A stretch of 64,000 nucleotides of DNA. Origin: Bradyrhizobium sp. B124 (lineage in GTDB: Bacteria > Pseudomonadota > Alphaproteobacteria > Rhizobiales > Xanthobacteraceae). This document shows positions 1-64,000 of the stretch, one piece after another (positions within the stretch are counted from its first letter, which is position 1; every line of letters starts with the position of its first letter). Below the pieces are notes generated by a model that saw only the letters and a program-made list of their open reading frames with translations, did no database searches and was not told the origin of the DNA. Made by a program: the position numbers and the translations under genes. The DNA lies in the NCBI RefSeq assembly GCF_038967635.1, contig NZ_CP152413.1, positions 1,612,001-1,676,000 on the forward strand, written 5' to 3'.

Positions 1-532
1 TGCCATGGCGCGCACACGCCTCGATCACGTCGGCCTGGCCCAGATAAGGATGGTACTCGACCTGATCGCAGGCGAGCGGCTCGGGGCACGCCGCCACCGC
101 CTCCTCGATCAGCGCCACGCTGAAGTTCGAGACCCCGATATGCCGCGCCAGCCCCGCCTGCTTGACCCGCGCCAGCGCACCAAGCGTCTCGGCAAGCGGC
201 ACGTGGGGATGCGGCCAGTGCAGCAGCAACAGATCGACCTCGGTCAGACGCAAGCGCGCCAGGCTCTCTTTGGCCGAACGTTCGAGATCCTTCGCCATGA
301 AATGTGTGGTCCAGATCTTGGTGGTCAGGAACACATCGTCGCGCTTGACGCCGGAGGCGCGCAGCCCCTCGCCGACCTCGCGCTCATTGTCATAGATCTG
401 GGCGGTGTCGATGTGCCGGTAACCGAGCCGCAGCGCCTGCTCGACGATGCGGGCGCAGGTCCGCCCGCGCAGCTCCCAGGTGCCGAGCCCGATCGCGGGA
501 ATTTTGGCGCCGTTGCCTTCGACGACATTCAT
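1..532 (-). CDS. Aldo/keto reductase (C-terminus cut by window edge)
   Basis: This encodes a cytosolic NAD(P)H-dependent aldo/keto reductase that would reduce aldehydes or ketones. The visible 177 residues begin MNVVEGNG and show the family's catalytic tetrad: Asp42 and Tyr47 in the HIDTAQIYDNE motif, Lys72 in TTKIW and His105 in LLHWP. The cofactor-pocket motif GVSNFS is also present. The start was chosen because the fold begins immediately after it. The gene runs off the left edge of the window, so roughly the last third is missing. Family assignment is secure; the substrate cannot be told. Confidence 0.9.
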   Translation of the reverse strand, partial: MNVVEGNGAKIPAIGLGTWELRGRTCARIVEQALRLGYRHIDTAQIYDNEREVGEGLRASGVKRDDVFLTTKIWTTHFMAKDLERSAKESLARLRLTEVDLLLLHWPHPHVPLAETLGALARVKQAGLARHIGVSNFSVALIEEAVAACPEPLACDQVEYHPYLGQADVIEACARHG

Positions 533-604
533 GCGCCCATTATGCGCGCATGACGAGGACCTGCCAACTCACGCATGGGTTCCGCGATGAGCCGTCGCGA
601 TCGC

Positions 605-1936
605 TCACCGCTCCGGCTGGTAACCGTCGGTCAACGTCTTCAGGAAGGCGATGATGTCGGCTTCGTCCTGCGCGGTCATCGCCGGCGTGTCGCCGAGATG
701 GCGCTCGAACGGCGGATCAGCGACGTCGACATTGCCGTGATGTTTTTCCGGCAGATCGTCGTATTTCCGCACCGTACCGTCGGCCGCACGCGGGTAGACC
801 TTCTCCGGATTGGTATCGCGGAAGTTATAGAAATCGAGCACCTGCTCGAGGCTCGTGAAGACGCCGTTGTGGAAGAACACGCGTCGGGTTGCGGTGTTGC
901 GCAAGGTCGGCGTCAGAAACATCCCGCAATATTGCGTCTGCTCCGCAATGTCCGTGCGGTACGGGCCGCAGACCCCGAGATCGAAATAGTTGGGATCGCG
1001 GTTGCTGGCGAGCGCGGCGTTGCGTGGCGCGCCGAGCGCCTCATACTGGTGGTCGGTGAACAGCGGCGGCAGGCCGTCGCGGGTCGGCGCCGACGTATGG
1101 CAGCCGGCGCAATTGGCCTTGTCCGGATCGTTGAACAATTGCAGGCCGCGCAACTCGCTTTCGCTCAGCCGCGTCTTGCCTTCCAGCCAGTAGTCGAACT
1201 TGCTGCTGTAGGGATGGAAGCTCGGCTCTTCCACCTGATAGCGCGCGACCGCGAACATCGCCTCGGCGACCAGCAGCCGCGTATTCTCGAAAACCTGAGC
1301 GCCGAACAGTTCGGCAAAGCGCGGGGCATAGCTCGCCTGGCGCAGCTTCTGCGCCACCACCTCGATGCTGCCGCCGTCCATCTCATTGGGATCGAGCAGC
1401 GGGAAGATCGCCTGGTCCTGCAGTGTATCGGCGCGGCCGTCCCAGAACAGCCCACCCTGCGGCACGATGTTGACCGCCGACGCCGCGGTCCCGGTCGCGA
1501 CCTTTTTCGCACGCGCAGCCTGCTGGCCTGCCGCGGCCAGTTGCGCGAAGTCGACGAGATTGTCGTCCTCGTCCTTCTCCGGTCCGATGCTGAAATTCGG
1601 CTGGCGTTCCAGATAGGTCAGGCCGGGAACGGCGCGCGTTCCCTGCCGCGATTGCGCGGGCCCGCCGAACATCACCGCCGCATTGTTGGGCGGTCCGTAG
1701 GCGTGGTCCGGACTGTGACAGGAGGCGCACGACAATGCGCCCGACGACGACAGCGACGCGTCGAAGAAGATCATCTGCCCGAGCTGCGCCATGCCGGACA
1801 GCGGGGCGACCGGCGGACGCCTGAGCTGCACCGGGCTCGGATTTGTCCCCGGAAGTCCCTGGGTCTCGACTGCCGCAACGGCGCCGGCCATGCAGAGCAG
1901 GCCGGCGCCGAGAAGCCACAACATGCGGCCGTTCAT
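605..1936 (-). CDS. Di-haem cytochrome c peroxidase family protein (MauG/CcpA-like)
   Basis: A 443-residue exported protein of the di-haem cytochrome c peroxidase superfamily, which takes electrons from small cytochromes to reduce peroxide or to oxidise a partner protein. A hydrophobic signal segment spans about residues 5-22. Two haem c motifs are visible: CASCH at 70-74 and CAGCH at 276-280. The length is somewhat above the classical CcpA size and closer to MauG-like members. It lies 24 bp downstream of the secreted phosphoesterase on the same strand, so the two are probably cotranscribed. Whether it is a true peroxidase or a MauG-type oxidase cannot be decided here. Confidence 0.9.
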   Translation of the reverse strand: MNGRMLWLLGAGLLCMAGAVAAVETQGLPGTNPSPVQLRRPPVAPLSGMAQLGQMIFFDASLSSSGALSCASCHSPDHAYGPPNNAAVMFGGPAQSRQGTRAVPGLTYLERQPNFSIGPEKDEDDNLVDFAQLAAAGQQAARAKKVATGTAASAVNIVPQGGLFWDGRADTLQDQAIFPLLDPNEMDGGSIEVVAQKLRQASYAPRFAELFGAQVFENTRLLVAEAMFAVARYQVEEPSFHPYSSKFDYWLEGKTRLSESELRGLQLFNDPDKANCAGCHTSAPTRDGLPPLFTDHQYEALGAPRNAALASNRDPNYFDLGVCGPYRTDIAEQTQYCGMFLTPTLRNTATRRVFFHNGVFTSLEQVLDFYNFRDTNPEKVYPRAADGTVRKYDDLPEKHHGNVDVADPPFERHLGDTPAMTAQDEADIIAFLKTLTDGYQPER

Positions 1937-1960
1937 ATGACGTCCAGTGATCCCAGAGCG

Positions 1961-3676
1961 TTAGTGATGGTGATGATCGTCAGACGGGCTGACGATGACC
2001 GTGCCGGCCGTCGGATCGAGGAACAGCTTGTTCTGCCGATCGTCGCCGTCGTGGTCGTGGTCGTGGCCATGATCGAAGTCGAACATGTCCGTGATCGATT
2101 CGACGCTGTCGTCGAACGAGCCGCCGCCGAGACGCTGGCCGTGCAGCCAGTTGTCTTCGATGAAGCGCACGACCGACGCCTGCGAGATGCGGGTGTGGCT
2201 GACGAAGTTCTTCTTGGCGTAAGGCGAGATCACAATGAACGGGATCCGCGTGCCGGGACCGCAGCGGCCGTTCACCGGCTGGCCGTTCAGGCCATTCGGC
2301 TGCGTCTGCTTGCCGATGCCGCGGCCACACTGGCCGGGACCGTTGACCTGGTCGGCGGCCGGATCATACGAGGCGCTGATCGGCGCCGTGTACTGGTGGT
2401 CGTACCAGCCGTCGGAGTCGTCATAGGTGATGATGACCGCGGTGTCGCGCCACTCCTTCTGCTTCTGCAGGAAGTTGATCAGCTCGACATTGCCCGCCTG
2501 CTCATCGAGCGGATCGGAGTTGCCGGGATGTCCGTCCTGATAGGCCGGCATCTTGATATAGGAGACCGCCGGGAAGTTACCGGCTTTCACCGAAGCGTAG
2601 AAGTCCTCGAGATCGTAGGCGTGGTTGGCCGGATCGAGCGTCTTGCTGCCGGGGACATAGGTGTGGCCGACCGCATCGACCGAACTCGGCCGCGCATGGG
2701 TCGGGTTGGCGGTCGACTTGTAGTACTGGAACCAGGCGTGGTGCGGGATGTAGTCGACGATGCTGCCGTTGACGTTGCTCGAGAAGGTGCTGCGGGCGCA
2801 GTTGGTGGTGCCGTTGCTGTTCTTGAGCGTCAGGTCGAAGCCGCCCATGAAGCTGCCCCAGCTGATGTGCTCGGCGTTGAGCAGGTCGCCGATGTTCTTG
2901 CTGGTCATCAGGACCTGGCTGGTCGTGCTCGAGCACGCGTCGTAGGCAGGGTCGGTATCACCGATCAGCGTCAGGCCGCCCTGGCCGTCGGCGATCGACG
3001 ATGACGTGCCGACGATGTTCTGCGCACCATTGGTCTGGCCGGAGACCACCTCGAGCGCGCCGGGCGTCGACGGACCGAAAGTGTCGGTCCAGTTGTTGTC
3101 GCTCATCGCGAAGTTCTGCGCGTAATTCCAGAACGCGGTGACGGTGTTGCCGTCGAAATAACCCATCACCTGCCCGTTGGTGCCGAAGGCGCCGACGCCG
3201 CCGGCGGTGCCGCGACCAGTGAACTTCGGAAACAGGTCTTCCTTGCCGTTGTCGACCGCCTGCTGCTCGGGCGTATAGGCGTGATTCTGCGAGCGCGTGT
3301 TGGCCTGGGTCCGATCGAGCCGGAACGGATTGGTCGCGCCGGTGCCGTTGGCCGCATTGGTGTTCGGGTTGTTGGTCAGCAGATTGGCGTTGGCGAGGTT
3401 GTTGACCTTCGGCGTATGCGGCTTGGCCGTGAACGGAATCGAGCCGGTCGGATTGGCCGCATTCGGGTAGGTTGCGAAATAGTGATCGAACGAGCGGTTC
3501 TCGTTGAAGATCACGACGAGATGCTTGATCGGCGTTTCCGTGTGAATGTCGTGCGGATGACGATGATCGTGATCTCGATCATCGTCGTGAGCGGCGGCGC
3601 TGCACACAACTGCAGCAGCAGCGACCAGACAGACTCCGACCGTTGAAAGGAATTTCGCCTTCACTTCTTGCCCCAT
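1961..3676 (-). CDS. Secreted phosphoesterase (phospholipase C / acid phosphatase AcpA family)
   Basis: A 571-residue exported phosphoesterase of the family that includes phospholipase C and AcpA acid phosphatase. A signal peptide covers about residues 5-30 and is followed by an Asp/His-rich stretch. The family motif FNENRSFDHYFATYP is near residue 56 and a second motif, TYDDSDGWYDHQY, lies in the C-terminal half. RIPFIVISPYAKKNFVSHT is also typical of the family. The tail is again rich in His and Asp and may bind metal. The annotated start is ATG; an in-frame GTG four codons later is an alternative. Pho-box-like half-sites lie about 50 bp upstream, fitting induction by phosphate starvation. 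Confidence 0.9.
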   Translation of the reverse strand: MGQEVKAKFLSTVGVCLVAAAAVVCSAAAHDDDRDHDHRHPHDIHTETPIKHLVVIFNENRSFDHYFATYPNAANPTGSIPFTAKPHTPKVNNLANANLLTNNPNTNAANGTGATNPFRLDRTQANTRSQNHAYTPEQQAVDNGKEDLFPKFTGRGTAGGVGAFGTNGQVMGYFDGNTVTAFWNYAQNFAMSDNNWTDTFGPSTPGALEVVSGQTNGAQNIVGTSSSIADGQGGLTLIGDTDPAYDACSSTTSQVLMTSKNIGDLLNAEHISWGSFMGGFDLTLKNSNGTTNCARSTFSSNVNGSIVDYIPHHAWFQYYKSTANPTHARPSSVDAVGHTYVPGSKTLDPANHAYDLEDFYASVKAGNFPAVSYIKMPAYQDGHPGNSDPLDEQAGNVELINFLQKQKEWRDTAVIITYDDSDGWYDHQYTAPISASYDPAADQVNGPGQCGRGIGKQTQPNGLNGQPVNGRCGPGTRIPFIVISPYAKKNFVSHTRISQASVVRFIEDNWLHGQRLGGGSFDDSVESITDMFDFDHGHDHDHDGDDRQNKLFLDPTAGTVIVSPSDDHHHH

Positions 3677-3723
3677 TTTTTAAGGATTTATGACGTCGAC
3701 ATGCGACAAGTTATCCATCGCCG

Positions 3724-3752
3724 ATGACAGCGCTGTGTAAGTTTCATCACAG
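3724..3752 (-). promoter_or_regulatory. Putative Pho box (PhoB-binding repeats)
   Basis: Read on the minus strand, three heptamers lie 11 bp apart: CTGTGAT, CTTACAC and CTGTCAT, separated by GAAA and AGCG. The PhoB consensus is CTGTCAT repeated every 11 bp, so the last unit is perfect, the first has one mismatch and the middle is poor. The site sits about 50 bp upstream of the secreted phosphoesterase. The same DNA also carries a 7-bp inverted repeat (CGCTGTG and CACAGCG), so another regulator is possible. Confidence 0.5.
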
Positions 3753-4040
3753 CGATTCATCATCGCGCGTTCGATTCACGCGTCGGTTGCAGCGCGAGCA
3801 AACGGATGTTGCATCGTTGTCATCGAATCGATCGCGGTGTCGATAACGCCGCTATGCCAGCCGCATTTTCAAAAATCTGGTAGATCGAGAAGACTAACTG
3901 GAGACCAGGAGGTCCGCCTGCACTTGAACCGTCACGACAAGTCTGCCCAACGGATGCGATGCGACAATCGCCCGCAACACATCGCTAGTGCATATACATC
4001 CAAAAGAATTCCTCATCTGCCTTGTTCATGTCGCTCGACA
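3753..4040. other. Intergenic stretch, no gene seen
   Basis: About 290 bp of noticeably lower-GC DNA between the phosphoesterase promoter region and the small frame downstream. No open frame here has a convincing start, ribosome site or protein-like composition on either strand. It may be eroded coding DNA. Confidence 0.5.
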
Positions 4041-4280
4041 TCACAAGCCCGAGTCTTTGGGTGACTTCCTGCACCATAACGTATGCTCGCCGAAATTCGC
4101 CCGAGCCCACAGCTCCTTGAAACTCTCTAGCTCCACGGGATGGTTGTGGAGGAACATCTCCACTTGGTGTTCATACTCATTTTTCACTTCTTCGAGGGTT
4201 TTCATGTCGATGACAGTGAGAATGGCTGAAGAGTGACGTTCTGTATCGGAGTGCTGGTGATCGCCAATGTAGCTCACCAT
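4041..4280 (-). CDS. Small hypothetical protein
   Basis: A 79-residue frame on the same strand as, and 22 bp beyond, the alpha/beta hydrolase that ends the hydantoin-like operon. The part from Met26 (MKTLEEVKNEYEHQVEMF) is acidic and helical in character and looks like real protein sequence; the first 25 residues do not. No ribosome site is obvious before either Met. The base composition is lower in GC than the neighbouring operon. It could be a true small gene, starting at 4205, or a remnant. No family is recognised. Confidence 0.3.
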   Translation of the reverse strand: MVSYIGDHQHSDTERHSSAILTVIDMKTLEEVKNEYEHQVEMFLHNHPVELESFKELWARANFGEHTLWCRKSPKDSGL

Positions 4281-4302
4281 CGAAGCTGCCAGGCTGATCG
4301 CC

Positions 4303-5187
4303 TTAATCCTTCATCCCGGTGATCGAGGCGCTCACCGCCCTGGGATCGCGCTGTGGCCAGCGGCCGCTTTCGACCTGCGCCAGGAAATCGCCGACGATCC
4401 GGTTGTATTCGTCGGGCTCCTCGATGTTGATGGCGTGGCCGCAGTTCGGCATGACGGCGAGCGCGGCGGACGGGATGCTCTGCTTCATCAGGACGCCCGG
4501 CAGCAGGCACGGCCAATCCTCGTCGCCGGTGATGATCAGCGTCGGCACCGTGATGCGCTTCATCTCGTCGACCAGCGTGTAGAGCGAGGGACGCTCCTTC
4601 TGGACGCCCTGCTGGGTGTTGGCCGATCCCACCGCCGAATGCTCGGCCAGCATGGCCTTGAATTCGGCGTGGCCGCGCGGATCCTTGTTCTCGTACTGCA
4701 CGCGGGTCGGGCCGTAGGCGTAACGCTCGGCGAACGTCGGCATGCCGTCCTTGCGGATCATGCCCGCGATCACGTCGGCCTCGGCGCGAAACGTCTCGCG
4801 CTTGTCGAGCTCGGCGCCATAGCCGCAACCGCCGATGCACAGCGACAGCGCGCGCGCCGGGTGACGCAATCCGAAATGCAGCGTCGCAAACCCGCCCATC
4901 GACAGGCCGACGATGTGCGCCTTCGGCGCGCCGATGTGATCGAGCACGGCAAGAATATCGTCGGCGGCGCGCGCCTGCGAATAGGACGAGACCTGCTCGG
5001 GCACGTCAGACGGTGGGAAGCCGCGCGCATTGTAGGCGATGGTGCGGAAGCGCTTGCCGAAATGCCGCATCTGCGGCTCGTAGCTGCGCAGGTCGCCGGC
5101 GAATTCATGGACCAGGATCACCGGATGGCCGGATCCGGTCTCCTCGAAATAGAGCCGCACGCCGTCATCTGTCGTCGCGTAGGGCAT
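4303..5187 (-). CDS. Alpha/beta hydrolase
   Basis: A 294-residue alpha/beta-hydrolase-fold enzyme, expected to cleave an ester, lactone, amide or C-C bond in the cytosol. The nucleophile elbow GLSMGG gives Ser96, the acid is Asp222 or Asp224 (TGDEDW) and the base is His251 (NCGHAIN). The overall look is that of 3-oxoadipate enol-lactonase-type hydrolases. It is the last gene of the six-gene operon, 29 bp after the hydantoinase, where a carbamoylase would be expected in a classical hydantoin pathway. It may therefore process the ring-opened product, but this is inference. Confidence 0.88.
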   Translation of the reverse strand: MPYATTDDGVRLYFEETGSGHPVILVHEFAGDLRSYEPQMRHFGKRFRTIAYNARGFPPSDVPEQVSSYSQARAADDILAVLDHIGAPKAHIVGLSMGGFATLHFGLRHPARALSLCIGGCGYGAELDKRETFRAEADVIAGMIRKDGMPTFAERYAYGPTRVQYENKDPRGHAEFKAMLAEHSAVGSANTQQGVQKERPSLYTLVDEMKRITVPTLIITGDEDWPCLLPGVLMKQSIPSAALAVMPNCGHAINIEEPDEYNRIVGDFLAQVESGRWPQRDPRAVSASITGMKD

Positions 5188-5216
5188 GGTGGTCTCCTGC
5201 CTTCTTGCTTTGCAGG

Positions 5217-6629
5217 TTACGGGATGGTCGCTCCTGCGGGTGGTTTGGCGCGCGGCAAATATGTGCCGTGGTCCTTGCTGCCGACAAGGGTGCCGTCGTC
5301 GACGACCACCCTGCCGCGCACCATGGTCAGCACCGGCCAGCCGGTGACCTCGAGCCCTTCATAGGGCGTGTAGTCGGAGCCGTCATGGATCAGTTCGTGG
5401 CGGATCGTCACCCTGCGCTTGGGGTCCCACAGCGCGATGTCGGCGTCCGAGCCGACCGCGATCGTGCCCTTGCGCGGATAGAGGCCGTAGATCTTGGCAT
5501 GATTGGTGGCGCTGAAGGCGACGAAGCTGTTGAGGTCGATGCGGCCCTTGACCACGCCCTCGGAGAACAGGATCGGCAGCCGCGTCGCCACCCCGGGGAT
5601 GCCGTTCGGTACCCAGCGGAAGCTGGTGCGCCCCTTCGGCGCGAGCTTGCCTTGCGGGTCGTCGTAGCGGAACGGACAGTGGTCCGACGAGAACACCGAG
5701 AACACCTTCTGCTGCAAGCCTTCCCAGCAGGCCTGCTGGCTGGCGACATCGCGCGGTGGCGGCGAGCAGACGTACTTTGCGCCCTCCATGTTGAGCTGAT
5801 CGAGATCCTTCTCGGTCAGCATCAGGTATTGCGGACAGGTTTCGCCCATCACTCGCAAGCCCCGCTGCTGCGCGCGCCGGATCTCGTCCATCGCCTCGCG
5901 GTTTGAGACATGCACGATCATGATCGGCACATCGACGAGCTCGGACAGCGAAATCGCGCGGTGCGTCGCCTCGCGCTCGACCGGGATCGGCCGCGAGGTG
6001 GCGTGGAAGCGCGGCGCGGTGTTGCCGGCGCGTTCCAGCCGGTCGGTCAGGAAGCGGATCGCGTCGAAGTTTTCCGCATGCACCATCAGCATCGCGCCGG
6101 TCTCGCGCGCGACCGACATGGTCTCGAGCAATTCGCGATCCGACAGCGCCAGCCCCTCATAGGTCATGAAGACCTTGAGCGAGGTATAGCCGTCCTCGAC
6201 CAGCGCCGGCAGCTCCTGGCCCAGCACATGCTCGGTCGGATCGGTGACGATCAGATGGAAGGCGACGTCGACGTGGCATTCGCCTTCGGCCAGCGAATGG
6301 TAGTGCTTGAGCGCCTCGCGCAGCGTCTGGCCCTTCTCCTGCAGGCAGAACGGCAGCACGGTGGTGTTGCCGCCGAACGCCGCCGAGCGGGTGCCGCTGG
6401 CAAAGCCGTCGGCCATCACGATGCCATCGCCCGATGGCTGGGCGAAATGGACATGGCTGTCGATGCCGCCGGGCAGCACGAGCCGGTCGGTGGCGTCGAT
6501 GATCGTGGCCGCATCGCCGAGATCGCGGCCGAGCGCCGTGATCTTGCCGTCACGGATTCCGACATCGCAGGCGAAGGTGTCGGCAGCGGTGACGACGGTG
6601 CCGCCGCGGATGATGGTGTCGAAGGACAT
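5217..6629 (-). CDS. hydA: Dihydropyrimidinase / D-hydantoinase
   Basis: A 470-residue amidohydrolase that opens cyclic amides such as dihydropyrimidines, hydantoins or cyclic imides. The binuclear metal site is complete: His59 and His61 (SHVHF), the carboxylated Lys152 (SLKVFMTY), His183 (MVHAEN), His239 (IVHVSN) and Asp315 (SSDHCPF). Length and motif order match the family. Its start overlaps the stop of the upstream racemase-fold gene by one base, so the two are translationally coupled. Substrate specificity within the hydantoinase group cannot be read from the sequence; the operon lacks a recognisable N-carbamoyl amidase, which argues against a standard D-amino-acid route. Confidence 0.93.
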   Translation of the reverse strand: MSFDTIIRGGTVVTAADTFACDVGIRDGKITALGRDLGDAATIIDATDRLVLPGGIDSHVHFAQPSGDGIVMADGFASGTRSAAFGGNTTVLPFCLQEKGQTLREALKHYHSLAEGECHVDVAFHLIVTDPTEHVLGQELPALVEDGYTSLKVFMTYEGLALSDRELLETMSVARETGAMLMVHAENFDAIRFLTDRLERAGNTAPRFHATSRPIPVEREATHRAISLSELVDVPIMIVHVSNREAMDEIRRAQQRGLRVMGETCPQYLMLTEKDLDQLNMEGAKYVCSPPPRDVASQQACWEGLQQKVFSVFSSDHCPFRYDDPQGKLAPKGRTSFRWVPNGIPGVATRLPILFSEGVVKGRIDLNSFVAFSATNHAKIYGLYPRKGTIAVGSDADIALWDPKRRVTIRHELIHDGSDYTPYEGLEVTGWPVLTMVRGRVVVDDGTLVGSKDHGTYLPRAKPPAGATIP

Positions 6630-7393
6630 CAGTCCGTCCCCTCTTTCGGTGAGCGATGTTCGATGATTGCAGCAAGCGGCCCGGCCAGCCCGAGCGTTGG
6701 TTTCGGATCAGGCCGCCGGAAGGTGCCGGCGACCGCCTTGCGCGGCTTAAGCACGGCAAGCGTCTCCGCCTGGCGCACAGCGGCCGCGACCGGATCGACC
6801 ACGGGCACCGGAATGCGGTCGCGGACCTTTGCGGCAAGGCCTGCGAGCGGCGCGCCTGACAGGATGACGACGTCGGCGCCGTCCTGTTCGACCGCCTGGT
6901 TGGCGAGCGCGACCAGCAGCTCTTCCTTCTCGGCCTGCACGTCGGAGATCGACTGGAAGCTACCGTCGAGCGTGCGGATGCCGGCGCAGCGCGAACTCAG
7001 CCCGTGCATGGCGACGCACTCCTCATACCAGGGCGCCAGCGCGCCGGCGAAGGTCACGATGGAGAACCGCCGCCCGAGCATGCAGGCGGTGAGCATCGCG
7101 GCCTCGGCCAGGCCCACCACCGGAAACGCGAACAGCTCGCGCGCGCCGAACAGGCCGGGATCGCCGAACGCGGCGATGATGGCGGCATCGATGCCGGCGC
7201 CGGCCTCGGCCAGCATCTCCAGCGCGATCGCGCCGCCGATCTGGGCCTCGGCGCGGGTCGCGATATACGGCACGCCGCGCGCGGCGGTCGCGGGCACGAG
7301 CTCGGTGCCGGCTGAAGCCACCTTGCTGCCGGCGGCATGGAGCAGATCCGTGACCGCCACTGTCGTGTTAGGATTGAGCAGCAGGATCTTCAT
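6629..7393 (-). CDS. Asp/Glu/hydantoin racemase-fold protein lacking the catalytic cysteines
   Basis: A 254-residue member of the Asp/Glu/hydantoin racemase superfamily, recognised from the opening MKILLLNPNTT, the AAFGDPGL segment near residue 74 and the VVDPV segment near 198. Classical hydantoin racemases carry one cysteine at each of two sites. Here the first site reads AAFGDPG and the second LSGAPLAG, so neither has cysteine; the cysteines present (104, 126, 136) lie elsewhere. Two-base racemisation is therefore unlikely. It overlaps the GntR gene by four bases and the hydantoinase by one, so it belongs to the same pathway. The reaction is unknown. Confidence 0.85.
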   Translation of the reverse strand: MKILLLNPNTTVAVTDLLHAAGSKVASAGTELVPATAARGVPYIATRAEAQIGGAIALEMLAEAGAGIDAAIIAAFGDPGLFGARELFAFPVVGLAEAAMLTACMLGRRFSIVTFAGALAPWYEECVAMHGLSSRCAGIRTLDGSFQSISDVQAEKEELLVALANQAVEQDGADVVILSGAPLAGLAAKVRDRIPVPVVDPVAAAVRQAETLAVLKPRKAVAGTFRRPDPKPTLGLAGPLAAIIEHRSPKEGTD

Positions 7394-8208
7394 GGCGCAA
7401 CGCTCCTCGTCTTGCGGCCGCGCGGCTTTGCGGGAGTGTCCGGCGCCGCGGCGTCATCCGCCTCGTTGTTCAGTGCCTTGCCATCGAGCGTCTCGGCGAC
7501 GATCTCGCCGGTGCGGCGCACGTGGTGGGCCAGCGTTTGCCCGGCACGGGCCGCATCGCGGCGCCTGAGCGCGGCCAGGATATCCTGGTGCTCGCGCACC
7601 GATTCATCCCAGCGCCCAAGCACCGAGAGTGCAAAGAAGCGCGCCCGCTCGGCCCGCGCCAGCAGTGCCTCGTGCGTCGCCTTCAGCACCGCGTTGCGCG
7701 CGAAGCCGACGATCGCCGAATGGATCTGCTGGTTGGCCTGGAAATAGTCGCGCAACTCGCCGCGGCCGTGATGCCACTCGATCTTGTCCTGCAGCGCATC
7801 GAGCCGCTCGAAGTCGGCATCCTCCATGCGCAGCGCGGCGAGTTCGGCGGCGCAGCGCTCGATGCCGCTGACGGCCTCGAACAATTCGGTCAGCTCGGCG
7901 CGGCGGAACGGCGCCACCACGGCACTGTGGTTGAGCCGCAGCTCGACCAGGCCTTCGTTCGCCAACTGCTTCAGCGCCTCGCGCAGCGGGGTCCGCGAAA
8001 TGCCGAGCGCGTCGGACAAATCCGCCTCCCCCAGCGACTGACCCGGCGCCAGCTCGCCGCGCACGATCATCGTGCGTAGCCGAGCCGCCGCCTGCTCGTG
8101 CAGTCCGACCCGCGGCACGCGCAGCCGGCGCCGTTGCTGCGCCGTGATCGCGCGCTTCGGATCCTTGCTCCGTCTGGTCGCCTTAGCTTCAGTCTTGGCT
8201 TCGGTCAC
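7390..8208 (-). CDS. GntR-family transcriptional regulator (FCD/FadR subfamily)
   Basis: A 272-residue regulator with a GntR winged helix at about residues 38-105 (the motif ALGISRTPLREALKQLANEGLV is diagnostic) followed by an all-helical FCD ligand-binding domain with the metal-type histidines (IHSAIV, EHQDIL). A basic N-terminal extension of about 30 residues and a basic C-terminal tail are unusual additions. It sits inside the operon it presumably controls, overlapping its neighbours by four bases on each side. The likely operator is the near-palindrome upstream of the MFS gene. The effector is probably a pathway carboxylate. Confidence 0.92.
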   Translation of the reverse strand: MTEAKTEAKATRRSKDPKRAITAQQRRRLRVPRVGLHEQAAARLRTMIVRGELAPGQSLGEADLSDALGISRTPLREALKQLANEGLVELRLNHSAVVAPFRRAELTELFEAVSGIERCAAELAALRMEDADFERLDALQDKIEWHHGRGELRDYFQANQQIHSAIVGFARNAVLKATHEALLARAERARFFALSVLGRWDESVREHQDILAALRRRDAARAGQTLAHHVRRTGEIVAETLDGKALNNEADDAAAPDTPAKPRGRKTRSVAP

Positions 8209-8981
8209 CGCACGCCTTCATCGTCATGATCAGGGATCGCGGTCGCTGCGCGCAGATCGGGGTTCGTGAACAGGCTGCCCCAGCCGTGCACGCGCGCCGG
8301 GTCGCAGCCCACAGCCGTGAGACACGCCCACAGCGTCACCGCAATCGAATCCAGCACCGGCACGCCAAAACCGCGCTCCAGCCGTTCCGCTGCGCCGGCG
8401 CCACGCATGTTGGTGCAGAGCACGACGGCAGCATCGCAGCCTTCGTGCACCACTTCCTCGATCAGGCCCGCGACCTCGGCCTCGCTGACCTCGGCAAATG
8501 AGAAATTGTCCTGCAGCGCGAGATGCCGCTCGGCAAAACAATGCAGCCCGGCCGAATTCCAGTTGGCGATGATCCTGTCCTGCACATCCCTGCGATACGG
8601 CGTCACCAGCCCGATGCGCCTGGCGCCGATCCGCCGCAGCAGGTCGCGATAGGCCAGCACCGTAGTGCAGGCCTTGATCCCGGTCGCCGCCGTGATCTGC
8701 TCGCACAGGCTCTCGTCGCGATCGAAGCCGAGCCAGCTTGCCGAGGTGCCGTTCCAGGCGATGACGTCAACCTTGGCATGCGCCAGCAACTCTGCCGCGC
8801 GAAGGATCTCGCTGGCGTCGAACTGGCGCAGCGCCTGTTCCGACAGCGCGATCTCCGTCACCTTGAAGCGCGAGAAATGCGCCGAGACGTCGTCGACGCC
8901 TGCCAGCATCGCGCAGGTAATCGGCTCGAGTGCGGTATTCGACGACGGCGTCAGCATGCCGAGCCGGATAGGACGTGTCAT
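8205..8981 (-). CDS. Arylmalonate decarboxylase / maleate isomerase-like protein
   Basis: A 258-residue protein of the Asp/Glu racemase superfamily branch that holds maleate isomerase and arylmalonate decarboxylase. The opening LGMLTPSSNTALEP is typical. Maleate isomerase uses two cysteines; here only the second remains (Cys189, in VLCTNMRG), while the first position reads Gly78-Thr79-Ser80. A Gly-Thr-Ser plus single-Cys layout, with a tyrosine in TPYRRD (Tyr129), is the active-site pattern known from arylmalonate decarboxylase (Gly74, Thr75, Ser76, Tyr126, Cys188). Decarboxylation of a malonate-type compound is thus a fair guess. It lies 54 bp after the MFS gene. Confidence 0.8.
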   Translation of the reverse strand: MTRPIRLGMLTPSSNTALEPITCAMLAGVDDVSAHFSRFKVTEIALSEQALRQFDASEILRAAELLAHAKVDVIAWNGTSASWLGFDRDESLCEQITAATGIKACTTVLAYRDLLRRIGARRIGLVTPYRRDVQDRIIANWNSAGLHCFAERHLALQDNFSFAEVSEAEVAGLIEEVVHEGCDAAVVLCTNMRGAGAAERLERGFGVPVLDSIAVTLWACLTAVGCDPARVHGWGSLFTNPDLRAATAIPDHDDEGVR

Positions 8982-9035
8982 TCGTGAGGCCTCATCAACC
9001 GGCCGAACCCTTGGCAGGATTCGGCCGTCTTTGTT

Positions 9036-10340
9036 TCAGACCGGGAGCTTGCGGCTGTAATCGATCAGGGTCGAGCAGATCAACAGCGCAATGCCCGCGG
9101 CGGCAAAATACATCAGCGCGAGGAAGTAGGAGCCGGTGGCCTGCACGATGAAGCCGACGATCAGGGGTGTCGTGATGCCGGCGATGTTGCCGCCGAGATT
9201 CATGCAGCCGCCGAGGAAGCCGGACTTGCCGCGGCCGGCCAGCGCCGACGGGATCGCCCAGTACATGCCGCACCAGCGCAGGAAGAACAGCGTCGTCGAC
9301 AGCAGCACCACGACCGCGACCGCGTTGGTGACGTAGGCGACGAGGAAGATCGACACCGTCGCCATGATCGCCGCGATCCCGAACAGGGTGCGGAACACGG
9401 TGTTGGGCGCCCCGCCCCGCGCGCGCCAGGCGTCGCCGATCCAGCCGCCGACCAGTTCGCCGACGAAGCCCGCGAAGAAGATGATGAAGGATGCGCCGCC
9501 GAGCGCCTTGATGTCGAAGCCGTGCACCTTGAACAGATAGGTCGGCATCCAGGTCAGCAGGCCGTAGAAGGTGGTGTTGAAGAACATCCAGCCCAGGCAC
9601 ATGCACCAGACCGAGCGGAAGCGGAAATAAGCCATCCCACTCGCGCCGGACGACGGCGGCGTCGCCGCGTCCTCGATCGCATGCGCCTCCTCGAGATAGC
9701 GCGCCTCCGCTTCATTGACCGACGGATGCTCGCGCGGCGCGTTGCGGATGTAGTACCAGGCCCACAGGCCGCACAGCATGGTGCCGATGCCCGCCAAGAC
9801 GAAGGCGACGCGCCAGGAGCTGAACGCCGCCATCAGCCAGGCGATCACGATCGAGCCGAGCGCAGCGCCAAGCGGCGCGCCGCCGTCCAGCAGAGTGGCG
9901 CCGCGGCCGCGTTCGGTCTGAGTCATCCAGATCGCGTTGAGCTTGCCGCCGGCCGGATAGATCGGCGCTTCCGACGCACCGAGCCCGAGCCGGGTCAGCA
10001 GCAACAGCATCCAGCTGGTGGACAGCGCCGCCAGCGCCTGGAAGAAACCCCAGAACAGCGTTGCGAGCGCGATCACGATCCGCGGCTTGAAGCGATCGGC
10101 GAGCATGCCGCCCGGCACCTGCATCAGCGCGTAGGTCCAGAAGAACGAGCTCAGGATCAGGCCCTGCATCGCCGGATCGATGTCGAACTCCTTGGCGATG
10201 ACGGGCATTGCGACCGACAGCGAGGCGCGATCGATATAGTTGATCGAGATCAGGAACAGCATCAGCAGGAAGATCTTCCAGCGCACGCCGGAAGGCTTCG
10301 CCGTATCTGCCATTGCGATGGTGGACACCTGATCGCTCAT
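9036..10340 (-). CDS. MFS transporter (anion:cation symporter type)
   Basis: A 434-residue major-facilitator transporter in the inner membrane with about 12 transmembrane segments. The first helices and the motif ISINYIDRASLSVAMPVIAKEF followed by GGMLADRF place it with the anion:cation symporters that import carboxylates such as hexuronates, tartrate or phthalate. The start was set at the Met preceded by a GAGGAG ribosome site; an upstream in-frame Met 17 codons earlier lacks one. It is the first gene of the six-gene operon and probably brings in the substrate, likely an organic acid or cyclic imide derivative. Confidence 0.9.
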   Translation of the reverse strand: MSDQVSTIAMADTAKPSGVRWKIFLLMLFLISINYIDRASLSVAMPVIAKEFDIDPAMQGLILSSFFWTYALMQVPGGMLADRFKPRIVIALATLFWGFFQALAALSTSWMLLLLTRLGLGASEAPIYPAGGKLNAIWMTQTERGRGATLLDGGAPLGAALGSIVIAWLMAAFSSWRVAFVLAGIGTMLCGLWAWYYIRNAPREHPSVNEAEARYLEEAHAIEDAATPPSSGASGMAYFRFRSVWCMCLGWMFFNTTFYGLLTWMPTYLFKVHGFDIKALGGASFIIFFAGFVGELVGGWIGDAWRARGGAPNTVFRTLFGIAAIMATVSIFLVAYVTNAVAVVVLLSTTLFFLRWCGMYWAIPSALAGRGKSGFLGGCMNLGGNIAGITTPLIVGFIVQATGSYFLALMYFAAAGIALLICSTLIDYSRKLPV

Positions 10341-10460
10341 TGCTCGCTCCTCTGCCGGCAGATTGTTTTTGCCCCGCGCGACCTTCGTCATCGAAGGTCA
10401 TCGGCCCTCTCCTGCCCCGCGCAAAGTCTGCTTCAAGCCGCGTGAGGCCACAAGCACATT

Positions 10461-10477
10461 TTGTATTCTGCATGCAA
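10461..10477. promoter_or_regulatory. Candidate GntR operator in an AT-rich promoter region
   Basis: TTGTAT and ATGCAA form an inverted repeat with one mismatch around a 5-bp spacer. It lies in a roughly 60-bp AT-rich island about 120 bp upstream of the MFS gene, the most likely promoter of the operon. FCD-type GntR regulators often bind short sites of this kind, but no second copy was found. Confidence 0.35.
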
Positions 10478-10568
10478 TTTTATATATCATACTGATATTA
10501 ATGCATATTTTTCTGAACAAGCCTTGCAATTGAGCAGCTGGTGATCAGCGATTGGGCTTCGGGCGGCG

Positions 10569-10638
10569 TAGCCCGCTTGAGCAGAGCGATATGCGGAAGC
10601 TGATGCCGCCCCGGATATCGCGCCGCTGATCCGGGCTA
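10569..10638. repeat. Dispersed palindromic repeat, diverged copy
   Basis: The ends read TAGCCCG and CGGGCTA, and the interior keeps a scattered match to the same element found intact at 38165-38247. It fills the gap between the MFS gene of the catabolic operon and the arsenic locus. It is probably a decayed member of a repetitive extragenic palindrome family. Confidence 0.6.
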
Positions 10639-10686
10639 CAACACCTGTCGTTGTTGCGCTCGCTCAGGGGATGAAAGGTCGCGACG

Positions 10687-11853
10687 CTACTGCGAGGGGG
10701 TCTTCGGCTCGGCCTCGAGCGCGAACAATGCCAGCAGCGCAGCCAAGCTAAGCGCCGATGTGACCGCGAACGTATAGCCACCGAGCGGTGCAATCAGAAA
10801 TCCGAATACCAGCGGTGCGACGGCTTGAGACAGCCGCGATGGCGCGCCGAGCAGCCCCAAGCGGTAGCCGTAATCCTTCGGGCCGAATATCGCCAGCGGC
10901 AGCGTGCCACGTGCGATCGTCAGGATGCCGTTTCCCGCGCCGTGCAGCAGTGCGAAGATCCCGGCAAAGCCACCGCCGAACAGGCCGATGACGCAGGCGC
11001 CCAAGGGGTGCGTGATGCAGGCCAATCGCGCCGACCAGAGTGGATGGAAGCGCTTCAGCAGGCTCGCTTCGACAATCCGCGCCGCCACCTGCGCCGGGCC
11101 GATCAGCGCGCCCGCGGCGATCGCCTGGGTTTGCGTCGCGCCGAGTGACTCCAGAATTCGCGGCAGATGCACCGCCATCGCGGACGTGACGCTCCAGGCG
11201 GCCGCGAAGGCAAAGGCGAGCAACACCATCGCGCGGTCGATCGGAATATGCGGCTTTGGCGTGTCGGCCGCGATCCGATGCTCGCTCTTCAGTTTGGGGA
11301 CCACGAAGGCGTTGAGCGGCAGGCAGATCAGAATGTGCGCCGCCGCCCAGCCGAAGCAGGTCCAACGCCAGCCGATGGTTGCGAGGCCCCACGCGGTCAG
11401 CGGCCAGCCTATCGTGCTGGCAAACCCCGCGATCAAGGTGATGCCGGTGATGGAGCGGCGCGCGGTGTTGCCATAGATTCGCCCGAGCGCCGCGAACGCC
11501 GCGTCATACAGGCCAAGGCCCATGCCGACGCCGAGCAGCAGCCAGCTTGCAGCCATCAGAACGGCCCCCTGCGAAAGCCCGAGCAGGATCAGGCCGAACG
11601 CCAGGATAAGATTGGACGCACAGAGCACTTCGCGCCCGCCCATGCGGTCGATCTGGCGGCCGACGCGCGGGCCGAGCAGTCCTGATATCACGAGCGCCAT
11701 CGAGAACGCGGCGAACAGCCAGTTCGTCGATATGCCGAGGTCCCGCGCGATCGGGTCCGCAAGAATCGCCGGCAGATAATAGCTCGACGCCCAGGCCAGG
11801 GTTTGCGTGGTGCCGAGCGCGACGATCAGGACGTTATCTGCACGGCGGCTCAT
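10687..11853 (-). CDS. MFS transporter of the arsenic operon
   Basis: A 388-residue major-facilitator protein with about 12 membrane helices, beginning MSRRADNVLIVALGTTQTLAWASSYYLP. The general look is of the monocarboxylate/oxalate-like branch. The true start was placed where its ATG overlaps the arsC stop by four bases; a longer open frame runs on upstream but is just the arsC region in another phase. As the last gene of arsR-aqpS-arsC it is likely to export an arsenic species or a product of arsenate reduction, taking the place of arsB or acr3. That role is inferred only from position. Confidence 0.85.
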   Translation of the reverse strand: MSRRADNVLIVALGTTQTLAWASSYYLPAILADPIARDLGISTNWLFAAFSMALVISGLLGPRVGRQIDRMGGREVLCASNLILAFGLILLGLSQGAVLMAASWLLLGVGMGLGLYDAAFAALGRIYGNTARRSITGITLIAGFASTIGWPLTAWGLATIGWRWTCFGWAAAHILICLPLNAFVVPKLKSEHRIAADTPKPHIPIDRAMVLLAFAFAAAWSVTSAMAVHLPRILESLGATQTQAIAAGALIGPAQVAARIVEASLLKRFHPLWSARLACITHPLGACVIGLFGGGFAGIFALLHGAGNGILTIARGTLPLAIFGPKDYGYRLGLLGAPSRLSQAVAPLVFGFLIAPLGGYTFAVTSALSLAALLALFALEAEPKTPSQ

Positions 11854-12275
11854 CCGGCGTGCGCACCCGGCTTCCTGGGCAAGACCACTTCGCCGTCTTC
11901 CTTGATGAACCGGCCGATGTCGGCGACGGCCAGGAGATCGAGAACCGCTTCGGACGGCCGGCACAACCTCACGCCCTTGGGCGAGACCACGATCGGCCGG
12001 TTGATCAGGATCGGATGCGCGATCATGAAATCGATCAATTCGTCGTCGCTCCATTTCGGATTGGCGAGATCGAGCGCGCCATAGGGCGTGCCCTTCTCGC
12101 GCAGCAGCGCGCGCGGCGTCATGCCCATGGCAGCGATCAGCGCGATCAGCTTGTCGCGCGAGGGAGGCGTCTTGAGATACTCGATGATCTCGGGCTCCTC
12201 CCCGCTTTGGCGGATCATTGCCAGGGTGTTGCGCGACGTCCCGCAATCGGGATTGTGGTAGATCGTGATCGTCAT
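11850..12275 (-). CDS. arsC: Arsenate reductase, glutaredoxin-dependent
   Basis: A 141-residue cytosolic arsenate reductase that converts arsenate to arsenite using glutathione and glutaredoxin. The catalytic Cys11 sits in HNPDCGTSRNT and the arginines of the E. coli-type enzyme are represented in the NRPIVV and CRPSE segments. Length matches the family. It overlaps aqpS by four bases upstream and the MFS gene by four bases downstream, so the operon is translationally coupled. Confidence 0.95.
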   Translation of the reverse strand: MTITIYHNPDCGTSRNTLAMIRQSGEEPEIIEYLKTPPSRDKLIALIAAMGMTPRALLREKGTPYGALDLANPKWSDDELIDFMIAHPILINRPIVVSPKGVRLCRPSEAVLDLLAVADIGRFIKEDGEVVLPRKPGAHAG

Positions 12276-12958
12276 CGGACTGCTTCCTTAGTGGTTTCGG
12301 CGCCCCGCAGCAGCCAGGTCATGAATGCCAGCGCGACCATGGCTCCCAGAACCTCGGCGACGATGAATCCCGGCAGATCCTGCGCGCGGATGCCGGAAAA
12401 CGTGTCGGTGAACGATCGCGCGATGGCAACGGCCGGATTGGCGAAAGACGTGGATGCGGTGAACCAGTACGCGGCCGTGATATAAAGCCCGACCAGCCAT
12501 GGAATTGCGGCCTCACGAAACCGGAGGCCACCAATGATCGTTGCGATCAGTCCGAACGCGGCAACGAATTCGGCAAACCATTGCGGAAATCCCGTCCGTG
12601 CCTTCGCCGAGAACTCCAGGAGCGGCAGGCCGAACATGGCGTGCGCGACCATCGCGCCGAGGATTCCCCCGAGCACCTGCGCCGTGACGTATTGCGCGGC
12701 GTGCGGCGGACGGAGTTTGCCCTTGAGCATGAAGACCAGCGTGACTGCCGGATTGAAATGCGCGCCGGATATTGGTCCGAGGATCGTGATCAGCACCACC
12801 AGAATGGCGCCGGTCGGAAGGGTGTTACCGAGCAGCGCCAACGCCACGTCCTTGGTCAACGTCTCGGCCATGATGCCGGAGCCAACGACGGTCGCGACCA
12901 GAAGCAAGGTACCGAGGCCCTCGGCCGCCAGGCGCCGCGGCAGGTCGAAGCCGTGCAT
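12272..12958 (-). CDS. aqpS: Aquaglyceroporin of the arsenic operon (AqpS-like)
   Basis: A 228-residue six-helix channel of the MIP/aquaporin family. Both pore-forming NPA motifs are intact: residues 69-71 (HFNPAVT) and 174-176 (FANPAVA), the latter followed by the usual arginine. In Sinorhizobium meliloti the AqpS channel of an arsR-aqpS-arsC operon lets arsenite made by ArsC leave the cell down its gradient; the gene order is the same here. The start at MHGFDLP overlaps the arsR stop by four bases, which decides it over an upstream in-frame Met. Confidence 0.92.
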   Translation of the reverse strand: MHGFDLPRRLAAEGLGTLLLVATVVGSGIMAETLTKDVALALLGNTLPTGAILVVLITILGPISGAHFNPAVTLVFMLKGKLRPPHAAQYVTAQVLGGILGAMVAHAMFGLPLLEFSAKARTGFPQWFAEFVAAFGLIATIIGGLRFREAAIPWLVGLYITAAYWFTASTSFANPAVAIARSFTDTFSGIRAQDLPGFIVAEVLGAMVALAFMTWLLRGAETTKEAVR

Positions 12959-13317
12959 CAGGCGCGCGCCTTTTTCTTGGCCGTGGACGGCCCGCACTGA
13001 ACATCGGCGAGCGCCGGCGCGCAGATGTCGGGGTGGCCCGCACAGCAATCCTTCATCAGGAAGGCGATGAGATCGCGCAAGCCGATGAAATCCGCCGAGT
13101 AGATGATCGAACGCGCCTCGCGGCGCGGCACGATCATGCCGGCATGCTCGAGGTCCTTCAGATGGAACGACACGTTGGATGGCGATACTGCGACCGCCTC
13201 GGCAATCGCCCCTGCCGCCATGCCATCGGGACCGGCCTGTACCAACAGCCGCACGATCCGCAGCCGCGTTTCCTGCGACAGCGCGGCGAAGGCGGTTCGG
13301 GCTTGACGCTCCTCCAT
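12958..13317 (-). CDS. arsR: ArsR-family metalloregulatory repressor
   Basis: A 119-residue winged-helix repressor of the ArsR/SmtB family. The recognition helix is around residues 45-57 (SPSNVSFHLKDLEHAG). The arsenite-binding site is not in that helix but near the C-terminus, where Cys91, Cys92 and Cys99 cluster (KDCCAGHPDIC). This matches the three-cysteine type described for Acidithiobacillus ferrooxidans ArsR. Arsenite binding should release it from the palindrome in the 50-bp gap to the divergent DUF6428 gene. It is the first gene of arsR-aqpS-arsC-MFS. Confidence 0.94.
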   Translation of the reverse strand: MEERQARTAFAALSQETRLRIVRLLVQAGPDGMAAGAIAEAVAVSPSNVSFHLKDLEHAGMIVPRREARSIIYSADFIGLRDLIAFLMKDCCAGHPDICAPALADVQCGPSTAKKKARA

Positions 13318-13335
13318 CTTTCGATAATCCTACAA

Positions 13336-13351
13336 TTCAATAATCATTGAA
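13336..13351. promoter_or_regulatory. ArsR operator
   Basis: TTCAAT and ATTGAA form a perfect inverted repeat around a 4-bp spacer in the short AT-rich gap between arsR and the divergent DUF6428 gene. ArsR-family operators are inverted repeats with similar half-sites. One site this close to both starts could control both directions. Confidence 0.65.
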
Positions 13352-13366
13352 ATGAGGATAGCAGCC

Positions 13367-13894
13367 GTGAACCCGCTTGCCAATACCCGATCGACCGTCG
13401 GCGCCCTGCTCCCGGTCGAAGAGCTCTCGTCCGCAGCACTGCTGTCCAGCCTCGAGGCGCACAGGGAGAAGCCGCTGATCTTCAGTTACGACGGCCGGGA
13501 TGTCCGCCCCAGCTACCACGTCACCGAGGTCAAGACCGGCTCGTTCAGAGGGCTCGATTGCGGCGCCAACCCCGAGAGCTGGAGCGAGACCTTCATTCAG
13601 CTCTGGGACATCGAGGAGGAAAACCGGGGCCACATGCCGGCCGGGAAGTTTCTTGCGATCATCCGCAAGGTCGACGAGGCCGTCGGCTTCGATCCGCGAG
13701 CCAAGCTGACCTTCGAGGTCAGCGATGGCGTCCGGCCGATGCAAATCTATCGCGCGGAACGCATGGATACCGGCGACGCCGCCATACGGGTCTATCTCTC
13801 GGCGCGTCCATCGAGCTGCAAGCCGCGCGACCGATGGCTGCAGGAACAGCAGTCGTGCTGCGCTCCGAAAGCCAAGCAGCCGTGCTGCGGTTGA
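13367..13894 (+). CDS. DUF6428-family protein with cysteine-rich tail
   Basis: A 175-residue protein resembling DUF6428, whose function is not known. The start was placed at GTG because a GAGGA ribosome site lies 8 bp before it; the in-frame ATG five codons upstream abuts the operator and lacks one. The body contains YHVTEVKTGSFRGLDCG and ends with a tail holding two CC pairs (SCCAPK and PCCG), suited to binding As(III) or a similar thiophilic metal. It is divergent from arsR and shares its operator, so it is probably arsenic-induced. A metal chaperone or sensor role is speculation. Confidence 0.75.
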   Translation: MNPLANTRSTVGALLPVEELSSAALLSSLEAHREKPLIFSYDGRDVRPSYHVTEVKTGSFRGLDCGANPESWSETFIQLWDIEEENRGHMPAGKFLAIIRKVDEAVGFDPRAKLTFEVSDGVRPMQIYRAERMDTGDAAIRVYLSARPSSCKPRDRWLQEQQSCCAPKAKQPCCG

Positions 13895-13932
13895 TCACCA
13901 GACGCCAGCCGGGCTGACGCCCCGGCCGCGAG

Positions 13933-14142
13933 CTATCCGCCCTCGTCGAAGCGAGCCAATGCTCCCTGGATGAGCTCGATCTCCTCGGAAAGAGTCTCGT
14001 TCACGACCGATGGCCTGAAACCCGGAAAGCTGTGGGTTCGAACATCGTCCAGCAGGTGTTGGCGATGGTCTCGCAGCTGTTCCAGCGCTTGACGATTCTT
14101 CAGCGACACGTAGCCGGCAATGATCTGCTCGATGGCCTTCAT
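13933..14142 (-). CDS. Small hypothetical protein
   Basis: A 69-residue protein beginning MKAIEQIIAGYVSLKNRQAL. It is predicted to be mostly helical and charged, with no signal peptide or membrane segment. An upstream in-frame Met would add 24 basic residues that look unlike the rest. It converges with the DUF6428 gene. No family is recognised. Confidence 0.55.
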   Translation of the reverse strand: MKAIEQIIAGYVSLKNRQALEQLRDHRQHLLDDVRTHSFPGFRPSVVNETLSEEIELIQGALARFDEGG

Positions 14143-14429
14143 GGGAAATCCACGCTTCAAAATAAAACGTACTGCAATCCTTCGATTAAAGCGGCCAAAC
14201 CGCCTTGCTGGCAAGTCCCATGACGCTGTGCCGGGAGCGTTGACGCGGCTCCCCGCAAGACCACGCCTCGCGCTTCACAAGCTGCGGCGAAGGCCCTGTC
14301 GTCTCGTTGCGGCCGGCCCGCGCCGGCACCCGGCGTTCCCTGCGCCCTCTTTAAGAGAGAGGGCGAAACGAGATGCAAAGCTCGGACGATTCATGTCGCG
14401 AGAATGCGAAGCTGCGCCCCCACCCACAT

Positions 14430-14533
14430 TGTCATCGCCCGCGCATGCGGGCGATCCAGTACGCCGCGGCTTCTCGATTCGAGCGCCGGCGTCTCTGGAA
14501 TACTGGATCGCCCGGTCGAGCCGGGCGATGACA
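14430..14533. repeat. Dispersed palindromic repeat
   Basis: The ends TGTCATCGCCCG and CGGGCGATGACA are exact reverse complements, and inner segments (GATCCAGTA against TACTGGATC) also pair. The whole would fold into a long hairpin. It is one of two such elements in a roughly 600-bp stretch (14143-14752) that otherwise holds no convincing gene. Confidence 0.8.
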
Positions 14534-14586
14534 CCGAGATGGTACGCAATTACGGTGCGTCGTATCGCGCGAGAACCATCCTCATC

Positions 14587-14707
14587 GTCGTCCTGGCGAA
14601 AGCCAGGACCCATTACCCCAAATGGTCATTGCTGCGCGACGCTGGGGCCCCAATCCCTCTCACAATCACATGCGGTGGTTATGGGTCCTGGCTTTCGCCA
14701 GGACGAC
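14587..14707. repeat. Dispersed palindromic repeat, 27-bp perfect arms
   Basis: Outer arms begin GTCGTCCTGGCGAAAGCC and end with the exact complement, 27 bp in all. The same element, with compensating changes in the stem, occurs at 50209-50330. The centre differs more than the arms. Confidence 0.85.
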
Positions 14708-14752
14708 TGCTTCCAAGAGACCGAGTGATGGTGGAGCCCGCGACGTACCCGC

Positions 14753-15073
14753 TCACGCCGCCGTCGGCTCGCTCGACAGCGCGGCGAACACCGTCTCCGG
14801 CGAATGGGCGATCACGGCGAGCAGCGCGCGGGCCGGTCCCCGCGGGGCGCGCTTGCCCTGCTCCCAGTTGCGGATGGTCTCCACCGGTACGCCGAGCTTG
14901 GCGGCGAATTCGAGCTGGGTGAGTTGGGCTCGGCGGCGCAGATCGCGCACGGCCGGTTGCGCGGCCGAAGGCTGTATCGCCGCCTCGGCGGGATGTGCGG
15001 GCGCGAGCGGGATTTCCTGTCCGTCCCGCAATTCGACGATCCGTCCGTCCGCCTTGAGCCGCAACCGCTGCAT
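14753..15073 (-). CDS. XRE-type helix-turn-helix regulator
   Basis: A 106-residue DNA-binding protein. The C-terminal half (about residues 40-95) is a lambda-Cro/XRE domain of the kind found in antitoxin-like regulators, with LTQLEFAAKLGVPVETIRNWEQGKRAP as the recognisable core. The N-terminal 35 residues (LRLKADGRIVELRDGQEIPL) form a small beta-rich segment. No toxin partner is adjacent: mgtE lies on one side and a repeat-rich gap on the other. Start at MQRLRL chosen over one 14 codons upstream because the fold starts there. Confidence 0.8.
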   Translation of the reverse strand: MQRLRLKADGRIVELRDGQEIPLAPAHPAEAAIQPSAAQPAVRDLRRRAQLTQLEFAAKLGVPVETIRNWEQGKRAPRGPARALLAVIAHSPETVFAALSSEPTAA

Positions 15074-15219
15074 GATGGCCCCCCGTGATGGCCCCTTTGG
15101 AGATAGGACCATCATCCGCCAACCCCGTTAAGGCGCGATTAACGATAAACCGGCCGGCAAGGCCCCCCGGTAGGCATGACCTTTTCGGAACACCGCTTCA
15201 CACTTTTCCGGGTCATGCT

Positions 15220-16641
15220 CTATTTCAGCCCGAACCACAGCGTGGCGATGCCGAGGAACGAGAAAAAGCCGACCACGTCGGTGACGGTCGTGACGAAGGT
15301 GCCGGAGGCGACCGCGGGATCGGCGCGCACCCGTTCCAGCACCATCGGAATCAGGATGCCGCCGAGCGCGCCGGCGACCAGGTTGCAGATGATCGCGAGC
15401 CCGATCACGATGCCGAGGCCGGGGATCTTGAACCAGGCCACCGCGGCGATGCCGGTGATGACGGCAAAGGCGAGGCCGTTGACGAGCCCGACCATGGTCT
15501 CGCGCAACACCACGCGCGTCGCGTTGAACGAACCGAGCTCGCGGGTGGCGAGCGCGCGCACCGCGACCGTCATGGTCTGGGTCGCGGCATTGCCGCCCTG
15601 GCTCGCCACGATCGGCGCCAGCACCGCGAGCGCCACCATCTTCTCGAGCTGGCCCTCGAACAGGCCGAGCACCGAAGAGGCCAGGAACGCGGTGGCGAGA
15701 TTGACCAGCAGCCAGTTGAAGCGGCCGCGGGCGATGGTCCAGACCGTGTCGGACAGCTCTTCAGGGTGGGTAACGCCGCCCAGCGCCTTGAGGTCCTCGT
15801 CGGCCTCCTCCTCGATCACGTCGACGACGTCGTCGATGGTGATCACGCCGACCAGCCGCTCGGTGGTGTCGACCACGGGAGCCGCGACCAGATTGTACTT
15901 GCCGAACATCCGCGCGACCTCTTCCTGGTCTTCCAGCGCGGAGACCCGGCGGCGGCCCTCGTCGATCAGGTCCTTGACCGGAACCGGGCGGCGCGTGCGC
16001 AGCAGCACGTCGAGCGGCACCGCGCCCAGCAAGTGCTTGTCGGCGTCGACCACATAGATCTCGTAGAAGCGGTCCGGCAGATCGGGCGTGTCGCGCATGT
16101 AGTCGATCGCCTGCCCGACTTTCCAATCCGGCGGCACCGCGATGAACTCGGTCTGCATCCGCCGGCCGGCGGAATTCTCCGGATACAGCAGGCTGCGCTC
16201 GATGTCCTCGCGCTCGGCCGCCGGCAGCTTCTCCAGGATCTCTTCCTGGTCCTCCTCGTCGAGGCTTTCCAGGAGCTCGACGGCGTCATCGGATTCGAGC
16301 TCGCGGACGCCCTCTGCAACGGTCTCCGGCTCGAGTTCCTCGAGGATCTCCTCGCGGACCGTCTCGTCGACCTCGTTGAGCGCCGAGAAGTCGAAGTCCG
16401 TGCCGGTGATCTCGACCAGGGTGACGCGGTCGTCAGGCTCCAGCGCCTCGATCAGGTCGCCGAGATCGGCCTCATGCAGTTCCGCCACCACCTCGCACAG
16501 CAGGGGCCGGTCCGCGGCATGGATGGCCCGGGTGATCTCCGCGACGAATTCGGGGCGGAGCTGGCCCTCCTCGTCCCGCATCGGCATCCGGGCGAGCGGG
16601 TCGGCCTCGGCGGGTTCGGCAACGTCGATATTCTCGGCCAT
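15220..16641 (-). CDS. mgtE: Magnesium transporter MgtE
   Basis: A 473-residue inner-membrane Mg2+ channel. Domains in order: an acidic MgtE N domain (about 35-150), a tandem CBS pair (about 150-275, containing YEIYVVDADKHLLGAVP and VAAPVVDTTERLVGVI) and five membrane helices from about 305 to the end. The pore signature ASQGGNAATQT is present. The start MAENIDV was picked because all upstream sequence in the frame is non-conserved. It stands alone, convergent with the XRE gene and divergent from the deacetylases. Confidence 0.95.
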   Translation of the reverse strand: MAENIDVAEPAEADPLARMPMRDEEGQLRPEFVAEITRAIHAADRPLLCEVVAELHEADLGDLIEALEPDDRVTLVEITGTDFDFSALNEVDETVREEILEELEPETVAEGVRELESDDAVELLESLDEEDQEEILEKLPAAEREDIERSLLYPENSAGRRMQTEFIAVPPDWKVGQAIDYMRDTPDLPDRFYEIYVVDADKHLLGAVPLDVLLRTRRPVPVKDLIDEGRRRVSALEDQEEVARMFGKYNLVAAPVVDTTERLVGVITIDDVVDVIEEEADEDLKALGGVTHPEELSDTVWTIARGRFNWLLVNLATAFLASSVLGLFEGQLEKMVALAVLAPIVASQGGNAATQTMTVAVRALATRELGSFNATRVVLRETMVGLVNGLAFAVITGIAAVAWFKIPGLGIVIGLAIICNLVAGALGGILIPMVLERVRADPAVASGTFVTTVTDVVGFFSFLGIATLWFGLK

Positions 16642-16725
16642 GCCGTGTTTCGCCGGTTTGACAGGAGGGGAAAAACTGCTCTGATGAGTGCGGAACGGAT
16701 TACCTAATCGGTGGGGCCCAGTGCA

Positions 16726-17541
16726 ATGAGAAAGATGTCGAGCGCACCGCGACCGATCCTGAACATTGTCGCGGCGCTGATCGCGCTCGCGCCTGTTGCG
16801 CTGATTAGCTCGGCGAAGGCCGCCGAATGCCCGCGCAAGGACGCGCTCGGCACCTCGCGTGTGCTCGAGGTCGACCCTGCGACCTATCCGCGCGTCGGGC
16901 AGAAAAGCTTTCCGCAGACCCTGCCGCTGCGGGATGGCGAGGTCGTGCTGACGTTCGACGACGGGCCGACACCTGGCGTCACCGACAAGGTGCTGACGGC
17001 ACTGGCAACCGAATGCGTGCAGGCCACCTTCTTCATGGTCGGCCGCAATGCGGCCGATCATCCCGACATGGTCCGCAAGATCGCACGCCTCGGCCACAGC
17101 ATCGGCTATCACAGCTGGGACCATCCGCATCTCAACAAAATGCCGACGGACCAGGCCGAGGCGAACATCAATCGGGGGATCGAAGCAGTCCAGACGGCCC
17201 TGCGCGGTACCGCGAGCACGGTCCCGAGCACGCCGTTCTTCCGGTTCCCCTATTTCGAGTCGACGCCTGCCCTGCTCGAGCGCATGGAAAAGCGCGGTAT
17301 CGCGGTGTTCGGCGCCGATTTCTGGGCCAGCGATTGGAACAAGATGACCCCCGAGGAGGAACTCAAGCTGCTCACCGGGCGGCTCGAGGGCCATCGCAAG
17401 GGAATTATCCTGCTGCACGACCCGCAGATGCGAACAGCCGAGATGCTGCCGGCCTTCCTAAGGTATCTGCAGGAGCATAATTATCACGTCGTCCACATCG
17501 TCCCGGCGGCGTTGAAAACCGTGTCCGACCGGACACATTGA
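16726..17541 (+). CDS. Exported polysaccharide deacetylase (NodB fold), copy 1
   Basis: A 271-residue exported deacetylase acting on cell-wall or surface polysaccharides. A signal peptide ends near AKA-AE. The NodB domain shows motif 1 TFDDGP, with the catalytic and metal aspartates, motif 2 HSWDHPH, motif 3 RFPYFE, and a late LLHD. It starts at ATG, though an in-frame GTG lies 15 bp upstream. It is followed after 80 bp by a paralogue with the same layout around the mature N-terminus (ECPRKDALGTSR versus DCPGNPNALGTSR), indicating tandem duplication. Confidence 0.92.
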   Translation: MRKMSSAPRPILNIVAALIALAPVALISSAKAAECPRKDALGTSRVLEVDPATYPRVGQKSFPQTLPLRDGEVVLTFDDGPTPGVTDKVLTALATECVQATFFMVGRNAADHPDMVRKIARLGHSIGYHSWDHPHLNKMPTDQAEANINRGIEAVQTALRGTASTVPSTPFFRFPYFESTPALLERMEKRGIAVFGADFWASDWNKMTPEEELKLLTGRLEGHRKGIILLHDPQMRTAEMLPAFLRYLQEHNYHVVHIVPAALKTVSDRTH

Positions 17542-17621
17542 ACCCGGCACCCAAGGTGGATTACAGACCGTTAAGGCGGCATTCATGGGGCCGCACCTAA
17601 GGATTCGTCAGTGCGTTTGGA

Positions 17622-19004
17622 ATGCGGCCGAGATTGATGATTGCAGACGTCCTGGTGATGATCCGGAAGCGGTCGCGGACCGTGATCGGCGCGGCGCTGC
17701 TGGGCTGCTGCTTGATGACGCCGCAGGCCGGCCTCGCCGCGGATTGCCCGGGTAACCCCAACGCACTCGGCACCTCGCGGACCATCGTCGTCGATCCCCG
17801 GGAGCATCCGCGGATCGGCACCATGCAGTATCCGGAGACGCTGCCGCTCGCCGATCACGAGGTGGTGCTGACCTTCGACGACGGGCCGCTGCCGAAATAC
17901 AGCAACCAGGTGCTGGCCATCCTCGCCAGCCAATGCGTCAAGGCGACCTTCTTCACCATCGGCTCCCAGGCCCGGTTCAATCCGGAGGGCGTGCGCAAGC
18001 TGGTCGCCGCCGGGCATACCGTCGGCACGCACAGCCAGAACCATCCGCTGACGATGAACAAGATGCCGCTCGAGCGGGTGCGGCAGGAGGTCGACGACGG
18101 CATCGCCTCGACACTCGCCGCGCTCAACGGCGACAAGAGCAAGCTCGCGCCGTTCTTCCGGATCCCCGGCCTGATGCGCGCCGAGATCCCCGAAGCCTAT
18201 CTGGCGTCACAGGGCATCCAGGTCTGGAGCGCCGACTTCCCGGCCGACGACTGGCGCCACGTCTCGCCGCAGCGGGTCTACGACCTCGCGATCCAGCGGA
18301 TCGAGGCCAAGCACAAGGGCATCCTGCTGCTGCACGACATCCAGCCGCGCACCGTCGCGGCGCTGCCGCGCATCCTCAACACGCTGAAGGAGCGCGGCTA
18401 CCGCATCGTCCATGTCGTGCCCGCGACAGCGGACCGCCCGGCGACGCCGACCGAGCCGCAGCAATGGTTCATGCGTCCGCCGACCGAGACGGTCGCGATC
18501 ACGCGCTGGCCCAAAATTCCGAACTTCGTCTTCACCGCGACGCGGACGCTGCCGGCGCCGGTGTTTGCCGACATGGATTGGCGCGATGCCGACATTCTCG
18601 ATCACGCGCAGCGCGCGCGCGTCGGCGCATCCGTCCGCACGCTGTGGCCGCAGCCGCAGCTCACCCAGCCCGCGTCGGCCTCGACATTGCCGATCCCGGC
18701 GGCTGACGTGTTTCGCGTTCCCGAAGCACTGGACCTGACCCTGCTCGCGGCCCGCTCGGCGGCCGCGCAGCGCGCGACAGCTGTTGTCCCCGGCGTCGGC
18801 GCACCGCGCGCGCAAGCGATTTCGGCGCGCCAGGCCAGGCACCCCAAGCAGGCCGCGCATCAGATCCCCGCTGCGGCTCACGGCCGGCTTCACGGCGCAC
18901 CGCTGCGTGTCGTACCGCCGGCCGCGAGCAATGCGTCGGTCCACGTCGCCAAGCGCACCCCGCGCGCCGAGGCCTTGGCGGCCAGCAAGCGCGTGCCTGA
19001 CTAG
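17622..19004 (+). CDS. Exported polysaccharide deacetylase (NodB fold), copy 2 with C-terminal extension
   Basis: A 460-residue paralogue of the preceding gene. It has a signal peptide ending near GLA-AD, the NodB motifs TFDDGP, THSQNHP and RIPGLM, and a late LLHD. Motif 2 reads THSQNHP rather than HSWDHP, keeping the two metal histidines. After the domain (about residue 270) there is a roughly 190-residue Ala/Pro/Arg-rich extension with no recognised fold, perhaps a wall- or polymer-binding tail. Internal Met codons at 6 and 13 are alternative starts; Met13 gives the most ordinary signal peptide. Confidence 0.9.
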   Translation: MRPRLMIADVLVMIRKRSRTVIGAALLGCCLMTPQAGLAADCPGNPNALGTSRTIVVDPREHPRIGTMQYPETLPLADHEVVLTFDDGPLPKYSNQVLAILASQCVKATFFTIGSQARFNPEGVRKLVAAGHTVGTHSQNHPLTMNKMPLERVRQEVDDGIASTLAALNGDKSKLAPFFRIPGLMRAEIPEAYLASQGIQVWSADFPADDWRHVSPQRVYDLAIQRIEAKHKGILLLHDIQPRTVAALPRILNTLKERGYRIVHVVPATADRPATPTEPQQWFMRPPTETVAITRWPKIPNFVFTATRTLPAPVFADMDWRDADILDHAQRARVGASVRTLWPQPQLTQPASASTLPIPAADVFRVPEALDLTLLAARSAAAQRATAVVPGVGAPRAQAISARQARHPKQAAHQIPAAAHGRLHGAPLRVVPPAASNASVHVAKRTPRAEALAASKRVPD

Positions 19005-19012
19005 AGCGCGAT

Positions 19013-19387
19013 CTAGCTGACCACGATCTTGGCGACGCAGAGCAGGATCACCAGCGCCAGGAAGAAGATGTCGATATAGGATTTGATTTCGCCGGCATGC
19101 CTGAGCGCGGTGACGTCGGCGACGATCTGCTTGCGCGAGGCCACAGCATTGGGCCCCTCGCCGGCCGCAGCGGCGAGCCGCCGCGTCTCGCCTTCGAGGC
19201 GCTCGATACGCTGGAAGAAATAGAACGAGCGCAGGCCCGACAAGGCATGCATCGTTGCATAGACCAGGACCAGGATCGCGACCGTCGCGCGCTGCTCGTA
19301 TTTCTCCAGCAGGTTCAGCGTGAAATAGACCAGTCCCAGGAACACGAAGTTGGAGAGGACACGGTAGGCATAGCTAGCAAAGATCAT
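19013..19387 (-). CDS. Small membrane protein, unknown function
   Basis: A 124-residue protein with three to four membrane helices (about 5-22, 33-53 and 100-122). Between them a charged segment (FFQRIERLEGETRRLA) suggests a short coiled coil. The start MIFASYAYR is supported by GGAGCA six bases upstream. It converges with the second deacetylase, with 8 bp between stops. No family is recognised. Confidence 0.7.
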   Translation of the reverse strand: MIFASYAYRVLSNFVFLGLVYFTLNLLEKYEQRATVAILVLVYATMHALSGLRSFYFFQRIERLEGETRRLAAAAGEGPNAVASRKQIVADVTALRHAGEIKSYIDIFFLALVILLCVAKIVVS

Positions 19388-19632
19388 CGGGTGCTCCGGG
19401 TGGGGCAGGCTTGCGGCCGCGCGGTCGGGAGACGCGGCCGCCTCCGGTCGGCAGCGCCACACCGGCAAGGCCATGCATCCGCGAATCTACCTGACCGGTG
19501 TTACAGGACCGCATCGACCGGCGCCTCACGTCGCCCGCCGACGCTCATCGGACCTGCCCCGCGCGGGGCCGGCACGGCCAGGCCACGGCTATGCTTCGAA
19601 AAATCCAGCGATTTCAAGGATCAGCTGAGGTG

Positions 19633-19717
19633 TGGTGCGCTCGGAGGGACTCGAACCCCCACGGTGTTACCCACTGCCACCTCAAGGCAGCGCGTCTACC
19701 AATTCCGCCACGAGCGC
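19633..19717 (-). tRNA. tRNA-Leu (GAG)
   Basis: The 85-nt minus-strand sequence starts GCGCTCG and ends CGAGCGC-A-CCA, a perfect 7-bp acceptor stem with the CCA end encoded. The anticodon stem CTGCC/GGCAG encloses the loop TTGAGGT, giving anticodon GAG. The extended variable arm and the GGTTCGAGTCC T-arm fit a class II leucine tRNA. Confidence 0.95.
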
Positions 19718-19809
19718 TAAGGATGTCGGATGGAACCCTAAGGCGCCGCCGCATCGAGGGGGCCATGTAACAAATCATGCATGCAGGGACAAGGCGCTTG
19801 ATGCATGAA

Positions 19810-20055
19810 TTAACTGCGAACCCCGGGAGATTTCGGCAGCATCTGCTTGACCTCGACCGCAATCCGGTTGCGGTCGACCAGGACGACGCCGCTGGCCACC
19901 GGCAGGTTGTTGGCGAGGATCTTGACCTCGTCGGCCTCGGTGGCATCCAGTTCGATGATGGCGCCGCGGGACAGCCGCATGACCTGGTGGATCGGCATGG
20001 TGGTCGTGCCGAGGACCACCATGAGATCGACGCTGACTTTATCGAGGGTGGGCAC
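19810..20055 (-). CDS. fliN: Short FliN/SpoA-domain flagellar motor switch protein
   Basis: An 81-residue protein made up almost entirely of the SpoA (surface presentation of antigens) domain of FliN: VDLMVVLGTTTMPIHQVMRLSRGAIIELD followed by the typical VDRNRIAVEV segment. FliN builds the C-ring that switches flagellar rotation. Usual FliN proteins carry an additional N-terminal region, so this is a minimal form. No other flagellar gene is within the window; it lies between tRNA-Leu and lipB and diverges from lipB. Confidence 0.88.
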   Translation of the reverse strand: MPTLDKVSVDLMVVLGTTTMPIHQVMRLSRGAIIELDATEADEVKILANNLPVASGVVLVDRNRIAVEVKQMLPKSPGVRS

Positions 20056-20115
20056 TTCTGAACCGCCGAACTGGAACTAAATTGTGGATTCACCTGACCA
20101 CGTTAGGGTTAGCCA

Positions 20116-20868
20116 ATGGTTAACGACCGCCAAAGCCTCGATTTGACGACCTTTGCGCGCCCTTCGGGCGGCGAAGCGGTCGAGTGGCGGATTTCGGACC
20201 GTCCAGTGCCCTACCCCGATTCTCTCACTGCGATGGACACGAGGGTGGCGGCGATCGCCGAGGGCTCGGCGCCGGAACTGGTGTGGCTGCTCGAGCATCC
20301 GCCGCTCTACACCTCCGGCACCAGCGGCAAGGCCGATGACCTGCTCGACCCGCGGTTTCCGACCTTCCAGAGCGGCCGCGGCGGCCAGGTCACCTATCAC
20401 GGCCCGGGCCAGCGCGTTGCCTATGTGATGCTGGACCTGAAGCGGCGCCGGCCGGATGTGCGCGCCTATGTCGCCTCGCTGGAGGAATGGATCATCCGCA
20501 CACTGGCCGCCTTCAACGTCCGTGGCGAGCGCCGCGAGGACCGCGTCGGGGTCTGGGTGCGGCGCCCGGACAAGGGGCCGGGTCACGAGGACAAGATCGC
20601 TGCGATCGGCGTGCGGCTGCGCCGCTGGGTCTCGTTCCACGGCATCGCGATCAATGTCGAGCCCGACCTCTCCCACTTCCAGGCGATCGTGCCCTGCGGG
20701 GTGGTCGATCCGCGCTACGGCGTGACCTCGCTGGTCGATCTCGGGCTGCCGGTCACGATGGCCGATGTCGACATCGCGCTCCGGCAGGCATTTTCCGAGG
20801 TGTTTGGCGGCATAGACGCCGACCTGTCGGAAGCATCTGCCCCACGCCACAGTGACGCTTCGGTTTAA
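20116..20868 (+). CDS. lipB: Octanoyl-[ACP]:protein octanoyltransferase
   Basis: A 250-residue cytosolic transferase that moves octanoate from acyl carrier protein to lipoyl domains, the first step of lipoate synthesis. Family motifs are all present: [14 protein letters not shown] near residue 90, the catalytic lysine in [23 protein letters not shown], and the catalytic cysteine in [16 protein letters not shown]. Length is normal, with a somewhat long Ser/Ala-rich tail. The next gene starts inside its last codons. Confidence 0.96.
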
Positions 20869-21286
20869 GGCGCGCATCCAGGAGCCGAGCGATCGTATGT
20901 GGTTTGCAGGCACGGTCATCCTCGGAGCCCTTTGTGTGGCGGGCGCGGTCGTGACGCTTATGCGCGTGCGAGGAGAGGTCCGGTTCAAAACCTACGACGA
21001 AGTCAATGTCGTCCAGCAATTGATGGTCTGGTCTGCGCAAAAGCTTTCCGGCCGCGAGGGCCAACGCCTCGCAGCCAAGGCGTCGACGCTCAGCAGCGAC
21101 CAGATCGTGGCCCTGCAATCGATCTCGAGGGATGATCTGGCCGCCCTTGCTCCCTTCATTGATGAATGGATCGCAGGTCATTTGCCTCCGCAGAACTTGC
21201 CGGCCGAATATGAGGACTTTCGACCGCGAACCCTGCTGGGATTCAAGCAGCGGCTACAGTCCAAGGGGCTGTGGCCGGAGCGATGA
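20852..21286 (+). CDS. Hypothetical protein with one membrane anchor
   Basis: A 144-residue protein starting at GTG, overlapping the end of lipB by 17 bp; an ATG 15 codons later ([16 protein letters not shown]) is an equally good start. One transmembrane helix lies at about residues 18-37, followed by a soluble, helical, Leu/Ala-rich domain. The final 30 bp overlap the convergent tautomerase gene. No family recognised. Confidence 0.6.
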
Positions 21287-21718
21287 ACCGATCGGCGCCG
21301 CCTTCTGCGGCGCGACCTCGAGCTTGCCGGCGATGTAGCGGCGCTCCTGGGTCAGGCCGCCGAAGCCATAGGCATCGCCCTTCACCTCGTCGACATGGGC
21401 GTAGCTCTCGGTGTGGAGCGGGCCGAGCAATTCGCCCATCCGCTTGAACAGCGCCGCGAGATAGGCCGCCTTCTCGTCCTTGGTGTTGGTGCCTTCGGTG
21501 ACGTGGACGTCGAGCCAATAGCTCGCGAGCCCCTGCTCGGCGAGCGACTTGCCTCCGGCGAACCAGTCGGTGGCGTCGGCTGACTTCACGATGATCGCGG
21601 TGACCTTGGGGTCCTTGTGCAGAATCCCTGCGGTCAGCTCCGACACCGCGGCGGCGATGTCGGACTTCAGTGACGGCCTCTCGCGGGAGGTTGCATAGGT
21701 GACGGTGATGAGCGGCAT
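21254..21718 (-). CDS. Tautomerase family protein
   Basis: A 154-residue member of the 4-oxalocrotonate tautomerase / MIF superfamily. After Met removal the catalytic Pro would be the first residue (MPLITVTYA), as the family requires. The start is decided by AGGAG eight bases upstream. The length is about twice that of the classical 62-residue enzyme, as in fused or long-chain members. It is divergent from a LysR regulator 115 bp away, which probably controls it. Substrate unknown. Confidence 0.85.
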   Translation of the reverse strand: MPLITVTYATSRERPSLKSDIAAAVSELTAGILHKDPKVTAIIVKSADATDWFAGGKSLAEQGLASYWLDVHVTEGTNTKDEKAAYLAALFKRMGELLGPLHTESYAHVDEVKGDAYGFGGLTQERRYIAGKLEVAPQKAAPIGSSLRPQPLGL

Positions 21719-21833
21719 GATCGGTCTCCTTGAATTCGGTTGGCGCGGGTCAATCGCGCCTCCTCTAGCTAGACCTTTGCACATCATCTTGGTATCTTAT
21801 CTATACGGATAGCAATGATAACGAATATTGATC

Positions 21834-22691
21834 ATGACGGCGACGCTCGATATCGACACCGTGCAGGCCTTCCTCCTCGTCGCCGAGCTGCAGGGCTTCA
21901 CCCGCGCCGCCGAGGCACTCGGCACCACGCAGGCGGCGATCAGCATGAAATTGCAGCGGCTGGAAACCGTGCTCGGCAAGCGGCTGGTCGAACGCTCGCC
22001 GCGCGCGGTGCGGCTGACCGCCGATGGCGCGGCTTTCCTGCACCATGCCCGCGCGTTGATCGAGGTGCATGACCGTGCGCTGTCGGGTGAGAAACCAGCG
22101 CGGCAGCAGTTGACACTCGGGATCAGCGATCACGCCGCCGGGCCGGAACTCGTGCCGCTGCTGGAGCGGCTGCACGCAATGGCGTCCCAGCTCGCACTCT
22201 CCGTGACCATCGGCTTCTCGCGCGAGATGCTCGACGCCTACGATGCCGGCGAACTCGACGCCGTGATCGTGCGCCAGGAAGGCAGCCGGCGCGGCGGCGA
22301 GAAACTGACCGAGGACGAATTCGGCTGGTTCGCCGCCAAGCGCTTCGTCTGGCCGCGCGGCGACGCACTGCCGCTCGCTACGCTGGCACCGCCCTGCGGC
22401 GTGCGCGCCCTTGCCGTGCGATCGCTCGACAAGGCCGGCATCGCGTGGACCGAAAGCTTCGTCGGCGGCGGCGTCACCGCGGTCGTGGCTGCCGCGCTCG
22501 CAGGCCTTGCCGTTGCGCCCCTCGTCCGCCGCATCGCGCCGCCGGGCCTGCTCGATATCGGACCCGCGCACAAGCTGCCGCGGCTCGGCGCGTCAAAGGT
22601 GATGCTGCATTCGAAGGTCAGCGATCCCGCCAAGCTCGCGGCGTTGCGGACGCTGGCGGCGACGTTCCGCAGCGTGGCCTCTGCAGCGTAG
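21834..22691 (+). CDS. LysR-family transcriptional regulator
   Basis: A 285-residue regulator. The N-terminal winged helix (about residues 5-65) has the usual motif FTRAAEALGTTQAAISMKLQRLE, followed by a periplasmic-binding-protein-like effector domain. The start at ATG was preferred to a TTG two codons earlier. It is divergent from the tautomerase gene, the classical arrangement for LysR control. The AT-rich 115-bp gap is the expected operator site. Confidence 0.93.
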   Translation: MTATLDIDTVQAFLLVAELQGFTRAAEALGTTQAAISMKLQRLETVLGKRLVERSPRAVRLTADGAAFLHHARALIEVHDRALSGEKPARQQLTLGISDHAAGPELVPLLERLHAMASQLALSVTIGFSREMLDAYDAGELDAVIVRQEGSRRGGEKLTEDEFGWFAAKRFVWPRGDALPLATLAPPCGVRALAVRSLDKAGIAWTESFVGGGVTAVVAAALAGLAVAPLVRRIAPPGLLDIGPAHKLPRLGASKVMLHSKVSDPAKLAALRTLAATFRSVASAA

Positions 22692-22712
22692 TGCGGGCAC
22701 CGCTCTGCGGTA

Positions 22713-23138
22713 TCACGAGGAATGCTCGGCGGCTTCCAGCTCTCTCACGACAAACCAGTAGGTCAGGCCTGCGACAAATCCGGCTGCGGCGAACAGGCAG
22801 ACAAGTCCGGATGTCCAGACGGCCGGAGACCGCAGCAGCACCGTGATGCTCAACGCGCCGATCGCAGCGCCTGCACCGGCGAAGAACCCGGCGGATCGGA
22901 TTTCAAACTCCTCGCTCAGCCAGATCACGACCGCTGAAGGAATGGCGGTCAGCACACACGTGATGACGAGAACCAGGAATGTGGGAAGCAGAAGCGCGAT
23001 GGCGCCTCCCAGCAGCCTTATGATGTCGCCGCCGGATGCGACCATCAAGAGGGTCTGGACAACGCCGGAGAGAACCGCAGTTGCGGCCCCGCATCCGGCG
23101 AGCCAACCTCCAAAGGCACGGCAACCGTCATCAGACAT
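22713..23138 (-). CDS. Four-helix membrane protein, unknown function
   Basis: A 141-residue protein with four hydrophobic helices (about 10-32, 42-72, 83-98 and 106-128) and short polar ends. The start MSDDGCRAFGG is supported by the strong AGGAGG ribosome site. It is convergent with the LysR gene and lies just beyond the TIGR01777 epimerase on the same strand (10 bp), so it may be the last gene of that operon. No family recognised. Confidence 0.65.
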   Translation of the reverse strand: MSDDGCRAFGGWLAGCGAATAVLSGVVQTLLMVASGGDIIRLLGGAIALLLPTFLVLVITCVLTAIPSAVVIWLSEEFEIRSAGFFAGAGAAIGALSITVLLRSPAVWTSGLVCLFAAAGFVAGLTYWFVVRELEAAEHSS

Positions 23139-23148
23139 CTCGCCCTCC

Positions 23149-24585
23149 TCACAAGATCGCCTCGAACGCGCTGCGCAAGGTTTCGTGGCGGAACACAAAG
23201 CCGTTGCTCAGCGCCTTGTTCGGCAGCACACGCTGGCCGCCGAGCAATAGCTCATTGGCGAAGTCGCCACCGACGGCGCGGAGCAGCGCGGCAGGCACGC
23301 GGAAGATCGCGGGTCGATGCAGGCGCCGCCCCAGCTCCTCGGTGAACTTGGTGTTGGTGACCGGGATCGGCGCGGTCGCGTTGATCGGGCCTGCGAGCTC
23401 CGGCTTCGCGATCACATGCGCGATCAAGCGCACCAGATCGTCGCGTTCGATCCATGACATCCACTGCTTGCCCGAGCCGAGCGGGCCGCCGAGACCGAAT
23501 TCGAAGGGCGTCAGCATCCGCGTAATGAAGCCGCCGTCGGTGCCGACCACGAGACCGATCCGCAAATACGCCACGCGCACGCCATGATCGGCAGCGGGCT
23601 TGGCCGCATTCTCCCAGGCCTCGCACAGTTCATGACTGAAGCAGGCGTGGGATTTCGCCGACTCCGTCAGCACCTGGTCCTGCCAGAGACCGTACCAGCC
23701 GATCGCGGAGCCACTCACCAGCACCGACGGCTTGCGTTCGAGCCGCGCAATCAGCCTGACGACCTCAGCCGTCATGTCGATACGCGAGGCGATGATCTTG
23801 CGGCGCTTCGGTTCGGTCCAAAGACCATTGCCGATCGGCTCGCCCGCGAGATTGACGATGGCGTCGATCCCTGAGTTGGCGGGCAGTTGGTCGAGGCTCG
23901 TAATCAGCGTCACCGGCGGCGGCAGCATCTCGGCCTTCGCCGGATTGCGGATCAGCGCAATCACTTGATGGCCGGATGCGGTGAGGCTTGCGGCCAGGCG
24001 GCTGCCGACGAATCCGGTCGCACCGGTGACGAGCACGGTCTGCCGCGCCGGCAATTTCTCGACCAAGGTGGCGGCCGGCAGGCTGACCATCCGTCCCAGC
24101 CGCCTCGCAGCGGCGAAGTCACGGGCACCGAACAGCGCGGCGCCGAAGGCCGCGGCAGTTGCGAACACGCTCAGCAGGCCCGCATAAGCCGGCTCGACAG
24201 CCGTCGGCAGCGTCGCCCAGCCGATCAGCACCGGCACCAGCAGCACCAGAATGGCGCCGTAGTTGATCGCGAGCAGCGTATGATTGATCCGCTCGCTCGG
24301 CGGCAGTTTTCGGCTCAGATCCTCCTCGACGAAATCCATCAGCGTGATGACGACCTCGACGACCAGCACGGCCATGATGGCGATCGCAAAGATGCCGTGC
24401 ACTTGAAGCCAGCCGAGCACGAGGAACAGCAGTGCATAGAGCATGTTGCGCACGCTGTGCAGCTGCAGCTCATGGCGCTGCGAGGAACGCCAGGCGAGCC
24501 GCTCGGTGAATTCGTGGTGATAGAAGGTATCGAACGCGCCCATCGCGATCTGGATCGCGACGAGGGTCCAAAGCAGCGGCGTCAT
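23149..24585 (-). CDS. TIGR01777-type NAD(P)-binding epimerase fused to a membrane domain
   Basis: A 478-residue two-part protein. Residues 1-155 form about four membrane helices. From about 180 onward is an extended short-chain dehydrogenase of the TIGR01777 (YfcH/SDR39U1) group: nucleotide motif VTGATGFVGSRLA at 186-198, SGSAIGWYG, and the C-terminal DUF1731-like segment ending NGFVFRHETLRSAFEAI. The free-standing family is about 300 residues, so the membrane part is an addition. The start overlaps the stop of the DUF4166 gene by four bases and has an AGGGAGG ribosome site. Confidence 0.9.
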   Translation of the reverse strand: MTPLLWTLVAIQIAMGAFDTFYHHEFTERLAWRSSQRHELQLHSVRNMLYALLFLVLGWLQVHGIFAIAIMAVLVVEVVITLMDFVEEDLSRKLPPSERINHTLLAINYGAILVLLVPVLIGWATLPTAVEPAYAGLLSVFATAAAFGAALFGARDFAAARRLGRMVSLPAATLVEKLPARQTVLVTGATGFVGSRLAASLTASGHQVIALIRNPAKAEMLPPPVTLITSLDQLPANSGIDAIVNLAGEPIGNGLWTEPKRRKIIASRIDMTAEVVRLIARLERKPSVLVSGSAIGWYGLWQDQVLTESAKSHACFSHELCEAWENAAKPAADHGVRVAYLRIGLVVGTDGGFITRMLTPFEFGLGGPLGSGKQWMSWIERDDLVRLIAHVIAKPELAGPINATAPIPVTNTKFTEELGRRLHRPAIFRVPAALLRAVGGDFANELLLGGQRVLPNKALSNGFVFRHETLRSAFEAIL

Positions 24586-25247
24586 GACGAGGCCTCCCTG
24601 AACACGGCGGACTGACGGATCAGCCGGCCAAAACGCGGGTGGATGATCTCCAGCGTGAAGCGGAAGTCGCCGCAGCCGAGATCGGAATGGGTCACGGTGA
24701 GATCGCCAGGTGTGAGCCATTCGGGCAATTGCATCCGAAACGGCCCGAGCCGCAGCGAATAGCCGACGCTATGAAACACCAGCGCCTCGTGCTCGACCGC
24801 GATCCGCAACGCCATGCTGACGCCGAAGCCGACATACTCCTCGAGCCCGGAGGGGCCGGCAAAACGCTTGGCGGAATGAATCACCTGCGGGAAGCCGTCG
24901 CGGCGCGCGCAGATGCGGGTCCAGATCTGGCCGCCGCTCGCGGCGTCCTCGGTAACGGTGACGATCATCGGCACGCCGGTCTCGGTGCCGGTCGGAAGCG
25001 GTCCGCCGATCAGCCGCGCGGCCTGTGCCAGCCACCAGCCGGCGCGGCTGCTCGAGGCTTCGTCGACCTCGCCGACATAGACGACGGTGTTGCCGTCCTC
25101 GAACCGCTTCGAGAAGCGCCGCCAGATCGCAACCGGCAGGCGGCCCCAATCCTCGTCGGGCAGCAACGCGCGGAAGCGATGGTCGTCGAACAGTTTCGTA
25201 TCGGAAGCCGGCGCTGTCTTTAAGGTGGATATCCTTGCTGACGCCAT
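24582..25247 (-). CDS. DUF4166 domain protein
   Basis: A 221-residue soluble protein matching the DUF4166 type: it contains LPTGTETGVPMIVTVTEDAASGGQIWTRIC and GLEEYVGFGVSMALRIAVEHEALVFHSVGY. Its biochemical role is not known; in other genomes such domains accompany or are fused to SDR epimerases. Here the following epimerase-membrane gene overlaps it by four bases, and the GbsR-like regulator gene lies 26 bp upstream, so the three form one unit. Confidence 0.85.
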   Translation of the reverse strand: MASARISTLKTAPASDTKLFDDHRFRALLPDEDWGRLPVAIWRRFSKRFEDGNTVVYVGEVDEASSSRAGWWLAQAARLIGGPLPTGTETGVPMIVTVTEDAASGGQIWTRICARRDGFPQVIHSAKRFAGPSGLEEYVGFGVSMALRIAVEHEALVFHSVGYSLRLGPFRMQLPEWLTPGDLTVTHSDLGCGDFRFTLEIIHPRFGRLIRQSAVFREASS

Positions 25248-25273
25248 CGCACACTCCCGTTACGCCGCCGCCC

Positions 25274-25831
25274 CTATTTGGCTCTGCCTGTCGGCAGGAA
25301 ACTCACGATCTTCTCGCCGAGCCTGATCAGCGCGACCAGGCGCGGCCGCGGCACGTTCAGCATCTGCGTGTACCAGCGGTCGACCAGCTCGGTGAACGTC
25401 AGCATCTCCTTCAGCCGCTTGCTGGCGAGCGGGCTGATGGCGGGATCGTCGGCCGCGTCGGAGACGCAAGCGCGCAGCGCGGCAAGCGCGGGATCGATCT
25501 CGCGCTCCTTGCGCCCGGCTGCGATCTTCGCCGCGACCTCCCAGATATCGGTCTCGGCCTCGAAATGGTCGCGGCGGTCGCCGAGGATCGGCACCCGCCG
25601 GATCAACCCCCAGGACAGCAATTCCTTGATCGAGTTCGAGACGTTGGAGCGCGCCATGCCGAGCGTGTCGGCGATGTCCTCCGCGGTCATCGGCGCTTCG
25701 GCGAGATAGAGCAGCCCGTGGATCTGGCTGACCGAGCGGTTGACGCCCCATTCGTCGCCCATGTCGCCCCAATGCAGGATGAAGCGCTCGACGGCGGCAG
25801 GAAGTTTTTTCTTGGCGGTTATTTCTGTCAT
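25274..25831 (-). CDS. GbsR/MarR-family transcriptional regulator
   Basis: A 185-residue winged-helix regulator of the GbsR (betaine-responsive) type. The first helices FILHWGDMGDEWGVNRSVSQIHGLLYL and the recognition helix MARSNVSNSIKELLSWGLIRRVPILGDRRDHFEA are diagnostic. The ATG used lies inside a perfect 22-bp palindrome and has no ribosome site; an in-frame ATG 14 codons upstream is the alternative. The palindrome probably autoregulates the gabled three-gene unit with DUF4166 and the epimerase. Confidence 0.9.
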   Translation of the reverse strand: MTEITAKKKLPAAVERFILHWGDMGDEWGVNRSVSQIHGLLYLAEAPMTAEDIADTLGMARSNVSNSIKELLSWGLIRRVPILGDRRDHFEAETDIWEVAAKIAAGRKEREIDPALAALRACVSDAADDPAISPLASKRLKEMLTFTELVDRWYTQMLNVPRPRLVALIRLGEKIVSFLPTGRAK

Positions 25832-25841
25832 GACAGAAATA
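25820..25841. promoter_or_regulatory. Perfect 22-bp palindrome over the GbsR-like start codon
   Basis: The half-site TATTTCTGTCA is followed directly by its exact complement, giving a 22-bp palindrome whose centre overlaps the ATG of the regulator. Its symmetry fits a dimeric winged-helix protein. Binding here would block transcription or initiation of the regulator gene itself. Confidence 0.7.
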
Positions 25842-26071
25842 TCAGACTGTTCGGAGCGGAAGTCAAGGGTCATCGATGCCGCTCAGGGACGCCGCGCGAC
25901 CTAGCGTGCGCCTCTCGCCTGTGTGACCCCAGCGCGGGTGATCATCACAGATGACGAATTTTCCTTTGTCGCGACCGACGTCTTCGTCCAAGCTGATCCG
26001 GGTGGACGATTTTTCGGCCGGATCGCGGGCTGTCGACATGAGCCAGCTTCACGGCCAACAAGGAGCTTGCG

Positions 26072-26884
26072 ATGCCCGCGTCCGACAAGGAGTTCGTTGG
26101 GTCCATTCCAGAACTTTACGACCGGCTCCTCGTGCCGATGATTTTTGAACCCTACGCACGCGATCTCGCACAACGCGCCAAGGCCGTTGGCCCGCGCGAC
26201 CTGCTTGAGACGGCCGCGGGCACCGGGGCCGTGACCCGCGCGCTGTCGGCAGCGCTCGGCCGCGGCACCCGCATTGTGGCGACCGACCTGAATGAGCCGA
26301 TGCTCGAACGGGCGAAATCGCGGATGCCGGACGCGGCCGATATCACGTGGCGACAGGCCGACGCGCTCAACCTGCCGTTCGACAATGCGAGCTTCGATGT
26401 CGTCGCCTGCCAGTTCGGCGCGATGTTCTTCCCCGACAAGCCCAAGGGCTATTCGGAAGCTCGCCGTGTCCTGAAGCCGGGCGGCCGTTTCCTATTCAGC
26501 ATGTGGGATCGCATCGAAGAGAACGAGTTTGCCGACGTGGTGACCCAGGCATTGGCAGAGGTCTTCCCGGCCGATCCGCCGCGATTCCTGGCGCGCACGC
26601 CCCATGGCCACTACGCGGTAGACCCGATCCGGGCCGATCTTTTGGCCGCGGGCTTCAGCAAGATCGAGATCGACACCGTCCGGCAGCAAAGCCGGGCGAA
26701 CGCGCCGCACGATCCGGCGATCGGTTTTTGCCAGGGCTCACCGCTGCGCGGCGAGATCGAGGCGCGCGGCGGGATCGGCCTCGACGCCGCGACCGAGCAC
26801 GCCGCATCGGCGCTCGCGCGGCGCTTCGGCAAGGGCGCGATCGAAGGCCGCATTCAGGCGCTGGTGATCACGGCTGTTGCGTGA
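26072..26884 (+). CDS. Class I SAM-dependent methyltransferase (UbiE-like)
   Basis: A 270-residue cytosolic methyltransferase. The Rossmann SAM motif is DLLETAAGTGAVTRAL (about 43-58), followed by the acidic loop ATDLNEPMLERA, then DALNLPFDNASFDVVACQFG and VLKPGGRFLFSMWD, the standard Methyltransf_11 order. AAGGAG lies six bases before ATG. It stands alone, convergent with acyP. The methyl acceptor is unknown. Confidence 0.9.
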   Translation: MPASDKEFVGSIPELYDRLLVPMIFEPYARDLAQRAKAVGPRDLLETAAGTGAVTRALSAALGRGTRIVATDLNEPMLERAKSRMPDAADITWRQADALNLPFDNASFDVVACQFGAMFFPDKPKGYSEARRVLKPGGRFLFSMWDRIEENEFADVVTQALAEVFPADPPRFLARTPHGHYAVDPIRADLLAAGFSKIEIDTVRQQSRANAPHDPAIGFCQGSPLRGEIEARGGIGLDAATEHAASALARRFGKGAIEGRIQALVITAVA

Positions 26885-26891
26885 CCACGCG

Positions 26892-27191
26892 TCATATCGT
26901 CGGCAGGATCGAGAACCGCTCCCCTGCCCGTCGCAGGTTCAGAAGATCGGAATTGCCTGATACGGCGTGCACGGCATCGACCCGCGCCGAGAACGGTCCG
27001 CGGCCGCAGGCCGCGATCATGTCAGCGACGACGGCCTCGGGGCCGACGAACACCGCCTCGACGCTGCCGTCGCGGCGATTGCGGACCCAACCCTCGAGGC
27101 CGCGCGAGGTCGCCTGCTCGTCCACCCAGGCACGATAGCCGACGCCCTGCACCCGGCCACTGACCGTGACATGGCGGATCACACCGCTCAT
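26892..27191 (-). CDS. acyP: Acylphosphatase
   Basis: A 99-residue cytosolic enzyme that hydrolyses acyl phosphates. The active-site arginine lies in [14 protein letters not shown] and the asparagine in [18 protein letters not shown], the two family signatures. Length is normal. Its ATG overlaps the stop of the upstream PEP-mutase-family gene by four bases, so the two are coupled. Confidence 0.95.
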
Positions 27192-28054
27192 TTTTTCAGG
27201 CCGAGGAACTCGCCGCTGCGCGCCTTGGTCTCCGCCTCGCGCATCACGCGGCTGGTCAGTTCGGACGAGGCGATGCCTTTCAGATTCTTCGGCGAGGCGC
27301 CTTCGCGCAGCGCCTTCAACGTTTCGTAGACGGCCTGGGTTGCGGCCGCGAACGGCGCGTGGCCCTGCAGCGCGATCCTGACGCGCTGGCTTGCCAGATA
27401 ATCCAGCGCGGTCATCTCCTCCGGCGCGCCGCCGAGCACGATCGGCAGCGTCGTGGCGGCCGAGAGCGCCTCGAGCTCACCGCGCGACTTGATACCGGTG
27501 AAGAACAGTCCATCGACGCCGACCGCCTGATAGGCCCTGGCGCGCGCAATCGCGTCGTCGAGATCAGTGATCGAAACGGCACCGGTCCGGCCCAGGATGA
27601 CGAGCGACGGATCGCTGCGGCCGTCAAGCGCGGCCTTCATCTTGCCGACGCCTTCCTCGAGCGAGATCAGCTGCGCCTTGGCCTGGCCGAACGCCTGCGG
27701 CAGCAGCGTATCCTCGATGGTGAGGCCGGCTGCGCCGGCGGCTTCGACCTCCTGAACCGTGCGACGAACGTTGAGCGCATTGCCGTAGCCGTGGTCGGCA
27801 TCGACCAGCACAGGCAGGGTCGAAGCACGCGACATCCGGCGTACCTGTTCAGCGAATTCAGTCAGCGTGATCAGCGCAATATCGGGATCGCCGAGCACGG
27901 CGAGCGACGCCACCGAGCCGCCGAACATGCCGAGCTCGAAACCGAGATCCTCCGCGATCCGGATCGAGGTCGCGTCATAGACCGAGCCCGGGCGGATGCA
28001 GGATGATCCGCTGAGAATCGATCGCAGTGCTTCGCGGCGTTTGCGGAAAGCCAT
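27188..28054 (-). CDS. Isocitrate lyase/PEP mutase superfamily protein (oxaloacetate decarboxylase-like)
   Basis: A 288-residue TIM-barrel enzyme of the PEP mutase/isocitrate lyase superfamily. Motifs: [38 protein letters not shown] (metal-binding aspartates) and LTIEDTLLP. These fit the oxaloacetate decarboxylase branch (PA4872-like), which lacks the lyase cysteine loop. The start [10 protein letters not shown] has AGGGG eight bases before it. It is cotranscribed with acyP; a palindromic repeat separates it from the carboxylase gene upstream. Confidence 0.85.
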
Positions 28055-28073
28055 GGGGACACCCCTCACTCAC

Positions 28074-28173
28074 GTCATTCCGGGGCGATGCAAAGCATCG
28101 AACCCTCAGGTGCGCAATTGCGCACCCAAAATCTCGAGATTCCGGGTTCTCGCTTCGCGAGCCCCGGAATGAC
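28074..28173. repeat. Dispersed palindromic repeat
   Basis: The 13-bp ends GTCATTCCGGGGC and GCCCCGGAATGAC are exact complements with further inner pairing, filling the entire gap between two genes. It resembles repetitive extragenic palindromes common in Bradyrhizobium and may act as a processing or termination signal after the carboxylase gene. Confidence 0.8.
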
Positions 28174-28177
28174 AATC

Positions 28178-30193
<2,016 letters not shown>

Positions 30194-30315
30194 GCTCTTC
30201 TTGCTTGGGCTTTGGGCAGGATTCCTCCCCGCGCAATCCGGCACGGGCGATTGGCGTAACCACTCCGTGGTACAGCAAAATGCCCCGGAGGCAAATGCAG
30301 ACCGGGCCCGGCGCC

Positions 30316-30348
30316 TGGCCGGTCCTTGGCCGGTCCTTGGCCGGTTCT
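30316..30348. repeat. 11-bp tandem repeat, three copies
   Basis: TGGCCGGTCCT occurs twice exactly and a third time with one change (TGGCCGGTTCT), followed by a partial fourth. It lies between the carboxylase start and the stop of a small gene. No function is evident. Confidence 0.8.
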
Positions 30349-30370
30349 TGGCGGTAGCCGGAGGGGTATT

Positions 30371-30577
30371 TCAGCCCGAATAAGTCTTGAAGCGGCCGCG
30401 CGAATGCGCCTTCGCGACGGCCTTCATCAGATCGCTAACCTCGTTCTCCAGGAATTCATTCGCCACGATCAGCGCCCGGATGGTCGCGCGCAAATTGCCG
30501 CCGCACGCGGAAATAGCCTGATCGACAGCCGCTTCCAGCCCGTCATCGTCATCAGATTCGGGCCGTGCAGACATCAT
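30371..30577 (-). CDS. Small hypothetical protein
   Basis: A 68-residue protein (MMSARPESDDDDGLEAAVDQ...) with an acidic N-terminus, a helical middle containing CGGNLRATIRALIVANEFLE and a basic end. The pattern is regular and protein-like, with no membrane segment. Two adjacent Met codons could start it; GGATG lies upstream. No family recognised, although similar small proteins are common in Bradyrhizobium. Confidence 0.6.
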   Translation of the reverse strand: MMSARPESDDDDGLEAAVDQAISACGGNLRATIRALIVANEFLENEVSDLMKAVAKAHSRGRFKTYSG

Positions 30578-30630
30578 GGGGCATCCGGGATTCAGGTGGC
30601 ACATCATGTTCCTATTTTGTTCTCATTAAG

Positions 30631-30759
30631 TCAATCGGATCTTTGCTCGGAAGCCGTCTGCCGAGGCGCCTCTCGCTTCCGCCGCCAGCGCGCGAGGTAT
30701 TGCAGGGTCCAGATGTCGGTGATGACATCCGCAATGAGGTTGATGATGAACTCGGCCAT
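30631..30759 (-). CDS. Small membrane-associated protein
   Basis: A 42-residue frame, MAEFIINLIADVITDIWTLQYLARWRRKRE..., preceded by AGGGA seven bases upstream. One hydrophobic helix is followed by a strongly basic tail, a common layout for small inner-membrane proteins. It is divergent from the nuclease-like gene. Real but unproven. Confidence 0.45.
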   Translation of the reverse strand: MAEFIINLIADVITDIWTLQYLARWRRKREAPRQTASEQRSD

Positions 30760-30917
30760 ATCAGCATCCCTTCGATAGCAATGTCCGGCCGTTCTACGTC
30801 GCGGAATGCCGATCGGGATGTGACGGCGCGCACGCATCGCGTGCGAACAGTCCTTGGTTGGATCGCACCTGCCTGTGCTAGAAGTTCGGCTGCCCGCCAA
30901 AAATCTGAAGTGAGAAA

Positions 30918-31712
30918 ATGCGGTTTCGGAATCCGGTCATCACGACGCTTCTCCTGACATGCCTGTCCGCGAGCCCTGTCCTGTCTGCGACGGCTGCGCT
31001 GTCTGCGACCGGTGGCCCCTCCACGGCTATCGTCAAGGACGCCGGGACGGTTCAGCTCGGCAACACGGTCTATCGGCTCGACGGCATCGACGCGCCGGCG
31101 GCCGACCAGCTCTGCATCGACGAGCACGCCGACGTCTGGACCTGCGGGATTGAAGCGCGCGACCAGCTGACCCGACTGATCGGCGGCAAGCCGATTCATT
31201 GCGACGATATCGGCGTCGATCCGACCTTCAAGAAGCGCCGCCTCGGCGTCTGCAAGCTCGAGGGCGACCCGACCAGCCTGAGCCAGGTGATGGTGCAGAA
31301 GGGCTACGCCCTCAACGTCGAGACGTCGGCCACTGGCCGATTCAAGCCGGATCAAGCCACCGCCACGGACAGTCGTGCGGGGCTGTGGAAGGGCTGCTTC
31401 GTGGCGCCGCGCGATTTTCGTCTCGGCAAGAAGGACGGCGCCCTGCTCGGCAACGCCTGCCCGGCCGACCGCGACACGCAGATCCGCAATGCGCTCTTCC
31501 CCGACGACCTGCCGATGCCGGCAAGCTGCAACATCAAGGGCAAGTACGCCGTGCGCGCCCGCGTCACCGGCAATGTCGGCATCTATCACCTGCAGGCGTG
31601 CCGCAGTTACCCGGGCCTTGGCAATCCGGATCGCTGGTTCTGCTCCGAGGAGGATGCGCAGGCCGCCGGGTTCCGCAGGGCCTATAATTGCCGCCCGCCC
31701 AAAGGCAAATGA
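30918..31712 (+). CDS. Exported thermonuclease-like protein with C-terminal cysteine domain
   Basis: A 264-residue protein with a signal peptide (cut near VLS-AT). The middle (about 38-160) follows the staphylococcal nuclease pattern: VYRLDGIDAPAADQLC, CGIEARDQLTRLI, RRLGVCKLEG and MVQKGYAL. The last 70 residues (PASCNIKGKYAV, GIYHLQACRSYPG, WFCSEEDAQAAGFRRAYNC) form a small Cys-containing domain seen in some secreted SNase-like proteins. The catalytic arginine/glutamate trio is only partly clear, so activity is uncertain. Start is supported by its signal peptide. Confidence 0.82.
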   Translation: MRFRNPVITTLLLTCLSASPVLSATAALSATGGPSTAIVKDAGTVQLGNTVYRLDGIDAPAADQLCIDEHADVWTCGIEARDQLTRLIGGKPIHCDDIGVDPTFKKRRLGVCKLEGDPTSLSQVMVQKGYALNVETSATGRFKPDQATATDSRAGLWKGCFVAPRDFRLGKKDGALLGNACPADRDTQIRNALFPDDLPMPASCNIKGKYAVRARVTGNVGIYHLQACRSYPGLGNPDRWFCSEEDAQAAGFRRAYNCRPPKGK

Positions 31713-31803
31713 AGGGCAAGTGACGGGCAAGTGATCGCCGCAAATCACGCTGGAAAAGCCGCCTCGTCCTGTGTGAAACTGCGCCGAGAGGTTGCCGGCG
31801 CGT

Positions 31804-34272
31804 ATGACCCCACCCGATCCCGCTGATGTGCTTCCCGAAGCTGCGGCAGCCGAACGGCTGCGGCAGCACCTTGAGGAGATCGCGCGCGAACGCGACCGCG
31901 CCCATCGCGAGCTTCAGGAGCGCGAGGCCGAGCTGGCACGGATCCAGCGTATCGCGCGGGTCGGCGGGCTCGAGATCGATTTCCGCGACGGCGTGCGCAA
32001 CCGCCGCTCTCCCGAATATCTGCTGGTGCACGGCCTGCCGCCCGAGGAGGTCAACGAGACCTATGAGAACTGGGTCGCGCGCATCCACCCCGATGATCGC
32101 GAACGAACCATCAAGCACCTGTTCGGCCTGCTGAAGGCCGGCGGCGAGGATTACACCGCCGAGTACCGCATCATCCGCCCGAACGACGGCGAGAGCCGCT
32201 GGATCCGTGTCGTCGCCAAGATCGACCGCGACCGCAACGGCCGTGCGCTGCGGCTGGTCGGTGCCGATCTCGACGTCACCGATCAGATGCTGGCGCAGGA
32301 AACCCTGCGCGAGAGCGAGGAACGCTTCCGCCTGATCGCCGACAGCGCGCCGGTGCCGATCTGGGTGACCAAGCTCGACCGCACCCGCTCCTTCGCCAAC
32401 CAGGCCTATCTGGATTTCCTCGGCCTGCCGTTCGAGGAAGCCGTCGTGTTCGACTGGCGCAAGGCGCTGCATCCGGATGATCTGCCGAACATCCTGCAGC
32501 AGCAGATCACCGGCGAATTGTCGCTCAAGCCATTCGTGCTCGAGGCACGCTACCGGAATGCCGCGGGCGATTGGCGCTGGCTGCGCTCGGAATCGCAACC
32601 GCGCTGGGACCCGAACGGCAAGCATATCGGCTTCATCGGCGTCGCCCACGACATCACCGCGGCCAAGGAAGCCGAGATCGAGCTGCGCAAGCTCAACGAG
32701 TCGCTGGAGCGGCGCATCCTGGAGCGCACCGCCCAGCTCGAATCCCGCGAAGCGCAGACCCGCGCGATCCTGGAAACCAGCCATCAATATCAGATGCTGC
32801 TCAACCGGGATGGCGACCTGCTCTACACCAACCAGACCGCGCTGGCCGGCATCCGCGCCGAGGCCGCCGACGTCGTCGGCAAACCGTTCTGGGACACGCC
32901 CTGGTTCACTGCGACCGACGGCATGCCGCGCGTGATCCAGAATGCCTTTGCGACCGCGATGCGGGGCGAGGAAGTCAAGATCGAGCTGCAGCTGCACCTG
33001 CCGATCGGCGAGCGCTATTTCGATTTCGCGATGCGCCCGTTGCAGGACCAGCACGGCACGATCGTCGGCGCGGTGCCGGAGGCTGTCGACATCACCGAAC
33101 GGCGCCTTGGCGAGGAAGCCCTGCGGCAGTCGCAGAAGATGGAAGCGGTCGGCCAGCTCACCGGCGGCGTCGCGCACGACTTCAACAATCTGCTCACCAT
33201 CATCCGCTCCGCGACCGACTTCCTGCGCCGCCGCGAGCTGCCGGACGAGCGGCGACGCCGCTACATCGATGCGATCTCGGAGACCGTGGAGCGGGCCTCC
33301 AAGCTCACCGCGCAGCTCCTGGCGTTTGCGCGCAGGCAACCGCTCAATCCCGAAGTGTTCAATGTCGGGACGCAGGTCGATAGCGTGGTGCAGCTGATCC
33401 GTCCGCTGGTCGGCGCGCGGATCCACATCGAGGTCAGGATCGAGGATCCCGACTGCTTTGCGATCGCCGATATCGGCCAGTTCGAGACCGCGATGATCAA
33501 CCTTGCGGTCAATGGCCGCGACGCCATGAACGGCGAAGGCCAGCTGACGATCGGCGTCAGGAAGGTCAAGCACATCCCTGCCCTGCGCGCCCAGGCCTCG
33601 CGCAGCGGCGATTTCGTGACGGTCTCGATCCAGGATACCGGCACCGGCATCTCGCCGGAAAATCTCGACGCTATCTTCGAACCATTCTTCACGACCAAGG
33701 AGGTCGGCAAGGGAACGGGCCTCGGACTGAGCCAGGCGTTCGGTTTCGTCAAGCAATCCGACGGCGATATCGAGGTGACCAGCACGCCCGGGCACGGCGC
33801 AACCTTCACCATCTATCTGCCGCAGGCGATGCGCCCGGCGGACGCCAAGGTCGCGGCCAGCGCCGGCATCGAGCAGGCCTCGATCGGCCGCGGCTATCGC
33901 GTCCTCGTGGTCGAGGACAACGACGATGTCGGCCAGTTCTCCACCGAGCTGCTCGAGGATCTCGGCTATTCGGTCAAGCGCGCAGCGAACGCCAACGCGG
34001 CGCTGTCGATCCTCTCCGAGAACGAGTTCGCCGCCGACCTCGTGTTCTCCGACGTGATCATGCCCGGCATGAACGGCGTCGAGCTCGCCGGCGTGATCCG
34101 CGATCGCTTTCCCGGCCTGCCGGTGGTGCTGACCAGCGGCTACAGCAACGTGCTCGCCGAGAACGCGCATAGCGGCTTCGAGCTGATCCAGAAACCCTAT
34201 TCGGTCGAGGCGCTGTCGCGCACGCTCCGCAAGGCGATCGCCGAGCAGCGGGCGACCACCTCAAAACCCTGA
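31804..34272 (+). CDS. Hybrid sensor histidine kinase/response regulator with PAS domains
   Basis: An 822-residue cytosolic hybrid kinase with no membrane segment. In order: an N-terminal coiled coil, three PAS domains (about 50-170, 175-295 and 320-440), the dimerisation and phosphoacceptor motif with His458 (GGVAHDFNNLL), the ATPase domain (FEPFFTTKEVGKGTGLGLS) and a receiver domain with phosphoacceptor Asp750 (VFSDVIMPGMNG). The start ATG was preferred over an in-frame TTG four codons earlier. No output regulator is adjacent. The signal is probably a soluble ligand or redox cue sensed by PAS. Confidence 0.93.
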   Translation: MTPPDPADVLPEAAAAERLRQHLEEIARERDRAHRELQEREAELARIQRIARVGGLEIDFRDGVRNRRSPEYLLVHGLPPEEVNETYENWVARIHPDDRERTIKHLFGLLKAGGEDYTAEYRIIRPNDGESRWIRVVAKIDRDRNGRALRLVGADLDVTDQMLAQETLRESEERFRLIADSAPVPIWVTKLDRTRSFANQAYLDFLGLPFEEAVVFDWRKALHPDDLPNILQQQITGELSLKPFVLEARYRNAAGDWRWLRSESQPRWDPNGKHIGFIGVAHDITAAKEAEIELRKLNESLERRILERTAQLESREAQTRAILETSHQYQMLLNRDGDLLYTNQTALAGIRAEAADVVGKPFWDTPWFTATDGMPRVIQNAFATAMRGEEVKIELQLHLPIGERYFDFAMRPLQDQHGTIVGAVPEAVDITERRLGEEALRQSQKMEAVGQLTGGVAHDFNNLLTIIRSATDFLRRRELPDERRRRYIDAISETVERASKLTAQLLAFARRQPLNPEVFNVGTQVDSVVQLIRPLVGARIHIEVRIEDPDCFAIADIGQFETAMINLAVNGRDAMNGEGQLTIGVRKVKHIPALRAQASRSGDFVTVSIQDTGTGISPENLDAIFEPFFTTKEVGKGTGLGLSQAFGFVKQSDGDIEVTSTPGHGATFTIYLPQAMRPADAKVAASAGIEQASIGRGYRVLVVEDNDDVGQFSTELLEDLGYSVKRAANANAALSILSENEFAADLVFSDVIMPGMNGVELAGVIRDRFPGLPVVLTSGYSNVLAENAHSGFELIQKPYSVEALSRTLRKAIAEQRATTSKP

Positions 34273-34291
34273 TCCCGCCGCCGGCCGCGCG

Positions 34292-34588
34292 CTACTCGAT
34301 CACCACATGCGCGACGCCGAGCTGAAGGATGCCGAGCGCGCGCGCCGCCGTGGTCGAGACATCGATGATCCGTCCGCGAACGAACGGTCCGCGGTCGTTG
34401 ACCCGGCACCGGATCGATTTCCCGTGATAGGACACGGTGACCATGCTGCCGAATGGCCGCTTGCGATGCGCGCAGGTCATCTCGCCACTCCTGCCGATCC
34501 CCCGATAATAGGACGCAAGGCCGCTCTCTGCGTTCGCCATGCTTGAGGCAAACAGCAGCATGGCCGCGGACACTACTGCGGTTTTCAT
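34292..34588 (-). CDS. RlpA-like double-psi beta-barrel protein
   Basis: A 98-residue exported protein: a signal peptide ends near ANA-ES, and the rest is the RlpA barrel (SGLASYYRGIGRSGEMTCAHRKRPFGSMVTV, VNDRGPFVRGRIIDVSTTAARALG). RlpA proteins are lytic transglycosylases or peptidoglycan binders at the septum. It is minimal, lacking the SPOR domain of full RlpA. It sits convergent with the histidine kinase and on the same strand as the GGDEF-EAL gene. Confidence 0.88.
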   Translation of the reverse strand: MKTAVVSAAMLLFASSMANAESGLASYYRGIGRSGEMTCAHRKRPFGSMVTVSYHGKSIRCRVNDRGPFVRGRIIDVSTTAARALGILQLGVAHVVIE

Positions 34589-34695
34589 TGATCGCCTGCC
34601 GGTCGAGCCCCGCAAAGGAACGCGGTTCCACGATTTCGGTTCCGCGCCGGTCGCGTCGGCAGGTCGATTTTTTGGAACTTTTCAGGGAAAGCCGC

Positions 34696-37407
34696 TCAGG
34701 CGGCGTCCTCGACGCTATCGGCCGCGAGCAGCGTCCGGAGGTCCTGCGCGGGAACCGGCTTGCTGAACAGATAGCCCTGCATCTGCGTGCAGCCGAGCAT
34801 CTGCACGGTATCGCGCTGCTGATCGGTCTCGACGCCCTCGGCGGTCGTGATCATGTTGCGGTCGGCGGCGATCGAGACCACTGCGCGGATGATCGAGGCC
34901 GAGCCGCTGTTGCGGGTCACTTCCTTGACGAAGCTGCGGTCGATCTTGATCTTGTCGAACGGGAAGCGCTGCAGATATTGCAGCGACGAGTAGCCGGTGC
35001 CGAAATCGTCGAGCGCAATGTGGACGCCGAGCGCGCGCAGCTGGCCGAGCGTGACAAGCGCCGCATCGTCGTCGGCGATCAGCACCGCCTCGGTGATCTC
35101 GAGCTCGAGCCTGCGCGGGTCGAGCCCGCTCTCGGCGAGCGCGCTTGCAACTTTCAGCGCCAGCGTCTCCGACTTGAACTGGATCGGCGAGACGTTGACC
35201 GCCAAGCGCACATGCGCCGGCCAGCCCGCCGCCTCGATGCAGGCGGTGCGCAACACCCACTGCCCGATTTCCTCGATCAGCCCGGTTTCCTCGGCGACCG
35301 GGATGAACTCCGCCGGGGAGATCATGCCGCGCACCGGATGCCGCCAGCGCAGCAGCGCCTCGCAGCCGGTCACCTCGTCGCTGCGCAGGTCGACCAGCGG
35401 CTGATAGTGCAGCTCGAAGCGGTCTTCCGCCAACGCACTTCGCAGATCGGCCTCCAGCGCGCGGCGCAGATTGGCCTGCTTCTCCATCGCCGGATCGAAG
35501 AAGCGATAGGTCCTGCGGCCGGCGGCCTTGGCCGCGTACATGGCGAGGTCGGCGCATTTGAGCAGGCCGAACAGGTCGGAGCCGTGACGCGGGGCGATCG
35601 CGATGCCGATGCTGGCGTCGCTCGACAGCCAATGACCGTGGCAGTCGAACGGCGTGCGCAGTGACTGATAGACGCGCGCGACCAGATCGCTGACGTCGTC
35701 GTCCGACATGATGTCATGCTGGACGATCGCGAACTCGTCGCCGCCGAGGCGCGCGATGAAGTCGTTCGATCCGACCGACTGGCGCAGCTTGTCGGCCACG
35801 CGCCGGAGGAATTCATCGCCGATCGGATGACCCAGCGTGTCGTTGATCCGCTTGAACTCGTCGATATCGATGTAATGGATCGCGAACTCGCGGACGGTCG
35901 CCTCGCGCAACAATTCTTCCGCGTGACGCTGGAACAGCGTCCGGTTCGGCAGATTGGTCAAGGCATCGTAATGCGCGAGATACTCGATCTGCGCCTGCGC
36001 ACGCCGCCCGTCGGTGACGTCCTCGAGCGTGGTAGCCCAGCCGCCGTCGGGTGCGCGTTTGTAGATCAGGCGGATGCTGCGGCCGTCGGGCGTCACGATC
36101 ACCGAATCCCGGATTTCGTCACCCTTGGGATTGGTGAACCGCGCACAGTATTCATCGACATCGCCGACAAATGAACCGAGCGCCTGGCGATGCAGGATCA
36201 GATCGCGCAGATGGCAGCCGGGCCTGGCGACATCGGGCGACAGGCCGAACATGTCGATATATCGCTGGTTGCAAATCACGAGCCGCGCCGAGGCATCGAA
36301 CAGCAAAAGCCCCTGCGTCATGGTGTTGATGGCGGTGTCGAGATGCTGGCTCTTCTCGGACAGCCGGCGCTGCGCCGCATCGTGCTGCCGCTGCAGCTGG
36401 CGGACGATCAGGAAGACCGCGAAGCTGATGACCAGTACCGCCAACACGGCCGCGCAGAATTGCAGCTTGGTCTGGGCGCGCCAGTCCTCCAGCGCGCTCG
36501 ATGTCTTCGTAGTGGCGAGGATCAGGATCGGAAAATGCGACAGCAATCTGACCGCACCGACGTTCTCCTCGCCAGAAGCGCCAACGAACCGTCCCGACGT
36601 GTTGCCGCCAAAGCTGATGACCTTTTGGAACACTGGCAGGTTGATGATGTTGCGGCCGATCACGCCGGCATCCTGCGGATAGCGCGCGATGATCGTGCCG
36701 TCGCGGTGGATCATCGAAATCACGGTGTCGCCGCTCAATGCCAGCGAGGCGAGGAAATACTCGAAATGGCTGGGCTCGACGCCGCGGCTCGCAAAGCCGA
36801 TGATCTCGCCGTTGCGCCCGGTGATCTTGCGCGCAAAGATCGTGGTCCAGTTGCCCGTCACCTTGCTCATCGCAGGTTCGACGATGACAGGCGACGTCGG
36901 TCGTCCCGAGGTGAACTCCTGGAAATAGCGCCGTTCGGCAATGCTGACGTCGGGCACCGGCCACATCTCGGACGAGTTGATCAGCCATCCCTTGGCATTG
37001 AACAAATTGAGCCCGCCGACATGCGGCAGCGCGGCCAGCCGCGTGCGCAGCATCTCGTGTGCGCTCAAAAGCGACATGTTCTTTTCGAACTGATCGGCGG
37101 TCTCGACCTGCTCCGACCGCAGATAGTTCACGATGTCGTCGTGGACATGCTGGAGGTCGCTGAGCTGCTGGTCGAAATGCCGCGACAGCAGCAGCGCGGT
37201 GTTGTTGAGCTCGCGTTCGGACATCTCCAGCGCGCGCTCGCGAAACTGCAGCGCGAGATAGCCGGTGCCAAGCGTGATGGCGAGCACCAGCAGCGCGGCG
37301 CTCAGGACGAGCCACTGAATGGCGCCCATCCTGGTGGCGCGCAACACACCCTTGATCGACAGCCGCCGGTGCTCCGGCTTCACGCTGTTCGTTGACACAA
37401 CCGACAT
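34696..37407 (-). CDS. Membrane-bound GGDEF-EAL protein (diguanylate cyclase/phosphodiesterase)
   Basis: A 903-residue inner-membrane regulator of cyclic di-GMP. Two transmembrane helices (about 28-52 and 310-330) flank a periplasmic Cache-type sensor. A PAS domain follows (about 355-470). The GGDEF motif is intact at 555-559 and an EAL motif (CEALLRW) begins at 683, with DDFGTGYSSLQYL later. Both activities look possible. The start has GGCAGGAAA directly before it. It may control motility or exopolysaccharide. Confidence 0.93.
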   Translation of the reverse strand: MSVVSTNSVKPEHRRLSIKGVLRATRMGAIQWLVLSAALLVLAITLGTGYLALQFRERALEMSERELNNTALLLSRHFDQQLSDLQHVHDDIVNYLRSEQVETADQFEKNMSLLSAHEMLRTRLAALPHVGGLNLFNAKGWLINSSEMWPVPDVSIAERRYFQEFTSGRPTSPVIVEPAMSKVTGNWTTIFARKITGRNGEIIGFASRGVEPSHFEYFLASLALSGDTVISMIHRDGTIIARYPQDAGVIGRNIINLPVFQKVISFGGNTSGRFVGASGEENVGAVRLLSHFPILILATTKTSSALEDWRAQTKLQFCAAVLAVLVISFAVFLIVRQLQRQHDAAQRRLSEKSQHLDTAINTMTQGLLLFDASARLVICNQRYIDMFGLSPDVARPGCHLRDLILHRQALGSFVGDVDEYCARFTNPKGDEIRDSVIVTPDGRSIRLIYKRAPDGGWATTLEDVTDGRRAQAQIEYLAHYDALTNLPNRTLFQRHAEELLREATVREFAIHYIDIDEFKRINDTLGHPIGDEFLRRVADKLRQSVGSNDFIARLGGDEFAIVQHDIMSDDDVSDLVARVYQSLRTPFDCHGHWLSSDASIGIAIAPRHGSDLFGLLKCADLAMYAAKAAGRRTYRFFDPAMEKQANLRRALEADLRSALAEDRFELHYQPLVDLRSDEVTGCEALLRWRHPVRGMISPAEFIPVAEETGLIEEIGQWVLRTACIEAAGWPAHVRLAVNVSPIQFKSETLALKVASALAESGLDPRRLELEITEAVLIADDDAALVTLGQLRALGVHIALDDFGTGYSSLQYLQRFPFDKIKIDRSFVKEVTRNSGSASIIRAVVSIAADRNMITTAEGVETDQQRDTVQMLGCTQMQGYLFSKPVPAQDLRTLLAADSVEDAA

Positions 37408-37539
37408 TTTCCTGCCCCTGCGGGTGCCCTTCTAAGGGAACACAACCCAAGGGCTCGTTAGGAAAGTCAGTTATCGGACTGTTAAGGTGGATGAATAGCT
37501 GAGCGCGATCAGCACGGGAATCCTCAGGGCGCGACCGCC

Positions 37540-38046
37540 TCAGGCCTCCTTCAGGCTGCACTCGATCAACGCGCCCTCGATGCTGAACTTCGAGAATGGC
37601 GAGAACGGCGTCGCGGCCTTGAGCGCGGCGAAGAATTGCGAGTCGCCCGGACTCTTGAGGAGAAAACGGATGTGGCTGGCCGCCAGCGCATCACGCGACA
37701 GCCAGACGACGCCGGAGAACAGGGCCACGAGCATCTGCGCGTAATCGCTGACATCGGCGAGGCCGAGATCGTAGATCGGAGACACATTGATGAAGCGCGT
37801 GCTGAGCGCCGGCGACGTATATCGGCTCATCAACAGACGTCTGACCTGGCAGACCGCGTGGACCCGTTCGCCGTCGGTCAGGTGATACAGCCCCTGACTG
37901 TCACCTTCCCTGGCCGTCAGCGCTTCAAAGGCTCCGATGCCGCCAAAGGTGGCAAAATCCTCTCCGACGCCTTCAGCGTCCTTCTTCCATTGTGCCTTGA
38001 TGAGACGCCAGGACCGCTCAGGATCCTTGATTGGCAAAAGCCGCAT
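37540..38046 (-). CDS. Hypothetical protein
   Basis: A 168-residue soluble protein, beginning MRLLPIKDPERSWRLIKAQWKK. It has a regular mix of helices and strands and a conserved-looking middle (SRYTSPALSTRFINVSPIYDLGLADVSDYAQMLVALF), but no catalytic signature that I recognise. It lies 130 bp upstream of the GGDEF-EAL gene on the same strand and could share its regulation. Good composition and length support a real gene. Confidence 0.65.
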   Translation of the reverse strand: MRLLPIKDPERSWRLIKAQWKKDAEGVGEDFATFGGIGAFEALTAREGDSQGLYHLTDGERVHAVCQVRRLLMSRYTSPALSTRFINVSPIYDLGLADVSDYAQMLVALFSGVVWLSRDALAASHIRFLLKSPGDSQFFAALKAATPFSPFSKFSIEGALIECSLKEA

Positions 38047-38164
38047 GGTTAAGGGGCTGTTAGCACGGAGGGGAGTCGTCGCTGAGATAATATGTCGCAG
38101 GCATTAAGCATTTGCTTACAGCGGTAGCCGGCTGCGCCGACGCGACGGCTGGCCCGGCGGTGCG

Positions 38165-38247
38165 TAGCCCGGATGAAGCGCAGCGCAATCCGGGACCTGT
38201 ATCAACGGTTGGCGGCTCCCGGATTTCGCTGCGCTTCATCCGGGCTA
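38165..38247. repeat. Dispersed palindromic repeat, intact copy
   Basis: About 30-bp arms starting TAGCCCGGATGAAGCGCAGC and ending with a near-exact complement, 83 bp in all. A diverged copy lies at 10569-10638. Confidence 0.85.
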
Positions 38248-38285
38248 CAAGAACTTCGACCCCTAGTGTGCGCGGCCGCTTCGAC

Positions 38286-38780
38286 TCACGCCTTGCAGCA
38301 GGCCGGAGCCTCGGGCGGCGCGGCCTGGGGCTGTGGCGCACAACAGGCGCTTTGCTGCCCGTCCAGCTTCTCGTGTGCGACGCGCGCGGTCCGCTCGCCG
38401 CTGCCGTCGCCGTAGACGATGCTTTCGCCGGTCGTATGGAAGGTCTCCCACGCGATCCCCGCGGGATCATCGATCCACGACTTCTCGGACCTGGCATAGC
38501 AGCACACCGTCTGGCCCTGCTCGATCACCTCGCCGCCCGCCTTGCGCAGCCGGCCATAGACCTCGCCGAGCTCCTCGGCGCTCTCCACCTGAATGCCGAG
38601 GTGATCGAGCCCCGGCTCGCGGCCTCGGGTCGAGATCGCGAAGTTGACGCGGGGATCGTCGAGCATCCATTTGGCATAATCGGATTTCACGATCGTCGGT
38701 TCGGCGCCGAACAACGCCGAGTAGAAGCTGACCGATTGCGGGATGTCCTTGACGGCGACGTGAACATGCATGCGCTTCAT
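38286..38780 (-). CDS. ArsI/CadI-family dioxygenase (VOC fold), likely C-As lyase
   Basis: A 164-residue VOC-fold metalloenzyme. The ArsI/CadI signature is a vicinal cysteine pair, here Cys93-Cys94 in TVCCYARSEKSWIDDP; iron ligands fit His5 or His7, His60 (GLDHLGIQV) and Glu112 (AWETFH). ArsI cleaves the carbon-arsenic bond of trivalent organoarsenicals; CadI is cadmium-inducible. The C-terminal tail has two more CC pairs (SACCAPQ, ACCKA), a possible metal-binding end. An AGGATT ribosome site precedes the chosen ATG. It lies far from the ars operon in this window. Confidence 0.82.
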   Translation of the reverse strand: MKRMHVHVAVKDIPQSVSFYSALFGAEPTIVKSDYAKWMLDDPRVNFAISTRGREPGLDHLGIQVESAEELGEVYGRLRKAGGEVIEQGQTVCCYARSEKSWIDDPAGIAWETFHTTGESIVYGDGSGERTARVAHEKLDGQQSACCAPQPQAAPPEAPACCKA

Positions 38781-38874
38781 GGGGGCAATCCTTTCAGGCA
38801 GCGACGCTGGATGGATATTCCAGCCCAAGCATGCTCAGATATCAACTGCGTTACAACAGGAGTCCTGCTGCGGA

Positions 38875-39102
38875 ATGGATGCGCTCACGCTGTTCGGTTT
38901 GTTCGCCGTGACCATGATGCTCGTCTGCTACGCAGCCGAGGATCGCAGTCCCTGGTTCATCCTGGCTTTCGCCGTCTCCTGCGCGCTCGGCTCGGCCTAC
39001 GGTTTCCTGCAGGGCGCCTGGCCGTTCGGGCTGGTCGAAGCGATCTGGGCTGTCGTCGCAGCGCGACGCTGGCTGATGCGCCGAACCGCTGAGAAAGTGT
39101 AA
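38875..39102 (+). CDS. Small membrane protein
   Basis: A 75-residue protein with two membrane helices (MDALTLFGLFAVTMMLVCYA and FILAFAVSCALGSAYGFLQG) and a short basic tail. AGGAG lies 12 bases upstream. It is divergent from the ArsI/CadI gene with a 94-bp gap. Its function is unknown; context suggests metal or stress handling. Confidence 0.6.
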   Translation: MDALTLFGLFAVTMMLVCYAAEDRSPWFILAFAVSCALGSAYGFLQGAWPFGLVEAIWAVVAARRWLMRRTAEKV

Positions 39103-39113
39103 CGTTATAGTAT
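39099..39113. promoter_or_regulatory. Candidate Zur-like site
   Basis: GTAACGTTATAGTAT includes the GTTATA half-site typical of alphaproteobacterial Zur boxes and part of a second half. It lies upstream of the small exported protein and RND genes. It is only an approximate match. Confidence 0.25.
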
Positions 39114-39176
39114 CCGCGGCAATTCTGTCGCAGCGTCGAACTTGAATGCGCGCGGTCGCGGCGCTAATTAGGGCCC

Positions 39177-39545
39177 ATGGACGCTTCGCGCACCATGACT
39201 CAGCCTTCCACTCATGCAACAGGATCGCGCCGCTGGCGCAGCCTGCTTGCGGGGCTGATTTCGCTTGCGCTGGTGCTGTCGTTCTTCCACGGCTGGGCCT
39301 TCGACGGCGATGACGATGCAGCTCCCGGCTTCTCGATCGCGCAGTCGATCAACGATACCGGCGGCAAGGCTCCCGCGCATCCGGCCTCACTGCATGGCGA
39401 TCACTGCCTGACCCACGTCGCCTCGGTGGCGCCGCAGGAGACGGCATTCCCGATCGCCTATGCGCAGCACAGCTATGGCGACAGCAGCATCGGGCTGCCG
39501 GCGTCGGCCGATCGCCTCTCCCCCTTCAAACCACCGCGCGCCTGA
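39177..39545 (+). CDS. Small membrane-anchored or secreted protein of the RND locus
   Basis: A 122-residue protein with one membrane segment (about 23-39) and a periplasmic His/Asp-containing region (FDGDDDAAPG, LHGDHCLTH). It resembles the small accessory proteins (DUF2946-like) often coded upstream of heavy-metal RND pumps, where the histidines may bind metal. Met7 is an alternative start. It precedes the membrane fusion gene by about 110 bp on the same strand. Confidence 0.55.
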   Translation: MDASRTMTQPSTHATGSRRWRSLLAGLISLALVLSFFHGWAFDGDDDAAPGFSIAQSINDTGGKAPAHPASLHGDHCLTHVASVAPQETAFPIAYAQHSYGDSSIGLPASADRLSPFKPPRA

Positions 39546-39658
39546 TCCAGTCGGCATGACCGGCCGTGCGCCGCTGCCATCCGGTAGCGCGCACGCTTCC
39601 GCACAGATCGATGTCGCGACAGCGCAGGGCCAATGGCATGCGCTGCGGAGAGGCGCAC

Positions 39659-40882
39659 ATGAAACGGGTTGTTCTATTCTTCGCCGGCGTGGCTGCCGGC
39701 ATTGCACTGATCATTCTGGCGGCCGGATGGATCGGCTGGCCAGTCAGGTTCCCGGCCACGACGCAGGAGACGGCGACCGCAGATCCACCGAAAGTCGAGG
39801 CCGCGCATGAAGCTCCCGGACATATCGAGCTAAGCGAAGACCAGATCCGTGAATCTGGCATCACGCTCGCACCGGCCGGCGGCGGCATGCTGAAGCGGCA
39901 TTTCCTCGCGCCGGGATCGTTGATCCCCGACGCCGATCATATCGGCCGCGTCTCGGTCCGCGTGCTCGCGACGGTCACGGAACTGCGCAAGCGTCTCGGC
40001 GACGTGGTCGAGAAAGGCGAGATCGTCGCTGCGATCGAAAGTCGTGAGGTGGCCGACGCCAAGAGCGAATACCTCGCCGCGCGGCTCACCAACGACCTGC
40101 AGCAGACGCTCTACGCGCGACAGAAGACGCTGGTCGAGACCCGCATCGTCTCGGAAAACGAGTTCCTGCGCACGCGACTGACCGCGAACGACGCCCAGAT
40201 CAAGCTCGACGGCGCGCGGCAAAAACTGTTTGCGCTCGGCCTGTCGGAAAGCGAGATCACCGATCTGCCCAACCAGCCGCCCGAAAGCCTGCGGACGCAG
40301 TTCCTGCGCGCGCCGATCAGCGGCCGGGTGTCCGAACGGCGCGTCGATCTCGGCGGCCTGGTCGGGCGCGAGGGGCAGGAAAGCGAACTCTACGTCATCG
40401 TCAATCTCGACGACATCTGGGTCGATCTGGCGGTTTCGCCCGAAGACATCGGCGCGGTCCGCGAAGGCGTTTCGGTCAAGATCCGCGCCATCGGCACCGA
40501 GGATGAAGCCAATGCCGGCGTGATCTTCGTCAGCCCCCTGCTCGACCGCGAGACCCGCAATGCCCGCGTGATCGCGACCATGCCCAACAAGGAGCACCGC
40601 TGGAAGCCCGGCACCTTCGTCACCGCGGAAGTGCCGCTGTCAGGCGCGCCGTCGACGGTGATGGTGACGAAGAAGGCCATTCAAACCATCAAGGGAACGC
40701 CGACCGTGTTCGTGCGCGACGCCGACGGCTTCGAGGCGAGGTCGGTACGGACCGGCCGTGAGGACGATAACGACATCGAAATCGTCGCGGGTCTTGCCGC
40801 CGGCGAGACCATTGCGGTGCAGAACACCTTCACGTTGAAGGCCGAAGTCGAGAAGGACGAAGCGGAGCACGGCCATGATTGA
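39659..40882 (+). CDS. czcB: RND efflux membrane fusion protein (CzcB/CusB type)
   Basis: A 407-residue periplasmic adaptor anchored by an N-terminal helix (MKRVVLFFAGVAAGIALIILAAGW). Its barrel-sandwich and hairpin regions follow the HlyD/CusB pattern (VTELRKRLGDVVEKGEIVAAIESREVADAK, FLRAPISGRVSERRVDLGGLVG). GGAGAGG lies before ATG. It overlaps czcA by eight bases. It would connect the inner-membrane pump to an outer-membrane factor not seen here. Confidence 0.9.
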   Translation: MKRVVLFFAGVAAGIALIILAAGWIGWPVRFPATTQETATADPPKVEAAHEAPGHIELSEDQIRESGITLAPAGGGMLKRHFLAPGSLIPDADHIGRVSVRVLATVTELRKRLGDVVEKGEIVAAIESREVADAKSEYLAARLTNDLQQTLYARQKTLVETRIVSENEFLRTRLTANDAQIKLDGARQKLFALGLSESEITDLPNQPPESLRTQFLRAPISGRVSERRVDLGGLVGREGQESELYVIVNLDDIWVDLAVSPEDIGAVREGVSVKIRAIGTEDEANAGVIFVSPLLDRETRNARVIATMPNKEHRWKPGTFVTAEVPLSGAPSTVMVTKKAIQTIKGTPTVFVRDADGFEARSVRTGREDDNDIEIVAGLAAGETIAVQNTFTLKAEVEKDEAEHGHD

Positions 40883-43800
40883 GCGCATCATCGGTCTCGC
40901 GATCCAGCGGCGCTGGGTCGTTGTCACACTGGCGGCCATCCTGATGTTTCTCGGCGGCCTCGCATTGACCAGGCTGCCGATCGACGCAGTGCCCGACATC
41001 ACCAACAAGCAGGTCCAGATCAACACCGTCGCCCCGGCGTTGTCGCCGGCGGAAATCGAGAAGCAGATCACCTTCCCGATCGAGACGGCGCTGGCGGGCG
41101 CGCCGGGGCTGGAGAGCACGCGGTCGCTCTCCCGCAACGGCTTCTCGCAGATCACCGCGGTGTTCAGCGAAGCCACCGACATCTATTTCGCCCGCCAGCA
41201 GGTCGGCGAGCGCCTGACCGAGGTGCGCGCGCGCCTGCCCCAGGGCATCGAGCCGCGAATTGGCCCGACCACGACGGGTCTTGGCGAAATCTACATGTGG
41301 ACCGTCCACTACTCCGGCCAGAAGGTGCAGACCGACGGCGCGCCGGGCCTGCAGAGCGACGGCCGCTTCCTGACGGCGGACGGCCAGGTGTTGCAAAGCG
41401 AGGTCGAGAAAGACGCCTATCTGCGCACAGTGCAGGACTGGATCATCAAGCCGCAGATCAAGATGGTGCCTGGCGTCGCCGGCGTCGATTCGATCGGCGG
41501 CTATCTCAAGCAGTACCAGGTGCAGCCCGATGCGGCGAAGCTGATCGCGCTCGGCCTCACCTTCGCCGACGTCGCCAAGGCGATCGAGAGCAACAATGTC
41601 AGCCGCGGTGCGCGCTATATCGAGCGCAACGGCGAAGGATTCGTGGTTCGGTCCGGCGGCCGCCTCGAGAACATCGAGGAGCTCGGCGCGGTCGTCGTCA
41701 CCACCCGCGGCGGCGTCCCGGTCCGGATCCGCGACCTCGCCTCGCTCTCGATCGGCGGCGAGACGCGCACCGGCAGCGCCAGCGAGAACGGCCGCGAGGT
41801 CGTGGTCGGCACCGCACTGATGCTGATCGGCGCCAACAGCCGCACGGTATCGGCCGCGGTCGACGCCAAACTGCGTGCGATCACGCCATCCTTGCCGGCA
41901 GGCGTCGCAGTCGAGACGGTGCTCGATCGCACCCAGCTGGTCGATGCGACCATCGGCACGGTGGCGCGAAACCTCGCCGAAGGCGCGCTGCTGGTGATCG
42001 CGGTTCTGTTCGTGCTGCTCGGCAATTTCCGCGCGGCATTGATCACGGCACTGGTGATCCCGATCGCCATGCTGATGACGGCGATCGGCATGTTTCAGGG
42101 CCGCATCAGCGCCAATCTGATGAGCCTCGGTGCACTGGATTTCGGCCTGATCGTCGATGGCGCCGTCATCATCACCGAGAACAGCCTGCGTCATCTTGCC
42201 GAGAAGCAGCATGTGCTTGGCCGCGTGCTGACCCGCAACGAACGGCTGGCGACGGTGCAGGCGTCTGCCGTGGAGATGGTGCAGCCGAGCCTCTACGGCC
42301 AGGCCATCATCCTGCTGGTCTATGTGCCGCTCCTCACCTTCACCGGCGTCGAAGGCAAGATGTTCGAGCCGATGGCGCTGACCGTGATTCTCGCGCTCGC
42401 TGCCGCCTTCGTGCTGTCGCTGACACTGGTTCCGGCGCTGATCGCGATCGGCATCACCGGCCGCGTGCAGGAGAAGGAGAACTGGCTCGTTGCCACATTG
42501 AAGCGCTGGTACAGCCCGCTGCTCCGGCGCGCGGTTGCAACGCCCCTACCCGTCATCGCCGTGGCGGTCGTGTTGTTCGCGACCGCCCTGTTCGGGTTCT
42601 TCCGGCTCGGCCAGGAGTTCATCCCCTCGCTCGACGAGAAGAACATCGCCATGCACGCGCTGAGAATTCCGAGCACGGCGCTGTCGCAGTCGCAGGCGAT
42701 GCAACTCTCGGTCGAGAAGGCCGTCAGCCGCTTTCCGCAAGTGTCGTTCGTCTTCTCCAAGACCGGCACCGCGGAGGTGGCGAGCGACCCGATGCCGCCG
42801 AACGCATCCGACACCTTCATCATCCTGAAGCCGCGCGCGCAGTGGCCGGATCCGTCGCTGACCAAGGAGCAGTTGATCGAAGACATTTCGAAGGCGGTCG
42901 GCCGGCTGCCCGGCAACGTCTATGAATTCACCCAGCCGATCCAGATGCGCTTCAACGAACTGCTCGCCGGCGTTCGCGGCGACATCGCGGTCAAGGTGTT
43001 CGGCGACGAGTTCGAGCCGATGCAGAAGGCCGCCAACCAGATCGCCGCCGCGCTGCGCGGCGTGCGCGGCGCGACCGACGTCAAGGTCGAACAGGCCGGT
43101 GGCCTGCCCGTGCTCGAGATCAAGGTCGACAAGGCGGCGATCGCCCGGCGGGGCCTCAGCGTCTCCGAGGTCCAGGACGTGATCGGTGCGGCGGTCGGCG
43201 GCCAGGATGCCGGCGTCGTCTACGAGGGCGATCGCAGCTTCGACATCGTGGTGCGGTTGCCGGAGAGCGTCCGCTCCGATCTCGAGGCGTTGAGCAATTT
43301 GCCGGTCGCCTTGCCGAAGGCAACGCCGAGTTCGCCGGTGCAGAGCCTGCCGCTCAACCGCGTCGCGCAGTTCTCCTTCACCGAGGGGCCGAACCAGATC
43401 AGCCGCGAGAACGGCAAGCGCCGCATCGTGGTGACGGCCAATGTCCGCGGCCGCGATCTCGGCTCGGTGGTCGAAGAAGCTCAGGCAAAGGTCACGCAAT
43501 CGGTGCAGCTGCCGCCCGGCTACTGGATGACCTGGGGCGGCCAATCGGAAAATCTCGCCGCGGCGCGCCAGCGCCTTGCCGTCGTGGTGCCGGCCTGTTT
43601 TGCGATGATCTTCCTGTTGCTGCTGGCGGCGATGGGCTCGACGCGCCATGCGCTGCTGGTGTTCAGCGCGGTGCCGCTGGCGCTCACCGGCGGCGTCGCG
43701 GCGCTGTGGCTGCGCGGCATGCCGTTCTCGATCTCGGCGGCGGTCGGCTTCATCGCGCTGTCCGGCGTTGCGGTGCTGAACGGGCTCGTGATGCTGAGCT

Positions 43801-44099
43801 TCGTCAGGCAATTGCGCGAGCGCGGCGTGCCGATGCGGGAGGCCATCGAGCAAGGCGCCCTCACCCGCTTCCGGCCGGTGGTGATGACTGCGCTGGTGGC
43901 CTCGCTCGGTTTCGTGCCGATGGCGTTCGCCACCGGCACCGGCGCCGAGGTGCAGAAGCCGCTCGCCACCGTCGTGATCGGCGGCCTGATCAGCGCGACC
44001 CTGCTCACGCTCGCCGTCCTGCCCGCGCTCTATGCACGGTACGGGCATGCCGGCAGCGCCGCGCGCAATGAGAGCACCGCGGTTCAGCCCGCGGAATGA
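40875..44099 (+). CDS. czcA: Heavy-metal RND efflux pump (CzcA/CusA family)
   Basis: A 1074-residue inner-membrane proton-driven exporter. The family N-terminus LPIDAVPDITNKQVQINT and the transmembrane-helix-4 motif DFGLIVDGAVIITE, with Asp422, Asp428 and Glu435, correspond to the D-D-E triad of CzcA (Co/Zn/Cd). It has the RND duplication of two halves of six helices each plus large periplasmic loops. It is coupled with the membrane fusion gene, but no CzcC-type outer-membrane gene follows. Confidence 0.93.
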   Translation: MIERIIGLAIQRRWVVVTLAAILMFLGGLALTRLPIDAVPDITNKQVQINTVAPALSPAEIEKQITFPIETALAGAPGLESTRSLSRNGFSQITAVFSEATDIYFARQQVGERLTEVRARLPQGIEPRIGPTTTGLGEIYMWTVHYSGQKVQTDGAPGLQSDGRFLTADGQVLQSEVEKDAYLRTVQDWIIKPQIKMVPGVAGVDSIGGYLKQYQVQPDAAKLIALGLTFADVAKAIESNNVSRGARYIERNGEGFVVRSGGRLENIEELGAVVVTTRGGVPVRIRDLASLSIGGETRTGSASENGREVVVGTALMLIGANSRTVSAAVDAKLRAITPSLPAGVAVETVLDRTQLVDATIGTVARNLAEGALLVIAVLFVLLGNFRAALITALVIPIAMLMTAIGMFQGRISANLMSLGALDFGLIVDGAVIITENSLRHLAEKQHVLGRVLTRNERLATVQASAVEMVQPSLYGQAIILLVYVPLLTFTGVEGKMFEPMALTVILALAAAFVLSLTLVPALIAIGITGRVQEKENWLVATLKRWYSPLLRRAVATPLPVIAVAVVLFATALFGFFRLGQEFIPSLDEKNIAMHALRIPSTALSQSQAMQLSVEKAVSRFPQVSFVFSKTGTAEVASDPMPPNASDTFIILKPRAQWPDPSLTKEQLIEDISKAVGRLPGNVYEFTQPIQMRFNELLAGVRGDIAVKVFGDEFEPMQKAANQIAAALRGVRGATDVKVEQAGGLPVLEIKVDKAAIARRGLSVSEVQDVIGAAVGGQDAGVVYEGDRSFDIVVRLPESVRSDLEALSNLPVALPKATPSSPVQSLPLNRVAQFSFTEGPNQISRENGKRRIVVTANVRGRDLGSVVEEAQAKVTQSVQLPPGYWMTWGGQSENLAAARQRLAVVVPACFAMIFLLLLAAMGSTRHALLVFSAVPLALTGGVAALWLRGMPFSISAAVGFIALSGVAVLNGLVMLSFVRQLRERGVPMREAIEQGALTRFRPVVMTALVASLGFVPMAFATGTGAEVQKPLATVVIGGLISATLLTLAVLPALYARYGHAGSAARNESTAVQPAE

Positions 44100-44137
44100 C
44101 GGCGGGTTGACCGGCCGTCGCTAAGAAAAATCCGGCA

Positions 44138-44164
44138 GTTACAGCGCCCGGCAGGCGCTGTAAC
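44138..44164 (+). terminator. Hairpin at the end of the RND operon
   Basis: GTTACAGCGCC and GGCGCTGTAAC form a perfect 11-bp stem with a 5-nt loop 39 bp after the czcA stop. A short ATTT follows, so it is terminator-like but lacks a strong U-run. Its right arm overlaps the first Pho half-site. Confidence 0.5.
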
Positions 44165-44175
44165 ATTTCTGTCAT
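44158..44175 (+). promoter_or_regulatory. Putative Pho box
   Basis: CTGTAAC, ATTT, CTGTCAT: a 7-4-7 arrangement with the second unit a perfect match to the PhoB consensus and the first 5 of 7. It lies 62 bp upstream of the exported phosphodiesterase gene. Confidence 0.55.
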
Positions 44176-44237
44176 GTGGCAAAACTAAACGAAGGCTGCG
44201 GCGGGCTGCCGCGGGGCTTCATCAGGGGAATAACAAA

Positions 44238-46079
44238 ATGCGCCGTGCCATTACATTACTGTCCGCGAGCATGATCGCGCTTTCAGCCGGCGCCGCTTCC
44301 GCGCAAAATGCAAAACCCCGCAACCTCATCCTGTTCGTCCCCGACGGCCTGCGCGGCGGCATCGTGACGCCGCAGACGGCGCCTGCGATGGCCGAGATCC
44401 GCGACAAGGGCGTCCATTTCAAGAACTCGCATTCGCTGTTCCCGACCTTCACGATGGCGAACAGCTCGGCGCTCTCGACCGGCCACTATCTCGGCGACAC
44501 CGGCACCTTCTCCAACACGATCTTTACCGGCTACACCTCGGTGCCTGCCGGCGACACCGTGGTTCCCTTCATCGAGAACGACGCCGTGCTCGCCGATATC
44601 GACGATCACTTCAACGGCGACTATCTCAACGAGGAGACGTTGCTGAAGATGGCCCGTGGCCAGGGTTTTAGCACCGCAGCCATCGGCAAGGTCGGCCCGA
44701 CCCTGCTGTTCGACCACACCGATCGCGGCAAGAACACCATCGTGGTCGACGATTCCACTGGCGGCAAGGCCGGCGTGCCGCTCTCCGATGAGATGAAGGA
44801 CGCGCTGACCAAGGCCGGCCTGCCGCTCGCCACGCCGAGCCGCGGCGACAATGCCAAGGCCGGCGATGCCAAGACGTCCGGCACCACGGTGGCCAACGTC
44901 GCACAGCAGGCCTACATGGCCGACGTCGCGACCAAGGTCGTGCTGCCGATGTTCAAGGCGCGCAACAAGCCGTTCGTGCTGGTGTTCTGGTCGCGCGATC
45001 CGGACGGCAGCCAGCACAATACCGGCGACAGCCTCAACACCATCACGCCCGGCATCAACGGCCCGACCTCGATGGCCGGCATCAAGAATGCCGACAACAA
45101 CCTCGCCCAGCTCCGCAAGGCGCTCGACGAGCTCGGACTTTCCGCCAACACCAACATCATGGTCTCCTCCGACCATGGCTTCTCGACGATCTCGAAGGAG
45201 AGCAAGACCAGCCCCTCGGCCAAGATCGCCTACGACGACACGCCGACGGATTTCCTGCCGATGGGCTTTCTGGCGATCGATCTCGCCAAGGCGCTGAACC
45301 TGCCGCTGTTCGACCCCAACGACAAGAATGCCAAGGTCGCCGACAATGCCCATCCGAAGGCCGGCAACGGCGTGCTCGGCCAGGACCCGGCCAAGCCTGA
45401 CGTCGTGATCGCCACCAATGGCGGCTCGGATCTGGTCTATCTGCCGAACCGCGACAAGAAGCTCGCCGACCGCGTGGTCAAGGCGCTGCTCGAGCAGGAC
45501 TATGTCAGCGGCCTGTTCGTCGACGACAAGCTCGGCACCTTCCCCGGCACGCTGCCGATGTCGAACCTCAATTTGAAGGGCAAGGCGGTGACGCCGAACC
45601 CGTCGATCGTGGTCAACTTCCGCTCCTGGTCGAGCGGCTGCGAGATCCCGACCAACTGCTCGGTGCAGGTTGCCGACACCGTGCTGCGCCAGGGCCAGGG
45701 CATGCATGGCAGCTTCAGCCGCGGCGACACCTTCAACTTCACCGCCGCGATCGGCCCCGACTTCAAGGCGGGCTATGTCGATCCGCTACCGGTCAGCAAC
45801 GCCGATGTCGGCATGACCGCGGCGCAACTGCTCGGGCTGCGCGCGCCGAACAATGGCGGGCTGATCGGCCGGGTGATGTCGGAAGCGCTCCCGAACGGCA
45901 TCGTACCGAAGATGGCCGAGGGCACCATCATGTCGAAGAAGCCGTCGGCCAACGGCCTGCGCACCGTGCTGAAATTCCAGCGCGTGCTCTCGACCCGCTA
46001 TTTCGACGTCGCCGGGTTCCCGGGGCGGACGCTCGGGCTCGAGGAGAGCGGCGGCAAACAGAAAACGGCGGGGAAGTGA
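44238..46079 (+). CDS. Exported alkaline phosphatase superfamily protein (nucleotide pyrophosphatase type)
   Basis: A 613-residue exported hydrolase. The signal peptide ends near ASA-QN. Metal ligand Asp36 sits in LFVPDGLRGG; the nucleophile is probably Thr70 or Thr72 in SLFPTFTMANSSALSTG, the NPP-type motif; later come FWSRDPDGSQHN and SSDHGFS with further metal ligands. It would release phosphate from nucleotides or diesters outside the cell. GGGG lies nine bases before ATG. The upstream Pho box fits phosphate-starvation induction, as for the phosphoesterase near the left edge. Confidence 0.88.
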   Translation: MRRAITLLSASMIALSAGAASAQNAKPRNLILFVPDGLRGGIVTPQTAPAMAEIRDKGVHFKNSHSLFPTFTMANSSALSTGHYLGDTGTFSNTIFTGYTSVPAGDTVVPFIENDAVLADIDDHFNGDYLNEETLLKMARGQGFSTAAIGKVGPTLLFDHTDRGKNTIVVDDSTGGKAGVPLSDEMKDALTKAGLPLATPSRGDNAKAGDAKTSGTTVANVAQQAYMADVATKVVLPMFKARNKPFVLVFWSRDPDGSQHNTGDSLNTITPGINGPTSMAGIKNADNNLAQLRKALDELGLSANTNIMVSSDHGFSTISKESKTSPSAKIAYDDTPTDFLPMGFLAIDLAKALNLPLFDPNDKNAKVADNAHPKAGNGVLGQDPAKPDVVIATNGGSDLVYLPNRDKKLADRVVKALLEQDYVSGLFVDDKLGTFPGTLPMSNLNLKGKAVTPNPSIVVNFRSWSSGCEIPTNCSVQVADTVLRQGQGMHGSFSRGDTFNFTAAIGPDFKAGYVDPLPVSNADVGMTAAQLLGLRAPNNGGLIGRVMSEALPNGIVPKMAEGTIMSKKPSANGLRTVLKFQRVLSTRYFDVAGFPGRTLGLEESGGKQKTAGK

Positions 46080-46108
46080 TCCCCGCCGCTCTCGCCTGAA
46101 GCCGTTGG

Positions 46109-46138
46109 TTCGGGATGATGCACAGGCATCATCCCGAA
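46109..46138. terminator. Hairpin between convergent genes
   Basis: TTCGGGATGATGC and its exact complement form a 13-bp stem with a 4-nt loop between two convergent stops. A second hairpin, CGGCGGGGA with TCCCCGCCG, overlaps the phosphodiesterase stop at 46066-46088. Neither is followed by a U-run, but their position suggests a two-way terminator. Confidence 0.55.
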
Positions 46139-46141
46139 TGA

Positions 46142-46723
46142 TCACATCATCCCGATGTCGAACACGTTGGGCAGCTGGGCTGCGAGCGGCAGCGCGGTGG
46201 CGCCGACCAGCGTCGCTACCATCGCCGCGAGCGCGCGACCGGTGCGGCGCTGACCGCGCATCCGGCCCGCGATCCATTCCAGAACCTTGGTGTCCATCTT
46301 GGTGCCTTGCGTCGGCGCCCACCGATCGATGTTCGTATCCGGCGACAGCGCCACCGTGCGCGGCGGCACCGGCAGACCGGACTCGGACGCGGCATGATGG
46401 GCGATCGCCTTGGCGAGCAGGTCGTCGAACCGGCCGCCATCGCTGCGCTCGGCAGCAGCCTCGTTGATCGCGAACAGCGCCTCGATCTCGGCCCGGCTGA
46501 CCGGCTGGTGCTCGACCGCGGCCGCCGTCAGGATGCGCGCGCACCAGGCAGCGTCATCGGCATCGAGTGACCGGGAGAAATGGATACGGCCCTTGGTGGT
46601 GGGACCTTCGCCGGTGATCACGCCGTCGCGCACAATGGTCAGCGCGTGGGCGGCGGTCTTGCGGCAGGATGGATGCAACGCACCGCTGAGAGCCTCAGCG
46701 GTCTTGGTACTTGGGGTAGACAT
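46142..46723 (-). CDS. Hypothetical protein with C-terminal membrane segment
   Basis: A 193-residue protein. Residues 1-150 are soluble and alanine-rich with a helical pattern (VSRAEIEALFAINEAAAERSDGGRFDDLLAKAIAHHA). A hydrophobic segment near 165-188 (ALAAMVATLVGATALPLA) could anchor it, tail-in. The start MSTPSTKTAEA has no strong ribosome site. It converges with the phosphodiesterase. No family recognised, though the length and codon pattern support a gene. Confidence 0.65.
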   Translation of the reverse strand: MSTPSTKTAEALSGALHPSCRKTAAHALTIVRDGVITGEGPTTKGRIHFSRSLDADDAAWCARILTAAAVEHQPVSRAEIEALFAINEAAAERSDGGRFDDLLAKAIAHHAASESGLPVPPRTVALSPDTNIDRWAPTQGTKMDTKVLEWIAGRMRGQRRTGRALAAMVATLVGATALPLAAQLPNVFDIGMM

Positions 46724-46790
46724 TGTGGGAGCTTTCAATTCCTATCTGAGGCCAGCTTTTCCATGCGGGCGTAAACGAGTGGTTAATGAT

Positions 46791-46815
46791 TCGGAACTTG
46801 GGTTCCGAGATTTTT
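46791..46815 (+). terminator. Terminator-like hairpin upstream of peroxiredoxin
   Basis: TCGGAAC, a 4-nt loop, GTTCCGA and then GATTTTT. No plus-strand gene ends nearby, so it may be an insulator or leader element. The 46724-47111 gap otherwise contains only the peroxiredoxin promoter. Confidence 0.5.
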
Positions 46816-47024
46816 AGATGGTTGCTATTTGGTCGCTTTAAACGCTGTCACGGTTCAGTCCTATAGCAGCCGGGGCCGGCGTGATGACGGCGATAAGCGG
46901 CTTTATCTGGGCATTTCCAAGCTTTTGTGCCGCCGTTGATATCTCGTCGCAGGAGTACGGATCAAAACAAATTGCTCGGAATTTCGCCCTCAAGGAGAAA
47001 TGTCTCACCTTTTTTCAGAACCCG

Positions 47025-47053
47025 TTCACTTAAGCCTTTTCGCGTCCTATACT
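47025..47053 (+). promoter_or_regulatory. Sigma-70-like promoter of the peroxiredoxin gene
   Basis: TTCACT and TATACT are separated by exactly 17 bp, about 60 bp upstream of the peroxiredoxin ATG, in an AT-rich gap. Confidence 0.6.
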
Positions 47054-47111
47054 GGAACAGACCACCTCAAATACAATTTTATCTGCAACTTCAAAGAGAT
47101 GAGGTAAAATC

Positions 47112-47771
<660 letters not shown>

Positions 47772-47792
47772 CGGCCGGTAAGCAGCGTCCGG

Positions 47793-49256
47793 GTGGCCCG
47801 CGCACAGCCTGTTATCGTCTGGTTCCGCGACGATCTGCGGCTGTCGGATCACCCGGCCCTGCATGAAGCGGCCAGCCGCGGCGCGCCCGTGGTTGCTCTC
47901 TATGTCCGCGACGAAGCAAGCCGTGCCCTGAAACCTCCAGCCGCGCGCCCTCTCGGGGGCGCGACGCGCTGGTGGCTGGCGCAGTCGCTGCGCGCGCTCC
48001 GCAAGAGCCTTGAGGCGATCGGCGGAACGCTGGTGTTGCGCACCGGACCGGCCGCCTCCGTGATCGCCACACTGGCCCGCGACATCCATGCGGGTGCCGT
48101 GCTCTGGAACGACATCGCACAGGCGCCGCATCGAGCCGTTGCCAGAGATGTCGAAGCTGCGCTCGCAACTGACGGCATCTCTTCGCAAATTTTTGCCGGC
48201 GACCTGCTCGTCGCGCCCCAGGCGATCCGCAACAAGGACAACCGTGGCCTGCGTGTCTTCACGCCGTTCTGGCGACGTGTGCAGGGGCTCGGCGATCCGC
48301 CAAAGCCGCTGCCGGCACCGAGGAAGCTCGCATCCGTCAGCGGCGTCGCGAGCGAAACCGTCGACGACTGGGATCTCGAGCCGACACGGCCCGATTGGGC
48401 CGGCGGCCTGCGCGAAAGCTGGACCCCCGGCGAAGCCGCGGCGCGCGATCGACTGAAGACATTCCTCGACGAGCGTATCAGCGGCTATGCCGGCGACCGC
48501 GACCGGCCGGACCGCGACGGCACCTCGCGCCTGTCGCCGCATCTGCGCTTCGGCGAGATCAGCCCGCGCCAAGTCTGGCACGCCGCTCGTTTCGCCGCCG
48601 CCGAGCACCCGCGCCTCGGCGGCGACATCGATAAATTTCTCAGCGAGCTCGGCTGGCGCGAGTTCTGCCGTCACCTGCTGTTCGATGTGCCTGATATGGC
48701 GGATCGGAATCTGCAGGAGCAGTTCGACGCGTTTCCGTGGAAGCGCGACGCGCGCGCATTGAAGGCCTGGCAGCGCGGCCTGACCGGCTATCCGATCGTC
48801 GACGCCGGCATGCGCGAGCTCTGGCACACCGGCGTGATGCACAACCGGGTACGCATGGTGGTCGCCTCGTTCCTGGTGAAGCACCTGCTGATCGACTGGC
48901 GTAGCGGCGAAGCATGGTTCTGGGACACGCTGGTCGATGCCGATGCCGGCTCCAATCCAGCGAATTGGCAATGGGTCGCAGGCTCTGGCGCCGACGCCGC
49001 GCCGTATTTCCGCGTCTTCAATCCGATCCTGCAGGGCGAGAAATTCGATCCGGACGGCGCCTATGTCAGGCGCTGGGTGCCGGAGCTCGCGCGTTTGCCG
49101 ACCGACCTCATCCACCAGCCATGGACTGCAACACCGATCGAACTGGCGAGCGCCGGCATCGAACTCGGCAAGACCTATCCGCCGCCGATCGTCGATCACA
49201 AGCAGGGCCGCGAACGCGCGCTAGCCGCCTACGCTAAGATCCGCGGCAAGGATTAA
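47793..49256 (+). CDS. phrB: Deoxyribodipyrimidine photolyase (class I CPD type)
   Basis: A 487-residue flavoenzyme that repairs UV-made pyrimidine dimers with blue light. The N-terminal photolyase domain begins VIVWFRDDLRLSDHPAL, and the FAD-binding core includes LGWREFCRHLLF, HNRVRMVVASFLVKHLLIDWRSGEAWFWDTLVDADAGSNPANWQWVAGSG and DAAPYFRVFNP. The start is GTG. It lies 21 bp after the peroxiredoxin stop, so both may be transcribed together for oxidative or light stress. The stop overlaps the convergent EamA gene by four bases. Confidence 0.95.
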   Translation: MARAQPVIVWFRDDLRLSDHPALHEAASRGAPVVALYVRDEASRALKPPAARPLGGATRWWLAQSLRALRKSLEAIGGTLVLRTGPAASVIATLARDIHAGAVLWNDIAQAPHRAVARDVEAALATDGISSQIFAGDLLVAPQAIRNKDNRGLRVFTPFWRRVQGLGDPPKPLPAPRKLASVSGVASETVDDWDLEPTRPDWAGGLRESWTPGEAAARDRLKTFLDERISGYAGDRDRPDRDGTSRLSPHLRFGEISPRQVWHAARFAAAEHPRLGGDIDKFLSELGWREFCRHLLFDVPDMADRNLQEQFDAFPWKRDARALKAWQRGLTGYPIVDAGMRELWHTGVMHNRVRMVVASFLVKHLLIDWRSGEAWFWDTLVDADAGSNPANWQWVAGSGADAAPYFRVFNPILQGEKFDPDGAYVRRWVPELARLPTDLIHQPWTATPIELASAGIELGKTYPPPIVDHKQGRERALAAYAKIRGKD

Positions 49257-50125
49257 GCGCGGCGGTTGACCACCAGCACTGCCGCTGCGCAGGCGGCCAT
49301 GCCGGCCATCGCGACGTAATCCAGCCGCTCGCCGAACAGCACATAGGCCATCAGCGCGGTCACCGCCGGCACCAGATAGAACAGACTCGCGACCGAGGTC
49401 GCGGCATGGTGACGGATCAGCCAGTACAATAGCCCAATCGAGCCGATCGACAGCGCGAACACCAGCCAGGCGATCGCCAGCACGAACTCACGGGTCCAAT
49501 GCACGACATTGGTCTCGAACAGCCAGGCGCCGATGCCGAAGAAGATCGTCACCGCAACGTATTGCACGAGGTTGCCGGCGCGCCAGTCGATCTGGTTGCA
49601 GTAACGGCGCTGGTAGAGCGTGCCGAGCGTGATGCTGATCAGCGAGACGCCGGAGGCAAGCCAACCCCATCCCGCGTCACCCGTCATCGGCCGGTTGTGC
49701 AGGATCAGCACGACGCCGGCGAGGCCGAGCAGCAGCCCGCCCCATTGCCGCGGCGTGACGCGCTCGCCGAGCCAGCGGTTGGCGATGGTCGAGGTCAGGA
49801 TCGGCTGCAGGCCCGGGATCAACGCCGAGAGCCCTGCGGGAATCGAATGCGCGATCGCAATCGCGGTGCCGCCGAGATAGAAGCCGTGCACTAGGATGCC
49901 GGCCACCGCACTGTGGAAAACGCCTGTCCGGTCCGGCCATTTCGGCCGTGCGACCGCGGCGATGACCGCCATCACCACCACCACGAACGCCATCCTGATC
50001 GCCAGATAGGTCAGCGGCTCCGCATTGTTGATGACGTATTTGGTGCCGATGAATCCCGTACTCCACAGCACGACAAAAATCGCCGGCGCCAGACGAGCGG
50101 CAGTTTCCTCGAAGCTCTTGTTCAT
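49253..50125 (-). CDS. EamA/DMT-family transporter
   Basis: A 290-residue drug/metabolite transporter with ten membrane helices in two EamA repeats (starting AIFVVLWSTGFIGTKYVI and GWLASGVSLISITLGTLY). It probably exports an amino acid or metabolite. It is convergent with the photolyase gene. Confidence 0.9.
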   Translation of the reverse strand: MNKSFEETAARLAPAIFVVLWSTGFIGTKYVINNAEPLTYLAIRMAFVVVVMAVIAAVARPKWPDRTGVFHSAVAGILVHGFYLGGTAIAIAHSIPAGLSALIPGLQPILTSTIANRWLGERVTPRQWGGLLLGLAGVVLILHNRPMTGDAGWGWLASGVSLISITLGTLYQRRYCNQIDWRAGNLVQYVAVTIFFGIGAWLFETNVVHWTREFVLAIAWLVFALSIGSIGLLYWLIRHHAATSVASLFYLVPAVTALMAYVLFGERLDYVAMAGMAACAAAVLVVNRRA

Positions 50126-50208
50126 TGCAGGCCGTCATTGCCTGAAGAAGAGGCAACCGGCAATCGCGAATTTTTGCGGGCTAGCCGGACTGGCGCCCCA
50201 GGCACACT

Positions 50209-50330
50209 GTCGTCCCTGCGAAAGCAGGGACCCATACTCCGCGGTGGATGTTGTGAAAGGGACGCGTCGTTCCAGCGACCTTCAACGATGACCATCGGTG
50301 GTTATGGGTCCCTGCTTTCGCAGGGACGAC
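50209..50330. repeat. Dispersed palindromic repeat, 27-bp perfect arms
   Basis: Arms begin GTCGTCCCTGCGAAAGCAGG and end in the exact complement. The shared inner sequence GGTGGTTATGGGTCC links it to the element at 14587-14707. Confidence 0.85.
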
Positions 50331-50640
50331 ACTGAACGTGTTGCACCGTCTGTTAGTCACACTTCGCATTCTCGCGAGATGATCTGTCCGAGCTTTGCAT
50401 CTCGTTCCGCCGGGTTGCTTTGTCGCCTGAAACCGCTCTGACCCTGCAGACTGTCGCGCCCGTTCGCTACAAATCACGACCATTTGTCCTCAAGGATGCC
50501 ATGCGTGTTTGTCGGATGCAGCCGCCATCCCTGACGACGACGACGATCCCGCGCCGCCTTACCAGCCGGCTCTTCTCCAGCGCTCGAAGGAACTGGGCGT
50601 GATACGCACCACGTGACGGCACCCGGCACAGGTCAGATCG
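50331..50640. other. Intergenic stretch, possible gene remnant
   Basis: About 310 bp. A plus-strand frame from about 50430 to the stop near 50620 ends PPYQPALLQRSKELGVI and looks like a gene end but has no start codon. It may be a remnant. Nothing else is supported. Confidence 0.35.
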
Positions 50641-51045
50641 TCATCTGAGGTGATACTTCCTGCCGTTCGTGTTCGGGTCGGTATTGTCGCTTGTCGAGAA
50701 CATCAAGGCCGGCCCGAAATAGCCCCAGCGATCCCGGTAAAGTCCAAATCGGCCGGCGCCCTTGCCGATGATCTCCTGCTGGGTGCTGTTCGCCGGGCCG
50801 AGCAGCCTGTCGTCTTCATACAGCCGGGCAGTCTTGATCTCGCCATCCACGTATTTGACCGGGACGAGAAACGCGTGCCCCTGATAAAAGTGAAAGGTGC
50901 CGCGCAGAAGTTGTCTGTCGATCGGGCTCGCCGGAACCAGATAGAGCAATGCACTCGACGCCAGGGCAAAAAGCGTCGATCCGATCACGATGCGCGTATT
51001 GGCGGATATCCTCAACGGCACTTTCCCCGGGCGCTTGCTTGCCAC
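50641..51045 (-). CDS. Hypothetical protein with membrane anchor
   Basis: A 134-residue protein starting at GTG, with one membrane helix (about 18-37) and a periplasmic part containing TFHFYQGHAFLVPVKYVDGEIKTARLYED and a C-terminal RWGYFGPALMFSTSDNTDPNTNG. Regular composition suggests a real gene. No family recognised. Confidence 0.6.
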   Translation of the reverse strand: MASKRPGKVPLRISANTRIVIGSTLFALASSALLYLVPASPIDRQLLRGTFHFYQGHAFLVPVKYVDGEIKTARLYEDDRLLGPANSTQQEIIGKGAGRFGLYRDRWGYFGPALMFSTSDNTDPNTNGRKYHLR

Positions 51046-51159
51046 GCGCCTCTGTAGCGCGCGGCTTCATCACATACAACCGACGGGCATCCGCCATCCC
51101 CGGTATGCGGCCGGTGTGGAAGCCGATCTGACAGGCCGTATGTCCGCACAGAACAAGCA

Positions 51160-52338
51160 TCAGATCGTGGACGCGGCGAAGTTGCCAAGGACTGCCATCA
51201 GCACCGTCGCGACGGCACAGCAGACGAGCGCGACCTCCCAGCCACCGGTCGCATCGTGGGCAAGTCCGGCAAGCGGTGGGCCTGCAGCCGCGAGCGTATA
51301 GCCGAGGCATTGCGCCATGCCTGACAGCGCGGCCGCCTGATGGCTGTGCGCGGTTCGCAGGCTGACGAATGTGAGACCGAGGATAAACGCCGCTCCCGCT
51401 CCGAAGCCGAACAGCGCGACCCACACCATCGCAAGCGACGGAAGCTGCCACAAGCCGAGCAGCGCGACGCAGGTCGCGAGCGACACCGCGATCGCGATGC
51501 CGCGCTGATCCTTCATGCGGCGGACCATCGGACCGAGGATCAAGCCGGGAACCGCCGTCGCCAATTGCGACACACCGTGCAACGTGCCCGCCGCCGCCGC
51601 TGAATAACCTGCCTGCACGAGAATGGCGGGCAGCCATCCGACGATGATGTAGAACACCAGCGAGGTCAGGCCGAGAAAGCCGGTGACCTGCCAGGCGAGC
51701 GGCGAGTGCCAGATGTGCCCGCGATGCGACGATGAACCAGGCTCGATCGCCGGAGCCGAGTGCATCCCCAGTTGCGGTGCCCAGACCATTAGCGCCACCA
51801 GCGGAAAGATCAGTGTGCTCGCAAGCGAAAGGTGCCAGTTCGATCCGGGCAACAGGGCGAGCGGGATCGCCACAACAGATGCGAGCGCCTGCGCCAATGC
51901 GGACGTGATCGCGTAGGCCCCCGTCAGGCTGGCGATGCGGGTCGGGAAGTCCCGCTTGAGCAGGCTCGGCAGCAGGACATTTGCGACAGCGATCCCGGCA
52001 CCAAGGGTGGCAGTGCCGGCGAACAGCGCCCAGACCGGACCGGACGAGCGCAGCGCGATCCCGGCCGCAATGACCAGCAGCGCGCCGAATAGCGACCGCT
52101 CCATGCCGCATCTGCGCCCGAGGATGGCTGCAACCGGTGAGATCGCGGCGAACGCAAGCAAGGGCAGCGTCGTCAGGATCCCCGCCTCTGCCGCGCTGAC
52201 CCCGCTGCTCTCGCGGATCAGGCCGAGCATCGGCGCCACGCCAGTGATGGGCGCACGGAGCGCCGAGGCGATCAGCAGGATCCCCGCGACCAGGAGCCCC
52301 TGCCCGCCCAACGTCCGCATCGGCGCAATCATCGTCAT
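51160..52338 (-). CDS. MFS transporter, CynX/NimT family
   Basis: A 392-residue inner-membrane transporter with 12 helices. The opening LLIASALRAPITGVAPMLGLIRESSGVSAAEAGILTTLPLLAFA is typical of the cyanate/nitroimidazole (CynX/NimT) group. Divergent, 135 bp away, is an AraC regulator that probably controls it. The substrate is unknown; no cyanase gene is near, so cyanate is not supported. Confidence 0.9.
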   Translation of the reverse strand: MTMIAPMRTLGGQGLLVAGILLIASALRAPITGVAPMLGLIRESSGVSAAEAGILTTLPLLAFAAISPVAAILGRRCGMERSLFGALLVIAAGIALRSSGPVWALFAGTATLGAGIAVANVLLPSLLKRDFPTRIASLTGAYAITSALAQALASVVAIPLALLPGSNWHLSLASTLIFPLVALMVWAPQLGMHSAPAIEPGSSSHRGHIWHSPLAWQVTGFLGLTSLVFYIIVGWLPAILVQAGYSAAAAGTLHGVSQLATAVPGLILGPMVRRMKDQRGIAIAVSLATCVALLGLWQLPSLAMVWVALFGFGAGAAFILGLTFVSLRTAHSHQAAALSGMAQCLGYTLAAAGPPLAGLAHDATGGWEVALVCCAVATVLMAVLGNFAASTI

Positions 52339-52435
52339 CGCGTGCTCCCGGCTATCTGCATGCGCGGAAACTATCGACTTGGCCGCCGGAAGAATTTACA
52401 TATTTGCTCTATCGATCGCTAAATTCCGTCACGCG

Positions 52436-52492
52436 ATGGGTTTTCAGCTCCGCTATGGGTTTTGAGCTTCGCTATGGGTTTCGAGCTTCGCT
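52436..52492 (+). repeat. Three tandem 19-bp repeats at the AraC gene start
   Basis: ATGGGTTTTCAGCTCCGCT, ATGGGTTTTGAGCTTCGCT and ATGGGTTTCGAGCTTCGCT lie head to tail. Each begins with ATG; because 19 is not a multiple of three, the three ATGs are in three different frames. The third is the start used by the AraC gene. Confidence 0.9.
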
Positions 52493-53283
52493 ATCCCTGG
52501 CCGGACCTCGATCCGGATGACGTCACGGCCCCGGCGCTCGCCGTGCGCCTCGACATCACCGCGAACAGGGTCGAGGCGGCCGAGCATGCGCACCGCAAGG
52601 GACAGCTAGTGTTTGCGCTCGGCGGCGGCGTGATGTGCCGCGTTCCGAACGGACTGTGGATGGTGCCGCCGCATTGCGGCGTCTGGCTGCCCGGCGGCAC
52701 CCGCCACACCAATATCGCAACCGCCAATGCGCGGATCTTCTTCGTTTTCATCGAGCCCGGGGCCGCCGACCTGCCCGACCGCTGCTGCACGCTGTCGATC
52801 TCGCCGCTGCTCCGCGAGCTTATCATCGCGCTTTCGGATCGCATGCAGCACGATGTCGGCGATGCGACGCTCGTCGCGCAATTGCTGCTGAACGAATTGC
52901 CGCAAATGCCGGTCCAGCAGCTGCATCTGCCGATCTCAGGCGAACCGCGCCTGCGACGGATCGCGGCTGATCTCGCCGACGATCCCTCCGATCGCAGCAC
53001 GATGGTCGAATGGGCCAACCGTGTGGCAATGAGCGAGAGCAGCCTCGCACGTCTCGTCCTGAGCGAAACCGGCCTGACGTTCGGCCGCTGGCGCCAGCAG
53101 CTGCATTTGATCGTCGCGTTGCGTGAGTTGTCGGCCGGCGCAAGTGTTCAGCAGGTCTCGACCGCGCTCGGTTATGAATCCGTCACGGCGTTCATCACCA
53201 TGTTCAAGAAGGCACTCGGCAAGCCGCCGGCGAAGTATCTCAGTGACATCGTGCAAGGCGGCGGTTCGGCCTTCGCGGCGTGA
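52474..53283 (+). CDS. AraC-family transcriptional regulator
   Basis: A 269-residue regulator. An N-terminal cupin (about 15-100, with VEAAEHAHRKGQLVFALGG, MVPPHCGVWLPGGTRH) senses a small ligand and the C-terminal pair of helix-turn-helix motifs (VAMSESSLARLVLSETGLTFGRWRQQ and VSTALGYESVTAFITMFKKALGKPPAKYL) binds DNA. The ATG chosen is the third copy of a tandem repeat; an in-frame TTG lies four codons earlier. It is divergent from the CynX-like gene and likely regulates it. Confidence 0.9.
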   Translation: MGFELRYPWPDLDPDDVTAPALAVRLDITANRVEAAEHAHRKGQLVFALGGGVMCRVPNGLWMVPPHCGVWLPGGTRHTNIATANARIFFVFIEPGAADLPDRCCTLSISPLLRELIIALSDRMQHDVGDATLVAQLLLNELPQMPVQQLHLPISGEPRLRRIAADLADDPSDRSTMVEWANRVAMSESSLARLVLSETGLTFGRWRQQLHLIVALRELSAGASVQQVSTALGYESVTAFITMFKKALGKPPAKYLSDIVQGGGSAFAA

Positions 53284-53447
53284 AGGGCTCCGGCTTCGGT
53301 CCTTTCTGGCAAGGAAGGCCGCCGACCGGCGCCTAGAGATCGCAAACGCGTGATTGGCGCAACCGACCGCTGCCTTCATTTGGGCATCTATGAGGAACAG
53401 GGTTCCCAGCGGAGAGCAAAGGCGGCCGCCGCAGGGGGTGCCTGCAA

Positions 53448-53579
53448 TTGACGTATCGATCCCACAGCAGCTGGCAGGACGTGGATCTGCGCAATCTCGT
53501 TCGGGTCATCTCGGCCTGCACCCTCGGACTCTGGGCATTTGCGGCCGGTCTCCTGATCGGGACCTTCCTGTTTTCATGA
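53448..53579 (+). CDS. Small single-helix membrane protein
   Basis: A 43-residue frame starting at TTG, with AGGGGG about nine bases upstream. A polar N-terminus (TYRSHSSWQDVDLRNLVRV) leads into one membrane helix (ISACTLGLWAFAAGLLIGTFLF). The layout suggests a real small inner-membrane protein. Confidence 0.45.
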   Translation: MTYRSHSSWQDVDLRNLVRVISACTLGLWAFAAGLLIGTFLFS

Positions 53580-53605
53580 CTGGCTTGGTGGATCCGCCGT
53601 CCGGC

Positions 53606-53728
53606 CTACCCGCCGCTCAGATGATGGGCGGCGACGAACAGCACGAGCGCGCTCAGCACCAACGCTGACGCGGCGCCGGCAACGCCGCGGGCGAGTTCAG
53701 CCTTCGAAAGATTGGACCTGGTTGCCAT
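53606..53728 (-). CDS. Small single-helix membrane protein
   Basis: A 40-residue protein (MATRSNLSKAELARGVAGAA...) with a perfect AGGAGG ribosome site seven bases before ATG and a single membrane helix (SALVLSALVLFVAAHHL). The excellent initiation signal makes it more likely than most frames of this length. It converges with the neighbouring small membrane protein. Confidence 0.6.
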   Translation of the reverse strand: MATRSNLSKAELARGVAGAASALVLSALVLFVAAHHLSGG

Positions 53729-53962
53729 CACAACCTCCTGCGCGGGCGAGCTGAGGCCGGTCCGTTCCGGCGGTGAGGCTCGCTCTCGCTGCTCGGACCC
53801 ACAATCGCATCATGAGGATGAACGCATCATGAGCAAAACGAATGGCCCGTGCTGCCGGTTCCAAATTCTGACCGCAGGCTCTCGGATCGCGGGCATTGGC
53901 CGCACGCGACAAGCAGGCAAAGCCGCGCTGGAAGAAGGTCCGGAGCGCGCGAGCGTCCGCGC

Positions 53963-54409
53963 CTACCACTCTTCTGGACAGGGATCGACGATCTTCCAGA
54001 GATCGACGCCGTTCTTGATCTTCTTCATCTCGGTGGTGAGCCCGCCATTGCGGCGGATCCAGTCCTTCACCGTGTCGGGATAGTAGGACATCAGGTCGGA
54101 GGTGCCCTCGAGGCTGGTGACCTTGATGCCGAAGGTGAAGGCCTTGTCGTAATAGGCCTGGTGGAAGCCGATGCTGGCCTTCGGCGTCACGCAAATCTTG
54201 TTCAGCGGCACGATGCCGAACACCAGCGTGCAGGCCGAATTGCAGATGCCGTCGATCACGACGCGCTCGCGGCGGTCGCGGATCTGCTTGTACTTGGCCT
54301 TGTACTCCTCGACATAGCCGCCATGGTCGCGCGTGATGTGCAGAACGGCTCGCGCTGGCGTGACCGCCAGAACCGAGAGCAGCAAGGCAACAAGGGGCGT
54401 GATGCGCAT
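53963..54409 (-). CDS. Exported protein with ClpP/crotonase-like features
   Basis: A 148-residue protein with a signal peptide (ends near ARA-VL). The core VVIDGICNSACTLVFGIVPLNKICVTPKASIGFHQAYYD matches the pattern of ClpP-like serine proteases, where a serine follows two residues after a glycine-X-cysteine stretch and is followed by a histidine-containing strand. A catalytic aspartate is not obvious. The mature part is short. The role is unknown, but a secreted protease-like protein is a fair guess. Confidence 0.65.
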   Translation of the reverse strand: MRITPLVALLLSVLAVTPARAVLHITRDHGGYVEEYKAKYKQIRDRRERVVIDGICNSACTLVFGIVPLNKICVTPKASIGFHQAYYDKAFTFGIKVTSLEGTSDLMSYYPDTVKDWIRRNGGLTTEMKKIKNGVDLWKIVDPCPEEW

Positions 54410-54631
54410 GGAATGTTCGAAACCGAGGGAAAGGCGGCCCGGGCGGACCTGACCGCAAGACTCTGGCCGGACTGTGTTGGCAATCCGTTAAGCATCCCCA
54501 AAAAGGCAAAATTTGGCGCGCTGTGGCTGATTTCCCGCAGCTTTTGGCCGGAATCCGGGTTAAATGAAGCGCCAGAGGATCTTGGACCGGCTGCGGAAGC
54601 CGATTCCAGCGTGAATGCCAGGAGGCCGCCA

Positions 54632-54916
54632 ATGACGAAGACCAAGCTTTTCGCCGCCCTCGCCGTGACCGTTTCCCTGGCCATCCCGGCCTTCACCCCG
54701 GCTGCAGCGGCCGACCTCTCGGCCACCCCGCACCATCACCGGCATCACCACCACGCGCATTGGGGCCTGCCCTACCACATCAGCTATCTGCACAATTACG
54801 GCCCGGGCCCGGCCGCCGGCAGCTTCGCCTATTATGACGGCCCGTCGACCAACAAGTGCTACCAGAGCTCGGCTGCCTATATCGGCCAGGATCGTCGCCG
54901 GCATCCCTGCTTCTGA
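54632..54916 (+). CDS. His-rich exported protein
   Basis: A 94-residue protein. The signal peptide (MTKTKLFAALAVTVSLAIPAFTPAAA-AD) is followed by a run of histidines (HHHRHHHHAHW) and a short Cys-containing tail (KCYQSSAAYIGQDRRRHPCF). AGGAGG lies six bases before ATG. It could bind Zn, Cu or Ni in the periplasm. It is divergent from the ClpP-like gene, with a 220-bp gap. Confidence 0.75.
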   Translation: MTKTKLFAALAVTVSLAIPAFTPAAAADLSATPHHHRHHHHAHWGLPYHISYLHNYGPGPAAGSFAYYDGPSTNKCYQSSAAYIGQDRRRHPCF

Positions 54917-55001
54917 GCTCAAAGCAAGGCCGGCGGGAGGCGTGGACGCCGTGCCGTCCCTGCTGGCCCCGACAGCCCAAGTCTGATAATCGAACCGCAA
55001 C

Positions 55002-55078
55002 GCGCTCGTAGCTCAGCTGGATAGAGCATCGGATTTCGATTCCGAGGGTCGGGAGTTCGAATCTCTCCGAGCGCGCCA
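55002..55078 (+). tRNA. tRNA-Arg (TCG)
   Basis: 77 nt with CCA encoded. The acceptor stem GCGCTCG pairs with CGAGCGC, the anticodon stem TCGGA/TCCGA encloses TTTCGAT, so the anticodon is TCG. The T arm GGGAGTTCGAATCTC is standard. Confidence 0.95.
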
Positions 55079-55324
55079 GTCCGCCCCACTCTAAACACTC
55101 TAGATTTGCTTTGGTTTTTGGCTTTCAAGCCATCGATAACCCTTGCCTGTTCCGCGAGAACGCAAGGAGATCGAAGAGCACCAAAACGCCCCTAAGAGTC
55201 CGGACAGTCCCAGAAAAAGTCCCAGACTGGTTCATGGCCCGTTCTCGGACCCGCAGAGAGCCTCCTCACCCGCCCTCCATAACTCGACGCTCAGCCGCTC
55301 AAGCGGGTTGGAGGGAGACATCCT

Positions 55325-55597
55325 GTGCCTAGACGTTTCCCCAAAACGCGAAGCCCCGCCGCGGCAAACGGCAGGGCCCATCGCAAAGCTCAGTGCTCGG
55401 CAGCAACTGATAGCTCAGCATATTACCCGGGTAAATCCGGCGCAAGAGTCTCTGTCTTCGTCGGCAGAAAGTACGTCGGTGCCATCTTTGAAGTCGACGG
55501 CGTCCATCTGGTCCTGAGTGTCAGCGGTACTAATCCAGGCACCCTCGCAACTCGGAAGGCCGCTGCCGGCGCTCTCAGCGAGGTGACGCACGGCTGA
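55325..55597 (+). CDS. Hypothetical protein
   Basis: A 90-residue frame starting at GTG with a good AGGGAG ribosome site seven bases upstream. The N-terminus is basic and low complexity; the C-terminal half (ARVSVFVGRKYVGAIFEVDGVHLVLSVSG) looks like a small folded beta domain. It is the only convincing frame in the 1.5 kb after tRNA-Arg. No family recognised. Confidence 0.5.
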   Translation: MPRRFPKTRSPAAANGRAHRKAQCSAATDSSAYYPGKSGARVSVFVGRKYVGAIFEVDGVHLVLSVSGTNPGTLATRKAAAGALSEVTHG

Positions 55598-56591
55598 TCG
55601 AACCGTTGGTTCGGTTGGTCGCGCGCACCTCGTTGCGGGCCTGCACGGTGGCCCCCGCCGCAACTGAGTGAATACGACCAACCGGCCGCGAGAATAGTGG
55701 CGGGTCGAGATCGGCCATGTCCCCGCCGCCGGCGAAATCGCTCACTGAGGTGAGCGATTTGCCGCAGATGAATGACCGCAAGGTCGATCAGCATCGTCGA
55801 CGGGATGACCACCCGAACCGAGCTGGCCGGCGAGACGAGCCGAAAAAATCGTCTCAAGCGGACACGGTGGGGACAACGCCGTGCGGACCTCCAAGATATG
55901 GTCCGAAGGGAAACTAGTACGCGGGGCTTCGGCCCTCTCTCTCGTCAGGAGCTTCAGTCGGGTTTGTCACCTGACTGAAGGCGGAAAGGGCGAAGCTGTG
56001 CCTGCACGGTGGACGAAAGCCCAACTGCGAGCCGCCTCCCGCGGTGGCTGCGTCCCCGTCTGCCCGGCCCGCACTTCAAGGTTAGGAGGGGCGCAGTCGG
56101 AAGCCGTTCCGGGTGGAAGGCTCCGTTGGCAACACCAAGCAAATGCGCCCTGTATTGTCGTCGGCCTGCTTCAGCTCTTCGCTCATCTCCTCTCGGGCCC
56201 CTCGCTGCTCTTCGCCCGTACCTATCCAAGCGGTGATAGCAAGACGGCGCACTCCAGATGTCAAAAAGGGGAAACACCATTGGCGATACGCTACACCTAA
56301 AAATTTGAGCCTCCCCATCGCTACCGATTACGTGGGCGCTCTCCGACCATGCAAGGAGACTTGATAGAGACGGGATTCAGGCCGGCCCGGCCGGAGGCGC
56401 GGGCCAACAGCTTCGCCCAGCAACTCAGGCACCTTGCCGACCGGGTAAGCCTTAACTTCGTCGAGCTTTGAGAAACCAAGCCGCCTTCTTCAATCCGTTC
56501 GGTCACGCTGCCGATTCTGCCTCGTCGTGACCGATTGCTGGCGACCAGCTGGATACCGCTGCCCCAAACGCGAACGCGGTGCTCTCGCCAA
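55598..56591. other. Gene-poor stretch, eroded DNA
   Basis: About 1 kb without a convincing gene. Several short frames exist on both strands but lack ribosome sites and protein-like composition; the minus-strand frame at 56082-56318 is the least bad. GC is lower than in flanking regions. Confidence 0.5.
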
Positions 56592-57539
56592 CTAGGCCCC
56601 TCGCGCCCGTGCGAGGGTTTCCGAAGGCATCTCGCCAAATGCGTGGCCATAACATCTGGCGAAATCGCTCATGTGCCAGAAGCCGTTGGCCCGCGCTGCC
56701 GCGGTCACCGTAAGGAGCGGGCCTCCTTTGACGAGGAGCTTGCGGACCGACCACATGCGTTTCGATCGCAAATGTTGATGCAGGCTAACGCCGCAGACCT
56801 GCTGTACCGCGGTTTGGAGCGTACGAACGGAAACGCCTAGCGTCTGCGCGAGACTAGCACTGTAAGGGTCGGCCTCGCCGATCGCGGCCACCAGTTCATC
56901 CAGGTGCTCGACCAGCTTCCGATGCCGGTCGAACGAGCCGGGCAGTGCCCGCTTGACGCTGTCCTCGACCAAGGCGCTGTCGAGCCCGGCTATAAGCGTC
57001 TCCTGCAGCTGCCCGCTCAATAGCTCGAACTCCTTGAGTTCCCTACAGCTGGACGCCAGGCAAAACATGTCCAGAATCGCCGATCGTATCGCCAACATCT
57101 TCGCCGGTGTCAGCCTGAACAGCTCTATTCCGCTCTCGAAGTCGGCCCATCCGCGATTGCGCATGTCGGAGCCGAAGCGCAGCATGAGGTAGGTATTTGC
57201 ATGTCGTTCGACGACATCGACGGGCGCCCGGCCGCGGATGACTCCGATCGTAGAATCGCCGACCGCGTTCCCGTTCATCGTCGCGTGGAAGGCCAGAGGA
57301 ACAACGACTCCAACCCCGCGATTGGCTCCGAGATCCCCCTCCATTCGCCGGGCGAAAGATCGCTGCAGCACGAGAAGGCAATCAGGAAGCGCCAGAATGC
57401 TCCGCGAGACCGAGATGGGCGAGGAATCCAGCGGCGTGCTTCTCATTCCGCCGATAACATCGTTCGGACGAAATTCGTCGAAACTGTTGAAACGCTCGAT
57501 GCGCAGGACCGGCGATGGATCGAGCCAACGGACAGGCAT
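56592..57539 (-). CDS. AraC-family transcriptional regulator
   Basis: A 315-residue regulator. The first 200 residues form an AraC-binding domain of the larger, cupin-like type (PVRWLDPSPVLRIERFNSFDEF...VVPLAFHATMNG), and the end carries two helix-turn-helix motifs (LAQTLGVSVRTLQTAVQQVCGVSLHQHLRSKRM and VTAAARANGFWHMSDFARCYGHAFGEMPSETLARAR). It follows the MarR gene by nine bases on the same strand, so they form one operon. Confidence 0.9.
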   Translation of the reverse strand: MPVRWLDPSPVLRIERFNSFDEFRPNDVIGGMRSTPLDSSPISVSRSILALPDCLLVLQRSFARRMEGDLGANRGVGVVVPLAFHATMNGNAVGDSTIGVIRGRAPVDVVERHANTYLMLRFGSDMRNRGWADFESGIELFRLTPAKMLAIRSAILDMFCLASSCRELKEFELLSGQLQETLIAGLDSALVEDSVKRALPGSFDRHRKLVEHLDELVAAIGEADPYSASLAQTLGVSVRTLQTAVQQVCGVSLHQHLRSKRMWSVRKLLVKGGPLLTVTAAARANGFWHMSDFARCYGHAFGEMPSETLARARGA

Positions 57540-57548
57540 CGTGACCTC

Positions 57549-58028
57549 CTAGGAAAGCGGATGATCCAGCAGGGCCTCACCCGTGCGCGCAATTCCCTTC
57601 ATCAGTTCGACCGCCGACCGGAAACTGTCTTCGCCGAACCGTTGGGCCAGCTTCGCCTGTACTTCTCTCCAGCGCGGTAGCGCGCGAGACAAGACCTGCC
57701 TGCCGCTGGAGGAGATAGAGATGTCGCGCACGCGACGGTCCGCTCCGGGCGCGATTCTCACCAGACCGCGGCGCGCAAGAATTGAGACGTTGCGCGCGAG
57801 CGCGCTTGGGTCCATCGACATCCTCACCGCAAGTGCCCCCATGGTCACAGTCCCTTGCCGCGCACAGGCAACGAGCAGCATGAATTGCGTTGGCTCCACC
57901 CCGACGGGTGCGAGAGCCTCGGCATAGAGCCGGGTGATCACGCGGCTTGCCTTCCGGACATTGAAGGCGGCGCAGCAACTACCCACCACGGCCAGTTCCT
58001 CGGGCATTGGCGACACAACCTGCTTCAT
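57549..58028 (-). CDS. MarR-family transcriptional regulator
   Basis: A 159-residue winged-helix regulator: an N-terminal dimer helix with adjacent cysteines at 18-19 (GSCCAAFNV), then TQFMLLVACARQGTVTMGALAVRMSMDPSALARNVSILARRGLVRIAPGADRRVRDISI. The near-perfect 29-bp inverted repeat 19 bp before the start is a probable autoregulatory operator. The paired cysteines could sense oxidants or metals. First gene of a MarR-AraC pair. Confidence 0.9.
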   Translation of the reverse strand: MKQVVSPMPEELAVVGSCCAAFNVRKASRVITRLYAEALAPVGVEPTQFMLLVACARQGTVTMGALAVRMSMDPSALARNVSILARRGLVRIAPGADRRVRDISISSSGRQVLSRALPRWREVQAKLAQRFGEDSFRSAVELMKGIARTGEALLDHPLS

Positions 58029-58046
58029 CGAGCACCTGCGTTATAT

Positions 58047-58075
58047 GCATATACCGATAATTTATCGGCATATGC
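58047..58075. promoter_or_regulatory. 29-bp inverted repeat, probable MarR operator
   Basis: Arms GCATAT-A-CCGATAA and TTATCGG-C-ATATGC, with one mismatch and a single central base. The site is in the gap between the MarR gene and the divergent hypothetical gene. Confidence 0.7.
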
Positions 58076-58212
58076 CGTTTTCAAATGGTTAATCACAAGA
58101 TTCCCACAATTTGCCGGATTCCGATAATCGGATTGATCAAGCAATTAAGTCGATGCCCTCAATATCCCTCGACACGACATCAACACCGAGCGCACGCGAA
58201 GGGAGAAGCACC

Positions 58213-58497
58213 ATGCCGGACATCGCCAACCTCGATCGACGTAGGCGCCACCGCCCCGCGCCGTCGCTGGTATGCCGGGCAGCGCCGATCGATTCGTCTG
58301 AGCCTTGGAGTGCTCACCGGCAGAAGGCGCGCGAGGCGCTACAAGAGGCGGTTTTTGCCCTTCAGATCACTCATGCACAAACATCCATTGTGATCGAAAA
58401 GATCGAAAATCCGGAGAACCGCAAGCAACTACAAGCTCAATCCGCGCGGATCGGTACGTTGATCGACCTCGCCTGGTGCCGACTCGGCGATATCTGA
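58213..58497 (+). CDS. Hypothetical protein
   Basis: A 94-residue protein starting MPDIANLDRRRRHRPAP with AGGGAGAAG upstream. The second half is helical (HRQKAREALQEAVFALQITHAQTSIVIEKIENPENRKQLQAQ). It is divergent from the MarR gene and may share its operator. No family recognised. Confidence 0.6.
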   Translation: MPDIANLDRRRRHRPAPSLVCRAAPIDSSEPWSAHRQKAREALQEAVFALQITHAQTSIVIEKIENPENRKQLQAQSARIGTLIDLAWCRLGDI

Positions 58498-59243
58498 TCA
58501 CTGGTCGCCGGGTTCGGCGGAGGGCGTCGCACTGCCCTGCATCCGATTGCTACCGCGATGCTGGCGATCGTTGGGCATCGAAAAGAGAGCTCGACATCCC
58601 GATGGGCGTCGAGCGTCCAACGCGCTGCTAACGAAGGCAACTGCGATCACCGGTCATCGAGCGGCCCGACCTGCCCTCGGGAACGCCGATGACGCAGCCC
58701 GGCAGGAAACTTCCTGCCGGGCTGCCATGCATGCTGCGACCATACGTATCGCTCCTGGGCGTCAAACCGAGAATTCGTCGAAGCCGGCGCAAACGGCGAA
58801 ACGAGACTTGTCGCTATCTCACAACGCGATCTCACAACGCGCGACCCGCGTCGGTCACGAAGACGCCCCCGCAGCACAGGGCCAGTGATCCAAATATGCT
58901 GACCGGCCGTAACCGCCCGCATCGAATGAAGCCTAACGACCGCGCGAGTTGCGGCACGCACGGTCGCGCGCGGCATTATGGCGCACAACATCAAGCTAAA
59001 GTGCGAAGAAAGCGATTAGCGCCAGTACGCCCAGCAGAACGCATGCATCCGAAGATGGCGACCCAATGTGTCGCACGCTCATGGCAGAATACTAATCCTT
59101 CAGGTTCTGATCGGATAGCTGTAGAAAGATGTTGTTGCTCGACAGCTCTTTCAACCTGTTCCTTTGCGCGCTTGTCCGCGCGACAAATTGCAATCCCCTC
59201 CGGCGCGACGCCGTGTCGTACCTCCGCTTTGTCGGGCTAACTC
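58498..59243. other. Gene-poor stretch
   Basis: About 750 bp without a convincing gene. A plus-strand frame at 59129-59275 (MLLLDSSFNLFLCALV...) is possible but weak. A strong hairpin lies at 58694-58725. Confidence 0.45.
58694..58725. terminator. Strong 15-bp hairpin
   Basis: GCAGCCCGGCAGGAA is followed, after two bases, by its exact complement. No U-run follows and no clear gene ends nearby. It could be a terminator or a palindromic repeat relic. Confidence 0.5.
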
Positions 59244-59483
59244 CTATTGATGATAGAGCTTGCGAAGCACTTTGAGGGCCACGCGTTGCTCCTCAACGTA
59301 CTGCTGCACTAGTTTCCGAAGCTCCTCGGATAGCAACTCGGCGGCGTCGCGCTCAACTTCGTCGAGTATTGCTTCGGCATCAGCTAACCGTATCATTACC
59401 ACCTCGACGTGCCTGACAGGCCCCGGTATTTGAGGCGGCAACTTCCAGCGATAGAACGGGAACCAGTCGGACCAGAGCTTCAA
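59244..59483 (-). CDS. Small hypothetical protein
   Basis: A 79-residue frame starting at TTG, LKLWSDWFPFYRWKLPPQ..., continuing into a helical, coiled-coil-like C-terminus (AEAILDEVERDAAELLSEELRKLVQQYVEEQRVALKVLRKLYHQ). An internal ATG (Met30, 59396) has GAGG five bases upstream and would give a 50-residue protein. The sequence reads as protein through the whole frame and even upstream to the stop at 59514, so a truncated gene is also possible. Confidence 0.5.
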   Translation of the reverse strand: MKLWSDWFPFYRWKLPPQIPGPVRHVEVVMIRLADAEAILDEVERDAAELLSEELRKLVQQYVEEQRVALKVLRKLYHQ

Positions 59484-59729
59484 TCTATAGCGGATCGATG
59501 GGGACGCATTGACCTAGCTCAAGGCTCGGCGGCCTCTGAGATCGGCGATATTGCGAGGCGAACTCCTGGGCCACGTAAGCTGTTGCAGCACCATCGCGGC
59601 CGAGGCATGCGATCAACGCCCCAATCATTTCATCGAGAGTGTCAGTTTCCAGCTCTGCGATTGCGCTACGTCAACCGTTCAAGCGAGTGAGCGTGTCACG
59701 ATAAATGCTTCAGCGGAGTAACTTACGAT

Positions 59730-59975
59730 ATGCGTCGGCTTTTGACCTCGACGATTCGAGCGCTGACTTTGTTGGGATGGCGGGACATCGCGTCCGCCCC
59801 GTTCGGCTGCGCGATCCAGCTTGCTGTAATCGATGACGATCAACATCCGCTCGGTTTCCCCTGTGTCCGGCGCGCTGACGGATGGTTCGATGCCACCACG
59901 ATGCAACCCGTCATGGTGTCCGCGACACACTGGCGCTATTGGCGGCCTGACGTGCTGCCGATGTGCTGCTGCTGA
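59730..59975 (+). CDS. Conserved hypothetical protein
   Basis: An 81-residue protein. The core LLGWRDIASAPFGCAIQLAVIDDDQHPLGFPCVRRADGWFDATTMQPVMVSATHWRYWR follows a pattern frequent in small rhizobial proteins: an opening WRDIASAPF-type motif, a central Cys/Gly-containing region and a closing THWR-W. Function unknown. Fits a real gene. Confidence 0.65.
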   Translation: MRRLLTSTIRALTLLGWRDIASAPFGCAIQLAVIDDDQHPLGFPCVRRADGWFDATTMQPVMVSATHWRYWRPDVLPMCCC

Positions 59976-60129
59976 TAATGGCACGGTTTGGTACCATCAA
60001 CCGGCTGGTCTCGGTCCTGCTCCTGCGGTCTCGGGTGTCGCAATCGCGGCGGACGGACTGGACACTCCTGCTGGCGCTCGCCTGCACCGCGTTGACGATC
60101 GCATCGGCGGTTTCACTCGTGTATTTTCA

Positions 60130-60297
60130 TTATTTGGACTGACCCTGACCGCTGACGGGCTCGTCGTCGGCGATGGCGCGCCATGCCGCGCCATCGAGGT
60201 CGTCATATTGGCCGCTCTTGAGCGACCATAGAAAGCCGAGTAGCCCGGCAAAGCCAAGCGCGAGCGCCAGCGGCACCAGAATAACCAGAACTTCCAT
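60130..60297 (-). CDS. ccoS: cbb3-type oxidase assembly protein CcoS
   Basis: A 55-residue membrane protein, MEVLVILVPLALALGFAGLLGFLWSLKSGQYDDLDGAAWRAI, with the family's helix and the conserved QYDDL-G-A-R motif. It is needed to insert haem and copper into cbb3 oxidase. Its ATG overlaps the ccoI stop by four bases. It is the last gene of ccoGHIS. Confidence 0.95.
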   Translation of the reverse strand: MEVLVILVPLALALGFAGLLGFLWSLKSGQYDDLDGAAWRAIADDEPVSGQGQSK

Positions 60298-62483
60298 CAG
60301 CCCGTCTCCGTCGTTCGTGCTCTCAGCGCGTTCAGCATCACGATCACCGATGAACCCGACATCGCCGCCGCGGCGATCAGCGGTGTGACCAGGCCGGCAA
60401 CCGCGATCGGTACCGCCAGCACATTGTAAACGACGGCAAGCCAGAGATTCTGCCGCATCAACCGCAACGCCTTGCGGGACACCTTGACCGCTGTCAGCAC
60501 TGGCACGAGACGTTCGCCGAGAAAGACCGCATCGGCGACCGCCTGGCTCATGTGGGTCGCCGTAACGGGCGACATTGAGGCGTGCGCGGCAGCCAGCGCT
60601 GGCGCATCGTTCAGGCCGTCGCCGACCATCAGCACCTTGCAGCCTTGGCGCGCCAGCTCCTCGATCCGGTCGATCTTGTCGACCGGAGACACTTCCGCAC
60701 GCCATTCATGCACGCCGAGCACCTCGGCCGCGAGGCGGACCGCGTGTTCGCGATCTCCGGACACGATCTCGACGGCGATGCCCATACGCGCCAGCCCTGC
60801 CACCACCTCGGCCGCGTCCGGCCGCAGCCGTTGCCGAACGGCGAAGACATATCTGCTCTCGCCATAGCTGAATGCGACGACGGATGCTTCCGTATCGTGG
60901 CACAGGATCTCGTTGGCGAGGTCATCAGCGCCGCAGAATGACGGGCGACCCAGCCGGATCGGACGCCCCTCGTAAAGGCCGTAGACACCCTGCCCCGGCT
61001 CTTCCTGGATATCGGGCAACGGTGAGGCCGTACCCGCCTTGCGCGCGACCGCGGCAGCGACCGGATGACGACTCGAGAGCGCCAGCCGGCCTGCAAGCCT
61101 CACGACATCGTCCGGGATTTCCGCGACATTGGCGACATCGAGCTCGGGCAGCGTCAATGTACCTGTCTTGTCGAAGATCACCCGGTCGATCTCGGCAAGC
61201 CGCTCGATCGCATCGCCGGCGTTGAGCAGCACGCCCGAGCCGAACAGCGCGCCGGACGCGACGGTCTGCACCGCCGGAATGGCAAGACCCAGTGCGCAGG
61301 GACAGGTGATGATCAGGACTGCAATCGCTGTCACGATCGAATCATGAAAGCTCGCGCCATAGGCCAGCCAGCCCAGCATCGTGAGCAACGCGGTCGCGTG
61401 CACCACCGGGGCATAGAGCCTCGAGGCCCGCTCCGCCAATCGAAGATAGCGCGAGCGCGCCTGCAGCGCGCGATCGAGCAGCTGAGATATCTCATCCAGC
61501 AACGTACCACCCGAGGCGGCCGATGCGCGGACGCGCAATGTTCCGGTACGGATCAGCGTGCCCGCGAACACAGCGCTGCCAGGCGTCGCTATCGCCGGCA
61601 AGGTTTCGCCCGTGATCAGGCTCTGGTCGACCTCCGAGCGGCCCTCGATCACGTTGCCATCGACCGAACAGCGCTCGCCGGGCCGCAGCAGCACGATGTC
61701 GCCGGGCCGGATCGCAGCTACCGGGACCGTTCTGATCTCAGTCGGACTGATGAACTTCGTCGCGGTCTCCGCCTTGAGGGCAGCCAGGTTGCCGGCAAAG
61801 GCACGGGTACGCCGCCGCATGTTCTGGTCGAGGTAGCGGCCAGCGAGCAGGAATGCGATCAGCATGATAGCGGCATCGAAATAGGCGTGTTCGGCGTGGT
61901 TGAGGGTCTCGATCACCGAGGTCGCCAGCGCAAGCACGATGCCGATGCTGATCGGCACGTCCATGTTGACGCCGCGTGCCCGCAGCGCTGACAGCGCCGA
62001 CGAAAAGAAGGGCTGCGCCGAATAGGCGGCGGCCGGCAGCACGATCAGCGCCGACAGCCAGTGAAAGAAGTCGCGCTGTTCCGGCAGCATGTCGGAGACG
62101 TTGCCGGACCATACCGGGACCGACAGCATCATGACGTTCATCGCGGCAAAGGCCGCGACGCCCAGTCGTCGCAACAAGCCTTGCGCTCGCTGCGCTTCCA
62201 GCGTTTCGGCATCATTCCGCTCGAACGGATAGGCCTTGTAGCCGAGCTCGGCGAGCCGGCTTACAAACAGCGCCGGATCAAGTGCACCCGCCTTCCATTC
62301 CAGGGCCAGGCGGCTGTCGGTCAGGTTCACGCGGGCCGAGGTGACGTCCGGTATGGTCGACAGATTACGCTCGATCTTGGCCATGCAGCCCGCGCAATTG
62401 ATGCCCTCGACTGCGAGATCGAGATGGATGAGCCCGGTACCCGCGCTCTTCAGATAGTGAGAGAAATCGATATCCGGCTGCAT
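60297..62483 (-). CDS. ccoI: Copper-translocating P-type ATPase CcoI
   Basis: A 728-residue inner-membrane ATPase that supplies copper to the cbb3 oxidase. N-terminal metal-binding domain with GINCAGCMAKIE; transmembrane CPC motif (IITCPCALGLAIP); phosphorylation site DKTGTLT; hinge VGDGLNDAPAL. Length matches CcoI/FixI. The start MQPDIDF was chosen over an upstream frame extension; it lies 11 bp after the ccoH stop. Confidence 0.95.
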   Translation of the reverse strand: MQPDIDFSHYLKSAGTGLIHLDLAVEGINCAGCMAKIERNLSTIPDVTSARVNLTDSRLALEWKAGALDPALFVSRLAELGYKAYPFERNDAETLEAQRAQGLLRRLGVAAFAAMNVMMLSVPVWSGNVSDMLPEQRDFFHWLSALIVLPAAAYSAQPFFSSALSALRARGVNMDVPISIGIVLALATSVIETLNHAEHAYFDAAIMLIAFLLAGRYLDQNMRRRTRAFAGNLAALKAETATKFISPTEIRTVPVAAIRPGDIVLLRPGERCSVDGNVIEGRSEVDQSLITGETLPAIATPGSAVFAGTLIRTGTLRVRASAASGGTLLDEISQLLDRALQARSRYLRLAERASRLYAPVVHATALLTMLGWLAYGASFHDSIVTAIAVLIITCPCALGLAIPAVQTVASGALFGSGVLLNAGDAIERLAEIDRVIFDKTGTLTLPELDVANVAEIPDDVVRLAGRLALSSRHPVAAAVARKAGTASPLPDIQEEPGQGVYGLYEGRPIRLGRPSFCGADDLANEILCHDTEASVVAFSYGESRYVFAVRQRLRPDAAEVVAGLARMGIAVEIVSGDREHAVRLAAEVLGVHEWRAEVSPVDKIDRIEELARQGCKVLMVGDGLNDAPALAAAHASMSPVTATHMSQAVADAVFLGERLVPVLTAVKVSRKALRLMRQNLWLAVVYNVLAVPIAVAGLVTPLIAAAAMSGSSVIVMLNALRARTTETG

Positions 62484-62494
62484 GGGATGCACCT

Positions 62495-62995
62495 TCAGTT
62501 CAGCAGGATTCGGTTCTTCGACAGGAACATGCGCCGGCCATCGGCGTCGCCCTCGATCACGAGGTCCCACTGCCCTGCCGCGACGCCTTCGGCGCGGCCG
62601 CTATAGCTCCCACCCCCGGCCTCGCCAATCTCGATTGCCCGATCGGCGCGACGATCGATCGGTCGTTCGAGTCGAGCGAGGAAGCTCAATCCGGTCAGAG
62701 GCACGCCGGCGTGGTCGCGCGCCTCGAGTGCTATTGCGGCGCTGCCGTCAGGCCGCCGATCGATATGGGCCTGGACCCGCCAATCGCGCTCGTTCTGCTG
62801 CCTGGCCGCATCGATCTCGTGTTGGTAGGCGAGGCTCGCACTATAGGCGCTGTCGACCTCTGTGCCCGGAAGAGTCGAAATGGCAAGGCGCATCATGACC
62901 ATATTCACGCTGATGACGACGGCGAAGAATGCGATCGTCGTGACCAGGACGAAACGTCCGGTGATGGGTCGCGCGGCTGGACGAGAGGCTGCCAT
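62495..62995 (-). CDS. ccoH: cbb3 oxidase assembly protein CcoH (FixH)
   Basis: A 166-residue membrane-anchored protein: an N-terminal helix (FVLVTTIAFFAVVISVNMVMMRLAI) followed by a periplasmic beta domain with YQHEIDAARQQNERDWRVQ and GQWDLVIEGDADGRRMFLSKN, typical of FixH. It stabilises cbb3 assembly. It lies between ccoG and ccoI. Confidence 0.93.
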   Translation of the reverse strand: MAASRPAARPITGRFVLVTTIAFFAVVISVNMVMMRLAISTLPGTEVDSAYSASLAYQHEIDAARQQNERDWRVQAHIDRRPDGSAAIALEARDHAGVPLTGLSFLARLERPIDRRADRAIEIGEAGGGSYSGRAEGVAAGQWDLVIEGDADGRRMFLSKNRILLN

Positions 62996-63011
62996 GGCGA
63001 GATTTCCGTGG

Positions 63012-64000
63012 TTAGGGAAGGACGAAGTGGTCGGTCGCGGAGGCGATCTCTCCGAGGCCGATGTCGGTGACGCGGAACGTGACCGGCACCGACTTTTCCG
63101 CCTTTTCATCGAACGGCGCCGTCACCAACACGCGAAGCTCGGTGGTGGTGTCGCGGCCAAGGACGATCATCGGACGGTCTGGCGTCACGGAGTCCGCACC
63201 GATGACGTGCAGCTTCGCGTCGGCTGGCCCATCGACATCGATCGCGATCACGCGATCAAAGCCGCGCTTGTTGAGGAAACGCAGCGTGTATCCGTTGCGG
63301 ATCGCGCCGTCACTGAGACGCACCGCAATTGGGTTGCGGTCATGGAGCACATTGACGTCGAGCAGGGTTCGCGACATCAACGCGTAAAGCATCACAGCGC
63401 AGACGACGGTGATCAGGCTGGCGTAGACGACGGTACGGGCGCGAACGGGCTTGAAAATCTCCTGCTTGCCGGCAACGCGCCGCTGAACGTTGATATCGTT
63501 GTCGTATCCGATCAGGCCGGTCTCGCGGCTGACCTTTGTCATGACGGCATCACAGGCATCGATGCACAGGCCGCACTGGATGCAGCCGAGTTGCGCGCCA
63601 TCACGGATGTCGATTCCGGTCGGGCACACGGCAACGCACTGGTTGCAATCGATGCAATCGCCGGCCTTCTCGCCGAGCGAGCGAATGTCGAACGCCTTCT
63701 TGACCGAACAACGCGGCTCACCGCGATCGTATTTGTATGTGACGTTGAGCGCCCACTCGTCGGTCAGCGCGGCCTGTATCCGCGGCCACGGGCACATATA
63801 GACGCAGACCTGCTCGCGCATGTAGCCGGCCAGCAGATAGGTCGATGCGGTCAGCATCGCGATCCAGACATAGGCGATCGCCGGCGCCTGAAAGGTCGCA
63901 AGGTCGCGCACCAGGGTCGGCGCATCGGCGAAGTAGAGCACCCAGGCGCCACCCGTCCACCAGGCGATCATCAGCCAGATTGCGTGCTTCAACGCACGGC
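63012..64000 (-). CDS. ccoG: cbb3 oxidase accessory protein CcoG (FixG), N-terminus cut off
   Basis: A membrane-bound iron-sulfur protein. Two 4Fe-4S motifs are complete: CIDCNQCVAVCPTGIDIR and CIQCGLCIDACDAVM. After two transmembrane helices (VVYASLITVVCAVMLYALM) comes a periplasmic immunoglobulin-like C-terminal domain. The frame is open to the right edge, so perhaps 150 N-terminal residues lie outside. CcoG reduces copper for CcoI. It is the first gene of ccoGHIS. Confidence 0.94.
   Translation of the reverse strand, partial: RALKHAIWLMIAWWTGGAWVLYFADAPTLVRDLATFQAPAIAYVWIAMLTASTYLLAGYMREQVCVYMCPWPRIQAALTDEWALNVTYKYDRGEPRCSVKKAFDIRSLGEKAGDCIDCNQCVAVCPTGIDIRDGAQLGCIQCGLCIDACDAVMTKVSRETGLIGYDNDINVQRRVAGKQEIFKPVRARTVVYASLITVVCAVMLYALMSRTLLDVNVLHDRNPIAVRLSDGAIRNGYTLRFLNKRGFDRVIAIDVDGPADAKLHVIGADSVTPDRPMIVLGRDTTTELRVLVTAPFDEKAEKSVPVTFRVTDIGLGEIASATDHFVLP

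Follow-up and report, generated by a model that had tools for sequence, protein, structure and literature searches.

On balance, we read a six-gene operon in a soil Bradyrhizobium genome as one regulated unit for the uptake and breakdown of a small cyclic amide or ureide, with steps assigned to an AMDase-like protein (AMD) and an alpha/beta hydrolase (ABH) and without a linked carbamoylase. As two racemase-family proteins of the operon lack residues that a racemase requires and the enzyme that normally completes the pathway is absent, the route may be undescribed.

Gene content, conservation and predicted regulation of the operon

Genes in the window, i.e. the whole 64-kb stretch, and in the related loci were considered with the help of a home-made gene finder, and the starts of some neighbouring genes are extended. 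All six genes lie on the minus strand and are read in the order MFS, AMD, GntR, RAC, HYD, and ABH. The first encodes an MFS importer (9036..10340, or 9036-10391 from an alternative start; the ATG at 10340 is the start chosen in the preliminary description); it matches MFS_1, and its nearest NCBIfam model, TIGR00893 (D-galactonate transporter group), gave 237.8 bits, below the cut-off of 395. It is followed by AMD, a one-cysteine AMDase-like protein (8205..8981; Pfam Amdase/Asp_Glu_race), a GntR-family regulator of the FCD subfamily (7390..8208; Pfam/NCBIfam GntR-FCD), the hydantoin/allantoin-racemase homologue RAC (6629..7393; Asp_Glu_race), the D-hydantoinase/dihydropyrimidinase HYD (5217..6629; above curated cut-offs), and, as the last gene, ABH (4303..5187; Abhydrolase). 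All six genes were present where the preliminary description had placed them, and Pfam and NCBIfam confirmed the families, including its importer, regulator and hydantoinase. The overlaps of 1–4 bases that it had noted over most of the unit were recovered as well: from MFS to ABH the junctions are a 54-bp gap, overlaps of 4, 4, and 1 bp, and a 29-bp gap, i.e. three of five overlap.

Purifying selection acts on all six genes (dN/dS 0.03–0.33 in 29 gene-by-relative comparisons). The same six-gene order, which had been proposed as a check in relatives, recurred in all but one of 24 named loci (Bradyrhizobium in 23 cases, a Bradyrhizobiaceae MAG in one), a sample that is biased because the loci were retrieved via ABH; the 24th, L051, is interrupted by a contig end. 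Retrieval via AMD at ≥70% identity gave 13 operons (window included), all of which had the first five genes in order. ABH came next in ten of these, among them L207, in which it was matched in two pieces, and was absent from three.

Upstream of the MFS gene lies a probable operator, TTGTATTCTGCATGCAA (10461..10477), a 17-bp imperfect palindrome of the form TTGYAT-N5-ATRCAA. It is the sole match with at most one mismatch in the 64-kb window, where 0.18 were expected and 16 of 100 shuffles contained one. One predicted regulatory site lies upstream and none inside the operon, and the assumption of a single transcription unit was supported. Allowing again one mismatch, all 23 operons with available upstream DNA (the window and 22 named loci) carry the palindrome ahead of the MFS gene. 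The gene set also occurs in a second architecture, in which GntR is divergent to an ABC transporter or to AMD and the palindrome lies between them. When this architecture was included, 17 of 23 same-genus loci carried the palindrome at the matching place with at most one mismatch; at this stringency it was missing there from L124, L129, L136, L138, L139, and L142, and from all 29 loci of other genera. Altogether 19 such matches were counted in 52 loci, 17 of them upstream of these genes, and shuffling, used as the chance control, gave 1 match in 3.86 Mb of shuffled DNA. The GntR gene adjoins the operator in the divergent architecture, and the GntR protein probably binds positions 10461-10477. 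We propose that it would sit on this single operator ahead of the MFS gene and be released when the compound or a product is present.

Active-site residues and gene partners of AMD, RAC, and HYD

The key residues of AMD are P12-S13-S14-N15, R38, G78-T79-S80, Y129, N159, and C189-T190-N191; G78, T79/S80, Y129, and C189 correspond to AMDase G74, T75/S76, Y126, and C188. AMD scored above the Pfam Amdase (PF17645) gathering score (81.2 vs. 25.9 bits, a model scored for AMD only) and far under the NCBIfam AMDase cut-off (NF052327, 69.2 vs. 225 bits). AMDase P14-P15 and G189 are unmatched, AMD having P12-S13 and T190. When positions 12–46 of AMD are placed by ungapped reading of the published AMDase motif, the AMDase pocket residues L40, V43, Y48, V156, and M159 become R38, V41, L46, N159, and F162, of which V41 keeps V43. 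Two of the five positions appear polar (N159 for V156 and, with this ungapped placing, R38 for L40), which speaks against AMDase-type expulsion of CO2. The name malonate-decarboxylase-like, given to this protein earlier, is therefore borne out by its AMDase-type catalytic residues and not by the hydrophobic pocket. A search for a true AMDase matched none of 200 genomes, but as the control genomes also gave none, this negative carries no weight.

Gly occupies position 78 in 77 of 78 alignment rows of AMD. Of 20 distant paralogues, 18 have Cys there, as have 10 of 10 EutA or EutA-like rows (6 above and 4 below the TIGR02990 cut-off); the EutA loci L238 and L243, in the wrong reading frame, were left out of this count and of the tree. 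In that tree, from which AMD rows of >85% identity and rows of <170 residues were omitted, the one-cysteine AMD group was set apart from the other sequences by a branch supported at 100/99. The best PDB match of AMD was maleate isomerase 4fq7, and the best NCBIfam match was EutA, for which AMD reached 90.6 of the 318 bits set by TIGR02990. Maleate isomerase has two active-site cysteines, the first of which in 4fq7 aligns with AMD Gly78. Both maleate isomerase and EutA were rejected as identities of AMD, since each carries Cys where AMD has Gly78. By its sequence, AMD belongs to a single-cysteine clade that agrees with AMDase at the catalytic residues but not in the hydrophobic pocket; in other respects it stands nearer to maleate isomerase and EutA.

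RAC is a full-length homologue of the hydantoin/allantoin racemase KpAllR (3qvj; EC 5.1.99.5; E 1.6e-33), in which A75 and G180 replace KpAllR Cys79 and Cys184. Among 53 aligned RAC rows, the window copy included, A75 is found in 50 and G180 in 52; C104 is invariant. The racemase OpaE is reported to require both cysteines (PMC12661438). Because both catalytic cysteines are missing, RAC cannot be a standard two-cysteine racemase, and hydantoin racemase was rejected as its function.

HYD passed two curated NCBIfam cut-offs (PRK13404, 768 bits, cut-off 647; TIGR02033, 535 bits, cut-off 393). Residues H59, H61, K152, H184, H240, and D316, the expected metal ligands, bridging Lys and catalytic Asp, are kept in 64–65 of 65 aligned rows (window copy among them), and Y157 is present as well. 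Family and intact residues suggest that HYD opens its ring by metal-assisted hydrolysis. HYD was rejected as the hydantoin-5-propionate hydrolase ErtD (235 bits vs. 650 required). No dihydropyrimidine dehydrogenase above cut-off was found in the genome, whereas the same search passed the cut-off in 2 of 14 control genomes; a role of HYD in the usual reductive breakdown of uracil is therefore unlikely.

Among 48 loci, 36 have HYD in the neighbourhood of AMD, and in 26 of them the distance is at most 300 bp. In the other 12, some of which are short contigs, no HYD was detected up to 8.5 kb from AMD. This count left out L043 and L059, near-copies of the window operon, and L132 and L142, whose AMD has <45% identity. 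Both alphaproteobacteria and genomes from further classes of the phylum contain the AMD-HYD pair, and its natural substrate can therefore be sought directly. Close relatives of HYD also exist without AMD, with an amino-acid ABC transporter and a cysteine-desulfurase-like gene as neighbours. As raw counts, the neighbours in the 48 related loci included amidase-signature genes (11), a molybdenum-hydroxylase subunit (7), a TRZ/ATZ-type amidohydrolase (4), and HyuA/HyuB (3), and the neighbour genes of some relatives suit the catabolism of N-heterocycles.

Proposed pathway and alternative explanations

In the pathway that we propose, the substrate would be a small, probably negatively charged cyclic amide or ureide, which the MFS protein, judging from its family, would import. 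HYD would then open the ring, giving a product that no linked carbamoylase processes. AMD, with its one catalytic cysteine, would work on a carboxylated ring or a ring-opened acid by one-sided proton transfer. Its most likely reaction would be a decarboxylation leaving a single enantiomer, although our confidence in decarboxylation as such is low. RAC keeps the racemase fold, but two-cysteine racemisation is not possible. ABH would have been added in this Bradyrhizobium lineage as final hydrolase of the remaining amide, carbamoyl or ester bond; that it cleaves the HYD/AMD product is doubtful. A bolder version, which we consider possible at best, would be a new route. In it AMD, as a new enzyme family, would decarboxylate with a single cysteine and no cofactor, or would protonate from one side, before or after a hydantoinase-type ring opening; RAC, without the two catalytic cysteines, would assist by new chemistry, perhaps via C104, and no carbamoylase would be needed. 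The first suggestion, breakdown of a cyclic imide or ureido acid by an undescribed route, was partly supported: the single transcription unit and the carbamoylase gap stand, and the role of ABH as a replacement is weakened (see below).

No carbamoylase-type gene is present in the operon, in agreement with the hydantoinase without an accompanying N-carbamoyl amidase described before. M20 matches were absent from all 81 AMD loci, and the gap is therefore general; a nitrilase-family match occurred in one of the 81, a locus with a second hydantoinase (searched with queries other than a true D-carbamoylase sequence). The same counts bear against a conventional hydantoinase pathway with its genes at separate places in the genome, in which an unlinked M20 enzyme would finish the N-carbamoyl acid of HYD and AMD, RAC, and ABH would have side activities. 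Candidates for such an enzyme, the refuting case named in the preliminary description, exist: three M20 carbamoylase-type genes (TIGR01879, above cut-off) lie elsewhere in the genome, unlinked to the operon, L211 fitting PRK09290.1-3 above cut-off and L212 being an allantoate-amidohydrolase equivalog near a formamidase. Published Bradyrhizobium genomes are reported to have hydantoinase genes not clustered with a D-carbamoylase (PMC3546935). A split pathway could not use RAC as a racemase, however, and leaves AMD standing near HYD in 36 of the 48 loci; we consider it unlikely. By eye, the genes around L212 look ureide-related.

The other two alternatives turn on ABH, whose serine-hydrolase triad is complete (S96, D222 or D224, H251). 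Its closest NCBIfam model is 3-oxoadipate enol-lactonase (PcaD, 110 of 256 bits); RutD gave 66 of 238 bits, and neither cut-off was reached. No AMD was seen in 56 of the best 80 of 291 ABH loci, and relatives of 70–83% identity lie near genes for LigB-type or catechol dioxygenases, BKACE, formamidase, and NMT1-type proteins, among others, with single members used to check these families. In the operon, ABH is thus an addition specific to one lineage, and it occurs in other settings too. The gene had been described as taking the place of the carbamoylase; it is indeed there, but this role is weakened because 3 of the 13 operons lack it and 56 of those best 80 loci lack AMD. The many other settings and the model far under its cut-off would also fit ABH as a passenger, in which case a general gene of enol-lactonase/esterase type would have entered the operon in a single Bradyrhizobium lineage and would stand outside the HYD pathway. 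Against this stand the strong selection, the fixed last place in 10 of 13 operons, and locus L067, where an MFS-ABH pair with an operator one mismatch off lies beside HyuA/HyuB, a second link between ABH and ring-opening genes; we rate the passenger reading as rather improbable. The complete triad would suit a cyclic-imide route, with HYD as imidase and ABH as half-amidase feeding a dicarboxylic acid into central metabolism. Imidases fall in the same enzyme superfamily as hydantoinases, organic anions are typical substrates of the MFS family concerned, and TIGR00893 is the nearest model of the importer. Nevertheless, such a route leaves AMD and RAC unexplained and ABH is missing from three operons, which makes it very unlikely in our estimate.

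Significance and comparison with known systems

Bacterial hydantoinases are industrial enzymes, and their natural role is described as still unclear (PMC3546935). If the new route were true, it would give a natural function to some bacterial hydantoinases of unclear purpose, and if AMD were a decarboxylase, it would extend a small family of enzymes that serve to make chiral acids. The finding supplies a defined group of genes, a single regulatory site and predictions at the level of residues, namely a one-cysteine AMD, a RAC without catalytic cysteines, and no linked carbamoylase. Homologue searches with AMD, RAC, and ABH gave general names only among the best 120 matches each (maleate isomerase, allantoin racemase, pimeloyl-ACP methyl ester carboxylesterase). 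In the paper collection searched, no article combined either hydantoinase or dihydropyrimidinase with either maleate isomerase or arylmalonate decarboxylase, and broader searches listed none recognised as treating this operon.

Like hyu clusters, the operon combines a D-hydantoinase with a hydantoin-racemase-fold protein and a transporter; unlike them, it has no linked D- or L-carbamoylase, its RAC is without both catalytic cysteines, and the hydantoinase is often accompanied by an AMDase-like protein. With reductive pyrimidine catabolism it shares a member of the dihydropyrimidinase family, HYD, but neither a dihydropyrimidine dehydrogenase above cut-off nor a linked beta-ureidopropionase-type gene. 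RAC retains N9 and T114 (KpAllR Asn12 and Thr118), whereas A75/G180 stand for Cys79/Cys184 and F115 for Thr119. AMD resembles AMDase (EC 4.1.1.76) in the Gly replacing the first racemase Cys, the Thr-Ser, the Tyr, and the one catalytic Cys, and differs in its P-S-S-N and C-T-N motifs and in Arg38 and Asn159 at hydrophobic-pocket residues. P-S-S-N and Arg38 are common to AMD and maleate cis-trans isomerase, and Arg38 to AMD and EutA (ectoine utilisation), but both enzymes have Cys at the position of AMD Gly78.

Gene content and neighbourhoods of the operon

Read along the minus strand from 10340 (or 10391), the six genes of the operon encode an MFS importer; AMD, which resembles arylmalonate decarboxylase; a regulator of the GntR-FCD type; RAC, which resembles hydantoin racemases; the D-hydantoinase HYD; and, ending at 4303, the alpha/beta hydrolase ABH. 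Adjacent genes overlap at three of the five junctions (by 4, 4 and 1 bp) and are separated by 54 and 29 bp at the others. In 29 gene-by-relative comparisons dN/dS was 0.03–0.33 (RAC, 0.10–0.20; AMD, 0.12–0.18), and purifying selection acts on all six genes. The MFS protein would mediate uptake.

Related loci from other genomes (L-numbers) were gathered with several queries. The ABH search, for which the best 80 of 291 loci were kept and which is biased towards ABH, gave 24 loci with the operon neighbours (L043–L066); the six-gene order was complete in 23 of them, L051 being cut by a contig end. In named Bradyrhizobium loci, HYD identity reached 99%. With AMD as query (at least 70% identity) we obtained 13 operons, 12 from 120 relatives plus the window's own genome and one from a second search. 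The first five genes were ordered alike in all 13, and ABH followed in 10, counting L207, where it matched in two pieces. As it was absent in the other three (L133, L143 and L174), ABH is an addition within one lineage.

HYD (counted at 50% or more) lay within 8.5 kb of AMD in 36 of the 48 loci whose AMD is at least 45% identical, and in 26 of these the distance was no more than 300 bp; these loci are not independent, many coming from one genus, and the proximity count has no formal control. RAC was near AMD in 21 loci and GntR in 24. Given one or two hydantoinase genes per multi-megabase genome (9.17 Mb for that of the window), such closeness would rarely arise by chance. The observation in the preliminary description was correct, and the module recurs in relatives more broadly than could be seen from one sequence. 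The nearby transporter varies between MFS, NMT1-type ABC, polyamine-type ABC, TRAP and dipeptide-type ABC, some labelled by eye. Within 8.5 kb of AMD we also found amidase-signature proteins (11/48), a molybdenum-hydroxylase subunit (7/48), a TRZ/ATZ-type amidohydrolase (4/48, the member under the NCBIfam cut-off), a polysaccharide-deacetylase/PuuE-like protein (4/48), an FmdA-like protein (3/48, the member likewise under the cut-off) and HyuA/HyuB (3/48), the families being checked on single members. A gamma-glutamyltranspeptidase (3/48) occurred in three different genomes, in L133 (Pfam) and in L185 and L201 (clustering). Jointly these enzymes suggest catabolism of N-heterocycles or cyclic amides, the counts having no background control.

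Elsewhere in the window lies a likely arsenic cassette (10687–13048, minus strand; Pfam) of an MFS protein, an ArsC-family protein (11850–12275) and a MIP-family channel (12272–13048); the MFS ORF as called (from 12246) runs into ArsC, so that a later start is probable. Also on the minus strand, a di-haem cytochrome c peroxidase/MauG-family gene (605–1936) adjoins one for a phosphoesterase-family protein with a His/Asp-rich C-terminus (1961–3676), and a P-type ATPase with a heavy-metal-associated domain is encoded at 60297–62570. A CusB/HlyD-type and RND-type efflux pair occupies 39566–44099 on the plus strand.

A probable palindromic operator

The DNA at 10461–10477 is a 17-bp palindrome, TTGTATTCTGCATGCAA, that matches TTGYAT-N5-ATRCAA. 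No other site with one mismatch or fewer occurs in the 64 kb (0.18 expected); since 16 of 100 shuffles contained one or more, the palindrome is only suggestive from the window alone. Support across relatives is strong. At the same threshold, the palindrome lies 5' of the MFS gene in all 23 operons with upstream sequence (the window and 22 named loci, the cut loci L051 and L066 falling outside this count). In 52 annotated loci 19 sites were detected, 17 of them upstream of these operon-type genes and two elsewhere (L127:8227 and L191:19113), while the same sequences, mononucleotide-shuffled four times (3.86 Mb in all), gave one site.

The 17 well-placed sites fall in 17 of 23 same-genus loci. 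In a second architecture of related genes, the palindrome separates GntR from a divergently transcribed gene, which encodes an ABC transporter in L125, L127, L128, L135, L137, L140, L141, L178 and L181 and AMD in L130 and L131. It was not found, at up to one mismatch, in the same-genus loci L124, L129, L136, L138, L139 and L142; L126 carries it with two mismatches, and none of 29 loci from other genera had it at the matching place. Within the genus, the module recurs under this probable operator. As both architectures share it, one regulator-operator pair, with GntR presumably responding to a ligand, probably serves both there. This argues against independent regulation of the operon genes, which would have spoken against the preliminary reading.

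Hydantoinase, hydrolase and the missing linked carbamoylase

HYD, which would open the ring, scores over the curated cut-offs of PRK13404 and TIGR02033, and its metal-binding and catalytic residues are kept in 64–65 of 65 aligned rows, including the window's copy. Its genome contains no other close match, the second-best being 33% identical. No dihydropyrimidine dehydrogenase exceeded the cut-off in this genome; 2 of 14 control genomes had one over it. Two close HYD relatives (about 70%), on a Rhodobacter plasmid (L010, 6764–9416) and a Pararhizobium plasmid (L011, 6701–9401), occur in a unit that lacks AMD and includes an amino-acid ABC transporter and a gene resembling cysteine desulfurases; these units are a second hydantoinase setting.

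The reported lack of a linked carbamoylase held in the relatives, and the hydantoinase-AMD module without one is recurrent. Four M20 queries, three of them of the carbamoylase type, found none in 81 AMD loci although their positive controls matched, some of which are one contig under two identifiers. Five nitrilase-family queries found a single gene, in L138, 5.6 kb from AMD; the queries lacked a true D-carbamoylase, and a divergent one could be missed. L138 also carries another hydantoinase (48% identity to HYD) in the stretch 1700–4054, and this pair may form a D-carbamoylase cluster of the kind known from other Bradyrhizobium strains. A distant partner may exist elsewhere in the window's genome, because three TIGR01879 genes over the cut-off and nine nitrilase-family genes lie there; none of the seven nitrilase-family genes scanned received a carbamoylase name from NCBIfam, which may hold no D-carbamoylase model.

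ABH, which would act in the pathway, keeps Ser96, Asp222/Asp224 and His251 in all 84 aligned rows, one of which is the window's copy. It is related to 3-oxoadipate enol-lactonase and esterases and falls under every NCBIfam cut-off shown. No AMD was found in the 56 other ABH loci among the best 80 of 291 (L067–L122, some short), where neighbours include LigB-type and catechol dioxygenases, BKACE, formamidase and NMT1-type genes. In L067 an MFS-ABH pair that has the operator with one mismatch adjoins HyuA/HyuB, and this is a second link of ABH to ring-opening genes.

RAC and AMD compared with known enzymes

The catalytic residues of the allantoin racemase KpAllR are Cys79 and Cys184, and the related OpaE requires the matching cysteines (excerpts of PMC12661438). 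RAC has Ala75 and Gly180 at these places, and the same residues occur in 50 and 52 of 53 rows, respectively, the window's copy included; the one row with both cysteines is L142, a 38% paralogue. By our placing on the alignment, Asn12 and Thr118 of KpAllR are kept as N9 and T114, while F115 stands in place of Thr119. The closer rows all have Cys104. The racemase-fold protein of the preliminary description is therefore a hydantoin-racemase-like homologue but not a standard racemase: the known two-cysteine mechanism is ruled out, and a working racemase of that kind is missing from the operon.

AMD, previously called malonate-decarboxylase-like, scores over the Pfam Amdase threshold and carries the catalytic set of arylmalonate decarboxylase (AMDase): G78 (AMDase G74), T79/S80, Y129 and C189 (excerpts of PMC4996985). 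Maleate isomerase and the ectoine-utilisation protein EutA, in contrast, have Cys where AMD has Gly78. The glycine is present in 77 of 78 AMD rows (the exception being L142, at 32%), and Cys stands there in 18 of 20 distant paralogues, the others being L275 (a repeat of an AMD member) and L276 (His), and in 10 of 10 EutA rows, 6 of them over the EutA cut-off. In a tree of 90 rows the one-cysteine group forms one side of a single branch (support 100/99), although the bootstrap had not completely converged, the tree has some long branches, and its rows include neither a true AMDase nor a maleate isomerase with an established activity. The likeness to AMDase is nevertheless partial, as AMD reaches only 69 of 225 bits in the NCBIfam AMDase model, has P-S-S-N and C-T-N instead of P-P-A and C-G-G, and carries Asn159 for V156 and, if the published motif is placed without gaps (our reading), Arg38 for L40. 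Because of these differences the pocket with which AMDase destabilises the departing carboxyl group is not fully conserved. AMD would catalyse a one-sided proton transfer, and among several such reactions decarboxylation is only the most likely.
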